Assembly (NCBI GenBank): GCA_018873225.1
Contig: JAEILZ010000007.1
Coordinates: forward strand, 1,674,001 to 1,738,000
Direction: 5' to 3'
Source of the DNA: [Phialemoniopsis] sp. UDSM-2020
Taxonomy: Eukaryota > Ascomycota > Sordariomycetes > Thyridiales > Thyridiaceae
Length of the DNA: 64,000 nt
Positions 1 to 64,000 of the stretch are shown piece by piece. The notes beneath the pieces are model-generated. The model had not been told where the DNA came from. It saw nothing but the letters and a program-made list of their open reading frames with translations, and searched no databases. The stretch's first letter is position 1. Each line of letters begins with the position of its first letter. Position numbers and translations under genes: made by a program.

Positions 1-282
1 GCCCAACGCACTTTTGCCATTGTCCGGACAGAAATGGGCGAGAACCCTTGGGACCAGGGTTACTACCGCAACTGGAAGTCCGTCATGGGCAACGGCGTGT
101 TTGATTGGCTGCTACCCTTGCAGCCCTCTCCCTGTGTTTCCGAGGAAAACAACCACAGCTTCTATTGCCTCGGTCCACTGTACCAGGAGATCCGCAAGCG
201 ATACAATCTGCCGCAACTACCGCCTGAGGAGATTGACGGCGGTCATGACGCCGGTGGTGGTGTGGAGATGCGGGAGGTCTAA
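1..282 (+). CDS. DHHC-type palmitoyltransferase, C-terminal fragment
   Basis: Only the last 93 codons are inside the window; the frame is open from base 1 and ends in TAA. The family transfers palmitate to cysteines of membrane-associated proteins through a DHHC cysteine-rich domain between membrane helices. That domain lies upstream of the window and is not seen. What is seen is the post-helix tail: N-P-W-D-x-G, then N-W-K-S-V-M-G, then D-W-L-L-P followed by S-P-C. I recognise this as the conserved C-terminal pattern (N-P-[FW]-D-x-G ... M-G ... W-x-x-P) of fungal DHHC proteins, most like the Pfa3/Pfa5 types. The last 30 residues are acidic and Gly-rich. The exact PFA number is not secure. 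Confidence 0.6.
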   Translation, partial: AQRTFAIVRTEMGENPWDQGYYRNWKSVMGNGVFDWLLPLQPSPCVSEENNHSFYCLGPLYQEIRKRYNLPQLPPEEIDGGHDAGGGVEMREV

Positions 283-1031
283 AGAGGAAAACGACGGGGA
301 CGGGTATCTACACATATGCATCACCTGCATGCATGGCACATACGGGAAGCGAGGCGTTCTTGTTTTGGTTTTGTTTGTTTCAACTACAGAGACTCTACTG
401 TTTTTTTTTGTCCATTTTTGATACCCCCTTCTTTTCGAGGGCCTTCGCACTGCGTTCTTGTTTGGCGTCTGGCGAATCGCATCGATACTACACTGTTCCT
501 TGGATACACTACGAGAGCTGGGAGGGTGGAGGGGAAGTATCTTTTCCTCTGGTATACGATTCAAAGCAGCATATTAGATAATACAACTCACTGGAAACTG
601 AACCTCGGCAACATCCCCTGAAACCGTTGCGATTATCCGTGTCTGGGCACATTAGGCGTGTGCCTGTCCTTTTACGTATGTGTGAGTGCATGTGGCAACC
701 CGCTCTCGTCGTTTATGATGTTGCAAGCTGCACAGAGCCGTCTGTGTGACAGCTGCACAGGATCGAGTCGACTCGGCTCGGATTGGACTGGATCCCTTCC
801 GGCGCAGGATGCCGTAACGTAGCAGCAGCGTGACATCAGCATTAGGAAGCAGCAAGACGAGTACAAGCACGAAGCCACGGGAAGGCAAGGGAAATGCGTG
901 TAGCGGCAAGACAAGGTTGTTAATTGGCATATGCTATCCCTGTCTATCAAACTTAGTTCCCTCTCCCGACCCTATACAGCCACATGAATATCAAATCTTC
1001 CTTCTTCACTCCCATCCATCAGGTAGACAAA
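283..1031. other. Intergenic, no gene seen
   Basis: This is the 3' flank of the palmitoyltransferase and, from the other side, of the small Cys-rich gene, so it lies between convergent genes. Short ORFs on both strands have no domain, splice logic or codon pattern that would support a gene. There are T runs near 400-420. Confidence 0.5.
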
Positions 1032-1231
1032 CTACTGCTTCTCCTCGGTACAGGCGCCGTCCTTGATATGAGTGCATTCGTCGCAGGTAGAACCAGAGTT
1101 GGGCCCGTGCTGGCACTTGCAACAAGTCCAACGCGGTTTCATGATCGGGACGCCGGGCTCAGGCCTATGGAGATAAGGAAGTGTCAGTAGCCTTGATATA
1201 TATATTGTCGAGGGCCGGAGAGGTCTCACAT
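1032..1231 (-). CDS. Small Cys-rich (zinc-ribbon-like) protein, start codon split by an intron
   Basis: The model has two exons, complement(1032-1164, 1230-1231), giving 44 residues. Exon 1 contributes only the A and T of the start codon. A 65-nt intron follows, with donor GTGAGA, branch TACTGAC and acceptor ATAG, and the G opens exon 2. No other in-frame ATG lies upstream; the longer upstream frame begins with TTG. The product begins M-P-E-P-G and carries W-T-C-C-K-C, then C-D-E-C and a last Cys, that is C-C-x-C-x9-C-x2-C-x8-C, a likely single zinc site. Small proteins of this look are common in Sordariomycetes, but I know of no assigned function. If the intron were retained, translation could start at an internal Met (9th residue) and keep all cysteines. 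Confidence 0.55.
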
Positions 1232-4200
1232 GGTCGTAAAAGTTGACGTCAAGGATGTGATTCTTGACAAGAGATTTTGGTATAAGAGGGACTGATTCAG
1301 ATAGAATTGTTTGTGTGGTGTGTGGTTGTGTCTGTCTGAAGCAAGACTATCACAGCTTTGGCTCTCGGCATCCTTTATATATCCAACTTCGTCTTCTATC
1401 CTGAAGGTTGTACCACAATCCTCATGCTGGACAGCCAATGCCCTCTCTGCCTCCTTTCAGATGGTTATGACCAAGGTCATGACGCTGGATAGCCAATCCA
1501 TCTCTCAGAGCCTCAGTATCGGGTGTTTCGAAACGCAATGTGTCCAACGACAACCTCGGGTCCATGGCATCGTGACCCCTTTCTGACGCTCAGTATGGGG
1601 CTCAGGTTGGCCTCTTTCTATGAAGCTCGTGTGATAAGCATCTATTCGTCTGCATTTCGGAAGGACGAGGAGTATATTCTTGTTTGGAAGCAGAAGAAAC
1701 GTCAGGATCAGCACTTGGACCACAGCTCCGCGTCAGGTGAGCGATACTGCCTGTGGGTCATGATGCTCCCCTGGGAGGTGGTTGGGTGAAGAGCGATCAG
1801 AGCTATCCGTGAGGAGGCGGCTTAGCTTCCTAGAAGCACGCTCTCCTTGTCGATGCTGCATATGGAGCCCCAGTGCCGGCGATGAGGGGCAATAGAAGAA
1901 GGCAGCTTGTGTTCGGCGTGATGTCGTTTCCACCTTGTTGCACCCTACTGGACAAGCATGGAGACACAATGTAGCAGGCTTGAATGACTCTAGGGCTCGA
2001 GGTTGCAAATGTCTGCATCCCACATCCGATCCTGCAATCATATTCCACATGCACGCATGAGCCGTTCCCATATACCCTTTGTAACTTGTATCACGGAACG
2101 ATCCATGATACCTGCTAGCGCCCAGTGGAGGCTTGGAGTAACAGCAAGTCCACGATAGGATGACGAAGGGTGGCTCTGTTCGACCACAGCCCCTGACAAA
2201 GCATGAGCTAAGTGGTCGTGACTCCAACGCCTTGATGCTCTGATGCTATCCATAGGGTTCATTTCCGGGGACCCTGTAGTACAGAATCTGTGTACCCTAT
2301 ATGATTGACATCACATCACCTTGTTGACCTCGTCCATCCCACGCGCAAGCAGTCATGGACCTCGGCTTTCTTTCCCTCGCGATATCATTTGGTGTACGTC
2401 GAACCATGCTAGCGTTGGTGCTGCACCTCAAAGAGCGTCAGAACTGCACTTCTGAGTGTCACGGGAGTAGATGGCGCTGTGATGTTGCACGGGAGAGGTC
2501 GATAGCACGGTGGGTGATGACTCTGAGCCACCGGCACTGCCGACCTCGAAGAGCCGCCTTGTGGGACCGTGAGAGCTTCATTTTCGAGGAGTTTTGGGTT
2601 TGCAAAGCAGATCTCGCACCATCGAGACCTTCGATGTTCCGAAGAGGCGACGATAGCTTCGTATAATGAAATTGCAGGCGCAAGGCAAGCATGTGCCCCG
2701 TGAAGATACAAGGCTAGCGTACACGAGGCTCGAAGGTTCGATGACGTGCGGAAGTCATGGGGAAGAAGATGCATGGAAGGACAGCAAGCTTCCAGAGTAA
2801 GACGGAGGAATAAGGAATGGATTAGGGCTGATTCGATCGTAGGGCTGGCCGAGTTGCCTTACGTTAGCGGAAGGAAAGTCATGCAAGAGGGCGTCGAAGG
2901 CAGTAAGATGATAGGACGAAAAGAAAAAACGGGAGCAGCCTTTTTCAACGACGTGCTATGTTTTGTTTAGACCGACCTGCTCGTTTCTTCTTCTATGGCG
3001 CTGCTGTAACCTGGTTTACGTCACATCTCCGGGGCTGGTGGGCGCGCTGTAGATGGAGCTGTTGGTTTCGCCAGGAGGGGATGTGGCTTGAGACATGGAG
3101 GGATTATTGCTGCCCCTTTTCAAGTCCGGACACCTTACATGACAGGAAATATCCAATGCGGAACGAGCGCATATTCTATATATCCTTTCAAGCTGAATCA
3201 CGGCTAGACAGATCATCCGTATGAACAAGCTGGTAGAAGGGAACTGGACAGAAGTCATCTGTGCCTGCCATGGCCACGTGTGATGTACTTGTAGCCCTCA
3301 TCTTCTTGTGCGCTTAAGGCGGCTCTCTGGACACATGTATGCAAATCCGAGATCCGTCCGTACGAAGACGCGGGGAAGGTAGATCTTACAAATGCCAGTA
3401 ATGCATCAGTATGTACCTTTGCCGAACAACATGATCTCCTTTACGGGCTCACGGGCCGATTCCGGGCCTTCCGACTCCAGTCCCAGCACTCTGTACTGCT
3501 CCATTCTTTTTCCAGGTCTGAGCGTGTGATTGCAACATTAGAATGTCAAGGGCCGTCACACTTTCAATGGCATACCTTCCAAGTTTTGCATGAGCATCTA
3601 TCACTTCAGGCTTTCATTTCATTTCCGTTTTGTTCTGGATTATGAATCATCCTTTCAACTGCCTGAGAATACAGAGGTACGCATAACGACAGACGCCGGG
3701 GCGGTATGTGGAGCGGAATGGCTTTCTCACCGGTCTTGTTATGTGCCCACTGATCAACGGCGCCCACTCGCTGGTGAGTGATGCCGTGCATGAGACCATG
3801 TCCAAAAAGTGCTAGCAGCCACACAAGCAACAATCGGCCCTGCAGGTTATGTATTTCATGCATGAACGCCGTTCAATCGAGGCCATCGCTCGAGATCTCG
3901 GATTGCGGAGAAAGTGACATTCTGCGAACCCGTTACAAGGGATATCCTGGTTCGTTGGCTTACCACTTGAGAGAATTAGAAAATGAAGGTAAAAATCGAC
4001 TGAACAAGCCTAGTAGATACACAACGTCGATGTCGATCTTGCAAATGACTAGTTGTGAGTACTTGCAACCTGTTTTTGCCTACGTTTGTCGGAGGGAGGT
4101 GAGACAGTAGACATTTGTTTCGGGGCAAATATATCCGAGCTATCATCTCGATATCTACCTGCTGCACGCTTCCCGATCCGTCGTTAATGCGTTCGAAACC

Positions 4201-4589
4201 TCTGAAACCTCATCTATACTCAAATCTTTCTTCTGAGTTTGTGTTGTTAACATGATGAATCTCGAAACCAAATCCCAAGAGCTACTGCCCTTCTCAAGCA
4301 GTTGAAGTCGTGAGTCTAGTTTTTCTCTGTTCTCCTGAGACTAAGTAAAGCTTCGCATGTTATATTGCCAGTACAAGTCATCTATTCACCTGTTTAGATT
4401 AGCTATTACAAGCCTGTATAGAGGCACATTGGGACATTCAAGGTAACAGTATCTCTCTGCTACAAGTTGGCTAGCATCACCAAGCTCACCACATTGGGCA
4501 GACACACAGACAGATATCAATAAAAAGTGAGCACAGGGCACCCCTGAGGGGAGGCACCCCTCATAAGGAAATTTAACAGCCATGATCCC
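1232..4589. other. Intergenic, no gene seen
   Basis: About 3.4 kb with many short ORFs on both strands but no recognisable protein segment and no convincing exon chain. Its left end is the promoter of the small Cys-rich gene. The right end runs into a tRNA-derived element. Confidence 0.45.
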
Positions 4590-4870
4590 CAAGGAACGAA
4601 GAGATGGTGCAGCGGTGAGAGAAACGTCAGACTCTCATCAGAAATTCGCTAAGACCACCATCCCCCTTCAGAAACGTCCGCAAGCCCCTGCCAGGTCCTG
4701 AGTTCGATTCGACCCTTCTGCAATTGACACAGGGGGCGTTTCAAACAGATGAAGGTCCGGGCGAGGCTTATGCGAGGCGCACAAACAAATACCGCAGTTG
4801 AGAGTAAAACTGAACCCGAAAGGGACGGGGCGCAAAGTAGCCATAAGGTGGGCTTGGGCCTAAAGGTAGT
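4590..4870 (+). repeat. tRNA-derived SINE-like element (copy 1)
   Basis: An A-box-like segment (TGGTGCAGCGGTGAG, 4605-4619) is followed about 95 nt later by a B-box-like segment (AGTTCGATTC, 4701-4710). The T-arm does not pair well, so this is not a working tRNA gene. The sequence between the boxes (CCCCCTTCAGAAAC..., then GCCCCTGCCAGG) and a 3' module (GAGAGTAAAAC...CCCGAAAGGG, about 4799-4823) both recur in diverged form near 52.2 kb. Internal pol III promoter plus an unrelated 3' body is the usual SINE layout. Ends are approximate and no target-site duplication was found. Confidence 0.55.
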
Positions 4871-5075
4871 ACCCAGGGTATTACCTTTTTGCTATTTCTT
4901 CTATCTATATTAAAGGAACAGGAACAGTTTGTACTTTTTTAGACTTAACTGAACTAGTTGCCTTTTAAACCTTAAGTTGCAGGTAGTATAAGTACTAGCT
5001 TTAGATGACTACTATATATATATACGATTAACACTATTTCTTATATTGTCTATAGTAAGTTTTGTAATAAGTCTA
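4860..5075. other. AT-rich block next to the SINE-like element
   Basis: The sequence turns strongly A+T-rich and TpA-rich, including a (TA)n run near 5012-5022. It has no open frame of note. In Pezizomycotina such blocks often mark RIP-mutated transposon remnants, but no transposon protein can be read here. From here to 5674 lies the promoter side of the polymerase gene. Confidence 0.35.
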
Positions 5076-5674
5076 TTTATGGCATCGATGACATTTGAGC
5101 TGTTACCTGACCAACTTATTTATGTTGCCTATATCAGATAGGTCTCATGGTACCGGGGCTGTCTATGAGGAAGCAGTAGAGCACGCTGCTGGTCTCTGTA
5201 TGGACGTTGGACAGACGAACAGCATCTGACACTTTAGGGGGCAAAAAAGAAATCTTCTTTCTGGAGCATTTCACACCTTTTAGTCAATTCGTCAATTAAA
5301 TTCACGACTTGTGAGGCCTGCAGGTGGAAGTTGGAAGGTGCACTTAGTGGGCTCGCCGCGCTGTCACGTGACTTCGCGATCCGATGGCGCTTGACGTCTT
5401 CCATCCGCCGACCTCAACACCAAGGCCTCTTTTTTGACGCTACGCACCTAAACCTGCCTTTTTTGGAGCAGAACCGAAAGGCTCACAAGGTAGAGAACGA
5501 ATGTGGTCACTATGAGACACTGAAATCATCTATTCTTGCTACATTCGGCGTCTGTGCGACTCGGCGATCATTCCATGACAGCGCAATTTCAACACCCCCT
5601 CGCGCGCAACAGGCAGCGTGGCACGTACCCCTGCTCGGCTCAAGTTATTCCTCACGCCAGATGCTATTCCTGTC

Positions 5675-7740
5675 ATGTCGTCACCTCCGCAGTCCTTCCG
5701 GGATTCCTCCCCGGCGGGTGCACCAGGCCGTCGGCGGTCACGATTTACCTACCGCAACCTGACCCAACTGGCGTCCTTCTCGACGTCGTGTCCATTGAGA
5801 GTCATCGCCCATATCGATCTCGATGCATTCTACGCGCAGTGCGAGATGGTAAGACTGCATGTTGCTGAAGATCAACCGCTTGCAGTCCAACAATGGTATG
5901 TTTACGCTCTGCTACTCAATCTTTGACTCGCAATCCGTTTTGACAAGCGAACAGGCAGGGCCTCATCGCTGTGAACTACCCAGCACGCAAGTTCGGGATA
6001 GGGCGTATGCGTAATGTTGAAGAAGCCAAAAAACTTTGCCCAGAATTGATCGCTCAGCACGTGGCAACGTGGAAGGAAGGTGACGAGAAGTGGGCTTATC
6101 ATGACGATGCCGCCGCCAACATTGCTACTCACAAGGTCTCCCTCGACCCTTATCGACTGGAATCCAGGAAGATTCTTGCCACGATCAAGGAGTCCCTTCC
6201 ATCTGACCTTCAGAAAGTCGAAAAAGCAAGCATCGACGAAGTCTTTCTGGACCTTTCCGGCCAGATTCATTCCATTCTGCTGCAGAGATTTGCAGAACTA
6301 GCCCACCCACCGCCGTATGATGATCCGTCAGAACAGTTACCGTTGCCCTCCATCAGCGCCCTCGACTGGGAGGCTGACGCCCTTGTGGACCTCGACGAGA
6401 CTGAGGCGGAGACTGAGGATCCGGATTGGGATGACGTGGCCATGCTCATCGGATCCGAGATCGTTCGAGATGTCAGAGCAGCCATTCGCCAAAGGCTAAA
6501 GTACACTTGCTCTGCTGGCATCGCCCACAACAAGATGCTTAGCAAACTGGGGTCCGGGTACAAGAAACCCAATCAGCAGACTGTGATACGAAACCGGGCG
6601 ATACGGCAATTTCTAGGAGATTTCAAGATTACCAAGATCAGAAACCTCGGCGGCAAGCTCGGGGACCAGGTCGTTGACACCTTCCAAAAGGATACAGTCA
6701 CGGACCTGCTGTCGGTGCCCGTCGAGCAACTCAAGCTGAAGCTTGGCGATGACACTGGACTATGGGTGTACAATACTATTCGCGGAATCGACACAAGCGA
6801 GGTCAACTCGCGAACGCAGATCAAGTCCATGCTATCTGCCAAATCATTTCGGCCCAGCATCAACACATACGAGCAGGGGGTCAGATGGCTTCGCATCTTC
6901 GTCGCTGACATCTTTTCCCGATTGGTCGAGGAAGGGGTCCTGGAGAACAAGCGGCGACCCAAGACAATCAACCTTCATCACCGGCACGGCGGCCAGACAC
7001 GATCCCGACAAAGCCCTATCCCTCAAGGGAAGATCCTGGACGAGGAAACTCTATTCGACCTTTCCCGAAACCTCTTTAGTCAAATAATACTCGAGGGTAG
7101 AGTCTGGCCTTGTGCAAATTTAAGTCTCAGTGTAGGGGGGTTCGAGGACGGCATCACCGGCAACAAAGGCATTGGTGCGTTCCTGGTGAGAGGCGAGGAA
7201 GCACAAGCACTAAATACGGGCCCTTCCGGGGCCATTCAAGGTACAGTAACCGGCCAGGGCTCTGCAGAGAAGAGAAAAGCAAACGACGAAGGCGCCAGCA
7301 TCGAACGTTTCTTTGCGAAGCGGTCGACCCCAGGCCGTACCGACTCGACAGAGTTTGCAGACATGCGGGCTGGGCACGACGACGTGGACCTGTCCTCGCG
7401 TAGCCCCTCGACGGATCTGTATCAACAAGGGCAAAGTGCAGAACCGCCTCTTCCGAGCATCGCATTCCCTGGCGAACAGGAAATCGACAGCGCCCCGTAT
7501 GCTTGTCGCCGCTGTGATGCGCAGCTCGAGACGCATGAAGCTTTCCAGAGCCACCAGGACTGGCACATGGCCAAAGACCTCCAGGAGGAAGAACGTGGCA
7601 ACCAGACATTTGCCCAGCGTGCAACCACAACAATGCCTTCATCCGGCAGCGGGCCCAAGAAGGGCGGAGCGATGCAGTCTAAGAAGGCAGTGCGTTCCAA
7701 GAAGATCAGCCCAGGGCAAACGAAGCTCAAGTTTGGGTGA
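5675..7740 (+). CDS. RAD30: DNA polymerase eta (Y-family translesion polymerase)
   Basis: Two exons, 5675-5895 and 5955-7740, separated by a 59-nt GTATGT...ACAG intron that restores W-Q-G-L-I; product 668 aa. Pol eta copies past UV photoproducts in the nucleus. Exon 1 holds the first catalytic motif, H-I-D-L-D-A-F-Y-A. Exon 2 holds N-Y-P-A-R-K-F-G-I and the second metal-binding motif S-I-D-E-V-F-L-D-L, with Asp and Glu at about residues 168-169. The thumb, little finger and an acidic insertion follow. Near residue 589 there is a C2H2 ubiquitin-binding UBZ finger (C-x2-C ... H-x3-H). The C-terminus, Q-T-K-L-K-F-G, is a weak PCNA-binding-like motif. The start at 5675 is the first ATG in frame; a longer frame opens only at a GTG. 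Confidence 0.93.
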
Positions 7741-10700
7741 GGCGGCAAGATGCATCACGGGAAGCGGATGCAACGACGGAACAAATCGGTGACAAAACGC
7801 CCAGAGCCCCCTTACTTTGATGAGACCTGCAAGGGCACACCCTTTCCGACACCTACGTGAATAGGGTGGGAGGGTGTTGTGATGTGCAACATTCCCAAGA
7901 AGCAGTTTTCTCATCGCGGCAAGGCCCCCCGAGTTATTGGCCGCCGAATGGACGCCACGCTACCTATGCGAAGCTCCTACCTGGATGCAACACCTCATGC
8001 ATGCTTGGATCGTTCATCAAGACGTTGAAGTTACAAGTGGGCCTGGCTGTCATGAAATGCAACAGGGAGGAGACGATGACGGCGGGCTCTTGCGCCTTGC
8101 TTCCGGTACGTCATTCTAAGCTCTTCTTGGAACAAGACGGCTGGGAACAGCATCATCGCCGGCGAGCATGTCTGGGGGAAAGAGACCGGGTTCTGGATGC
8201 CGGTGGCCAGACAGCCGGGATATTAATGATCGGCAGAGGACTGTCATATCTCAAAATCCCAACCGTCAGGACAGTCAAGAGCGTGGGTGTGCTTGTGCCT
8301 CAGAGTGCCCTTGCAGGCTTAACTTGAACACCCTTTTGCACGGGCTGAAGAGGATATATCAAAAGATGTCAGGCATGTCAGGGTCCGCACAGCTGGTAGG
8401 AGAGTTTCCTCCTTCCCTGCAACGCTACCAGCAATTGGACTGGAGACCGCCACTGCAGCTAAACCGTGCAATACCTAGTTTGACAGATAATTGTGGATGG
8501 AGGGCTTGTCAAGGCATTCGGTGGCCCATCCGGAGCAGCGTGCGGTGTCGTCAGTACGCTAATATGGCGGTGGCGACGATGATTGGCTGGGGTTGGTGTG
8601 TTAGGCACTGACACCCCTGCACCTGCGACATGGTTAGGCTCCGTGCATTGATACCCAACCTGGCCAACCTTCCCAGCCATCCAACCCTGCACATCATGGA
8701 GAGGTACCTACCTCCTCTTGTCAGAGCCTATTCACCCAAAAGGTTCCACGTTGCAGTATCTCTATGGTGCTCGGCACTGCCTGCGCATCCATCTCTGTAC
8801 ATACGTGCACCTGTGACCAGCCTGCCAGCCAGCCAGTGGCCCAAGTGCACGTACGACAGTGACAGGCGTTGCATCGGAATGGATCTTACATCAGCCTATC
8901 GACATTCGTTGCCCGCGACGCGAGCCAGAGAGATGCGAATGCTGTCAGTACGAAACAAATGTGGTGCGCGCAGGTATCCGGAACGCTCGATGATGCATGA
9001 GCCATCGCTGGCCAGGAGCAATGTATTTGTAGAACGGACAATTCTGCTGGCCATAGAAAAGCAGCGCAACCCCAGTGGCCCTGTCATCTGAAGGGAAACA
9101 CGACCGCAGACACACTGCCGAATCTTGTCATCAGCGTCAGAGTGTGACTGCATGTCGGAGCGAGTCACAGGCCTGCCTGGCTTTGAATTTATTCGTTACC
9201 GCGCTCCGAAAGGGGTGTCGGTCAGGCGCTGGATTGGTGTTAACCGCTAGTTAGGCGGACCGACCCCTCTCAAACCTGCACTAACACGGAACGGCCCAAT
9301 ATCAAAAGATGGGAACAAACGGGCAGAGACAAAAAAAAGGGAGCATTCGTATGCTGCGGCTCTTTCGAGCACCGATCCAAACCTTCTTACCCCAGAAAAA
9401 AAACCTTGAGATACATACACAGCCTTGTGTCTCCGTGTCTGTGTATGTCTGTGTATATGTGTGTGTGCGTGTGCGCGCGCGCGTCCATGTGATGATGCCT
9501 CTTGGCCTTGGATAGCATCCGGCGGTGCCAGAGTAGAACACCACCTGAATATCGCAGCCCAATTGCAGGGAAATCGGCACCGCCCATTTGCAAGCTTTTT
9601 TGTCTAATTCGCGGTAACGACGGACCAGCTGCCCTGTCTGCTACTGCTCGTCATCAAATCTTGCAGTAGACTGCCGCTGTCTGGTACGAGACAACACACC
9701 GCCACCGTGCCGTCTCGGCCAACCATCATCTACCACGCGCACCTTGCAAAACGCAGGACAGTCTCTTGCTAGCCAGGGGGTGCGTAAGTATTCCTTGCAC
9801 TCTTTTGGCGAATCTCTTTCTGGGTTTGGCTTGGTATGATCAAAGAAAAGGCATCTACCTTCTGATCCGTGAATTTTCGTCCTGCCGAGAGCTTCTGGAA
9901 CACAAGACGCTCCGCAGCTCTATTCCTCGTTGAGCATCGCAGTGGACCCGGTCCGGAGCAGCACTTCAAGGCGCATCCTCGCACTTTGGCCTGGCGGTAC
10001 GGTACCTTTGGCGACACCCGGCGTCGACCGGCCTCCCCGCGCAGCCTCTAGTGCCTGCCTCTCCTGAAAGTCCACGAGGAAGCAGAAAAAGATCTGCTGT
10101 CCCGGTTTTAATCCCAGGACCTATTGCCTACCTGGAGGCGACCATCATCTTTGGGTGTAGTTAGACCAGCTGGGTATTGGACCCAATCGCCACCAGCGTC
10201 AGGGATTGTTCAGGCAGCTTATGCGGGACTGCTGGCCAAAGAAGAAGCCTTGTTACTGGTGACTGGGAAGTAGAGTAAAACGAAGTACATGCGATGACTT
10301 CTTGTCCATGCCCAACGAGGGAGTGCTTGAGAGAAAAAGAGCGTGTGGGCCAGGCCAGGTCAAAGTCGATTCGTCTGCCGCTGGACCACTGACTGCTCCT
10401 TGCGGTCGCCATTTGCTGCTCTGCTTTTGTGGTCTGGTCCATCTCGGTCCATCTTGCCATCTGGGCCATCATCTGGGTTGTCCAGGTTGTCCCAGGTTGT
10501 TCCATATTGGTGCTGCTTGCCCGGGCCTCTTGTCTGCCTATCCCACCACCTGTGACCCACCTTTGGGCAAGCGCCGTTCCTCTTTTTCTTGCTGCCACCG
10601 CCCGCTTCGCTTCCCCTCCGCTCCATCCCATTTTCCCATCATTTTCCCTCTTGGATCTTCCTCCTTCTTCTCCTCCAAACTCTCCTCCCCCATCAAACAA

Positions 10701-10838
10701 GAAAAAAGAAGATCAAGCTTCATAGAGGTCTTGGCCCACTTTAGCTGTTGCTGAGTTTCCTTCTCCATCGCCTCTTTCTCCTCCCCCTTCTCTCTTCCTT
10801 CTCACGACACGATACACACATACACACAAACGACAGCC
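7741..10838. other. Intergenic and long leader of the RfeG gene
   Basis: No protein gene is supported. The stretch contains a TG/GC microsatellite at about 9424-9482. Its last 280 bases (10560-10830) are pyrimidine-rich with CACACA runs, as expected for a promoter and 5' UTR of a well expressed fungal gene. Short ORFs elsewhere lack any recognisable feature. Confidence 0.45.
9424..9482. repeat. (TG)n/(CG)n microsatellite
   Basis: An imperfect run of TGTG, TCTGTG and TGTATG units grades into an alternating CGCGCGCG stretch. Alternating purine-pyrimidine tracts of this kind can adopt Z-DNA and are length-variable. Confidence 0.8.
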
Positions 10839-12182
10839 ATGTCAAGACAACAGCGGGGTTCAGGCGCCGCCGCCGCCTCGATGGCTGCTGCTCAATCGGG
10901 TCCCCGCCAAAACGAGTACTTCGTACCTCGCGATGGCATCGACCGCGAAGTCATTACCGCAGACATCTGTCGCTATCTCGGTAACGACGCACTTGTACGC
11001 CCTGGAACGTACGATGTAAGTCATTTATTTCCGCATGCGTCCATTTTGGCCGTCTGGTGGCCTCTCTGTGTGGTGTTGGAGCGTGCGTTTTAGTACCAGC
11101 GATAGAACTAACCCCTGCTTTTCCCACCCGATAGGACAACGGCCGTGTCATCCAAGGCTACTACATCACCGCATACAGGAATCTCACGTCGGTGCGTAGC
11201 TACTGAATTCGAACAAAAAAACGAAACTTTGTGGTAGCAGTCGCTGATGGTTGTCCGCCTTTGCTCGCAGGCCATGATTGCTGATCTGAAAGCCGACTCA
11301 CAACGGTGGGACCAAGAGCGAAGGAAACACGGGTCTAGCCAAAATGGTACTCAGATACCGAGAGATTCACATGGGCTTCCTTCGAGAAGATCTAACTCTC
11401 CTACAGTTCGATACACGGAATCGCAAACGCGCTTCCAGCAACAGGGTGACCACAGTGGCTTTGGCGGTGGCTACCAAGCGAATATGAGCTACCCGGGCAA
11501 TAACGCACCTGGCTACAGCTCCGGGAGTACGGCTCCATCCTACTCTAACAACCCCGCCTACTCCAGCGGAGGTGGTATGTATCCCAGCGGGTATGCGGGT
11601 CAGTCGCCGCAATACTCCTCGTCGAGTACTGCAGACCCGAGATACGCTCCGGCCCCTATCTCCGGCGCCATGGACTCCGCGTACCAGATGTCCCAGCAAC
11701 CTGTTGGCTACACGCATGGAGGAAACTACCGTGTCCAGGTCTCGGACCAGTATAGTAGTGACCGGATGAACGTGGACTCCGGACCGCGTGGTTACACTGC
11801 TGCGTCGCAGCAGCCGTACCAAGGCAGCCAGGGCTACGCCGCCTATCAGCAGCAGGCGCCTGCGGGCGGCGCCGCTTATGCGGCGCAACCCGTCGACAAC
11901 TTCTATGGCCGTGGTGCGTATACCACAGCAACTCCCACCACACAAGCACCATCGTCTGATTTCTTAGCATCTCCAGCGAGCGCCATGCCTGCCGGCTACA
12001 GCCCGACTCCAGATCCAGTGTATGAAGATTCCCAGCCCCCGCCCCCTCCTTCCCGCGCTGCGGCCAAGGTCTCCAGTTCATCGGCTCAGAGTGGCAGCAG
12101 TGGATCAAGTCGACGAGATCGCGACCAGCGAGACTCCCGCGACGCAACCGAGAAGCGTTCGCGACACCACCATTACCGGTAA
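10839..12182 (+). CDS. rfeG: RfeG-like transcription factor
   Basis: Three exons, 10839-11015, 11135-11191 and 11271-12182, giving 381 aa. All three junctions keep frame and use GTAAGT/GTGCGT donors and TAG/CAG acceptors. The conserved N-terminal block spans exons 1-3: P-R-D-G-I-D-R-E-V-I-T-A-D-I, C-R-Y-L-G-N-D-A, G-Y-Y-I-T-A-Y-R-N-L-T-S and A-M-I-A-D-L-K-A-D-S. I recognise it as the RfeG family of filamentous fungi. The rest is low complexity, rich in Tyr, Ser, Gly, Pro and Gln (repeated P-x-Y-S-S-G-like units), and ends in an Arg/Asp-rich tail with R-H-H-H-Y-R. Such composition suggests a disordered, possibly RNA- or chromatin-associated protein. The biochemical role of the family is poorly known. 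Confidence 0.85.
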
Positions 12183-15100
12183 TGACCTGACCCTCGCTGG
12201 TTTTGGACGGTCTTGCCCGCCCCGTCCCGGGATGATTTCCGTGATAATACCTACCCTTCCGCTCCGCACCAAGGTTCCGCTGCGGCTCCCGCCCACCACC
12301 GCTGGATGGACCACACCGTTTCTTTCTCTTCCAAGCCTGGCTTCTTGTCTTGCTTTGCTTTCCGTGGAAATAGACCTTGGAGCACGAGGTTGCCCCGAGA
12401 CCTCGGGACACCCCGTGAGACCCCGCTGGGGAGTTGCAAAGTGCTTCTCTGTCACTGTGTCTGCATGGCCTATGACCTATAATTACCGGTTTTTCGACAC
12501 AACCCTCCGACATGACCCGGGAGTGGTTGTTTCTCACTTGCTATTTACTACCCGGACCTGGACCTGAGCAGCTTCCATTGGACTATTTGAGGCCCAATGC
12601 CTGGATATTTCTTTTGATAACGACCGCATATATGGATGGGCGAATGGTTTTTTACGACTGATGTTTATCTCGTTTCTTCTGCCTCGAAGAGATCATGGCA
12701 GAGTTGGGCTCGCGGTTGCATGTTTTTTTCTTTATACCATCTCCAGGACTGGATTGGAAAAGAGCGTCACTTATGGAGAGGACTGGCTTCTTCAGTGTTT
12801 GCCTCCCGCCTCAACCTTGCTGTCCGGACCCGACCATTTGGGCATCGCCGATGTGCGCATGTCCCCCATTTTTTCCCTTGTTTCATTACATGGTCTGATT
12901 TCCAAGAACGGCGAACTGGTTGGTGTTCAGCGTGTCTTTGCCCTGGTTGACTCTTACCAACTAGCCATGGTCGATCCGGACAGCAAGGTGAGTATCTGGG
13001 GTGTGTACATATTAGTCTAACATTTGCAAAGGATTTCAACCTTTTTCCTCTCCGTTTCTTCTGGAGCACTGTCCCAATGGATATCACTCGCAATGATGCG
13101 CACCTGAGCTGACTAGAGCAGACCTCATGAGCCGCCCTCCTTGGACAAAACCACCATCAGACCGGACCGGACTGGCCAGGATTGGATCCACACTTGCCTA
13201 GGACATCTCTGCTACATCCGAGGATACAAGGACCTTTGCGCGCGGACAAATCCATTACCCTCTGGTACCCCGTGGAAAATGGAGCTTGAGCAGATCCTGT
13301 TACTTGTTTTCTTTCCTCCGGAGACCGGCCCTGGACATGCTGTTCTATGCCCTTGCGGCACCCAGAAACATGCATCCAGATTTGGCATCAATGCAATCAG
13401 GGTCAACGTCCCACCAAACGTCAAAATCATTGTTTCACTTGAGGTCCAAGGTAAGGCATGCCTTCCGGTGCTTCTGGACCGAAAGATGCCCATCTTTCTG
13501 CCTTTTCGCGGGCTCTGTTACCATATGCGGACTGTATCGCCACATCTGATTAATTTCGGATGACCCATCTGCTTGGTGCGTTTTGGAAATGTCCGCTCGT
13601 GCTTGAAAATCCTTGCCGCGGACAACACAGGAGACTCGCCGGAACCTTTTCGCTGGGACACTGTGTGTCTGTTCAAGATGGCCCTTTTGGACAGGCTAGC
13701 AGACTGCTGGTGAAAGACTGCCTCACTGCTTGAACCTGACAAGCCCTTCCGGACACCAGCTGGTCTATTTCCATTGGGATGTTTTGAACCCTATCCGACG
13801 GGTAAATGACATTTGAATATACCTTTCCCGGAGCAACTGCCTTATTGGACTATGAACTTGCCATTGCCATGGAATGTCCTGGAGATTGTACATAACCCTG
13901 GGCCTTGCAACCACCATGGGACCTCGCACCGTTTGTTTGTTCGACTCTTCTCTTTACGGCAATCTTCAGATTTAGACCACACTCTGGATCACACCGACTG
14001 GAACGGACCTTTCCCGCAAGGTCATAACGGATCTTCTATGTATGGCGGGCGGCAAGGCTTGTTTCATCAGGGAGGGCGAGCGAGATTGGGTTAATATCGA
14101 TGGTCATTGCGGAAATCTGGAGGATATTGTTCTGTCTAATGTAACAATTATGAATCGGGTTTTGTACATTTCCTGTTGGAGTTTTAGGGCGCTTTTCGTT
14201 AGATCTGAGAATTTGATTTGGTTATCTGGCATTCATCGCATAAATATTCAGCGTTGTGCTGGCGCAGGTGATCGGCTCTGTCACCGTGATGCTGTGTCTC
14301 CCCAACCCGAATGTTTGTGACACTCAGCGGTGCTGTTTAGACACAATTCCTGCCGTCCCTTGATCTACATGTGATTTTCAGGAACATCTGCACGCCTTCT
14401 CTGTAGGTACTAGTGCGGTTATCTGGCGCTCTCAAGACTTGAGCCGCTTGAAAATCCGGCAAGGAGAAGCGCGAAGCCCTCGAGGGCGAATTCAAAGTTT
14501 CTACACCATGGATCTACCCAAACCGGTGCGTTTCGGGACACAGGCCGACGAGGCCGCAAAGTTGGCCTGCACCCTGCCTCGGGCTGCAAAGTCCCTGAAA
14601 AAGCGGTGACACGGAGCAAAATCCCACGGAGGGGTTGGTTGGGGAGTGAGTGTGAGTCGGTGGCGCCTGGGGCGGGCAGCAAGAGATCCCTGAAGACAGA
14701 CCCTGGCAGCGGGAAATGGTGGGGGCGGCCGGGTGCGTTGAGGCAAGGCAGGATTTTTCAACTTGGTCTTTGGGCTTGAAGAACAGGGGTCGATGGATGG
14801 GGGCACGAAACCCTTGATGCTTGGTTTATTAGTCGTGCCATGCATAAGGGCCCTTACCTGATGAACCTGAGCGTCAATATAGCGAGGTGTTCTAGAGACG
14901 CTCTCTCAGGGAAGAGACCTGGGGACAAAAGTCCGTGGACTCGGAGGAGTTGCCAGTGTTTCCTCTGGTCGAGATATCTTTGGGGGGAAATCGGAGTTTG
15001 AAGAGCCTCGACATGGATTGTGGCTTGGCATCATCGAGCCAGAAGTGCCTCGAGCTGTCGACATATGCAAGAGGCTGCCACCCCAAAGAGCCTAAAGCCT

Positions 15101-16154
15101 CGCCGCACACTCATCAGCAGCATCCTGGTGGTGGTGTTGCACAACATGTTGTAACCACGCTTTGGTGGGCTTCTCTCTTGCCACAGGATCCGGCTCGCTG
15201 GTCAGCGTGAGCCTCTCGGATCTCTGAATCTTGTCATGTTCAGCCTTGACCCTGGGATCACCTCAGCGAGGTAGTGGCCGGGAGAACAGAAGCTTTGGAC
15301 GTTTTGGCTGCTCATATCCATGATGTGCAGTCTAGAGATAGACGGAAGTCCGCGGCATGGCATTACCCCACGTAGATACTAAACAGCCGCCTACTTTACT
15401 TATTATATTCGCCAATCTACAAGTGCCTACCCAGCTCCCTATCCTCGACGTGCCATGCATTGCTATGCAGTACATCATCCCAAGTTAGCAAGCCTAGATA
15501 TTCCTCAACTGTCTCTGCACCAGAATTTTCAATGCGCTACTAGCCATGCTCTTAGGTACTAGTTCAAAAATTGAACCAGCCCAGTGATTTGACGGGACGA
15601 GCCTGACTGTGGAACCGCGGCCCACGATGCTGGCCGCTTGGTGCGAATTTGAGCCTATCTCGGTCCCCGTATAAAAAACCAAATCTGATTGTGCCCCGCC
15701 ATACTTTTTTCTCCAAGAGTGGGTGGGCTAAAATTGCCGTACCTTTTTCCCACCTGCGCCCGTTTCGCACGCTGTGTGCACGCTTAGTCTAACCCGCAAA
15801 AACACTAACTAGAGCTAGGTGCCCTGGAGAAGGGTCGTCAGAGCCCTGAAAATCAGATTTGCGCCGCCCAAAAAAATTCAGAGCAAGTCCTAGCATTGCT
15901 GGACCCCAGGCCAAAACTTCCAAGTCCGCCGCATAACGCACACCTTCCCTTCGGACAGACGAACCCCCCCTCCACCGATACAACCACCATCCACCACAGG
16001 ACTACCTGCCTACACCACGTACATCCACACGTCTCTTTTTTAATTCCCCGACTACCACCCCTCCCTTCCCTTGTGATCCATTTCCCTCCCTCTCTCTCCC
16101 CCCCAGGTTGTTTTATCTACATGCGCGCAGGCCCTCGTTGACATCGTCGCCAAG
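12183..16154. other. Intergenic, no gene seen
   Basis: About 4 kb between two rightward genes. The first part is the 3' UTR and flank of the RfeG gene. Open frames such as the one at 12661-13020 have no domain and atypical composition. The last 200 bases (15950-16110) are C/T-rich, a likely promoter and leader of the karyopherin gene. Confidence 0.45.
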
Positions 16155-19100
16155 ATGGATGCTCAGACTGTCCGAGGCTGGATTGTTGACACTCTGGCTC
16201 CCGACGCCGACGTGCGTCGAAGGGCTGAGCTCCACCTCAAGCAGGTACGCAAACCCAACCCCGTGGACAAGCTTTTTGAAACATGGACACACAAACCACA
16301 GGCGTGCCCTCATCGGCGCGCTTTGTTCCCCTTCGACGCCTCGAGTCCGACCCGGCCTCAATGCCCTGTGCACGCACCCCTTTGACGATGGACGACGCCT
16401 TGTGTTTACTGACCTCTTCTCGACCCAGGCCGAGGAGCATGTGGGCTTCACCGACGTCCTTCTCGATGTCCTCCAGAACGAGCAGGATCAAAATATCCGT
16501 CTATCGAGTACGTTGATATCTCAAACCTCCCCTTTCCCCACCCCCGCGGCGGGTGATGCACGACGGCGACCAAAACCTTGGGTGCCCACAGATGGAGAAT
16601 CAGGGACTAACCATGTGGCCGCGTCGCGCCTCCTGCAGCCGTCATCTACCTCAAGAACCGCGTGAACCGCTCGTGGTCGTCGTCAGATTCGTTCCCCAAC
16701 GAGCGCGCGATACCCGAAGACGAGAAGGCGAGATGTCGAGACCGGATACTGCCCATCCTGGCCTCGTCCCAGGGGCTCATCCGCCACCAGCTCATCCCCA
16801 TCCTGCAGCGCATCCTGCACTGGGACTTCCCCGACAAGTGGCCCACCTTCATGGACTTCACCATCCAGGCCCTCAACACCAATGACGCCCTCTCGGTGCT
16901 GTCGGGCCTGCAGTGCCTGCTCGCCATCTGCCGCGCCTACCGCTTCAAGGCCCCCGACGGCGAGAACAGGTCACACTTTGACAAGATCATCGAGGCGAGC
17001 TTCCCCCGCTTGCTGGCCGTGTGCAACGAGCTGGTAAACCAGGATAGCGACGACGCTGGCGAGATGCTGCACCTGGCATTGAAGATCTGGAAGCACGCGA
17101 CTTGGGTATGGGCTCCCTTCTCTCCGAGATCCGTCTCGGCATTGCGTGGAGCGCAAGGGGTTAAGAGCGGGATATACTGACGGCTTGGCATAGATCGAGG
17201 TTTCGGACTTTTTGCGACAGCAGCAGGTGAATCTCGGCTGGTGCACCATCTTCCTGCAGACCGTCGCCAAGACGACGCCGGCGAGCGCGATGAATGAGGA
17301 CACCGCCGAGCGGGAGAAGCACCATTGGTGGAAGGCCAAGAAGTGGGCTTACTTCAACCTCAACCGGTTATACATAAGGTTTGTGCTTCTTCAAGGACAG
17401 ATTGTGATGGCCGCAGCTAATCATCATATCTCCCAGGCACGGTAATCCGCAAGCCATCACCAAAGAGGATACCGCCCAGATGACCTTTGCCAAGGAGTTC
17501 TCCGCGAACGTCGCCCCCGAGATCCTGAAGCACTACCTGCAGGAGATTGAGAAATGGGTTTCCAAGACCAGCTGGCTCAGCCGCCCCTGCTTGTCGTATA
17601 CGATTGTGTTCCTCGACGAATGCATTAGACCAAAGGAGATGTGGACGCACCTCAAGCCTCACCTCACCAACCTCGTCACGCATTTCATCTTCCCGGTGCT
17701 GTGCCTTTCGAGCGACGATGTCGAGCAGTTCGAGGAGGAGCCAGAGGAATACCTGCACCGCAAGCTCAACTTTTACGAGGAGGTGTCGGCCCCCGACGTC
17801 TCTGCTACCAACTTCCTTGTCACCCTGACCAAGGCGCGGAGGAAGCAGACGTTCGAGATCCTCACTTTCATCAACACCGTTGTCAACGAATACGAGCAGG
17901 CTGCGGAGGACAAGAAGAACCACATCGCGAAGGAGGGTGCTTTGCGCATGATTGGCACGCTCGCGCCCGTCATCCTGGGCAAGAAGAGCCCTATCGCCGA
18001 CCAGGTCGAGTTCTTCTTGGTGCGCTATGTCTTCCCCGACTTCACTAGCTCGCAGGGCTTCCTGCGCGCCCGAGCTTGCGATACTATCGAGAAGTTCGAG
18101 CAGCTGGACTTCAAGGACCAGGCCAACCTGCTCACCATCTACCGCCACATCCTCGACTGCATGGCCGACCCGGCCCTACCGGTTCGTGTAACGGCGGCCC
18201 TTGCCCTGCAGCCCCTGATCCGCCACGACATCATCCGCACCAGCATGCAGCAGAGCATCCCCACTATCATGCAGCAGCTGCTGAAGCTCGCCAACGAGGC
18301 CGATATCGACGCCCTCGCTAACGTCATGGAGGACTTCGTCGAGGTGTTTGCCACCGAGCTGACTCCTTTCGCTGTCGCCCTGAGCGAGCAGCTGAGGGAC
18401 ACGTACCTGCGCATTGTCCGCGAGCTTCTCGAGAAGAACGAGAGCCGCAACGGCGATGACGAGTACGGTGACTTCCTGGACGACAAGAGTATCACGGCGC
18501 TCGGTGTCCTGCAGACTATCGGTACTCTGATCCTCACTCTCGAGAGCACACCCGATGTGCTTTTGCACATTGAGGCTGTCCTGATGCCTGTCATTCGGAT
18601 TACTCTTGAGAACAAGCTTTATGGTAAGCCTGCCTTGTAGGCAATCTAGTCTTTGTACTATAGATGCTAACTTCCCTTCCAGACCTGTACAACGAGGTGT
18701 TTGAGATTATTGACAGCTGCACCTTTGCCGCCAAGGCCATTTCCCCCACGATGTGGCAGGCTTTCGAGCTTATCCATGCCACCTTCAAGTCGGGCGCCGA
18801 GCTCTACCTCGAGGATATGCTTCCTGCTCTCGACAACTTTGTTCAGTACGGCGCTGGCCAACTGACCCAGAAGCCCGAGTACGTCGAGGCACTCTTCTCC
18901 ATGGTCCAGGACATGTTCACCGACGGCAAGGTCGGCGGTGTCGATCGTGTTTGCGCTTGCAAGCTTGCCGAGGCCATGATGCTATCCCTTCCCAACCAGA
19001 TCGATAATGCCGTGACGGGCTTCATCACGATGGCCATGAACGTGCTCAGCACCCAGGACGTCAAGATCAAGTCGTACAAGATCCACCTCATGGAGATGGT

Positions 19101-20010
19101 CATCAACTCCATCTACTACAACCCCATCCTGACGCTCCACGTGCTCGAGCAGAACCAGTGGACCAACAAGTTCTTCAGCCTGTGGTTCGGCAGCATGGAC
19201 GCCTTCACGAGGGTACACGACAAGAAGCTTTGCATCGTCGCCATCGTATCTCTGCTCAGCCTGAACCCGGACCAGGTTCCCCAGAGCGTGTCCGTTGGCT
19301 GGCCGAGGTTGCTGCAGGGCATTACTGTCCTTTTCAGGACTCTGCCTGCTGCCCTGAAGAGTAAGTTTCACACCATGTTGCGACCTGATGTACTTATCGC
19401 TGACACACTCTTTAGACCGAGAGGAGGCCCTCAAGGACGACTTCACCCTCGAGCCTGGCAACTATGACTACGATGATGATGACGAGTGGAATGAGGACGA
19501 GGCCACCTGGACTGCCGATGAGCCTGAGGGCACCGAGGCCACCGATGCCAAGGACGAGAGCACTGCTTATCTCGAGTTCTTGAATGAGGAGGTATGTACA
19601 CATCCCAGTCTACAAAGATCAGCTAAGGTCCAGGAGCTGACGTTGACGCAGGCCCAAAAGTTCGGCAAGCTCGGTGAGCACGAGTCTGACGATGAGATGG
19701 GTGAGGAGAGCGTACTCCTAGAGTCTCCTCTCGATAAGATCGACCCGTACCAGGTCTTCCGCTCGTCGCTTATGAGTATGTTCACCCCGCGTGTCACTTT
19801 CTCGTTGGAATAGCCCACTAACATCATGATCCAGAAATGCAACAAGACCAGCCCCAGTTCTACTCTTCCCTGGCCTCCCACCTCTCCGCCGATGAGCAGA
19901 GCGTCATCCAAGCCGCCTTTGCCCAGGCCGAGGCCGCCCTCCTCATTGCCCAGCAACAACAGCAAGCACAAGCTGCTGCTGGCGGTGCAGCCAACGGCGG
20001 CGCGAGCTAG
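16155..20010 (+). CDS. NMD5: Importin-7/Nmd5-type karyopherin beta
   Basis: Nine exons: 16155-16244, 16429-16507, 16639-17105, 17194-17378, 17437-18623, 18683-19360, 19416-19591, 19652-19775 and 19835-20010. All junctions keep frame, giving 1053 aa, close to yeast Nmd5 and human importin-7/8. The protein carries cargo through nuclear pores under Ran-GTP control. The N-terminal importin-beta region includes A-V-I-Y-L-K-N-R-V, in fungal form T-V-I-Y-L-K-N. HEAT-type helical repeats fill the rest, for example P-D-K-W-P-T-F and G-A-L-R-M-I-G-T-L-A. Near the C-terminus is the acidic loop Y-D-D-D-D-E-W-N-E-D-E typical of this class, then a Gln/Ala-rich tail. Nmd5 and Sxm1 are close paralogues in yeast, so the symbol is a best guess between them. 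Confidence 0.93.
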
Positions 20011-21003
20011 GTGTTCTCGCCTCTTGACTCTATGAGGATGGCAGCCAGTTTTCGGCCTAATGGGCCGACGACGGCGCACAATGGTGGTGCTTTTACCGAC
20101 AAACCGTGAGGATGTTGGGGATTAGCTCGCGACATTCAAGCAGGTTGGGGAGGTAGAGCGGGTTTGCTCCGCGAATTCAAGAGGATGTCTGCATTTGTTT
20201 GCTCGTTATCTTGTTCTTGCCCGGCGAGTGTCGGAAATGTTCAAACAGTATGAGCGATGATTTTGAACCCAAGTGGGTTTTATGGACTATTTGGCGGACC
20301 CATTGATTTGCATCACCGCGAGGGAGAAGGGATTTAGCTGCTAGGGGCGAGGTGATGGGGACATGCTCGCCGCTGCCCGTACGAGGAGAAAGGGAACCAT
20401 CGAGACGCTGGTCTCCGCCGATTCGGCCACGCCAAGCCGGGCTGGGAAAGGGGCATCTCTCGTTTTGTTCAAGAAGACAATATCCCCCTTTTACGCGTTG
20501 ACTTGAGACTGGGGTTCGGGAAGCGGATGTATGGTCTGTTGGGAAGAGCGATTTTGAAGAAGGTCCAGGGAGACTTGTGAAGAGGAAGAGATGGAAAGAC
20601 ATATAGGGAGGGAAGCGTGAAAGAAGGGATCATCACACTCAGGGGAGGAAAATCAAGAAGAGGGCCTGAGAATTGAAAAGAAAGAGCTTAGATAGGTGCA
20701 AACTACCCACACAACACCACCACCCACCCACACACCAACACTACCCATTACCCGTTGCTCAATACCACACTACATATTTTATTCTGTTCACACACACACA
20801 GTCTACTGCATGACATGGCCAGGATCCTGGGAACGAAAGTGTGACAACATCACGGCGGACACTTAGGCAAGGTGCACGATGGAAGTATTTTGGTTTTTTG
20901 AGATACACTAAGTACACGGAAGAAGGTACACGGTAAAACTTTCCCCCCAACCAACCAACCCCCTTAACAACCCAGATGCTCCCCTCTGCCTCTCTGAGCA
21001 AAC
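20011..21003. other. Intergenic between convergent genes
   Basis: Holds the 3' ends of the karyopherin gene (plus strand) and of the Cys-rich secreted protein gene (minus strand). A CACC/CCAC-rich low-complexity patch lies at about 20705-20750. No gene is supported. Confidence 0.5.
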
Positions 21004-21615
21004 TTAGCAGGTCATGGTCGCCGTGCTCGTGCGCGTCATGCAGCCCGCGGGGCACTCGGTCTGGCATCCCGTCACGAAGAGCAGCGTCTTGGGCGCGTCG
21101 CACCCGCAGCCCAGCGTCATGGTCGTCTGCTCGACGCAGCTCGGCACGGGGCACCGGATCGGTGCGCAGTCGCTCGGCATGGTGGTGTGCGTGACGGTAG
21201 GGCACGCGATGGGCCGCGGCGTGGTTGGCCGCGGGGGGAGCGTGGTCACGCCCGTCGTCACGACCGGGGTGGTCGTCGTGGTGGTGGTGGTGGTCGTCGG
21301 GCGCCAGGTCGGGCGGGTACGTGTGCGGCGCGTCGTGGTGGTTTCGCAGGGCAGGGCGCGCGTGCGGAAGTCCGCCGCGCAGCCGTTGTAGGGGCAGTCT
21401 GCGCCGCAGGGGGAGAGGAGCGTGGCCGTGGGGACCGAGGCCGGGCAGCCGCAGGGGTTGGCGACGGTGGAGATGAAGAGGCAGTCTGCGGTGCCGCACT
21501 GCTTGTTGCATCCGGGCGCCAGGGCCTGCTTGGTCACTGTCGGGCAGGCGATGTCCTGGGCGTCGGCGAGGGCGAGGGTCAGCAGGGCTGCGAGGGGGGC
21601 GAGGAGGAGCTTCAT
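21004..21615 (-). CDS. Secreted protein with two ten-cysteine domains
   Basis: Single exon, 203 aa. Residues 1-20 form a clear signal peptide (M-K-L-L-L then a Leu/Ala core ending A-D-A-Q), so the product should be secreted. The mature part has two domains that each begin A-C-P-T-V-T and hold ten cysteines with nearly equal spacing: C-x11-C-x3/4-C-x4-C-x9-C-x-C-x11/12-C-x3-C-x3/4-C-x10-C. A Thr-, Arg- and Pro-rich linker with a ten-Thr run joins them and could be O-glycosylated. I do not recognise the domain. It could be a cell-surface protein or an effector-like protein; the sequence alone does not decide. The open frame continues upstream, but the signal peptide fixes the start. Confidence 0.8.
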   Translation of the reverse strand: MKLLLAPLAALLTLALADAQDIACPTVTKQALAPGCNKQCGTADCLFISTVANPCGCPASVPTATLLSPCGADCPYNGCAADFRTRALPCETTTTRRTRTRPTWRPTTTTTTTTTTPVVTTGVTTLPPRPTTPRPIACPTVTHTTMPSDCAPIRCPVPSCVEQTTMTLGCGCDAPKTLLFVTGCQTECPAGCMTRTSTATMTC

Positions 21616-23640
21616 CTTGACGGAGAGAGGTGATAACTGGAACGTGAAACCAGGTACGAGGCTGACGCTAAGTGCAAGCTTGCTAGGACAAGGGACAGGG
21701 ATGATCACGTCTTTCAAGTGGATTATCGACTGCTTCTTATATCTACACAGATCTTCTCTATCAGCAGAGGCGCCCTTATAGTCAAGCTCAGACCTATCCC
21801 GCCAAGGCCGGAGAAGCACTTTATCGAGGACATTATAGTCCGCGAGGATCCGGGCCCAGCAAGGAAGGTGTTTTTGAGAAATCAAAAGGCACACGGTCTG
21901 GATCATCATGCTTTTTCATATCTTTACCCCGAAAATCCGCTTTTCGAACAAGCTTAAAAGAGTGAACATAAAAAGTCCGCCGCCGCGGGCCACTCTTCCC
22001 CATACGAGGTCGACATCCCGTGGCGGCAAAGATGGGGTATATAGCCTGGGGTGGAGGGCTTCCTTTCCCGGCTAACGGCGTCCAGGAACAGGAAATAGCT
22101 TATGCTCGGCGATCTCAAGAGGCTGCGGGAGGCCAGAATCATCATACTGCAGCAGGGCCAATATCTCGATATTGCACATCGTTACTGCTTGTGGCTATTT
22201 TTGGCATCGAGATGGACTGTGGAGGAGATGATCGGATCTGACAGAAGCCCATGCCCTCGTGGCAAGCATCTGACGATACCCATCCGATTGTCCCTAACAT
22301 GACAGTGCTTCATCCGAAATCCTGTTTCCGGGAAATAAGCACCTGAAGATAGTGAATAACGGTGTGGCGTTATGGAGTGCATATATATCCCACAAAGCTA
22401 GACAGTATACAAAGTGCTGTTTGTAAGCTCATTGGTAATGGTACTCAATGGCATACTAACACATCTCCCCATTGAGTAAGATTCCGGTGCAAAAAGCATC
22501 ATGCTAGTCCTGTAGAGATCATGCTTGAAAACTCTTAGGAATCATCCTTCAAGATAGACTCGGATCCGGGCCTCCAATTCAGCAGGTCGGACTTGTGGAG
22601 ATGTCACTCCGCTCTACTTTGTGCACTCCCCCATCCTCGGTCGACATAAGTAATGCGATAGACTCCCTAGGGATATTATGGCCCACGTCCGGCCGGTTTG
22701 CCCAGATGAAGTTATATGAAACCTGGACCGTTGGGGGGTCCCGACAGGTGCGAGAGCATGAAGATCTGCTTTTATGTAGTTGCAGGCTAAAATGGAGGCT
22801 CAAATTGATTATCAGTGAACAACAACACACACCCCTGTCCATTTTTCTCCAGCCGGCCGTGCAAGCCGATATGCGAACGAGCAGGGGTTTCCCGTACAAG
22901 ACCTGATTGGGCAAAAACTGGGTACCAATGTTGGCCGGTACAACGGCATGCTACGTTGGAAGTAGCTGATACCACATAGACTGTACTTCGAGGCTTGAGG
23001 CTTGGCAAGCCATAGTCAGCGGTTTCCTGTGCTTTAGGCAGGGATTGCAGATTTAATATGCGAGTATAGTGTGCCTTGCAGTATGGTGACGAACGAGGCG
23101 CACATTGCTCTGAGGGGTGCCTAGGTAAGTATCTTATAATGGTCTGGAGATCTGTGGTGACCTAGGTGGACGATGAGTCTGCTCACTGGGAGGGTTGAAA
23201 CGTATTTAACTTTGGGCTTCACACAGATCCTGGGCGGTACAATAATTCACCAGAAAATGTATACTGAGCTGCAGCTGCAAGTCCAGCAGAAAGCATTAAT
23301 GATTTGCTGAGTGGACCATAACATCTAGTACTAGATCTTGTTCGACAAGTATCATTTAGATTCAGTCACGGAGGAATAGCTAGAGTTCTGGAGGTCAAGT
23401 ACTTCGAGGGTGGAGAGACAACAAAACACATCCAGGATCCGGGTTGCCGGAACTTGCATCATTCGTAGATCTATCGCGAATGCTCTCCTGTCCCTTCCTT
23501 CTGTGATGTATGGTATCTCAATGGAATAGAAATCCTGCACAACCCCCAGGGAGCCAGCAACGCCCTTGGGAAACATCGCCTCCCACTGTTCTGACACACA
23601 ACCTCCATTACGAGACAGTCCTATTGATAGACGACGGTGA
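21616..23640. other. Intergenic, no gene seen
   Basis: The first few hundred bases are the promoter of the secreted protein gene; the rest is the 3' flank of the P450 gene. Short frames, including one at 22579-22914, start with non-ATG codons and look non-coding. Confidence 0.45.
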
Positions 23641-25501
23641 TTAAGCAATCCGCTTCCATGTAATCTTCATCTCACGATCGGGAGGCATAGCCCCGATTCC
23701 GCTGTATGCCAGGTCATTTCCAGCAGGCCTATCTGACGGCGAGCCGTCAGGCTTACACCATTCGACATTTTCAATATCGAACTTGGAGACTATCAGCCCA
23801 ATCATGACGGCAACTTGATGCTTGGCGAAGTTTCTTCCAGGACAAATGGATGCTCCACCACCTGTTTGCACTCTCTGTCAATGATGTGTCCCTCAGGTAC
23901 TGAAACAAGAGCACTTACCGAAGGGAAAGAATGAAGTCGGCCGCGCCGCCATGGCGAAGCTGCGAGTCTGCACCTTTTTGCCCGTTTCGTCTGTCTGTTC
24001 GACGTATTTGATATGCCGCTCTGCCCAAAACTCGCTCGCCGGGTGTCCCTCGGCTCCCCAGGCTTTCTCATCCATGTGCGCGATTACCATGGGCACCTGG
24101 ACCATGTTGCCCTTGCGGAGCTTGACCCCGTCAAGCTCGAATGGCTCCTTGACATGGCGCAGGACGTTGAAGTCGGTTCGCACTCGCAAAGTTTCTGTCC
24201 AGATAGACTGGATCAGCGGCGACGTTGAGACCTTTTGGATATCCAGGACACGCTCTCCCGTCTCTGGGTCAGTGACCCAGCATTCGGCGACCTCTTCACG
24301 CACAGCTTGGAAGAGCGATGGATCTCTGGCGAGCTCAATAATGATCCACATGACTGTCGGGATCGAATTGGTGTTTTGGCTGCATTGCCTTTAGTATTGG
24401 AGAACCTAATAGAAGTGTGGGTACCGTAAACTTACGCAAATATCAGCATGCCTACCCCAGCTGCAACCGTTTCGTCGGTAAAGTGTCCATCCCTCAGCCA
24501 CCTGGCAACCTCGCGACAGACTCGAGCGCCAAAGTGAGGCTCCCAGGGTGTATCTTTCGACGGACCGTCCCAGTCGAACTTCTGGAATGCCGACTTGGCA
24601 TACTTGTCGATCATGGATAGATACCGATCTTGCGCCTTGTACGGCCGTGACCAAGCCCATCTCGGAGGACCAAGAACCAGCATGGAGATGTTCCTGTCGA
24701 ATTCCCAGAACGTGTCCAGGAAGTCAGGATTGAGTTCGAACATGCTCGGTCCGAGTAACGTCCGCAACGCCGTCTCGGTAACCTGGGTCCGGCAAAAGTC
24801 CTTTACGTTCATCGTGCTCGTCTTGCCGACTGGGTACATATCCAGGGCCTCGGTGAACTGCCGGCGAAAGACCTCGACTACTGGGTTGGTGTACTGAGAG
24901 CGCAGGAGGAACTCGGTGTGGTAGTGCTCGTACTGGTGCCAGAGCCGCTCCTCTGACGGCTTGCCCTCGTGTCCCGGTGCAGGGACCTTGCCCCGTCCCG
25001 ACTTGTCGTCGGTGAAGCGCGAGACGTGGCGCGGCGGCATCTTGTACAGGCGCGGGAAGACATTCTGCGTCAGGATGTCTTCGCCGCCGACCTTGGTGCC
25101 CAGGCCGAAGATCGCCTGCGTGTTGCGCACGCCGGTGACGAGGTATACGGGTATGCCCCCGAGGTAGAACTTGGCAATGTTGCTGTTCTTGAGTGCATCA
25201 CTTGCTTCTTCATCAGGCCTCGTGTTCTTTATGGGATTAGACAGATGCCAAAACGGCCGACTCACATGGCCTTCTTCATGAACTTGCTGTTATCGGCGAG
25301 GAACTGGTATGTATTGGTGACAAAAGGCACGGCTTCGCGAACATGTGGTGGCCCTTTCTTGGACGAAAACTGGACGGCAAAGAGTGCAGCCAGGAGCAAG
25401 CAAAAACAGCCTGCAGCAAGACGGCGATATGAATCATCAGCATCAAGTGCTGCCTGCCATAGCTTGGCGGTGACGCCGCTATGCTCAACCTCAGTATTCA
25501 T
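23641..25501 (-). CDS. Cytochrome P450 monooxygenase-like enzyme
   Basis: Four exons, complement(23641-23861, 23919-24388, 24436-25200, 25266-25501), 563 aa. Introns are 65, 47 and 57 nt; the first uses acceptor GCAAG. An N-terminal membrane anchor (L-A-A-G-C-F-C-L-L-L-A-A-L-F-A-V) places it in the ER. The K-helix E-T-L-R is present. The heme loop F-P-F-G-G-G-A-S-I-C-P-G-R, rebuilt across the last intron, carries the heme-ligand Cys. The I-helix region reads Q-N-T-N-S-I-P-T, without the usual acidic-Thr pair, like the CYP7/CYP8-related fungal families. The substrate cannot be told from sequence. No biosynthetic cluster surrounds it. The ATG at 25501 is the first in frame. Confidence 0.88.
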
Positions 25502-26802
25502 CGTGATATCGGCCTGCAAATCGGGATGAAACGATCGCAAAGGTTAGCTCTGGCAAAGCCGGCGATACCGGATGGTTGACTATTTATCGCTGGCACGATT
25601 GGCAGACGAAGGATGCATGTTGATCCTCCCTTCGCGGCACAGTTTTGACCTCCTATGTCATCAGCACAGATTGTCGCCAGGATGTCGCCAGGACCAATAG
25701 ACAGCATCCCGGTTATGCTGACAACGGCGCCCCGGAACAGCTAGAGCTTCTGCAGTTGTCAGATACTAGTGCTGACAGCCCTCATCTCGGATGTGAAGCA
25801 GCCGCCAAAGACCAGGTCCCACTTTTGCATCAGTTGCTGCAACTGGATTTATGCAAATGCTCCTCGATGGTGATCCAAAGACAATCAATACGGCTAGTAC
25901 AATAAACCAACCCATATGGTTGTCAAGGCTGTGACACGATGTCGTTAGTGGGTGGCAACTCCTCGACACTACCATAGCTGGTTAACATCAATTCTGGTCG
26001 AGTGGGCGTTAGAAACTTGAAAGGTAAGGAGCCGACAGAACCCACTGTTAGATGGAAATTACATACATCGTAAGCGTGGGAATAACTCTTCTCAATGACA
26101 TGTGTAGAGGTCTCTCTACGAACACTACTCTCTCACCACTATAGCGGCCATATCAGATGGCAAGGCTTCATAAACACCGTAGCCAGCGTTACCAAAGACT
26201 TGGTGAGCTTTATGTCAAGCTTGTGAAAGACATGGCCGAATCATGATGGCGACAAAAGGTTGACATCCGGAAGTCAAAGCATCTCACTTTAGAACGGCAA
26301 GCTTATATTCGCTGGTCTACGTCCATCCCGGGCGCCCTCATGCTTCCTCGATAACGTGTTCACAAGACAAGCTGTGCCGTGGTTCGGCTGAAGTATGACG
26401 TATTTGTCCAGTCGTATCTTTGTACATTCTGGCATAGAGTTGCGCAAGTTTCAAAAGGCCGTGTTCAAGGCATAGGACTCTGGTTACCTTGACCGCGAAT
26501 TAGCGATACTGGTTCTTGGTCAGCGACGATGGTTTGTATCATCACAATCCCCCAACTTCCTCACTCACCCCCAAACAGAGTATACATCATGCTCTTTCTA
26601 GCTCAAAACTTGCGCCCAAAGATGCACACAAAAGTCAGAGCCTTGGAACCTTCGCGCGGGTTTTCGCCCGGAACCGGACACGCAAAGTCTTGCTCTTGGT
26701 CCATAAATATCCTCACCTCCCCGTTCTTGGCCTGACACAATTCAATCTTTTTTACAACTCAACATTACGATCGAGACACGTTTGCCATACCACCGAAAAT
26801 CC
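25502..26802. other. Intergenic between divergent genes
   Basis: Promoter space for the P450 gene on the left and the two-TM protein gene on the right. No coding segment is supported. Confidence 0.5.
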
Positions 26803-27611
26803 ATGTCTTTGTACTCGCCTTCTTCCTCTAGTTCTTACGACTCTCCAAGCCTGGCCAAAGCAAGTACTACTGCTGAAATGGAGGCCCAGCGCAGCGCGAT
26901 ATATGCTCGCCAGTTGAAGGCACAGGAGGACGCTCTGCAGCGGCTCGCCAGACAGCAGGCTGACGCACAGGCCGCCGCCATGCAGAAGGCCGCCGCACAG
27001 CAGGCCGAAGAACAGGAAGCCATCAAGAAGCCCTCCGAACAACAACACGTAAGGGGTGTAAGTGGGTCCGATGAACAAGAACGCAAAGAAGAACAAAATT
27101 CCCTGACAAGATGATTTAGCGCGGGTGGGCTCCGTTTCGAAACGCATACCCATCGAGGGCCCCTGAAGATACGAAGACAAGGCCAGCACTGGGTGCGAAG
27201 CCTGCCCCTAAGGCAGCCTCGCGCCCTCGCACTCCAACTTCACCGACCAAGGAACGAACACTCGCCGAAGAGCACCCTTTGGAGATTGCCTTGATCACCA
27301 TCCTGGTGCTCATCTCGCTGCCTTATATCGGCTTCGCGTCCCTGCTCCTGTTCCCTTTCTTTTTCGTCTTGGTAGCCTTGCTCATCTGCAGTGGCATTGG
27401 GATATTTTTCTTTGGTCTCGCAGGCTGCGTCGCGAATGAGATTCAGGAGAAGGAGCAGAAGAAGCAAACGGGTCAAGATGAGAAGGGTGATCAGGAACCA
27501 CCTAAGAAGACGGGAAAAGAGCCGGGGACAGGAGCGCGAGGGATGGCCACCGACACCTATTCCGATATCTTCAATGATCCATCGGATGTCTTCAATGGAC
27601 GCGTCTACTGA
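26803..27611 (+). CDS. Membrane protein with Gln/Ala-rich helix and two TM segments
   Basis: Two exons, 26803-27048 and 27120-27611, 245 aa; the 71-nt intron has donor GTAAGG, branch CTGAC and acceptor TTTAG. I do not recognise the family. Residues 1-20 are Ser-rich. Residues 25-82 form a long Gln/Ala/Glu helix, probably coiled coil. A basic Pro-rich segment follows (T-K-T-R-P-A-L-G-A-K-P). Residues 137-190 are strongly hydrophobic and fit two closely spaced membrane helices (A-L-I-T-I-L-V-L-I-S-L-P and L-L-F-P-F-F-F-V-L-V-A-L-L). The tail is Lys/Glu-rich, then acidic. The first ATG of the frame was used; a longer frame opens at TTG only. Confidence 0.7.
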
Positions 27612-28169
27612 GCAAGCTGCCATTCTCGGCTGTCATTGACCGGGTGGCGCAGCAGAAATTCAACAAGTTCGGATAGTGTGATCGCTTGGTTCAGCCTTTT
27701 CTTCTTTCATTCTGACAAGATTGGTGTATCTCTTATGTAACCCTGTTATGACAGTTTGATTATCTTTGCCCATGTATCCTTGTCTGCTTCGTGTCTGTAT
27801 GCAACTTCTCGTGCTGTCCCTGTGTGGCATGTAACAGTGACTCAATCTGAACTCACCAGGACAAGCATATTGTTGGATATATTATGCAAGGCTGGACTTG
27901 TAATGGTTTCCAACTTGACGAGTTCCAAATAAGTCGCGAGTCGCCATGGTCTATGCTGGGAGGCATTTCGGGCCCCACTGCGCCATTTCCGCTAGCTTTC
28001 TGCTACACTTTACTCAAATTTTGTGGATATGACTCGGACTATACAGACAAGAGAGAAACTCAACAACTATCCTAGAACCTTACTTGTATTTTACACACTC
28101 AACGAGTGATCTCGAACACACCCGTCGTCGATGAGTAGCGCCTGAGAGTCAGATCTCTCACCACACAAC
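27612..28169. other. Intergenic, no gene seen
   Basis: Terminator of the membrane protein gene and promoter of the phosphatase gene, which is read on the same strand. No gene is supported. Confidence 0.5.
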
Positions 28170-29189
28170 ATGGCTGCCAGCAATGCAGACTCTCAACCCG
28201 AGTCTCTCTCGAGTTACCTCCAGCAACTGCTGCCCTCAGATTCTCGGTCTCAGCTACGAGACTCAGTATTGCCAAAACTACTAGACAGCATCTCAGAGAT
28301 CGCCAAAGCGCTAAGAGGCTCGCAGCACGTCACCCACGCCGGCTCGGCCAACGCCTTTGGCGACGAGCAGCTCAACGTCGATGTCATCGCCGAGGACCTG
28401 ATCCGGGCCGCGCTCGCAGAGTGCCCGGCCGTAGTGGCTGCGAGCAGCGAGGAGGACCCCGTCGAGCGGCGGCACACCGGCGACGACATCAGCAACGGCA
28501 GTGCCCAGACCTCAGAGCAGTACACCATCGCCTTCGACCCGCTCGACGGCAGCTCCATCATCGCGCCCAACTGGACCGTCGGCACCATCATCGGCATCTG
28601 GGACGGCGAGACGGGCCTGAACCAGGACCCGCGGGAGAAGCAGATCGGCGCCATCCTCGGCGTCCTGGGCCCGCGCACGGTCGCCATCGTCGCGCTGCGC
28701 ATCCCCGGCTCGCAGCCCATCTGCTTCGAAGTCGGGCTCGGCGACGACCGGGCCATCCAGGACAGCGAGATCATCAGGCCCCTCGTGAGATTTGCAGAGC
28801 CGCCGTTCAAGACGCGCTACTTTGCGCCGGCGAACCTGCGAGCCGCGGCCGAGGACGCCAGGTACATGGCGCTGGTGACGCGGTTCATCGGGCAAAAGTA
28901 TACGCTGCGGTACAGCGGCGGGCTGGTGCCGGACGTGGTGCTCGCGCTGGTCAAGGGCCACGGTGTGTACATCTCGCCCGTGACGGCGGCGAGCACGGCC
29001 AAGCTGCGGAGGCTCTACGAGCTGTGCCCCGTGGCGCTGATCGTGGAGTGCGCTGGCGGCAGTGCGGTTGACCCTGTCGATGGGAGGGACATCTTGGCGA
29101 CGCCGGTTGGAGACTGTGATGAGCGAGGAGGGTTGATTTGCGGGACGAAGGAGGATGTTGAGTTGGTTAAAGCTGCGTTATTGGGTTAG
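28170..29189 (+). CDS. FBPase/SBPase-like sugar bisphosphatase
   Basis: Single exon, 339 aa. The fructose-1,6-bisphosphatase superfamily fold is shown by the metal-binding acidic pair in A-S-S-E-E-D-P and by D-P-L-D-G-S-S at about residue 123. The C-terminal pattern E-C-A-G-G-S-A-V-D-P-V-D-G-R-D-I-L is also typical. The family removes a 1-phosphate from a sugar bisphosphate using Mg2+. The protein is diverged from the single gluconeogenic FBPase and resembles fungal proteins annotated as sedoheptulose-1,7-bisphosphatase-like. Substrate is therefore open. No signal or targeting peptide is evident, so it is probably cytosolic. The 5' half is very GC-rich at third positions, unlike the flanks. 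Confidence 0.8.
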   Translation: MAASNADSQPESLSSYLQQLLPSDSRSQLRDSVLPKLLDSISEIAKALRGSQHVTHAGSANAFGDEQLNVDVIAEDLIRAALAECPAVVAASSEEDPVERRHTGDDISNGSAQTSEQYTIAFDPLDGSSIIAPNWTVGTIIGIWDGETGLNQDPREKQIGAILGVLGPRTVAIVALRIPGSQPICFEVGLGDDRAIQDSEIIRPLVRFAEPPFKTRYFAPANLRAAAEDARYMALVTRFIGQKYTLRYSGGLVPDVVLALVKGHGVYISPVTAASTAKLRRLYELCPVALIVECAGGSAVDPVDGRDILATPVGDCDERGGLICGTKEDVELVKAALLG

Positions 29190-29915
29190 AGGGTTTGGGC
29201 AAGATGGATAGACTGTGGGCTGGATATCACACAACCGTGGTTATCATTGTCTCACTATTGGCATAGAGACAGTGATTAGATTATGCATATAGATGATCAT
29301 TAGACTGGCATATATCAACCTCGGCCAACTTTCTCCACGGAGTCTAACATGGCTTATCAATTTCGCCATTTGTACCGCAAACGCAAATTGCTGATTCTAG
29401 GACTAGAGTAGTTTTCGTCCCCATTCAAACCAAGATGTTAGGTATCCACGCTGGTATGGCCATAAGCATGCTGCTTCCATATCTTCGAAGCCGGTCTTGA
29501 TGATGAGTCCGAGCACTTGCTCGAGTTGAATGCGAATCCACAACCTCACGATGGATATTAGTGACTCTGTCAGTGGGGGGGGGGACCCTCTCTAGTGTTC
29601 TAGGCACGCCTGTCACGGGCGCATTCCCAGTGGCCCCTGCCCTGAACCCCGCCCATGCATCACCCGACCAGGTGGACACTAGCCCCGTAGATAACCAGCG
29701 GCGTCATCGGGAGTTGGCCGACTACATCCCATCCCCATCTCTTTGTTCGCACATAACACAACACGTATACGGAAGCATTGACTCATTGCGATTAAATTCA
29801 TAGAACTGTATTGCCGATTCTTGACTTGTTTCTGCTGTTATATCCCATCTTTCACGATCGTCATTGCTTCTCAGCTAGGGCCCCCCACTGATCTCCGATC
29901 CACAAGAGCTTCATC
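29190..29915. other. Intergenic with a G10 run
   Basis: 3' flank of the phosphatase gene and promoter of ISN1. A run of ten G lies at 29575-29584. No gene or tRNA is supported. Confidence 0.5.
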
Positions 29916-31565
29916 ATGACCACACGCTATCGAGTCGAATGTGAGTACCGCCCGATGGGAGTGCCGGCGAGGCCATGATACTGACATTGTATTGCAGATG
30001 CTCTCAAGACACACAGGCGAGATCAATTCATAGGTACTACTTCCTCCTATCTCCGGAGAAGGGCTGAAACTCGGTGCTATGCTATCAGACGCCAGACCGT
30101 TTCACACCGCCGCCCCGCTCGTCCCATGACTGGAGCTCCGGGCCCGGTCGTGATGTTATGCTGTTGCAAGCATCGCCTTTCTCTGCTCAAACTTTCTGAC
30201 AACGGAGTCCTAGCTGACATTCTAGTTTACAGAATGGATCAAAGGCCTGCTTGCCGTGCCCTTCGTTCTCTACTCCCAGCCGACCGGCGTTTTTGAGAAC
30301 CGGGGCATCAGTGTCACGCGCATGGCCGAGGAGGCGCACCGGCGATATGCTGAGATTATGCGCGATGTCGAGTACATGATAGATGACCACAGTAAGGCGC
30401 TGCCTCGGTAATCAGTCTTCTCATGTGCTTGTACTAATTCATCGATCACAAGTCGCACACCAAAATGACGAGAATCCGCTCCCCTCAAAGCTCAAGCTCC
30501 TCGTGCCCAGCATAGGCCCCTTCTTCACACGGCTGCCACTAGAGGCAGCCTTCAAATACCAGGACTCAAAGCGCTATATCTCCTCGCGGCGCTTCGTTTC
30601 GCCATCATTCAACGACGTTCGGCTCATCCTCAACTCGGCACAGATCATGGCCGTCACCACCTACGGCAGCCTCCAGCTCGCTACCTTTGATGGTGATGTG
30701 ACGCTGTACGACGACGGCAAGAGTCTCGAGGCGGACAGCCCCGTCGTGCCCCGGATGCTCGGTCAGTCTCATGCCCTTATCACCTCGACTGACCTCAACT
30801 AACAGCACCACAGACCTCCTCCGTAAGAACGTCAAGATCGGCATCGTCACAGCAGCAGGCTACACCACGGCCGACCGCTACCACGCCCGCCTGCACGGCC
30901 TCCTCGACGCCCTCGTCGCGTCCCCGGACCTCACACCCACCCAGAAGCGCGGCCTCGTCGTCATGGGCGGCGAGGCAAACTACCTCTTCCAGTTCGACCC
31001 GTCCTCGCCGCACCTCCTCGCCGCCGTGCCCCGCGAGCGCTGGCTCACGCCCGAGATGGCCGCCTGGTCCGAGCGCGACATCGCCGAGCTGCTCGACGTC
31101 GCCGAAGCCGCGCTCCGCGACGTCGTCAAGACGCTGCACCTCCCCGCGGCCGTCATGCGCAAGGACCGTGCCGTCGGCATCATCCAGTCCGACCCCGACG
31201 GGCCTAGGATCCCGCGCGAGTGTCTGGAGGAGACGGTCCTCGTCGTGCAAAAGATCCTCGAGCTCAGCGCCGCGGGCCGCAAGCGGCGCGTGCCCTTTTG
31301 CGCGTTCAACGGCGGGCGCGACGTGTTCGTCGACATTGGCGACAAGAGCTGGGGCGTGAGCGTGTGCCAGAAGTGGTTCTCGTCCGGCGGCGGGTGGCCC
31401 ATCCGCGGCGAGAACACGCTGCACGTCGGCGACCAGTTTTTGAGCGCGGGGGCCAACGACTTCCGGGCGCGCGTCGTGGGCACCACGGCGTGGATAGCGA
31501 GTCCCGACGAGACGGTCGAGTTGCTGGACGAGCTGGCTGGGTTGATGGGCAAGAAGATTTCGTGA
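29916..31565 (+). CDS. ISN1: IMP-specific 5'-nucleotidase
   Basis: Five exons, 29916-29940, 29998-30033, 30233-30391, 30453-30761 and 30814-31565, 426 aa. All junctions keep frame and match the family. The first two exons are tiny (25 and 36 nt). The enzyme dephosphorylates IMP to inosine in purine turnover, in the cytosol. Conserved blocks seen: M-T-T-R-Y-R-V-E-Y-A-L-K at the start, the E-W-I-K-G-L-L-A-V-P-F-V-L block, then R-Y-I-S-S-R-R-F-V-S-P-S-F-N-D-V-R. The HAD-type nucleophile motif F-D-G-D-V-T-L-Y has its first Asp at about residue 153. Near the end are F-N-G-G-R-D-V-F-V-D-I-G-D-K and H-V-G-D-Q-F. Length is close to the yeast enzyme (450 aa). Confidence 0.93.
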
Positions 31566-32587
31566 GTTGGTCTGAGGGAAGTGCCGCGGGGGACTTGAGA
31601 CATGGATAGCGAGGATGAAGTAATGCTAGAGGAGGAGTGCAAGCTGTTGCTGTTTGGGATCATGATGCTCTGCTTTGGAATAGCACAAAGACCTTGTGAG
31701 GTTACTCTAGTTCGATGTTTAATACTTTCATATCATGATGCAGAGCGAGACACACTTGAAGCTGGGCCGATGGGCGATAATGTCATGCCTCGAATGGATA
31801 TTCGTAGGCAGATGTTTTCATAACGAGCACAGGCACCTCTTGACACGCAGCATGTCACTCTCACCAAGCAGCAGGGACTTTCAAGTACGATCAATGGTCG
31901 TGTATTAAATACTAATCTCTTCTCTCTCTTTTTTTGGAGTCCCCTCCTTTCTTTCAAAGGCAGATTCGACCCGCAATCTCTTTCGCATGAGAGAAAGACA
32001 AGACGGTCTATCTCGCGGTTTCAAACTTTCGAATCGAGGGTATATGATGCCCTATCCTCCATCGCAGTATCCATCTTCGGACGCGCATCGTCACGCCAAT
32101 CGCTCCGGAGCATTGTTGTTCTGTTCCCTTTGTCAGGCATCGCTGAATGAGAAGGCTCGGCAACGGAGCTTCAATGCGGTATGAGTGAGAAAACAAGGAA
32201 AATAATAGAGAGAATGATGAGTTTTGCATGTAACAGCAGTACACGCTTATTCACAACATATGATACGTAAGGGGTTCCCTGCTTTCAATCCTCCCCCGTC
32301 TCCCGGGTCGAGAACGACGCATCGCAAATGCAAAGGCCTGCGGCCACATCCCCAATGGCTCATGATACCCTACTAGGAAAGGGGTATTTCCTCTCGAGCC
32401 TGAAAAAGACATTCCAAAAACGCCGTTATATGTATGACATGAATCGCCCACATGCGATGACCGCTTTGCCATCCTGATGATATGAGAATAACAACCCCTG
32501 TCGTGAGTGGGTCGAATAATTACGAGTAGTCGGTAAAAGGAAAGACATAAATAATGATGATGATGTAGGATGGATGTCGCTGCCCAT
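31566..32587. other. Intergenic between convergent genes
   Basis: Shared 3' flanks of ISN1 and the kinase gene. A T-rich run lies at about 31929-31935. No gene is supported. Confidence 0.5.
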
Positions 32588-34744
32588 CTAGTAGCCCGGG
32601 GCGCCGGGCATCTTGCCCAGCGAGTGGCTACCGTGGCTCTGCAGCGGCAGATGGTTGTGGCAGAAGATCTTGTTGCCGAGAAGCTTGGTGCCGCTCTTCT
32701 TGGAAGCGTCGATGTACTTAGCGGGGTCCTCGTAGGTATCCAGCTGGCAGCACTCGATGTTCTTGAACCACCGCTTCTCGACGAGGCGCTCAATGGTCAT
32801 GCGCTTCTCCGGGTCCGGGTTGAGCATCTGCAACAGGATGCGGCGGAGCACGGGCGGGTTGACGGCAAAGTCGAAGGCAGCCACCTTGGGGTAGTTGGTG
32901 TCGGAGATGTCGTCGCCTGAGTTCTTGTCGTTCCACTTCTTCCAGCCAATGGCCAGGGCCGCGTAGCCGACAGGGTTCTTGACAACGTTGCCGTCCCATC
33001 TCGCAGCCTCCCAGAGAGGGGCGCCAAAGATCAGATTGATCATGACAATGGCGGCGCCCCACACGTCGAGAGCTCTGGGGTCATATTGGTCCTGTTTGGC
33101 CAGCACCTCGGGCGAGATATAAGGCAGACTGCCACAGATACCAGGCGAGCACAGGCGAACGTCAGCCATGTTTTGGCCACACTGACCACCTGCTTCCCTC
33201 AAGCCGGGGTGGATGCCGCAGAAGACCTCAGAAACACCAAAGTCGGTGATCTTGAGTTTGCTGTCCTTGGTGATGAGCAGGTTCTCGAGCTTGATATCGC
33301 GGTGCGCGATACCGTTGGCGTGCAGGTACGCCAAGCCCTGGACGAGCTGTTTGAACAGACACAGGCGGTCAACAGCGCGGGTTTGGTCCTTGAGGTACTT
33401 CTTCTGGACTAGGCTGAAGAGGTCGCCCTCGGTGCAGTACTCCATGACGTGGTTCCACCGGCCGTGGTCGGTGCACAGACGGATGGTCTCGACAACGTTG
33501 GGGTGGTGCAGACTCTTGGCAATGCTGTACTCCGACTTGACCTTCTTCTCGTACTCTTCCTTGGTCTCGGACGACGACTTGCCACGAAACTCCTTGACGG
33601 CGTACAGCTCCTCGGGGTAGCCTTTCCTGAACATCAAGGTAACCTTGGACGTGGCGCCCTTTCCGAGATGTTTTCGGTGGCGGCCCATCTTGTGCGTGTA
33701 ATCAAACTCGGCATGCAGCTCGGCAATATCAACCGTGAAGTCGTCGGGAAGACTCAGGCTCATGCGGCGCGCCTTGACACCAGTACCAGCCTCGGCTGGA
33801 AGACCCCAGGGGTCTCCCCGGTGCTCAGGGTGCAGGCGGTTCGAGTAGTCGAAGCTGCTCGCTCTTCTCCTCAAAGGAACGGGGCGGCTGGAAGGCTTGG
33901 CATGGCCATTGGCGTTGTTGTTGTTGTTGTTGTTACTCGAAGTGACAAAAGTGATCGCATTTCTAATACTGAACCCGGTGGAAGCCCGGTTCTTCTTCTT
34001 CTGGTTCTTGAAAAAGTCTTCAGCATTGGGAATAGTGGCGGTCGCCGTGTGGCCCTTCTTCAGCCCAGCCATTTCGAGGAGGGGTGAGCCCGGGGAGGGA
34101 GGCGAGTTCGACTGGGTGTTTGACTGCGTCGTGCCCATTGACTTTGTTACCCTCCATTCCTGGCTCTGCGATCTCGCCTGACCGTTGTTCAGGTTGGGAT
34201 CGGAGGAAGCGACGTAGCCAGCTTCTGAGAAGCCGGCCTTTTCGGTCTGGGAGCCGCTACGCTTGAAAAGGCTCGACATTGTGCGCTTGAAGCCAAATGT
34301 CGAGCTGGAGCCACGAGTTGAGCGTCGTGAGAGGGTTGGTGTGATCAATTGCTCCTCTGGGGCAGAGGACGGGTTGGGTGACTTGGGGGGCGGAGTTGCC
34401 TCGGTGCTGACAAGGACAGGCGGCTTGTTGGTCGGGGTGTGCTCGGAAGCCAGCGAAGGGAAGGGGATGCTGGAGGTGTCGGAGGCGGGATTGGAGGTTG
34501 AGTATGTGTTGATTTCGTGATTCTGGAGGTTGTGGAAGTCCTGGGAATGCCTTCCGCTTACAGGCGTAACAGGTTCGTTGGGAGTATCACTTTCAGACTC
34601 ATCGCCTTCTTCAAGGATGGGGCTGGTCACGTCGACAGTGGGCTGGCGGCGGGGCGATGATGACAAACCATAGTCGACCTGAGTCGTTTGCGGTTCTGCG
34701 ACAAGCGATGAGTGTAAGTGAATTGAGCTTGTTTGGGTGGACAT
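32588..34744 (-). CDS. Ser/Thr protein kinase, Hal4/Sat4-like family
   Basis: Single exon, 718 aa. The first 350 residues are low complexity, rich in Ser/Thr/Pro, with an Asn run encoded by GTT/AAC repeats near 33914. The kinase domain runs from about residue 355 to 660. It shows the glycine loop G-K-G-A-T-S-K-V, the lysine motif Y-A-V-K-E-F, the catalytic loop H-R-D-I-K-L-E-N, D-F-G, and the activation-segment end G-S-L-P-Y-I-S-P-E-V. The insert C-G-I-H-P-G-L-R-E-A-G-G and the long P-x-x-Y ... W-x-x-W-N-D segment are typical of the fungal HAL/SAT group. In yeast these kinases stabilise the Trk potassium transporters and other plasma-membrane carriers. That role here is inferred from family only. 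Confidence 0.88.
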   Translation of the reverse strand: MSTQTSSIHLHSSLVAEPQTTQVDYGLSSSPRRQPTVDVTSPILEEGDESESDTPNEPVTPVSGRHSQDFHNLQNHEINTYSTSNPASDTSSIPFPSLASEHTPTNKPPVLVSTEATPPPKSPNPSSAPEEQLITPTLSRRSTRGSSSTFGFKRTMSSLFKRSGSQTEKAGFSEAGYVASSDPNLNNGQARSQSQEWRVTKSMGTTQSNTQSNSPPSPGSPLLEMAGLKKGHTATATIPNAEDFFKNQKKKNRASTGFSIRNAITFVTSSNNNNNNNANGHAKPSSRPVPLRRRASSFDYSNRLHPEHRGDPWGLPAEAGTGVKARRMSLSLPDDFTVDIAELHAEFDYTHKMGRHRKHLGKGATSKVTLMFRKGYPEELYAVKEFRGKSSSETKEEYEKKVKSEYSIAKSLHHPNVVETIRLCTDHGRWNHVMEYCTEGDLFSLVQKKYLKDQTRAVDRLCLFKQLVQGLAYLHANGIAHRDIKLENLLITKDSKLKITDFGVSEVFCGIHPGLREAGGQCGQNMADVRLCSPGICGSLPYISPEVLAKQDQYDPRALDVWGAAIVMINLIFGAPLWEAARWDGNVVKNPVGYAALAIGWKKWNDKNSGDDISDTNYPKVAAFDFAVNPPVLRRILLQMLNPDPEKRMTIERLVEKRWFKNIECCQLDTYEDPAKYIDASKKSGTKLLGNKIFCHNHLPLQSHGSHSLGKMPGAPGY

Positions 34745-37700
34745 GGATTGTGATCAGGGCCGACAAATTGCGACTCGATCACTTGGCGAAAGAAAGAAAG
34801 AAAAAAGCGAGGGAGGGAAGGGGTGATTTACCTAGAGAAGTCTGGGCGAGAGCCGACCTGAATGAAGTAGTCGAAACGGCCATTGTTGCGACAGGATCCA
34901 ATCGGGGCTGCGGGCGACGGGGCTGAACGGCGTCTTGGATTTCCGGGTGGGTGTCAGGGTTGTCAGCCCACTGTGGGTGTCGACAATACGTCAGAAGCCT
35001 CCTCCCGTGGTGGTGGTGGCCGCTGGTGGTTGGTCGCCAGGTGGGCTAGCCTATGACCTGTAGCGCTGAAATTGGGCTTGGAAGCTCCAGTGTTCCAGCG
35101 CCTGCCAGTAGCACGCAATGCCACCCAACAGGTTATTCGATCGGATACTCCGTCTCTTGCTTCCGTCGGCCCTATCAGTCGGGGAAAACCTTGTTCTTCG
35201 CTTTTTCGTCTGGTGCTTTTGGTGCTTCGGTGTATTTACACACACAGTCTTAGTGAGTGCCAATGACTAAGAAATGTTGTGGGTTTGCCGCAAACAATGT
35301 CCAGTGATGTCGGCAAGAGCGGCAATAAAGAACAACAAAGGTTGCTATTCTTCTTTGCTCTTTTTCTTTGGTGATTTCGTGGCAAGGTCGTGTCCCTGAT
35401 ATACTTTTCCGGGTGGTGGTGGTTGTGGTGCGTGAACGCTTCGAGGTTGACCTGACTGCAGGGGAGGATTTGGGGCTGGTGGCTGCGCTGCCTGCTTATA
35501 TCGTTGAAGTATGGTATGGGTGAGAGACTTCCAAGAGAAGCCAAGGCGCCACACAAATCACGATCGCTGGTGCTGTCCTTGCTTGCCAAGAGTGCTTTCG
35601 GTGACACAGAGATTCACAAGTAGGCCCTGCACGACGATATTGGCGTTCCTAGCCAAGGGATCAGAGAAATGCTGAGCAACTGCGAGCCGAAGTGAACCCT
35701 GTAAGTCGGTGTGTCCTGGATGGGTGCAGGGTGGGCCGTGTACGGTGCGAAAGGAAGAAGACGTGTAAGGGGAAAACTCGTCGATGCCCTCGGGCGTTGT
35801 AGGGTCTAGTTATCCATCATGGGAGACTGGCAAAGGGGAAAAGTTGTAGGAAACCCAACCAAGGGACAGAGGAGAGTAGTATATGGGAGAGGAAGAGTAG
35901 AGAGGGAAAAAAGTAGGAGCTCGTAGGTAGCAAAAAGGCGAGGATATGTTTTGGAAACAATAGGCAGTCGGGGCTTTTCTCGCTTTGCATGGGGGGCACT
36001 TCTGGGGAAAAACGAGGGTATCAAAAGGCGGGGCGATTTTGGCATTGGTGCCTCTGTTTCGCTACTGGGAGTGAGAGTGACAGAGGCCTTGTTCAATTTG
36101 GGCCCTTGTGTCCACTGTCGAGGATGATTGGGATTAGTTTATTACAGAGGTATTGTGATGGTTCTGTCGTGGGCGAAGCCCCAGTCAAACGGTACCTGCC
36201 TCGAACCTGCTGCTGTGCTGCTCGAGATGCTGCAGAAATGAGGAAAAGCGCGGCCAATTGGTGCAGGCTTGGGGTAGTGACAGGGATCAGGAGGGTGAGA
36301 GAGATGCTGCTGCGTTGCTGCATGTGGAGGGGTGGAGTTTGGGAACTGGTCCTTGTCCTGCTTCGGTCGGTCGCAAATCGACAATCGGTGGTGGGAGGTG
36401 GTGGTGGACACACACCCACTTGACAGAGCGAGCGACAGAGTATCGTGAGTATTGTGTACCTCGCACCCAAAACGCCTACGCCCGCCAAGAGTAGCGAATA
36501 CCTTGCCCATTTGGGGGAGTTTACATACGACCTGGGGGCCCGGTGATTGGTGGATGCGCCAGGTGGGATTAGATCAGGCTTATTATTAAAAAGAATGCAG
36601 GGTGTGTGGGAAGTGGGCACTGTGGGTGAAATCGGAGGAGCTAGAGAGGCGAATCATCCAAGATGCATCTTGTTCCCTTGATTATTGAACGCTCTCTCGT
36701 GTCCGCTGGACCGTTTCGTTCAGTCATTTGGTATGATATCTCTGCCATGCAGGGTCATGAGAAAGTAGTCTGGTTAGCTGCGTACTTAGGTCATTTCTTC
36801 TTGGTATGAGATATGAGGGGATATCGCGTCACTTGATCCATCAGTACCGTACTAGGTATTTACATTAAGCGCCGCATTGAACCATGTGGCATAGCAATGC
36901 TGTTTGCAGAGAGTGAATGTGTCTGGCTTCCTCAAGCATAACTGCTACCTGCACCGCGTACGAGGTACGATGGGGACGTCAGCATTACGGAGGAGGAGCA
37001 GTTTCGGACCGTCTCGTGTTGGTCCTCTTGACCAAGCAAGCCGACCAACGACTCCTCCGTACGGCCAGAGAGGGCCAGGATTCGGCCTCGGTGGCTCGGT
37101 CGCATCCATCCAGAAACCCCATCCACCCAGAGAAGGCGCATCTTATTTCACAGTGAGTGATTTTCTGGCAAGCGAGCACAGTCCCTCGCACCGGCGCCAG
37201 ATCTCATTTGGTGCCTAGTGGCACCCCAACCAGTGGATAAGGACTGCTGCAGCACTGATGATGCCCACTAAGAGCCCCGTAACCAACAATTGGAGGCCCA
37301 CATGCCCAAAGGGTCTGCTTTTCCATCCAAGCCATGCAACTTTGTTGCTCTCTCACTCCGCCGCCCGCCGCGCCGCCACCGATACCCTTTTCGCTGGCGC
37401 ATCTCGTGGCCTGAGCATGGGCGGCGCTTGCAGTGACCTCCTGCCCTCAAGCTTGGTCTCGTAGCGGCCGAGAATAGCAACTCCTCGGACCCATTTCGGG
37501 GTGCCATGATTGGCTCGGCCGGCAGACTCGGCATCGATTTTGTGCAGCCTTCTAGAAAAAGTCGACAAAGCTTGAGATGCACAAAGGCATCCAGTTACAT
37601 CAGTCCGTTCAGACGGTGGCTGACTCTGGGGCGGCCGTGACCTGATGATTCCTCTGATGGCCGCGAACTGCACTGCACCTTTGACATGATCATACGCCCC

Positions 37701-40700
37701 TCCATAATACGTACATAGGTACCAGGATCATTTGCCGGTGCATCGCTCGTTTGGAATAGCATCATCTTGCGTCTTTCTTGGAATATGCCTCGAGGTCCAA
37801 AGGCGACTGCCGAACCAGGGAAAAGTGCCCAGACAGTACCAAGACTCGGCCAGCTGCATCATTTACAAATACCAAGACCATGGGCTGGCGAGCGTTTCAT
37901 ACATAAATTGTGAAAGAAGCGGTCGGCCCGGCAGTGTGCGCGGACGGCTGCGGCGGGTTCATGTCATGAGCAGGGAATTGTGCAACGGCACTCGAGGGCG
38001 CCCGATACCCGTTTCTACCGTCTTTTGTTTATTCATTACGCACCAGCCAGTAGCGGCGCCCTCGAGATGCGACGGCGGCGGAGGCGGCGAGATGGACGGG
38101 CGCAAAAGTACGCGAAGTGCCGACGCCCGCCCATGGCCAAGAAGCGCTCTCCATGGAGAAATGGCTACGAGGGAGTGGACGAGGTACCGGCGACAGGTAC
38201 TCGATACCTCTGCCAGGGTGCCGGAAAAGAAGGCCAACTGCGTCATCTGGCCCCTCCTTTTTGCTTTGCAGATTGAGTGGGGGCTGGAGATCCCACCATT
38301 CACGCAATTCGGTCCTCGCGAACCATATTGCGGGTGTGCGCTGGTGCGAGCACTGCTCACGTTCGCATTCGCCTGGAATGCTGGACCTGACTCTGCAGCA
38401 CGTTTTGGCGGAGATGTCTTTGTTTGTTCGCTATTTTCGAGAAGCTGGAACGCGGCGGTGAGGTTGTAGTGTGTATCAATACGAAACCCGAACCGGAATC
38501 CGGGGCGCTGTGGTTTGTGTCTGGCACGCCTGGTTGAAATGATCCTCGTTGTGTGTTATTGTCTGTGGAATAGTCGCAACGCCCTGCATCCATTCGTGCC
38601 ATTCCATCGTTGACACTAGGCCTAGTCGAGAGATTTCACGATAAGGCGAGTGGACGATGACAATGCCAAAAGAGGCCCATTACCTATCAGGTAGGCGTAA
38701 TCGTCAATCCCTTTTTTGGTGTAGGCAGGGCAAAGGGCAGGCCAAGTGGCTACTCGTTATTTCCGGCGACGATTGCCCGTTCGCGTTCGGAGAGCGGGAA
38801 ATTACAGGGCGTCCCTCGGCATCTTTTAGCGCCCTGGGAAGGCACGGATTTAGAAACAGCGGGCTTGCACTGATCTGATCAGCCCTGACCGTCTCGAGGA
38901 CGGCGCCCCGACTCAACAACACGATTCATGGCTTCGTTGGTGCCAAGGTGAACATCAGCTCTTGTCGGTCTCGAAAGCGACAACAGCGTGACAGACAACC
39001 GTCGAGGGATCTACAGAAAATACTACAGAAGACTGCCCAGCGCGTTGATCTGCCGGTGATTGACGCTGCCAAAACCCGGTCAGGATATTGAATATTGAAT
39101 ACCAAGCCAAAGAGCCAAGGAAGCGCCAGAAGATCTCACTCAGGCTGACTGACACCTCAGCCATTGCGGCTCATTTGACCCTTTGACAAGACTAATAACT
39201 AACAGATGACATGGGCCCCCGTTTCTCCAACCGCAGCATCTCGTTTGCAAACCAGCTGCTCCGCCTCATCCCTGCGATGTGTGCACTGTCCAACTGATCC
39301 TAGCTGGGCGCCGTGGGATGACCGCATCGTGAACGAGACCGGCCCAGGAGAAATGTCAAGACATGCAGAAACAAGTCTTAGTTGTTGCGAAGCTGGCTGG
39401 AACTTCCCCACGGAACGACACACGATGCTGCGGTTTTGATTTACCTAAAGATCAACATCACGGGTCCAGCAAACCAGAGACCAGCGCTGCAATGACATGG
39501 CGTACGGTAAATCTCCCAGAATCCCACGGCAGTCAATTCGATGGCATGTAAGGATGTACGTATGTATGTACGCTGTAGGTGATGTACCGCGCCGATCACC
39601 CAGTCTCCTGCTTGGCTTAAAAGCCACCCGACTGCGACATCTCGGCGTTGGGAAGGATCACCAAAACGACAACGACCCGTCTCGGCGTTTCCCGTCAGAC
39701 ATCAAACGCCTCAACATCCTTCAAGTCAACAAGACAACAATGTCCGTGACCGGCACCATTTGATGTCCACAAAGCTAGTCCGCGCAGCCAAGCCTGTCGT
39801 GCTCGCAGTCGACCTCGAATTGAGCTTGCCTCCAAGGGGCTTCACGGCGCCGCAGCAGGCGAGTTGAGTTTTGCGAGCTCAACTAGGTAGCTCATGGTCA
39901 TCCTGCGCATCAATGCTTCCAAAGACATGAGATTGAGTCTCACTTCGCTCCCGTCGGCCCTTCTGCAACTCATTCTCGCCTGCCCACGATGCGACGTTCC
40001 AGCCGGCCGCCCTGCTTATTTGCTTCTTTGCTCCCCCACGTCTGGCCCGCTCTTTAGATGGGGGCGCAACTGTCTTGACTGGCCCGCTTCATCTGCAACA
40101 TTGCTGCACCCGTCCCAAAACATATCATCGTCGCAAGCTGCATCGTCTTTATGCGTCCCAGCGTGCGCACGCACACCCACACACGCCCTTCTCACACATA
40201 CGGAGCAGTGACCGGCGAACCCAGCAGTCCAGCAACCCTCCCATCGCGGACCAGCATCTTGGTAGGCTCGCTGCTGCTGCTTGGGCGTGGAGTGCATCCC
40301 GTGACCCCAACATTTGGCTTTCCTGTGCAGGCGACCCTCCTGCATTAGCCCCAATTGCGACCATGAATTTTGCCAAATCGAACGCTGCCGTCCGACATTC
40401 ATGTCCTGCACGCATGCCAATAACCTTGCCCAAGTCGTGTGCTTTCCTCTGCGGCCAGGCTTTCGCCGGCACACCCCCGCATCAACATGGCGTCCAACCA
40501 GGACGGACGACGCGCACCATCGTCGCCAAGCCGATCGACAACGGAGCAAGCAGGAACAACTCACCAGGAGGCACAACGGGTGGGCAATTGAAGTCATAGC
40601 CAGGCGTGCCGGGCAAGCCAGGAGTCTCAATCGAAATCGCCAAGCTCGTCAAAGGGCTTGGCGTTCTGATCACCCGTCTGGGCGCTGTATGTCGACAGCC

Positions 40701-43700
40701 GTTGAGGCCGTCGACACAGATCCCTTGCAACGATACAGCCTGAAACATAAAACGAGAAGAAGGGCACCTATGGGATGTGGATGTCGACAACTCGTCCCGT
40801 TTCTCAAACTCGACCCTTGGGGTCGCCCGTACTACCTACTTTTGTGTCTCCAAGTCCACTGTACAATGACGAATTCTTCTGCTGCCAACGATCCCTTGCC
40901 CATTCAGGCTGGCATTACCGGCCAATCCTTGCGGCTTATGGCCTCCTGGGTACCGGTTCTCGCACTGCAGATCGCCTGCGCAACGGTGTTGACACCGACG
41001 CTCTCTGGTTGGATATTTGGGGAAAGAACGCAGCACGGGACGGCAGAGGCATTCACCTCAATGCGACGACACCTTGCTGCTATTAATTCCTCCATCAACC
41101 CCAGTACCCAGTCTTACAACAGCGAGCACCAGCAGCCGCCGCACCACTCACGCGGACCGGGGCTCCATCAACTGAAACCAGCCCTATATCGCCGTAAGGG
41201 ATAGACCGTTTGCAGCCGAGAGTACACGGAGTAGCGGTGAGTTGGCTTCACACGGAGCGCGCGCACGGGTCCTACATGCCACTTTCTTTCGACTCTGGGG
41301 AAAGGGGCGTGCAGCTGGCAGTGCGGCGGGACATTTTCGTCCTGGTGGACGGTAATCTCGCTAGACAGCCTTCACCTCGAAGTTCCAGCATGCACAGTGA
41401 GCGCCGGCGCATCCACGTCAAAGCTGTGGATGCGCCCTCGCGTGACTGTATTCCGCTTTCGCAGGGCCAACTGTACTTAGTCTGTACGGCTCGATCCGCA
41501 GTGGATTCTCTGTTTCTCTGGCATTGACAGGGCTTCGTTTTCCCAGCGATCCCTCAACTCAACGACATGTGTAAGAATGCCTGCCAGTAAGTTATTGTTG
41601 AACACGTCGGTGATTAACTTGTCTGCTTTTGATCGCGTTGTGGACCTATATTGCAAAATTTTCACTGTTCTTTTACCTGCTTCCTGCAATGCAAGACGGG
41701 TGTTGTCCAGCTGCTGCTTTGCTGCTGCAAGGGTTGCGTACCCCCGCGAACTGACAAGCCAGCAGGGCATGCATCCAGTCAGCTTCTGGACCGCCACTAT
41801 CTTTTCGATTTGCTCCGTTTCACAGTCCGTGGTCAGCCAGCCAGCCAGCGAGCATGGTGATGCTAGGGCAATGCCATTAAATCGCTCATGCAATATGCCT
41901 ACCTGTTTCTCTCTTGAGTGTGGCCTTATTTCGTTGCTCGATGCACACGCCCCCATGCGGTACGCGACCCCCCTTTGGCCGTGGACAAAAGGAATGGGCA
42001 TTTGAGCAAAAGTATCTCCTGATGGGTATCTGCTACCTACATCTGTGGCTGTCGAATGAGAAACGTTTTTTAAACCTCGAGGGTTCTAGGCCTGGGGTGT
42101 CGCGCGGGACGAGGGCCTACCCGACGCGGCTGTTGCGCAGAGCCCCAAGCCACCTCCAACTGGACGGCTTTCAACTCTCTCCTGGTAATGAACTACGAGT
42201 ACCAGGATGCCAAGCGGCTGCACACGTCTCATCATTGATTTGCGATGTGCAAAGTTGCACAGGCAGACAAAAAAGGGTTTGACGGTCCTTGTCCTAGTCT
42301 TGTTGCTACGGAACGGGAGACAAGTCAATGCCGGCGCCGGCCGCGTCCGGTAGTTGGCATCTCTGAATCATGGGCAAATGGGGCTTTGGCTCGATCCGCC
42401 ATGTTTCTGAGGACGGTACGTCTATCTGCTCTTCGCTAGTGCGAGGGTCTCATGGTTTATGCTTCTTTCCGTCTAGCCGTGTGATAGCCTCCTCGGTATG
42501 GACCGGACTGGTTGAACTTTCCAATGGTCTGGCTCTCTTGCATTGCAGGATCCCGTCATCCGGGCATTTCTGGCTTGGCCTAGATAACCAGCCGGCGCGC
42601 TTCAGGGCGTCTACCGGAACCTCGCTGACCGGCGCGATGCGCTGTATGTTTGACATTCTCGTCAAGTACACAGTCCACGACAGGATATCGATCGCATGTT
42701 ACTCACCGGGTGGCGTTCAGGCATCATGTAGGTCTCTCCGTTTCCAGAGGTGAGATGCGGAGGGCAGCGACGCCACTGGCCCAGCACATCGTGGGGTAAG
42801 CGGCAGACGCCATGGTCTTACCTACCGATGAGGCCTTCCCCGTGGGGGCATCAAGATTGGGTCTCGAGAAGCTCCTTGGGTTTTCATTTCTCAGATCTAC
42901 ATCCCGTGGGATGTTTGTTTCAGGCTCCCTCAAGTGAGAAAGCTGCAGACCGGCTCGGGCAGCTTCTGGACATCGCGAAGCGGCGGGATGACGTGTCGAG
43001 GAGCAAAAGCCCCCACGGTCGCTGCATGCCCGGGAGAGTTTGATGCTAATGAAGCACTATTGAACGCTTCGATATTTGTCACGGCTACGATGCCATAGTC
43101 CGGGGGGCAGCAGGACTGGTCCTTACAGGCAGGGACCGACCCCGGAGCCGATGTTGAAGTCTCGGGAGCTCAACAAATTAGTTCGGCTGGGGGAACGGGG
43201 TCCCCACACCGCGCTACACACGGGCCTACGATCTTGGCTTTCTGCTCCGGTCATTTTACCTTTGGAACCGGTCGCTCGCTAGGGCGGTCTCTGGTTGAAA
43301 TTACCACATTTAGTTTGGCACGACTTGAAGCTTGAGGATGACGGATGGAATTGCCGCATCGAGTAGGCTTTCCCTACTAAACACGGTCTCAATCCAAGCC
43401 ATTGATAGGCTCTTCCACTCATTGCGTAGGTATGTGCTGTGTTTGTTGTTGAGGCATTATTCTCAGCTCCCCATTGACAAGGTCAGCTGGGGTCCCTGCG
43501 GAATCATGCTTGCCAGATCTGCCTACCTCATCGCCATCATCTTGGATGCGATGCAAGACATTTTAGCATGTGAAAAGGAGTCCGTTTCTTCCAAGGAAAT
43601 GTCAAGGACACACCCAAGACCTTGTCGCGACCAAGGACTTGACAGCGAGCCAGCACGTGGTATGTCATTTGATGCTTGGGACACTTGGCTGGGGTAAGGC

Positions 43701-44783
43701 GAAAATGGCCAGATGCCAGGGAAATCGAGCAAATCGGCCTTGCCGTGAGTGAGCCGGTCGTGGGAAGATGGGAGGGAATGCCCACCTGCCAAGATTGGCG
43801 TGAGCGCGAGGGTTGCAGCAACCCCTCCTCTATCTCTACCTGTCCCCCTCCCTACCCTCTACCAATCCATAGTGGTGCTGCGATGCAGATTAATGTTTGT
43901 TCGCCCCTCAGCGACATGTCATTTCTCTCGGCATTCCCTCTTCAGGAAGCACCCAAGACGCTTGGAATTGTTCCATGAACATGCTTCCAAGAACCCTTCG
44001 CGCCACCTACGGTCTGGGCATGCATATGCTGTGAGCTAATGCCAATCTTTCCCATGCCCACTCATTTTCCTTCCTCCTTCCCCCGTCGTCCTCTTGGCTT
44101 TCTTTCTGCTTCGACGTAATGCCCAGACCTATCTTGGCAAGAGATACGCTACCTACCCTACTGCACCTCTCCAGGGCTAGTAGCATCTTGCGAAAAAGAG
44201 CTGCGTCGCAGTCCGGAGGTGTGGTTGGGTGGGTGTGGGTTGCATTGGGGGTTGGGTCATGTGGTTTTCTCTGCTTGCTTGTATGCTTTCGCGGTTCCAG
44301 ACTCCACCACCGACTGTGGAATTGCGACACTGTCGATTGCGACGATGGCCTGCATTTGCGACTTTGCTGACGGCTCGCTCTAGAACTGGCTGTTTAGACT
44401 GGTCATTTAATATAATTCTTGTGGTGATTTTGTCTCCGGGCTGTCCCCTGTGGCTAGTGTGTGTGAGTGTGTGTGATCAATATATGTCAGTTCATGTGCC
44501 TGTCACTTTCGGCAGTCGCCGGACCGGTGGTGTGAGCGCTCGATCTGATCTCGAGGGACAGAATGCGGGGTGCACGCCGGAGGGATGAGTGTCTGGCCGA
44601 GTACGATCGATGTCCTTTCTTTCGCTAATGTGCGCAGACTGTGAGTATGGTGCAATATCAGGGACGTGTGTAGATGTCGCGGAGTTGCGGTGGTGGCGAC
44701 GAGCGCAATGTCACGTCTAGAGAGAGCGATTCGACTGGCTCGATGCGCAAATGATCTCGTGAGATGTCGATGTTCTCTATATT
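34745..44783. other. Long gene-poor stretch
   Basis: About 10 kb in which I can support no complete gene on either strand. The first 1.9 kb, read on the minus strand, is C/T-rich and is probably the promoter and leader of the kinase. The remainder has balanced base composition rather than AT-rich RIP decay. Long frames at 37732-38469 and 40314-41204 start at TTG and have unnatural composition. One frame with a true ATG (41477-42001, minus) is listed separately. Confidence 0.4.
41477..42001 (-). CDS. Orphan ORF, doubtful
   Basis: An ATG-initiated frame of 174 codons with no recognised domain. The C-terminal half looks protein-like: it is helical and charged, with A-A-A-K-Q-Q-L-D-N-T-R-L-A-L-Q and T-H-V-V-E-L-R-D-R-W-E. 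The N-terminal half does not look protein-like. The opposite strand is also open for 142 codons, which weakens the case. It could be a decayed gene or chance. Confidence 0.2.
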   Translation of the reverse strand: MPIPFVHGQRGVAYRMGACASSNEIRPHSREKQVGILHERFNGIALASPCSLAGWLTTDCETEQIEKIVAVQKLTGCMPCWLVSSRGYATLAAAKQQLDNTRLALQEAGKRTVKILQYRSTTRSKADKLITDVFNNNLLAGILTHVVELRDRWENEALSMPEKQRIHCGSSRTD

Positions 44784-45156
44784 TTAAATCAACTCTAATT
44801 TATCAAGGGCCATGACAACCTTGAAGCTGTGATGAAGCGCTGTGGCTAGTTCCACCAACTGATATAGTCTCCGTGTTGGTGATCTTATGGACATAAACAG
44901 ACCGGAGCAGATCGGTCTGCGCTGCGAGTGGTAGCTTACCTTGTTCATAGCATGATCTGAAGTGGAAAATGCCCGGAGCCCCAAGAGTTGTACGCTATGT
45001 CTCGGTGGGCAATCATGTATAGCATCTTGAGTTCTAGGGAAGCTACCCGCGTGGTTGAAAGACAACGCCACTCTTGAGTCTGCAACAACTATTGGATCCA
45101 AGTCGTCGAAGTCATAGTCAACGAGTTTTAGCTGCTGCTCTCGACTCAGGCCAAGT
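44784..45156 (-). pseudogene. Possible gene remnant, no start codon found
   Basis: A minus-strand frame opens just after a stop near 45156 with Q-L-G-L-S-R-E-Q-Q-L-K-L, followed by D-Y-D-F-D-D-L-D-P-I-V-V, then reads to L-D-K-L-E-L-I and TAA at 44784. An optional 81-nt intron (44859-44939, GTAAGC...ATATCAG) lies in frame. No ATG begins the frame, and no upstream exon could be joined. The protein is not recognised. It may be a remnant or the last exons of a gene I could not assemble. Confidence 0.25.
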
Positions 45157-45315
45157 TGTCATGTCGTGTCTCTACAAAAGCTCGTCCCATTAGATCTGTC
45201 TCATATACTCGAAAACATAGTCCCGCATCGTGATCCGATTTCATTTTAGACTCATTCATACAACTACATGAGATCATTACTTTCTCCCGAACTAATACTC
45301 AGCACCATTTTCATT

Positions 45316-46750
45316 TCAGAACTCCCGCTTCTCCTGCTGCGGTAGGCTCGCCGGCTTCTTAAAGTGCGGTTGCAGCGGCGTCCAGCTGTGCTTTTGGTAG
45401 TCCTCCTGAACCTTCTCGCACGTCTTGAACCCCCACTCCGTCACGCCCATCATCAGGCAACTTTCAAACATGAACGCCATGCTGCCCTCGCCCACCTTCA
45501 TCGGCTTTAGGTCCGCGTTGCTCGCCTTCTCAAACGTCGCCGCATCGGGTCCGTGCCCGCTCATCGTGTTGTGCAGGCTCGCGCCTCCGGGCCGGAACCC
45601 ACCGCCTTCCTTGGCGTCGTAGTCGCCGGAGACAAGACCCATGAACTCGGACATGGTGTTGCGGTGGTACCACGGCGGGCGGAAGGTGTCATCCTGCACG
45701 AGCCAGCGCGGCGGGAAGATGACAAAGTCGGCGACGGCGACGCCGGGTGTCCCCGAGGGGGCCGTCAGCACGGTGAAGATGGACGGGTCCGGGTGGTCGA
45801 ACGAGATGCTGCCGATGGTGTTGAAGCGGCCAAGGTCGTACTTGTAGGGGTAGTACTTGCCGTGCCAGGCGACGACGTCGAAGGGCGTGTGCCCTTGCTC
45901 GGCGGCAAAGAGGTTGCCGCTGAACTTGGACACGATGCGCCAGGCGCTGGCCGTGTCCTCGTCGTAGGCGGCCTTGGGCACCTGGAAGTCGCGCTGGTTG
46001 GCGAGGCCGTTGCTGCCGATGGGGCCGAGCTCGGGGAGCGTGAAGTGGCCCTGGTACAGCTCGAGGATGAACCCCCTGGCGGGCCCGTCGGGAAGCGTGA
46101 CGCGGTGCCGGATGCCCCTCGGGATGACGGCGATCTCGTTAGGCCGGACGAGCATCTGTCCGAACTCGGTCTTGATATCGATGGCCCCGTGCTGCGCGAC
46201 GATGAGCAGGTCGCCGTCGGCCGAGTAGAATGCCGTATTGGCCTCCATGTCCTTGCCCACGGCGTAGATGAAGATGCCGATGCCGGACTTCATGACGGGC
46301 GATCCGGCGCCAGCGACGAGCTTCATCCCTTCGATCCAGTCGTTACTCTCGTCAAGGTCAAAGGGGTCCCAGCGCAGCTGATCGGGCACGAAATGCCACT
46401 TGTCATGGGCGTACTCTGTGCCTTTCGCGTGCTGCTCGGCCGAGCCGTAGGGGGCGAAGCGCTCATGTGCGGCCGAGGGGAGGATGCGGTAGAGCCACGA
46501 CTGCTGGTTCTCGTGGCGCGGGGCCGTGAAGGCCGTGCCCGAGAGCTTCTCGGCGTAGAGCCCGTAGTTGCATTTCTGGGGCGAGTTGGCGCCTACCGGG
46601 AGAGCGCCGGCGACGGCCTCGGACCTGTGGGTGAGTTCTTAGCATGTGCGTATAGGACATTCTGAGATGCGTGTGAGCCTACTCATGGTATGAGCCGAAA
46701 CCATTGAGATAGCTGTATTTCTCCTCGATCTTGAACTTGGTCACTGGCAT
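45316..46750 (-). CDS. hmgA: Homogentisate 1,2-dioxygenase
   Basis: Two exons, complement(45316-46624, 46683-46750), 458 aa, joined by a 58-nt intron with donor GTAGGC. The enzyme opens the ring of homogentisate to maleylacetoacetate in Phe/Tyr catabolism, using Fe(II). The start M-P-V-T-K-F and the block [14 protein letters not shown] are typical. Further family blocks are [22 protein letters not shown] and [15 protein letters not shown]. The metal-site segments [12 protein letters not shown] and [11 protein letters not shown] carry the His and Glu ligands. Length is normal. In some fungi this gene sits in a catabolic cluster with fahA and maiA; neither is seen nearby, so it stands alone here. 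Confidence 0.96.
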
Positions 46751-47527
46751 AGTCACGTCACTATGGAAAAGGATGGCTTCGTCGTCTGGTGAAACTCGAG
46801 CTCTGAATGCGTGCCTGCTTATGTCTGACTTTCTATCGTACAGAGGTATCAAACTTGTGAAGGATGAGGTTGCGTGAGGCTTATTATCAGGACCTTCGCG
46901 TCTGGAAGTGACGGATAGTCGAGGTCATTCCGCGATGGGGCCCCGCATACATCACGCACTCGGGCGGTGCTCCAAGCCGGCAGTAGGCGCGGGATGCTGT
47001 GGGGTGCGGAGGCTTTCCGATGCCACACGGTCGGCGAGTCGCCGTCACTTCCCTTCAATAACCGAACCACGAGCCCCACTTTTACTCACTCCGCCAGTTT
47101 GCCATCAGAGCCTCGTTCTACAAAGGATGGGTATTCCACTAAGCTCAGATAAGTTTGCAGTTTGGGATGAGTCTTTCCACACGGTCTCTATTGTTTGTTG
47201 CATGCTCTATTACGTGTCATTTTGCTCCGCTGAAAATGATTGTAATTGTTTGTTGGTTCATGCTGCTAGACAAAATGATCCCTCCTAAGGTGAAAGGGAT
47301 GTTTGGGAATCCTTTCCAAAGAGTTCGGAGTTGGGAATCGTCAGATTGTCGAAATCATCCATTCCTAGTCAATGTTGAAAGACAAACAACATCTATAATG
47401 ACTTGGTAAAAAACTGTTTGCTCTGTCAATAGATCAGCTTTATAAATCAGTATGGATCTCCAACTGCGAATTAATGCCACTTTTCTTACGTTTTGCTTCC
47501 ACCGTGACGCCTTCACCTTTGATCACG
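46751..47527. other. Intergenic between divergent genes
   Basis: Promoter of hmgA (minus) and of the first member of the six-cysteine family (plus). No gene is supported. Confidence 0.5.
47441..47448 (+). promoter_or_regulatory. TATA-like box of family gene A
   Basis: TATAAATC lies 87 bases before the ATG at 47528, a usual distance for a fungal TATA element. Confidence 0.35.
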
Positions 47528-48469
47528 ATGGCCCTCTCAGACAAGGATCATGTCTCCTTTAGGGACATAATGGAGTGCATCACTTGTCTCCGTGGCACAG
47601 CTGAGCTCATGAAGGAACCCACATACAGCGTTGAAGGCCTCGTCTTACTGCCTCTGAAATGCCGCTTCAGCTTTACAAACGAAGATGTTTGTATCCCGTG
47701 TACTGATAAGACTACGTCTTGCCGCCAGGCAAGTATCATCTGCTAATCGTAATAAGGCGATGGAGAAACCTAGCTAAACATGTCTCACAGGTCTCGAACG
47801 CCATGCTTGGCGTTTTTCACGATATGCTCAGACTCGTCCGGTGGGCGGAGACCGTACTGACCAGCATCGATTCAGCTGTAACGAAATCGAGAATTAAGGT
47901 CCAGGTCGTTTCTGAAAGTGGAGATGGACCTCTAGTGAGGAGGTTGTATGAGGGGTCCAATTCTACAGGCCTCCCCGTGGCTATTGAGAAGCTCGTGAGC
48001 AAATTCCCCGACGCAGAGAAGGCGCACAGAGCCGACTATGGTCTTGGTGAAAAGCCGACAACCCAGGTAAGGACACTTTGGTAGGTACGTCAGGAAAGTA
48101 GAACGTTAACTTTCTTGAACACCTAGGCCCTCGTGGACTACCGACTTTTCTGCCAACAACGGCAGCTACTTGTGGCGACACGCGTCCTCACTAATCAAAC
48201 TTCCGTAAGATGTCTTCTATACTTATAACGTGTGATTGTGAGACTGACCACTATTCCAATGACAGAACGAGAGCAGGGCGACAGGGCGAGGTCAAGGGAC
48301 TCCGTATGCTCGTCTCGAACCTGGTGACAAGCATTTCGTAAATTGGTCATGTGCGAAACACCTTTTTGTAAGGCATGTACGTCGTGGTTTTGCGTGGCCT
48401 CATGATGACTTTGACGGAAGTGGTCTAAGAGAAGTCATTGAGAACCCACCGGACGTCTTGGTATGGTAG
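47528..48469 (+). CDS. Six-cysteine module family protein, copy A
   Basis: Four exons, 47528-47728, 47791-48066, 48127-48204 and 48266-48469, 252 aa. Intron 1 is a GC-AG intron (CAG|GCAAGT). The product is one of five paralogues in this window. Module 1 has Cys at 17, 20, 45, 55, 58 and 65 (C-x2-C-x24-C-x9-C-x2-C-x6-C; the other copies have x19), a likely zinc-binding fold. Module 2 is helical, beginning S-N-A-M-L-G-V-F and holding R-W-A-E and later E-K-A-H-R-A. Module 3 has D-Y-R-L-F-C-Q-Q-R, then Y-A-R-L-E-P-G-D-K-H-F-V-N-W-S-C-A-K-H-L-F-V. No signal peptide or membrane helix is seen. I do not recognise the family. The exon 3 to exon 4 junction is the least sure part. Confidence 0.65.
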
Positions 48470-49369
48470 TCTCGCGTGGAAGAGACTTAAACGGGAATTG
48501 GGAGTAGACGCCGGAAACGAACACCTCATAAGTCCTAATCAGGCTAGTAGATCGTCAGGGTGTATTCAGGTGTTAGAGCGGCTGGTAGGGTGAAAGGGGG
48601 GGGGGGGGGGGGGGGGTAGGCGGCACTGCTGTATCATCAAAGGAGCGGCGTCTGCGCTGCGAAGACTGGGCGACCAAGGACTCGGATTGACAAAAGACTG
48701 AACTCTGACCAGCTAAGAATACATTAGGGCTCTTCTCCCTATATTTATACAGGCTTTCCCCCGAGCCCTTATCATTATCGCACCGAACCCGCTGCACACC
48801 TACTGCATCTGCCGTCAGGCCCTGACAACTTAGCATATTAACTTACTTATCCCAAATAAGCTTTAATATGCAGATTATCTACTCATCTATAGCGTCTTAA
48901 AAATTCTCCTATCGATTTCTCGGGTAGGATTGTTTTTGGGTTTGTAGTAAGAGCCCTGGAGGCAATGTAGCTGTCGGTAACAAGAACGATCTTGGACAAG
49001 ACGTGCTCATGGCATACCCGAAGGCATTTTTCAAAGGTTGTGTTGCGGATTGTAGATTACGCCTGTTCCTTCTCCCGTCTCTCCTAGTCTACCCGCGCCT
49101 CTAGATCGTCCTGTTCTCATTATAAATCCTTTAATTGACGTCTAAGACCTTCTACTTTAGAGGAGTAAAGATAGTACAATCCCTGAGGTGGTCGTAATCC
49201 TAACCCTAGACTACAACGTTATAATTGTGGGGAGTCACCAACCATATTTAATATGATGACGTCTGGTGTGCTGATGTAAGCACTTTGATCGAGCTCGAGC
49301 GAACCATGGCGATGGGTCAATGAGCCCTTCACCTGGCCTCTTGATGTAGCATCGACTCTGGTACTCGAG
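48470..49369. other. Intergenic with G tract and AT-rich block
   Basis: Contains a 21-base G run at 48596-48616 and a strongly AT-rich, TpA-rich block at about 48835-49225. The block has no usable frame, as in RIP-decayed repeats. The last 130 bases are the promoter of the alpha/beta hydrolase gene. Confidence 0.5.
48596..48616. repeat. Homopolymer G21
   Basis: Twenty-one consecutive G on the plus strand, length-unstable and able to form a G-quadruplex-like structure. Length may be affected by sequencing error. Confidence 0.85.
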
Positions 49370-50164
49370 ATGACGGAGAGTACCGAGTCCTCGCTGTACT
49401 ACCGGTCTGTCAACCTGGACTGCAGCGAAACCATTCTGTTGGTGCACGGCGCTTTCACTGACGGACACGACTGGGACCTCGTGTTGCCGCATCTCGCACG
49501 CTACCACCTCCTCATCCCTGATAGCCCGGGCCATGGCAAGTCCAAGAACATCAGGCCATTCACCGTCACAGACACAGCTGCGCGACTAGCCGATCTGATC
49601 GCCGCCAAAGCCCACGGCGGGAAGGCTCATGTAGTCGGCCACAGTCTCGGCGCCAAGGTCGCCATGGCGCTTGCCTCTACCCATCCCGAGGTCGTTGACA
49701 ACGTGCTCGTATCCGGCTACGAAGTCTATCCCGCGACTTCGCTGTCGCCCTACCTACCATACGCCGTCTGGGCGGAGCAGCGCCTCGAGAACGCTGTGCC
49801 CCGGCCGCTGATTCGCTGGCTCATGGACGGCGCGGACATCCGGCGCACCGACACAGCGATCAGCACGCTGGCACTCTGCCGCGACATTGTCAGTCCGATG
49901 CAGGAGAGGGCATGGCCCACGCCCTGGCCGGCGCGAACGCTGGTGATTGCGGCCGGCAAGAGCGGCGTAATCCCGTCTGCGGATCACCCACACGACGCGC
50001 AGAAGCTAGCGCAGATCGGGAGGCAAGGTAATGAGAAGACTAGGGCAATTACGCATCCGGAGATACGGCATCCCTGGAATAGGCAGGCGCCGGGGTTATT
50101 CGGGGAGACAGTGCGAGCTTGGTTTGAGCGGCGGGAGCTTCCGGATAGCTTCTCGCCTCTATGA
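49370..50164 (+). CDS. Alpha/beta hydrolase
   Basis: Single exon, 264 aa. The oxyanion-hole segment L-L-V-H-G-A-F-T is at about residue 23. The D-S-P-G-H-G-K-S loop follows. The nucleophile elbow V-V-G-H-S-L-G-A puts the catalytic Ser at residue 92. A late His (T-H-P-E-I-R-H-P-W) is a candidate for the third triad member. The size and the lack of a signal peptide suggest a small cytosolic esterase/epoxide-hydrolase-like enzyme. Substrate is unknown. It lies between two members of the six-cysteine family on the same strand, with no evident functional link. Confidence 0.85.
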   Translation: MTESTESSLYYRSVNLDCSETILLVHGAFTDGHDWDLVLPHLARYHLLIPDSPGHGKSKNIRPFTVTDTAARLADLIAAKAHGGKAHVVGHSLGAKVAMALASTHPEVVDNVLVSGYEVYPATSLSPYLPYAVWAEQRLENAVPRPLIRWLMDGADIRRTDTAISTLALCRDIVSPMQERAWPTPWPARTLVIAAGKSGVIPSADHPHDAQKLAQIGRQGNEKTRAITHPEIRHPWNRQAPGLFGETVRAWFERRELPDSFSPL

Positions 50165-50731
50165 TGGCGAAGGACCTGCTCGTGTGCCGCAGAGAGCTTG
50201 CGAACGACTAAACACGGAAAGCATCTTCATATTCCATTGTATTGCGGGTGTCTTCCATATAGCCTAATGCAACTGCTCGGTGCGAGACAGTAATATTTAG
50301 TGTATGTCTGATTTCGGCGCAAGGAACCCCCAAAAGACAGGCTCGGGGGAGGCTTAGGTGCGGTTCAGGTGCAGCTCAGGTGGGACTGGGAGTTACTCAG
50401 GTCTGCATCCCAAAAGGGAATCTAGAAGGGTTCGTTTCCGACGTCGACTTTCTTGGAAATTACTTGCTCGTATCATAGATCCGCAGGTAGCTATTCGTAC
50501 GTTACCTTCCATGTCAGACAGAGCATCTCAAGATAATAGTCAATCACTACGGCGCTCCGTGAGGATGAATCACTGCACAGCTCTCTAGACATCTTCGTCA
50601 CTGCTTTTCGATGAGAATGCCCATCCCAGACCATTCACTGAAAACCAGATATATAAGTGCCCCCAAAGTCCTCGAATCTGTCCTTCTGCCTTTTGTTCTT
50701 CCCCACAACATCCTCAATACAATAGCACATC
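50165..50731. other. Intergenic, promoter of family gene B
   Basis: Has repeated AGGTG words at about 50355-50405 and a TATA element at 50650. No gene is supported. Confidence 0.5.
50650..50657 (+). promoter_or_regulatory. TATA box of family gene B
   Basis: TATATAAG lies about 80 bases before the ATG at 50732, followed by a pyrimidine-rich leader. Confidence 0.45.
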
Positions 50732-51764
50732 ATGCAGCGCTTTCGAGACATCATGGACCGTCACCGACAGTCTTCTGCTATTGTCGTTTCCGGACCGACA
50801 TGGAGACATAGATGCGCCTCGGAGACCAGCACGAGCGACCCGAGTTCCAGCGATAGCTCGTACTGCAGCTCCTATTGGAATCCACCCAGACATCATCATC
50901 GCAACTACCGAGACGAGCAATATCGCAACTACCGAGACGAGCAATATCGCAACTACCGAGACGATGCCCGCCGCGCAGAGGACCGTGACGCACGGGGCCA
51001 CATCAACTTTCTAGCTTCCGGCCCCCATGCAGGAAAATGCCTGTCCTGCATTCAGAACGCAGCTGAGACCATCGACCCCGAGCAGCTGCACTATGCGGAT
51101 GTCGATTGCCGGTATGCCGTGGGGATCACTGCGGACTGCGACAATTGCGCCGCTCACTCCGCGGATGGCCATCATGAATGTGTCACTGTAGGTGTTGATA
51201 TGACCCTAGCTCTTACCTCCTGACCTCTTATACTCATCAATAACTCACTAGGCGCCCGAGGCTATGTCGAAGGATCAAGAGGACTTATTTGTTCTCCTCA
51301 CCTGGGCCCGGGAGTCGGGTTTGTTTCCCTCGGTCGAGTCTGGAGATGTTACAAAGTCGTGTCTGCGCCGGGAGACTCTCACCCTTGTTTTTGCCGCGGT
51401 GAAGCGCTTTCTCTTTAGGTTCCTAGCGACTGTGGCCGCTCATTGTGAGGAGCATGACATCAAGTCCGCTTTTAATCAAGAGGTGCGCAGACTGAGCCAC
51501 TGTGTCATGAAATGTCCATCGATGAGCTAACACATATACATACAGACTAAGCTCGCCTATCGGAACTTCTGTTTGCAGAGAAAACAGCTCGGCTATGGTG
51601 ACTTGCTTCGACCAGGCGATAGAGGCTTTCCTTCTTGGAGAATGTCCAAGGCTCAATTTGTCAAGGAGATCCTTGATGCTATCTGGGAAGAGGAAGAAGC
51701 AGAGAAAATCCGCCACAGCTTGATCCGGAGCATCCCCTGGGGGCGTGTCAGGCCGGTTTGCTAG
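50732..51764 (+). CDS. Six-cysteine module family protein, copy B
   Basis: Three exons, 50732-51187, 51252-51482 and 51546-51764, 301 aa. This copy has an extra N-terminal region of about 95 residues: Ser-rich, then an 8-residue repeat R-N-Y-R-D-E-Q-Y encoded by 24-bp units. Module 1 has Cys at 103, 106, 126, 136, 139 and 150 (C-x2-C-x19-C-x9-C-x2-C-x10-C). Module 2 starts A-P-E-A-M-S-K-D-Q-E-D-L-F-V-L-L-T-W. Module 3 reads A-Y-R-N-F-C-L-Q-R, then L-R-P-G-D-R-G-F-P-S-W-R-M-S-K. Both introns are phase 0 and fall between the modules, as in the other copies. The extra intron found inside module 3 of copies A, D and E is absent. Function unknown. Confidence 0.75.
50900..50962 (+). repeat. 24-bp tandem repeat inside family gene B
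   Basis: Two full and one partial unit of CGCAACTACCGAGACGAGCA-type sequence, almost identical to each other. It encodes the R-N-Y-R-D-E-Q-Y repeat. Near identity implies a recent expansion. Confidence 0.85.
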
Positions 51765-52194
51765 GGAGCTATATGAGTGCTCTTTGTTTACACTTTTTGG
51801 AATCATTGACAACGGTGCTCTGCAATGCAGATAGCTCCGATAACGTCATTGAGCATTTCATACTTGGGACATGGGATTTGGAACATTTTTTGGACAAGCG
51901 TGCCAACGCGGTAGAAAATCTGCCCGAAGGTATCGCTTGATGAGGCGTAGGCTATCTCGAACAGAGTCACTTCATAGTTTCACCGTATCAAAATCGGAAT
52001 GACTTCCCCTTGAACCCTCTCTCGAAGCTCGTAACGTCCTTGGTGATGAGTTTACATGATTAGCACGCTTGATGCAAGTGACTCACCTGGACCTCACTTC
52101 CTACAGCTTACAACCCCCTATCACTAGCACCACGACGCCCAGACCCCCTATCCTCCTCCAAGGCAATAACCCTTATAGTTCAGAATAATCGCCC
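51765..52194. other. Intergenic, no gene seen
   Basis: 3' flank of family gene B. No coding or RNA feature is supported. Confidence 0.5.
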
Positions 52195-52500
52195 CCATCT
52201 TCCAAGGGGGCGAGGGATGGCGTAGCGGTAGCTGGCTGAAATAGGACCAGAAGCTCCGTATCATCCCACCGTAGTAAATGCCCCCTTACAAACAAACCCC
52301 GAAAGGGGCATCTGGGACTCGATCCAAGTTCGATCCCAACAACAGTCAACCAAAAACCAAAAAAAGAAGTTGACAACCACAATCCACTACACAGAGTGCG
52401 CATTGTGAGCGGAGTAAAAACTCGAAAGGGTTTTTCGCAGCCAGTTCCCCCCTCAAAGGTGAGCTGGTGAGCTTTTTTGCTGTTGTGATCCTTTTTTTTC
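52195..52500 (+). repeat. tRNA-derived SINE-like element (copy 2)
   Basis: A-box-like TGGCGTAGCGGTAGC (52218-52232) and B-box-like AAGTTCGATCC (52326-52336) are about 108 nt apart. Between them, CCCCCTTACAAAC and CCCCGAAAGGGGCATCTGGG correspond to the same stretch in the copy near 4.6 kb. A 3' module, GAGCGGAGTAAAAACTCGAAAGGG (about 52407-52430), also matches. T runs at about 52471 and 52491-52499 could stop RNA polymerase III. Ends are approximate. Confidence 0.55.
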
Positions 52501-53298
52501 CCGCCTAGTGATACTGCTTCCCCAGACAATGTCGGTTCGATATGAAGCTGCCGAGATCGTTTTGCTTTTTTTTACCCGTGTCTTTCCTGAGCGTCTTGTT
52601 CCCCCAAGTGATTTCTTCACTTGTGGCTTGTGAAAGCCATTTCAAGGCAGACGCCAAGGTGGAGTCTCCGCATCTTGATCAACCCTTCGGCAACAACGCG
52701 ATCGTATCAATGCCGCGAGGCCTTCACCGGCCGCTGACTGCAGCTTCCTGAGGACAGCTTCCGGTCGGCCTCCCGCGTTAGCGGCAAAGTATCCGTCGTT
52801 CGATGGCACTCAATAATGCACCCTCCAGACCAGTGTTACGGCGAACAATGCATCACGAGGTTGTGTAAACCGCCCATTACCCGCGTCCAATGCGTCATGG
52901 TGTATAAGTGCAGAAAGCAAAGCATAGCTATCAGCGAGCCACGTCAGTCCGGAGGTCGTTCGTGCCTGCAAGTTCGGCTGCGGGGGCAGATCCGCGTCCA
53001 ATTGTGCCGGCGGAGCCCCGGTTCGCCCCATTGGCCTCCTGCATTCGGGAGGGTCGTCGGGGAAGCTATATGGCTGGTGGACGTAGCCGGTGAGAATCCG
53101 CCTCGCTTTCCTCGCGGATGCGGCTCAAGCGGGAGGGTCTTTAACTTTTTTGAATTGACTGCCGTTGCTGGCAACAGGCCCAAAATCATTACGGAATCAA
53201 ATCATCTACAACATGGGATTTTCGAATATAAAAGAGTGCCTCTTCTTCCTTCGACGAGCAGATATGACCGCTCACTCAGGCATCCACCGCACGACATC
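52501..53298. other. Intergenic, promoter of the coiled-coil gene
   Basis: An open frame with an ATG at 52816 runs in phase into the next gene, but its 161 codons have no protein-like pattern and it spans the TATA element at 53227. It is treated as untranslated. Confidence 0.5.
53227..53234 (+). promoter_or_regulatory. TATA box of the coiled-coil gene
   Basis: TATAAAAG lies 72 bases before the ATG at 53299, which supports that start over the upstream in-frame ATG. Confidence 0.5.
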
Positions 53299-54892
53299 AT
53301 GGCACCGACCAAACCTCAAACCAACGGCCAGACAAACGGCCAGATCAACGGCCAGACCAATGGTCAATTCAACGGCTCCTCAAAGGGGCAAATCAACGGC
53401 AACAATGCTCCAGTAGCACCGTTATCCAACACAGCAGTGCACGACCTTGTCCAGTCCCTGCAACAGCTACTCGAGGGCCACACCGCCAAGGCTATCGTCG
53501 CTACCATCGAGGAGTCCAAGCGCGTGAGCAAGGAGAACGAAGATCTCAACATCACTCTCACGAAGACCTTTGAATCGATCGCCAAGGTTCAGCAAGATAG
53601 CAAGGACACCAGAGCCAGACATGACAAGTTGGCCAACCAACTCGGACAAGCAAACAAAGACAAGGAAGACACGACAGCAAAATTCGCAAAAGCTCAGACA
53701 GATCTCGACGAGCTACGTGCGGAATTGAAGAAGGCGTTCGATGAGACAACGAGGCTTCGGGCCGAGGTCGCCGAAGGAAAAGCTATGGTGGAAGAGCTTC
53801 GAAAGACCATCGAGGGAAAGAAGGAGCTGGAGACGCGCTTGGCCAAGATCACAAAGAGTGATACATTCTTCAGGGGCCTTGCCATCAAGCCCGTGGCAAC
53901 TATCGCTGGAGTGTAAGTCTTACCCCATCTGGACTCGTTCGAGATCTGTGATGCTAATAGGTTTCGCCTCCAGCGATCAGAGTCTTAGCGCCCTGTTCAA
54001 GTCGGCATACCACCTTGTCAACCAATTCCTCGGCCAGGATATGGATGCATCGTTCTTCAGCAAAAAGGAATGGGAACATTTCGTCAAACAGTCCGAGCGC
54101 GTCGGCATTCCAGTGGTCCCTTCAAACAGTCTGATGGCAAAGCAGATGCGGGTGGCAGCGTGCCTAGGCACTGTCGGATCCACCGCTACTCGCGAGATAT
54201 TCCAAGCGGTCTATCTCACGAACTCTGCAGGCGACATTGACGATTTGTTGGACGACATCGAAGAGGAGCGTGTCGATAGTGCAGAGTATCTACGCCGATG
54301 CCTACTCAAAGCCAACAGCAGAAGACTGGAGCAGAACTCCGATGAGCACGTACGAACTGCCAGCAACGGTCTGTTCAAATACTTCAAAGAGCTGGTTCCC
54401 GAAGAACATCAGCCGCAGCTAGCCCAGGCTGTGGAGGCCTGGTGCCGGAACGCATGCGAGGCGTGGAAGAAAGTGCAGCTTCTCAATTGCAGAGTCGTTT
54501 CCGATATGTGGTGGGATACAGAAGGATCGATCTCGATCTGGGAGCCCCTATACCGTATAACGAATCAAAACCCGGCGCCCAAGGCAGGGAAGGATGATCA
54601 GGACGCCTCAGGCCCTCGCACGCCGGCCGATAATGAACTTAATACCCCGTTGCAAGGTTCTGAGATCGCTTCCGTGGTATGGCCATGCTTCTACACGGCT
54701 CTCGAGCAGCCGACCAACGGAAAATACTCTGTGCTCACTAATGGGATGGTGGTGACTACCACAGAGGCTGACCTCGCCCGCCAGGAAAAATCTACGATGG
54801 CGATGCAGGGCGAGCACCGGCCCATGCGAAGTCACCGCCGTCGTAATACGAACCAGTCCAAAAGTCAAGAGCTCGTGGGTGGCCTCATTTAA
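53299..54892 (+). CDS. Coiled-coil protein, unknown function
   Basis: Two exons, 53299-53912 and 53974-54892, 510 aa; the 61-nt intron has GTAAGT, branch GCTAAT and CAG. Residues 8-40 are a short repeat of N-G-Q-[TIF] units. Residues 70-195 form a long coiled coil rich in Lys, Glu, Ala and Asp. The C-terminal 300 residues look globular and helical, with the segments L-S-A-L-F-K-S-A-Y-H-L-V-N-Q-F and W-C-R-N-A-C-E-A-W-K-K-V-Q. The tail is basic (S-H-R-R-R-N-T). No signal peptide or TM is seen. I do not recognise the family. The layout resembles lineage-restricted fungal proteins found near accessory loci. Confidence 0.75.
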
Positions 54893-55234
54893 GCTAGACA
54901 GACAACTGTCATTTCTTCCCCGACGATGGGCAACTTTGTTCAGCAGCAAGCGACGAGACGGATCAACACTGCCTTCGAGGCGTCCATGGGTATGAGAATG
55001 CTCCACAGCCGCTTATCCCAGTCTCCATAACGATCTTGGACTGACGAATGTTGATGTTTTCTACTTGATGTAAAGTAATATCACTGGCGCCGATGGAGCC
55101 ACGTACGGGTTTTCCTTCGAGCAACTCTTTGGCAACAGGTTCTTTCTTTTATTCTTGCGCTATCATGTAATACACCTAGCCCACTGCCCAGAATGATACA
55201 TCTGATATGAGCCCTCTTGAGATAGTCCTCTCCA
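54893..55234. other. Intergenic between convergent genes
   Basis: 3' flanks of the coiled-coil gene (plus) and the BTB gene (minus). Nothing else is seen. Confidence 0.5.
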
Positions 55235-56158
55235 CTAGTCCTCGGTTATGTGCTCAAGTCCGGGGGGGAAGACACCATGCAGCAAATCCGGTCTCAGAAA
55301 ACCGACCAATCCTTCAAGAATTGGATGGGAAACCATGAACTCGTTGTATTCAGTGACCGCAGCGCAAACCTCCGTGAAGCTATCCATGGCCGTGGGGTCA
55401 CCCTGATTCTGCAGTATCTGATACAGGGTCAGCCGGGCGTTTTCCTCCTCAGGCTCATCCTCCGACTCCTCATCAGACTCGGGTACCGCGATTCTACCAT
55501 CGAAACAAGCCTCCGGACGGTGCTCAATCCACTTCTTCACCAGCAAACCCTTCAGCAGGCCCGTCTTACGTCCCGACCTCAGGATTGTCTGATCTCGCGC
55601 CTCCAAGCACTTGGCGTCGCAGAGCTCCGGGTGGTCCGCGTGCGGGGCCAGTGCGCGCGGGCAGATGAACATGTTTGAGTCGCCCCAGGCGTAGCAGAAC
55701 TCGAGGGTGCTGTCGGCCTCGAGGCCCTTGTGGATGTCGGGGAGCTTCTCGTGCAGCTCCAGGCCCTCGAGGGTCTCGGTGCGGTAGCGGACCTTCAGGG
55801 CCCTTCGGTAGCATTCGTTCTCGATCCATTCCTCCAGGGCGGTGATGCCGAAGAATTTGGCCTCGGCGAGGAGCGAGCTGTACTGCGCGTAGTCGAATGA
55901 ATGGGTGGTGGAGTCGTAGAGCAGCGGGAACTGGCCGAAGCGCAGGTAGCGCAGGATGTGCTCGATCATGACCGGGTCCGAGTCGAGAAAGTAGGAGCCG
56001 TCCTCGTCGGCATCGTTCCAGCGGCCCGAGAGGCGGCCTCGGAAGTAGGGGCTCTTGGAGATGAGGGTCTCTGCTGTGGTCTCGAATGTGCGGCCGCCGG
56101 CTCTGAGCACGACGCGAGTATCGCCGCTGACACCAGTGGTTTCGGGTAGGTGCTGCAT
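55235..56158 (-). CDS. BTB/POZ (KCTD-type) domain protein
   Basis: Single exon, 307 aa. Residues 13-85 match the T1/KCTD-type BTB fold: V-V-L-R-A-G-G-R-T-F-E-T, then T-L-I-S-K-S-P-Y-F, Y-F-L-D-S-D-P and I-L-R-Y-L-R-F-G. Such domains form oligomers and often recruit Cul3 ubiquitin ligases. No second known domain follows. The C-terminal half has an acidic stretch (E-S-D-E-E-S-E-D-E-P-E-E-E) and a few Cys and His. An adaptor role is a family-based guess; the partner is unknown. Confidence 0.85.
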   Translation of the reverse strand: MQHLPETTGVSGDTRVVLRAGGRTFETTAETLISKSPYFRGRLSGRWNDADEDGSYFLDSDPVMIEHILRYLRFGQFPLLYDSTTHSFDYAQYSSLLAEAKFFGITALEEWIENECYRRALKVRYRTETLEGLELHEKLPDIHKGLEADSTLEFCYAWGDSNMFICPRALAPHADHPELCDAKCLEARDQTILRSGRKTGLLKGLLVKKWIEHRPEACFDGRIAVPESDEESEDEPEEENARLTLYQILQNQGDPTAMDSFTEVCAAVTEYNEFMVSHPILEGLVGFLRPDLLHGVFPPGLEHITED

Positions 56159-56691
56159 TTTGAGAGTTTCCAGGTTCAGATCAATTCAGGGTGGTATTTG
56201 GGTCAAAACGGGCTTTTTTGGAAAGCCTTGGCCCAGGTTTTGGGATGATGACTTTGAGGGTAGGGTGAAAACTCGGGTATGATCTGTCTGGATCTGCTTG
56301 GGCAGTCGAATGAATCCCCGCTCGGTGAAGTAAATAGAATCTGATGCAGAACGACCGGAGGATAGCTGATCTTAAAAGCAACCCAGTCACTGGTAGGTTT
56401 TATTGACATTTGGCAAACAATGCGCGCCGCCTTTTGTCTGTGGTTGGTAAACTTTAGTTTGAACCATGGTTCAAAGTGACACGAGGCAGCAGCTCAGCCT
56501 CACATTGTGCTCAATCACTTCCCACCTTTCAATTCTCACCTTTGACTCACCAACTCCGATTACAGGGTTGCTCTTCTGAGAACTTATCTAATCTCTTAGT
56601 CCAATTATTCCATGGGCAGAATATTCGCCATTCAGAACCTCTCAGCCTGCTGTTTCACCTTCACCCAGATCACCATTTCCTGTTCGCAGTC
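56159..56691. other. Intergenic between divergent genes
   Basis: Promoters of the BTB gene (minus) and of family gene C (plus). The frame of gene C is open upstream to 56476 but without an ATG in a plausible coding context. Confidence 0.5.
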
Positions 56692-57457
56692 ATGCTCGAC
56701 ACATGGGAGGACGACCGAAACCTGAGATGGATGAAATGTGTTCCCTGTATCCGGGACTTTGCCCGCGACATGATACCTGCCGAAGACTTTTGTCCCACTT
56801 TCTACTGCGTTCTGGCTCTCCCAAGCCATATCGCCTGCGTGGGTTGCATTGATTCCCACGGAGAGCATGAATGTGACATGGTAAGTTATACCCTATGAAT
56901 TGGCATACGCGATGGTAATTGTTCATTAACATCTGTCCCAGGCACCGAAAGCGATGCTGGGCAATCAGCGACAGCTTTTTATTCTCCTCTGGTGGATTCA
57001 GGAGATCGTCGATCTCTTAGATAATGAGGGCGATTGTCCTTACGTTGACAACTTTGTGATTCCAAAAGAAGGTTCTCGCCGTATGCTACAAGCTGCCAAG
57101 ATCCTCATTGAGAGCTTTCTGGCAGTAGTCGTGGCTCACCAACGCGAACACAACATCTACCCATCAGACGGCATCACCTACGAGGTAAGTCATGGGCGTC
57201 TAGATCAATGAACTGATTCGTTAACACATCTGTTCAAGGACAAGGTCAATTATCGGACCTTTTGCAACCAAAGAAGGGGCATTACATACAGTGAATTGGA
57301 ACCTGGCGATGCTAGTTACATCGCATGGGCCGCCGCGAAACACGATTTCGTCAAGACAGTCGATGATTTCGTTGACAATTATCGTCTAAGAGGACAGACT
57401 GAAAGACTGGTGCGCCCAATTGAAGACCCTATCCTAGACGATGAGTACTGCCCTTAG
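56692..57457 (+). CDS. Six-cysteine module family protein, copy C
   Basis: Three exons, 56692-56880, 56942-57184 and 57239-57457, 216 aa. It is one of the most compact intact copies and the best reference for the family. Module 1 has Cys at 16, 19, 39, 49, 52 and 61 (C-x2-C-x19-C-x9-C-x2-C-x8-C), with His in the last loop (H-G-E-H-E-C) and one extra Cys at 34. Module 2 begins A-P-K-A-M-L-G-N-Q-R-Q-L-F-I-L-L-W-W, with a later amphipathic helix ending V-V-V-A-H-Q-R-E-H. Module 3 has N-Y-R-T-F-C-N-Q-R, then L-E-P-G-D-A-S-Y-I-A-W-A-A-A-K-H-D-F-V. Introns are phase 0 between modules. No targeting signal. The family is not recognised. Confidence 0.78.
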
Positions 57458-58041
57458 AGGAAGCCTGAATCTCTCCCTCACGTCACAAAAATGTCTAGCA
57501 CGGGGGCGTAGTAGGGGAACGTACTCCGCAGAGAACGAGAGTGAACGGAAGTCTTGCACATATCTGCGTTACAAGTTGCAAGTTGCTTTAAAATAGTCGA
57601 GCTTTGGGCCCGGCCTAATATACCCTGAGTTATGATCAAGAAACAAACTTTCTCAGGGCAATTTCATTCTGGTGCTTTTCCAATGCAATATGATTCTGCC
57701 CTTATCCCGAAGATGAGAGTCTCAAAGCATACTGGCTCAGTATACGTACAGACTCACAGCCAATCCTACAGCTCTCCCGGCTATGTCACATCTGAATCCA
57801 TCACAACCATATTGATGTCATCTTGAACATATAGCCGCTCAGCCTGTTATGATGATCTTAGGTTCAACTGTACGGACTTGGAAGGCATGTTCCCAGTGTG
57901 AAAGCATAGACCGTATGGTCTAGAAAAGTTCCGAAACTGATTTAACCTACTCGATTGAATGATAGGCATGGTAAGCCGCTCTAGTGCATGATCATACAGA
58001 GAATGTGTTCCTCGACAACCACGCTCTGTCGTCCGTACCAC
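57458..58041. other. Intergenic between convergent genes
   Basis: 3' flanks of family gene C and of the SDR gene. No feature is supported. Confidence 0.5.
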
Positions 58042-59102
58042 TCAGGACACGAAGATACGCCTGAGCTCGGCTTCGATATGTTGCATAGCCGTCTCACCCA
58101 AACCATTGCCTCGCAGATCAGCCAGAAGCTTTAGCGTCTCGGGAGTACCAATCTCGCAAGTCTTGCCCACCGAATACACCCCGCTGCCCTCCCGACCGTC
58201 GGATCCAACTGACACCTCGAGCTTGCTATTAAGAGGCACCCCGGCACTCTCACCGTCCGGGGGAGGATACCGGGCGCTCGTGGATAGAAACACGTGCCTC
58301 TCGCCGCACTCGTCGTGGGAAACGAGCTCCATCTGCTTAAGCATATCCTCGGGCGCGCCGGCTAGCAGTGGCGTCTTGATCGAGCCCGGCCAGTCGTGTA
58401 CGATGCTGACCTCAGGGGCAGTCTTTGACAGCTCCTCGAGACTGAGTGTGATCAGGCTACCGAAGTGCCCGCGTAGGTCCAGGACGGGTATCTCGAAGCC
58501 CTGAAGGTCGTCTTCGTACACCTTGCCCTCGAGCGAGCCGGCGCCGACCGAGACGATACGTCGGAGAGAAGGAGCGATCCGCAGTAAGGGGAGGAGGTTG
58601 GTGATGAAGCGAATGCGAGCGTACCAGTTCAGGGCGGGCAGGATGTGGAGTCCCTCGGAGGTTTCTATTCGATCGGGCCGTTGTCAGTTTCGAAAATTAA
58701 TACACTTCCAAGAGCAGGCCGAACGTAATGAGAAGCCGGAGACTTACTCGTTCTATCGAGCTTAGGTGTTCCGGCAGTGAGGAACAACAGGTTGATCGAC
58801 TTCTCTCGCTCTTTGATGTCCGCACATACTTTATCAACATTCTTGATAAGGCTGATATCCTGCTCAATAATGCGGAACTCTCCCAAAGGGCAAATAGTCT
58901 GAGCCTCTTTGACGATGCGTTCCGCGTTCGCCCTGTTGCGGCCCACGATATAGATGCGAGGCTTGTCGGCGTACTTGACGAGGGTCTTGAGGGTGATCTC
59001 GCCGATGCCGCTGGTACCTCCGACGAAAACGGCAACTATTCCTGGTGGGAGACTCGACTTGATGAGAGCATTTGATGCACGGACGATGTCTAGCGCGACC
59101 AT
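58042..59102 (-). CDS. SDR-like NAD(P)-binding oxidoreductase
   Basis: Two exons, complement(58042-58664, 58748-59102), 325 aa, joined across an 83-nt GTAAGT...ATAG intron. The Rossmann motif G-G-T-S-G-I-G at about residues 28-34 and Y-I-V-G-R-N-R mark a short-chain dehydrogenase with NADP-type preference. N-L-L-F-L-T-A-G corresponds to the NNAG region. The active-site motif is Y-x-x-x-R (N-W-Y-A-R-I-R, Tyr 133 and Arg 137) where classical members have Y-x-x-x-K. I recall similar fungal proteins with the same change, so this seems family-typical. It is divergent from a Zn2Cys6 regulator and probably under its control. Substrate unknown. Confidence 0.85.
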
Positions 59103-59682
59103 GTTGGCAAATTCACAATGTTAACTTATATATTCAATAAAGAGGTAGTGTGGTATTCAAAGATCAAGCTTGAGCAAGTAATGTAGGGATATGGCTTGTG
59201 TCTTCACCGTTCAAGGGAGAGCTTGTCTCATTTTTATAAACGAGCGGCCCATTTCTGATTTCCTGTCCTTCTTGAACTGATACTATGCTACCTGCTACAA
59301 AATGTCTGTTGGCCGGCCGTTTAGAAACGCCGTACCCGAATCGAAGCGCCGAGCGTGAAGAACAGCGGATGCTGGCCGACTGATAACGGAAGGACTGATC
59401 TGGCCAGGCTTTCCGGGTTTTGAGACGTAATCCTCAAGTCTTTAGTCATCCAGCCGGCTCTGAAGCAAAACCAAGCCGTGCTAAGCAATCGAAACGCCGA
59501 ACATGTGGGGCCAGAATCCGAGCGAAAACGCCGAACGTGCAGCCGGGTGGCCGACTGCACTTCCGATTGATCACTCAGCAATAGCAACACCCAGTCCACA
59601 TGCGAATTGTGTTGAAGTTCATCCTTATTCCTTTATCGTTCGTATCGGTACTGTAACTCAGCATCCCTGTGCGATTGGCGAT
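59103..59682. promoter_or_regulatory. Shared divergent promoter with duplicated motif unit
   Basis: Four copies of a GAAACGCCGAACGTG-like motif occur at about 59323-59338, 59341-59356, 59490-59506 and 59522-59539. They form two units, each ending with TGGCCGACTG (near 59384 and 59554). Two copies of one motif per unit, lying between a Zn2Cys6 gene and an enzyme gene, fit regulator binding sites. Confidence 0.5.
59231..59240 (-). promoter_or_regulatory. TATA box of the SDR gene
   Basis: On the minus strand TTTATAAAAA lies about 130 bases before the ATG at 59102. Confidence 0.4.
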
Positions 59683-61074
59683 ATGATATCGCAATCTTCT
59701 CCCAGATCAAGACCGTCGGCGCCGGATCCACCGGCGTCAGCACCGGCATTTCCGATGTCAAATGATCACCACACTGCACAGACTCCCAAGCCAGGCACCG
59801 ACAAGACTCGTAGGTCATGTGATCGCTGCCATGCACAGAAGTTGCGATGTGCGAAGCGTCCAGGAGGTGCTGGGTGCAAAAGATGCCTGCGACTAGGATT
59901 CCCGTGTCAGTACAGCCCTCGTGCTGCTCGCGTTCCTCGGGCCGCACGGGGAGCAGCACTACAACGACAGGGCCAAGAACCCAACGTTCTACATGAAAGC
60001 AGTCTTGTTATCCACACAACAGAAGGTGCAGATGGTATCAGCTCGGATACAACAACAAGCAAGGACACAAACTGCTTCTGGCAACCGACACCCGACGGTT
60101 CTGGGTTTCAGGAAAACCTCGATGTCTTCAATCCAACGAAGATCGCGCCTTTTCATCCTCTCGATATGGGCTTGACTCCAAATCTCAACCAGCCGATTGG
60201 TCTCGGTCTTGCAGATCCATGGGATATGACGGAGCAAAGTCTTATGCAGGCCTCCGGGGTCGTTAAGGATGATCACGCTTCTATTGTCCGCCGGCTAGCC
60301 ACATTACAAGTCGACCTATACGACTGTCTCGCAAACTTCCCCTTCGAAGATACCTCTAGCGATGGCACAATAAACCCTTGCGACCTTGACACCTCGTCGA
60401 CGAAACCAACAACTCGCTTCTCTATTGACGAGCTCTTCCACCTCACTAGTGAGTTCGTCGGTATCGTGGAAGCCTTTTCGACTTGGGCGCCTGGCACGCA
60501 CCAGCATCATCAACCGTTTAGCACGTCATTTTCATCTAGCTCAACTTCAAGCCAGAACACGGGGAACGGCACCGTCCAGTGGCTCACGGGTGGACAAACA
60601 GCCGCCCAAGACACTGACATAGCCCAATTCCCTTTTTCAGCTTCAGTCGACGGAGCCACAGTGCTGGCGATCGCCGCTTGCCATCTCCGACTCATGCAGC
60701 TTTACTACGCCGTCTTCCAACGGATACAGATCTGCATCAAACACTTGCGGGGTCTCAGTCCCGGGGGCAAGTGGAAGATCATCCTACCACCGGTACAATT
60801 CGGTGCTCTTTCCCTTCCCCAGCGCCAGGTCGATGCATCATCGCCGGCCCCATCACAGGCCACATCGTCCATGTACATGCTTATGTTCACGACCCTCTCA
60901 GCGCAGCTGTGGGCGAAAGCGGGCGGGCTACTTCGCACACACGCCAGCCACGCTCCTCAGGCTGCGTCAATGGCGTCGGCATCTTCGACGTCTTGTATGG
61001 CTTGGGGCAAGATGAAGGATGAAACGGAGGGTCTGAGGCAAAAGATTACGCATGTCCAGCACTTACTCTCCTAA
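59683..61074 (+). CDS. Zn2Cys6 transcription factor (AflR-like)
   Basis: Single exon, 463 aa from the ATG at 59683. The binuclear zinc cluster is complete: C46-x2-C49-x6-C56-x8-C65-x2-C68-x6-C75, with the basic residues K-T-R-R before it and Q-K-L-R inside it. The rest is weakly conserved, with a helical region near residues 320-380 (V-L-A-I-A-A-C-H-L-R-L-M-Q-L-Y-Y) as in AflR-type regulators of small clusters. An earlier in-frame ATG at 59503 lies inside a promoter motif copy, so it is not preferred. The neighbouring SDR gene is the likely target. Confidence 0.85.
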   Translation: MISQSSPRSRPSAPDPPASAPAFPMSNDHHTAQTPKPGTDKTRRSCDRCHAQKLRCAKRPGGAGCKRCLRLGFPCQYSPRAARVPRAARGAALQRQGQEPNVLHESSLVIHTTEGADGISSDTTTSKDTNCFWQPTPDGSGFQENLDVFNPTKIAPFHPLDMGLTPNLNQPIGLGLADPWDMTEQSLMQASGVVKDDHASIVRRLATLQVDLYDCLANFPFEDTSSDGTINPCDLDTSSTKPTTRFSIDELFHLTSEFVGIVEAFSTWAPGTHQHHQPFSTSFSSSSTSSQNTGNGTVQWLTGGQTAAQDTDIAQFPFSASVDGATVLAIAACHLRLMQLYYAVFQRIQICIKHLRGLSPGGKWKIILPPVQFGALSLPQRQVDASSPAPSQATSSMYMLMFTTLSAQLWAKAGGLLRTHASHAPQAASMASASSTSCMAWGKMKDETEGLRQKITHVQHLLS

Positions 61075-61498
61075 GGAACACTACAAGGATATCTTTGGCT
61101 TTGCCGACCTGTTTCGGGCGTGGAACCGTCACAGTATACTCTGCTGAGCCTGATCAAGTTCAGGAACCCTTTGTTATGATTGTCACTTGCACGATTATTT
61201 CTTCAGACAGGAGCATATTTACTGGACACAAAGACCAGGATGTTCCCCCCGACAGAGGCACGTTTAGGATAACTCTAAATCATCTAGTCCGAAGTAGGTT
61301 AAAGTAATTACTTCCGAAAACGAGACCGTGGCACGGAGCCCCAAAAAAGCCAATCTACCATTTGGAGATGGTTCCGGTGAAAGGTCAGATAGAGCAGACA
61401 AACGAGTCTCCTGAGATGAGCCAGATCCAGTCCTCGACGACGAGCAGAGGAATGCCACATCATCAAGGATGTCGACGGTGCGACTCACTGAATCTGAT
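61075..61498. other. Intergenic between convergent genes
   Basis: 3' flanks of the regulator gene and of family gene D. No feature is supported. Confidence 0.5.
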
Positions 61499-62368
61499 TT
61501 AAGTCTGGGTTATGTAAACCTCCCGGAGAAGGTGGTCCGGCCGCGCCTTGAGAACTTGGTTGCGGGTCACCCGTCCTTCGGGTACCTTGACACACTTCAG
61601 AAGCCAGTACATGCGTTGAATGTACCACTGCTTGGCCATCTCCCAGGTCGTAAAGCCGGCATCGCCATGTCGAAGATAGAGCAGCTCCGCGGTCTATAAT
61701 ATGCGGGTAGGTCAGCAAAGGCTCAAAAACAGTGGGTACGAGTGGAAGAACATACCTGCTGTCGCTGGTTGCAGAATGTTCGGTAGCTCGTATCGTTCTA
61801 ATGATTCCATTGACGTTAGACCCTGCTCTTAAGAGTTTAGAAAAGACCGAGACCATTCTTACCGGTAGGGTTGGACCGCTTGGACCGAGGCCGTGCTGTG
61901 CGCGGTGGGCTGCTTCGACCTTCAGGAAGGCACCGAACAGGTCCTTGATGGCCGAGATCATTTGGTTGACTATGTCATCAGGAACACCGAGCGCAGTTGG
62001 CTTGCCAGGTGTCGCTCTGGTGTCTGTCAGGTCCCGCAGCTCGAGGACGGGTCGAATCCAGTCTAGGAGCTGAAAGAGCTCCTTCTGGTTGCCCATCATT
62101 CCCGTAGGAGCCTATATTGCAGTTTTGGTATGGTAAGCCTGGGATCGGGCGAGGTCAATCTTGTAGCTGTACCTACAGGAGCACAGTTTGCCTTGGAGCT
62201 GTGGTCGCCACGGCATTCATCACAGTGCAAAGCACAGCCTGTGTAGAAGCATTTCTCAACCAAGCGGACGGGGTGCTTGGGATCGAGCTCTGCTTCGTCA
62301 TGACGGATGCAGGCAACACACTTCATCATGAAAAGCGGCTGAGACTCGGAGTCTATTGGGTAAGGCAT
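61499..62368 (-). CDS. Six-cysteine module family protein, copy D
   Basis: Four exons, complement(61499-61693, 61756-61797, 61863-62111, 62177-62368), 225 aa; introns 62-65 nt. Module 1 has Cys at 17, 20, 40, 49, 52 and 62 (C-x2-C-x19-C-x8-C-x2-C-x9-C). Module 2 starts A-P-T-G-M-M-G-N-Q-K-E-L-F-Q-L-L-D-W and ends near V-E-A-A-H-R-A-Q-H-G. Module 3 is split by an extra intron: a 42-nt exon encodes S-Y-R-T-F-C-N-Q-R-Q-Q. The last exon encodes L-R-H-G-D-A-G-F-T-T-W-E-M-A-K. It is the only copy on the minus strand and faces copy E head to head. Function unknown. Confidence 0.75.
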
Positions 62369-62876
62369 GATGATGGTTGCAAGACTGTTCGTTATGTGGA
62401 GGTTGCTGAGGATTGCTTTGTACTGGTGATGTTTGGCGTGGTGTGTTTGCGATGAAGAAGGATGAAGCCTGCTTGGGCCTGAACGAAAGGAGTGGTAGGT
62501 AACAAACCTGCCAAAGTTTTGAGAGGAGTTGTTTAAATAGTGAGGGGAGGATGCGAACACGTTCTCAAGCTAGCTTCCCTCAACTGGACATCAGATTCAA
62601 TGCAACATGGGCTAATTATTCAACTCCTGAGAGATAGCTGAGTATGCGTACCAGTCTAATAAATGATTCTTGGTCGGTTAGTATATATTACAACCACATG
62701 ATAGTGCAAAAAGTGGCCAATGCTCAAAGGATTCTGCTTGAGCTTATGCTTGGGTTTCATCTTTCCTTTTTATCATCACTCTCAATTCCAACTTGACTAC
62801 TGGTATCAGACAACTTGTTTCCTTTTGACTGTAACCAACCTCATCCCTACCTTGTGTTGTTTCACTCTTATTCATC
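62369..62876. other. Divergent promoter of family genes D and E
   Basis: 508 bases between the two start codons. A TATTTAAA-like element precedes D (about 62532-62541) and TATATATT precedes E (near 62684). No gene is supported. Confidence 0.45.
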
Positions 62877-63703
62877 ATGACGTGCAACTCTACTTCTTAC
62901 CAGAGTCTCTCAGAACCTGAGGAGATGTACTGTTTGCCATGTCTGACCGAGACTAAGAGCTCGCTGGTGAGCTTCAAACTCTTCAAAGGCCTGGATCTTT
63001 GCAAGTTTGCTCCTGGCTCGACCAGCTGCGATCAGTGCTCTCCCGAAGAGACAGCTGAGACAACTTCAAAGTGCCGTTTTGTGAGCAAACATCAGAACAC
63101 TTTGGCCTGTCAACAAAACTAACACCAGAGCTTGCAAGGTCTCTCTTGGTCTGATTGGCAATCAATACGAACTGTGTATCCTGTTTGCCTGGGCACGCAA
63201 ACTTCGACTTATGGCAGGTGAAGACAACGACGATTCTTCCGACAAGTTCACCAACGGCCAGCAACTGGTTGAAAGCTTCGCTTATGCGATTCGACTTCAT
63301 CAAGAGGAACGTGGCTCTCGTATCGGCCATGCCCAGCAGAGCGTAAGTTAGAAAAGGGGCTGAATTACGTTGTGAAACATCGTTGTAACCCTTGGTTTAG
63401 GCTCTCCGGGGAGATTATGAATGGTATTGTGCCAGTCAGCGCCTAGGCCAGGTAAATAACCACTAGTTTTGTCTATAGTTGACTCTCTTCTAACCGGTCT
63501 CTTCGCAGGGATACAAACACCGCATGGCACCTGGTGATAAGGGTTTCGACGTCTAGGAGACGGCGAAGCTCACCTTCATGAGCCATGTTCGCGAGATGTA
63601 TTGGTATTCATCGGCCGGTCTTGAGCATCCGGACAAGTTCAACAAGCTGCTTCTTGCCGATCCTCTGACCACTGAGACGGATGAAGCACAAGATGACGAG
63701 TAG
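62877..63703 (+). pseudogene. Six-cysteine module family, copy E, with premature stop
   Basis: Four exons, 62877-63080, 63139-63342, 63401-63451 and 63509-63703. Modules 1 and 2 are intact: Cys at 19, 22, 42, 51, 54 and 66, then G-L-I-G-N-Q-Y-E-L-C-I-L-F-A-W. The third exon encodes D-Y-E-W-Y-C-A-S-Q-R. In the last exon, M-A-P-G-D-K-G-F-D-V is followed by TAG at 63554-63556, exactly where all other copies have Trp. The frame beyond the stop still matches the family (E-T-A-K-L-T-F-M-S-H-V-R) and ends in TAG at 63701. The full last exon would be 195 nt, as in copy D. It is a recent pseudogene, or a gene making a 168-residue product that lacks the end of module 3. Confidence 0.72.
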
Positions 63704-64000
63704 ACAGGCGAGGGATCTTGGCGAGATGGAGAGGCGTATTTATCACAAAGGCTCTTGCTTTGTACTTATGGAAGGGCACCCTTGAGCGATAGTAGACTTG
63801 GGGACAAGTCAACAGCTTTGTATTTGTAGCATTTCTTGCTTGTCTGGGAGCGTGCCAATTGCTATTGAAGCCGAGTAGCCGTCATAATAACACAGGGATG
63901 GCTTCAAGTCATATCGACTTTCATAGTCTCGTCGAGACATTCAAAATCATCAGGCCAGTTCGCACTCAATGACATTCTCCACAGACGACTGCGCACACCT
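63704..64000. other. Right edge, no gene seen
   Basis: 3' flank of family copy E. No feature is supported. Confidence 0.5.

Follow-up and report, generated by a model that had tools for sequence, protein, structure and literature searches.

The described systems closest to the locus analysed here are the Zn2Cys6 proteins (PF00172), the MOB1/phocein proteins (PF03637) and, as a looser category, the taxonomically restricted tandem families of fungi. Zn2Cys6 domains follow the rule C-x2-C-x6-C-x5..12-C-x2-C-x6..8-C; their six cysteines hold two zinc ions, and they bind DNA. MOB proteins are helical zinc-binding adaptors with the zinc ligands Cys-x4-Cys and His-x4-His. In the window, a stretch of 64,000 nt from [Phialemoniopsis] sp. 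UDSM-2020 (contig JAEILZ010000007.1, positions 1,674,001 to 1,738,000), five related genes were modelled within 47528-63703 (A, B, C and E on the forward strand, D on the reverse strand; Table 1). Like the restricted tandem families, these genes are unnamed, clustered and strongly diverged, with one interrupted copy, but here the deep divergence between copies is accompanied by fixed intron positions. As far as the searches reach, the five homologous genes, which have kept their modules and intron positions and of which one is interrupted by a stop codon, form one 16-kb cluster. They are best explained as a tandem family, either old or evolving fast, whose small proteins probably stay inside the cells of a Thyridium-like fungus and are possibly adaptors built from a zinc module and a helical part; for this reading as a whole we see about an even chance.

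Table 1. Gene models of the cluster and their parts (window coordinates)
Feature	Position	Strand	Content	Evidence
Gene A	47528-48469	+	4 exons	
A exon 1	47528..47728	+	module 1, six Cys, x24 loop	model, profiles, Cys spacing
A exon 2	47791..48066	+	module 2	model, profiles
A exons 3+4	48127..48469	+	module 3, intron 48205-48265	model, profiles
Gene B	50732-51764	+	3 exons	
B exon 1	50732..51187	+	module 1, preceded by a long N-terminal extension that contains 24-bp repeats	model, profiles, repeats
B exon 2	51252..51482	+	module 2	model, profiles
B exon 3	51546..51764	+	module 3	model, profiles
Gene C	56692-57457	+	3 exons	
C exon 1	56692..56880	+	module 1	model, profiles
C exon 2	56942..57184	+	module 2, predicted helical hairpin	model, profiles, structure prediction
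C exon 3	57239..57457	+	module 3	model, profiles
Gene D	62368-61499	-	4 exons	
D exon 1	62177..62368	-	module 1	model, profiles
D exon 2	61863..62111	-	module 2	model, profiles
D exons 3+4	61499..61797	-	module 3, intron 61694-61755	model, profiles
Gene E	62877-63556, to in-frame stop	+	4 exons	
E exon 1	62877..63080	+	module 1	model, profiles
E exon 2	63139..63342	+	module 2	model, profiles
E exons 3+4	63401..63556	+	module 3 to in-frame stop, intron 63452-63508	model; weak profile support
Open frame right after E stop	63557..63703	+	runs to next stop	sequence

The first-pass annotation had proposed that all copies share three modules in one order, separated by phase-0 introns. Both points were confirmed, the former by the gene models, the alignment and leave-one-out profiles, the latter by the exon boundaries, which are in phase 0 throughout the five models. 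The 13 modelled introns are 54-65 nt long, and 12 of them have GT-AG splice sites, with GC-AG in the remaining one (intron 1 of A). Intron 1 lies two codons past the sixth cysteine in every copy, and intron 2 lies four codons upstream of the module 3 tyrosine in four copies and five codons upstream in E. Gene structure nevertheless differs among the copies, since a third intron interrupts module 3 in A, D and E. Codon preference was weak: the coding frame scored above both other forward frames in all five copies (by a margin of 0.002 in A), and the reverse complement scored above the coding frame in A and slightly above it in C.

Module profiles were built with one copy omitted and searched against 7778 raw ORFs from six frames of 264 kb. 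The omitted copy was recovered in 14/14 runs (E 2.5e-13 to 0.018), and in 13 of these it outranked all listed non-cluster ORFs; the exception was module 1 of copy A (E 0.018), one rank below an antisense ORF at 17662-17772 (E 0.0099). As judged from their sequences, the five homologous genes are a genuine paralogous family, beyond chance. The five-copy alignment bore out the spacing given before for module 1, C-x2-C-x19-C-x8/9-C-x2-C-x6..11-C with x24 in A: the six cysteines are invariant, as are several motif residues, and the Cx2C pairs are fixed with loops of variable length. Copies C and D each have one extra, unaligned cysteine. The module 3 motif, described as Y-x-x-[FY]-C-x-x-[QR] followed by P-G-D-x-x-F-x-x-W-x-x-[AS]-K, is present but looser than claimed, with H-G-D for P-G-D in D and Tyr for Phe in C. 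In E an in-frame stop lies inside module 3, so that the W-x-x-[AS]-K part is not encoded upstream of it. This module of E matched the module 3 profiles weakly, at E 0.74 in one and 1.5 in the other of the two leave-one-out runs that listed it, and at E 2.5 in a separate profile search.

The lineage-specific expansion proposed at first was not supported if taken to mean a recent one. Full-length identity to copy C is 36% for B, 32% for D, 27% for A and 24% for E, and no repeat of at least 22 nt joins any two copies, by which a recent duplication was rejected; together these values point to old duplications or very fast protein evolution. Repeat-induced point mutation (RIP) as the source of the divergence was likewise rejected, because the indices of the coding sequences are not RIP-like, with A borderline. 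The interrupted copy raises the question of decay, and on that account the cluster could be decaying. That all copies are relics of an old array, once functional and now drifting, with E already interrupted, is an unlikely reading. The stop in E, the weak codon preference, the low identity between copies and RIP-like indices in the kilobase 48001-49000 agree with it, but frames and splice sites are intact in four of the five copies despite only 27-36% identity to C, all copies retain the six cysteines and several motif residues unchanged, and the coding sequences themselves lack the RIP-like signature outside borderline A. The preferred reading of an old or fast-evolving family would involve birth-and-death evolution, in which copies are gained, changed and lost.

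The N-terminus is not hydrophobic in any copy (best 15-residue Kyte-Doolittle mean at most 0.97 for windows starting at residues 1-30, the signal peptide criterion being judged by hydropathy alone), and no 19-residue stretch exceeds a hydropathy of 1.61 in any of the five. This argues against secretion or membrane insertion, and the family proteins are probably intracellular. Secreted, disulfide-bonded proteins of the effector type would also be small, cysteine-rich, clustered and fast-diverging, but the non-hydrophobic N-termini in 5/5 copies and the restriction of cysteines mainly to one module, where they stand as Cx2C pairs, make this explanation highly improbable.

Cysteines spaced in such a way in a reducing compartment usually indicate zinc, and zinc binding by module 1, as suggested in the first-pass annotation, is plausible from the sequence. 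AlphaFold2 with a single-exon alignment yielded no usable model of module 1 (pLDDT 43). The module shares with PF00172 six cysteines in the same order, two Cx2C pairs and a first-exon position in small fungal proteins; its second half, Cx2C-x6..11-C, is near the rule given above, and a true Zn2Cys6 gene lies inside the cluster at 59485-61074. The copies could thus be read as diverged Zn2Cys6-type proteins, with a binuclear zinc cluster and a lengthened first loop, that bind DNA or regulate neighbouring genes. However, the first loop has 19 residues (24 in A) instead of 6 in all five copies, and PF00172 was matched by none of them at E <= 10, in searches whose HMMER filters discard most hits with E beyond about 0.1, while the neighbouring factor as positive control scored 6.4e-6; no other Pfam domain was matched either. 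We consider this reading unlikely, much as for decay. In the preferred account, the six-cysteine first exon would fold round zinc by means of two Cx2C pairs and two single cysteines.

Module 2 was predicted from a single-exon alignment as two helices (mean pLDDT 69.7), a model that fits the proposed interaction part. In a Foldseek search with this model none of the 70 listed matches reached E <= 0.001, a search that the helical hairpin makes uninformative. Modules 2 and 3 were also compared with MOB/phocein-like kinase adaptors, of whose four-helix core they might be a diverged form. The profile of the copies weakly resembles yeast MOB1 over a helical stretch: profile A1 listed this protein at E 0.23, and hhalign scored it at 33.2, with no shuffle above 20.4, and at 25-33 on omission of any single copy. 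For each of four targets, 60 shuffles of the columns and 60 of the target were run, and none reached the real score. The resemblance is non-significant, however, and hardly extends to human MOB1A, whose score of 21.0 across 27 columns only just exceeds that of its shuffles (<= 18.4), and PA28 and AetD from the same lists likewise exceed their shuffles. Single copies scored 7.7-18.8 in four of five cases (B alone 26.3). PF03637 was matched by none of the five copies under the same Pfam filters, and its genome-wide search at E <= 10 gave seven matches, on C1, C5 and C7, and none at the cluster (five candidates scored). Moreover, the MOB ligands are unmatched, as module 1 has Cx2C pairs and module 2 a single invariant histidine in the five-copy alignment. 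A MOB origin was not supported after these controls and is very unlikely.

Under the preferred reading, modules 2 and 3 would make up a single helical unit for binding partner proteins; together with a zinc-folded module 1, this would give the family a role as zinc-stabilised adaptors or regulators in the cytosol or nucleus. A more far-reaching version, which we put forward only tentatively, is an undescribed architecture in which a novel zinc module with six cysteines is linked to a novel helical domain, maintained in an old tandem array of Thyridiales whose paralogous adaptors would each have their own partner.

The absence of a named domain, as reported initially, was upheld by searches with the copies and the profile, which gave no significant family match in Pfam or NCBIfam. 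PDB sequences also gave no significant family match; the top match, PA28 (E 0.025), and AetD were both taken as chance. Copy C alone had no relative in viral and prokaryotic collections, and nothing on a six-cysteine three-module family was found in the open-access literature, searched partly with narrow terms. Many hypothetical proteins of Fusarium and Colletotrichum presumably bear a similar C-x2-C ... C ... C-x2-C ... C-x2-[AV]-P run. A protein database including fungal proteins, one of them from Thyridium curvatum, gave no match for C or profile A1, a negative result that is weak because a 5-residue word is common to only 3/10 pairs of copies. The host homogentisate dioxygenase, encoded by a neighbouring gene, is 93% identical to that protein of T. 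curvatum, whose assembly is SKBQ00000000 (PMC6658679). A neighbour so similar beside a family with no relative in the database makes it possible to decide cheaply and sharply between true absence, loss and, owing to small exons, missing annotation of such families. With this cluster, the part of the fungal proteome outside the searched domain libraries gains a real, structured protein family; on present evidence the larger picture is unchanged.

In the 44.2 Mb genome no copy outside the cluster was found at the sensitivity used, at which query C failed to find E, so that divergent copies elsewhere may escape. The one outside match, on C11 (E 0.16), was rejected, as it lies in a single, unrelated open frame of 1095 residues with neither the modules nor a profile match. 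A candidate sixth copy at 17662-17772 on the reverse strand (module 1 profile, E 0.007) was rejected as well, since it lies antisense within an importin/Cse1-like gene; the same search gave an additional weak match at L032 7023-7139 (E 0.13). Across the whole genome, all four matches to the pattern YRxFCxQR were copies A-D (reversed control 0), and both matches to MxGNQxxLF were C and D (control 0).

For the five paralogues, copies A to E, gene models were drawn up manually, guided by splice signals and by the three shared modules (module 1, the six-cysteine part; module 2, the A-P-x-x-M-x-G-N-Q part; module 3, the Y-x-x-[FY]-C and P-G-D part), and their exons are predicted. The DNA was inspected on the forward strand at 46500-58000 and 61200-64000 and on the reverse strand at 61300-62800, and ORFs were listed for both strands between 46 and 64 kb. 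Every modelled exon boundary lies in phase 0, in agreement with the first-pass annotation, which had described phase-0 introns between the modules in all copies. The 13 modelled introns measure 54-65 nt each and are bounded by GT-AG in 12 cases and by GC-AG in one (intron 1 of A); only the models of A, D and E contain a third intron. Intron 1 follows the sixth cysteine by two codons in all five copies, and the module 3 tyrosine follows intron 2 by four codons in four copies and by five in E.

Positions in the window of the family copies, neighbouring genes and other features
Feature	Position	Strand	Remark
Copy A	47528-48469	+	hand-built model
Copy B	50732-51764	+	hand-built model
Copy C	56692-57457	+	hand-built model
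Copy D	62368-61499	-	hand-built model
Copy E	62877-63556	+	hand-built model, up to in-frame stop
Stop of E and open frame behind it	63554-63703		same frame
Homogentisate dioxygenase	45316-46638	-	left of cluster
Alpha/beta hydrolase	49289-50164		interleaved with cluster
Uncharacterised gene, probably spliced	about 53299-54892		interleaved with cluster
BTB protein	55235-56158	-	interleaved with cluster
Short-chain dehydrogenase	58042-59120	-	interleaved with cluster
Zn2Cys6 factor	59485-61074		interleaved with cluster
ORF in importin/Cse1-like gene	17662-17772		antisense
RIP-like kilobase	48001-49000		begins inside A, extends past its end
Run of 21 G	48596-48616		within RIP-like kilobase
Three 24-bp tandem units	50898-50969		N-terminal extension of B
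Y-family DNA polymerase	5944-7740		eta-like
Cys/Thr-rich protein	21004-21915	-	two C-P-T-V-T motifs

Copies A to E almost certainly form one genuine protein family. Leave-one-out profiles were prepared for each module and searched against 7778 ORFs obtained by six-frame translation of the window and of 200 kb of DNA flanking it. The omitted copy was retrieved in 14 of 14 tests, at E-values of 2.5e-13 to 0.018, which upholds the proposed relationship of the five genes, and in 13 tests it stood ahead of all ORFs outside the cluster. The exception was module 1 of A, one rank above which was placed the antisense ORF in the importin/Cse1-like gene; this ORF matched the six-cysteine profile at E 0.007 and was taken as a chance match. 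Module 3 of E was left out of the training rows of the module 3 profiles, which matched it weakly (E 0.74, 1.5 and 2.5), so that its assignment depends on its Y-x-x-Y-C and P-G-D motifs together with its position within the gene. The module 3 motif as described in the first-pass annotation was recovered in a looser form, with H-G-D in D and Tyr replacing Phe in C. In E, unlike in that account, an in-frame stop codon interrupts the motif, and the same frame then stays open. Copy E is either a truncated gene or one whose stop is skipped through an alternative 3′ splice site; the latter is conceivable because the stop codon, TAG, itself provides an AG and splicing there would leave the reading frame intact.

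Searches of Pfam and NCBIfam yielded no significant match for copies A to E, as expected from the earlier remark that no named domain was recognised. The best matches, each in one copy, were DEAD_2 (E 0.1) and EACC1 (E 0.12) in Pfam, both below the cut-offs, and a lysophospholipase (E 0.21) in NCBIfam. Nothing significant for the family was found among PDB sequences, and no relative of copy C in viral and prokaryotic collections. A protein database holding many fungal proteins, including a Thyridium curvatum sequence, gave no relative when queried with copy C (42 candidates, E <= 0.01) or with the profile of all five copies (2856 candidates, E <= 1). This search requires shared 5-residue words, and only three of ten copy pairs (C-D, C-A and A-B) have one in common, so most relatives that had diverged as far as the paralogues would escape it; the result is evidence that close, annotated orthologues are lacking and does not count against more distant relatives in other fungi.

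Membership in the MOB1/phocein kinase adaptor family (Pfam PF03637) was considered, since the profile from the five-copy alignment matched yeast MOB1 in PDB at E 0.23, over a span from the module 2 tryptophan to the module 3 cysteine. With hhalign, yeast MOB1 scored 33.2 (shuffles at most 20.4; 25-33 with any single copy omitted). This identity was not adopted because human MOB1A scored a weak 21.0 over 27 columns (shuffles at most 18.4), because PA28 and AetD, taken from the same match lists, were also above their shuffles, as is expected when the best of a large library is chosen, and because the seven matches listed for PF03637 in the genome all lie outside the cluster.

The 44.2 Mb genome was searched with C, D, B, A and exon 2 of E, which returned the cluster and one match on another contig (E 0.16); the latter lies within a long unrelated frame, is not matched by the profiles and was discarded. 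The sensitivity was not very high, as the search with C retrieved exons of A, B and D and missed E. The pattern Y-R-x-F-C-x-Q-R occurs four times in the genome, always in copies A-D (reversed control 0), and the two occurrences of M-x-G-N-Q-x-x-L-F fall in C and D (control 0). Profile searches took in 264 kb and one 3.3-kb locus, so that divergent copies may exist elsewhere. The family is genuine, unnamed and locally clustered. The other copies are 24-36% identical to C, and no repeats of at least 22 nt are shared between two copies; the neighbouring homogentisate dioxygenase is 93% identical to a Thyridium curvatum protein (next best 77%), which makes the host a Thyridium or a close relative of it (Sordariomycetes, Thyridiales). 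Either the duplications are old or the family proteins evolve much faster than this neighbour. If the duplications predate the T. curvatum split, its ancestor should have carried them; the apparent absence from T. curvatum may then be due to loss or to missing annotation.

The codon preference of A-E is near zero, which counts against function. The reference consisted of six pooled window genes or gene parts with open frames, the importin-like and kinase genes being left out. The coding frame scored above the other two forward frames in all five copies (by only 0.002 in A), and the reverse complement scored above the coding strand in A and marginally in C. GC3 was 0.54-0.66 in A-E versus 0.54-0.90 in the reference genes.

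Module 1 holds six invariant cysteines, as two Cx2C pairs and two singles. The N-termini are hydrophilic, which argues for an intracellular, reducing place, and such a cysteine spacing in a reducing compartment usually denotes zinc. AlphaFold2, run with five sequences, predicted module 2 as a hairpin of two helices (pLDDT 69.7) and produced no usable model of module 1 (pLDDT 43). From these features we infer a function: the most likely reading, held with about even confidence, is that of adaptors in which module 1 would be a zinc-stabilised head and a helical body would bind partner proteins. The interest of the family lies in annotation and in its use as a test case for fungal families that go unrecognised.

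The contig is 4.04 Mb long and carries the cluster at 1.72-1.74 Mb, away from the contig end. On the right flank of the cluster, a fungal rhodopsin gene, a PH/MMM1 protein, Slu7, DNA polymerase delta and an autophagy protein were identified within 30 kb (nine ORFs picked from three loci, five with a match). Neither of the two frames of the interleaved uncharacterised gene matched Pfam, and coding repeats of 12 bp (Q-x-N-G) are present close to the start of this gene. The tandem units in B encode a repeated charged peptide. The kilobase overlapping A has RIP-like indices (TA/AT 1.24, (CA+TG)/(AC+GT) 0.88). Farther left, the Cys/Thr-rich protein had no Pfam match and shows a hydrophobic stretch that, judged by eye, resembles a signal peptide, and the Y-family polymerase is an ordinary one with a ubiquitin-binding zinc finger.
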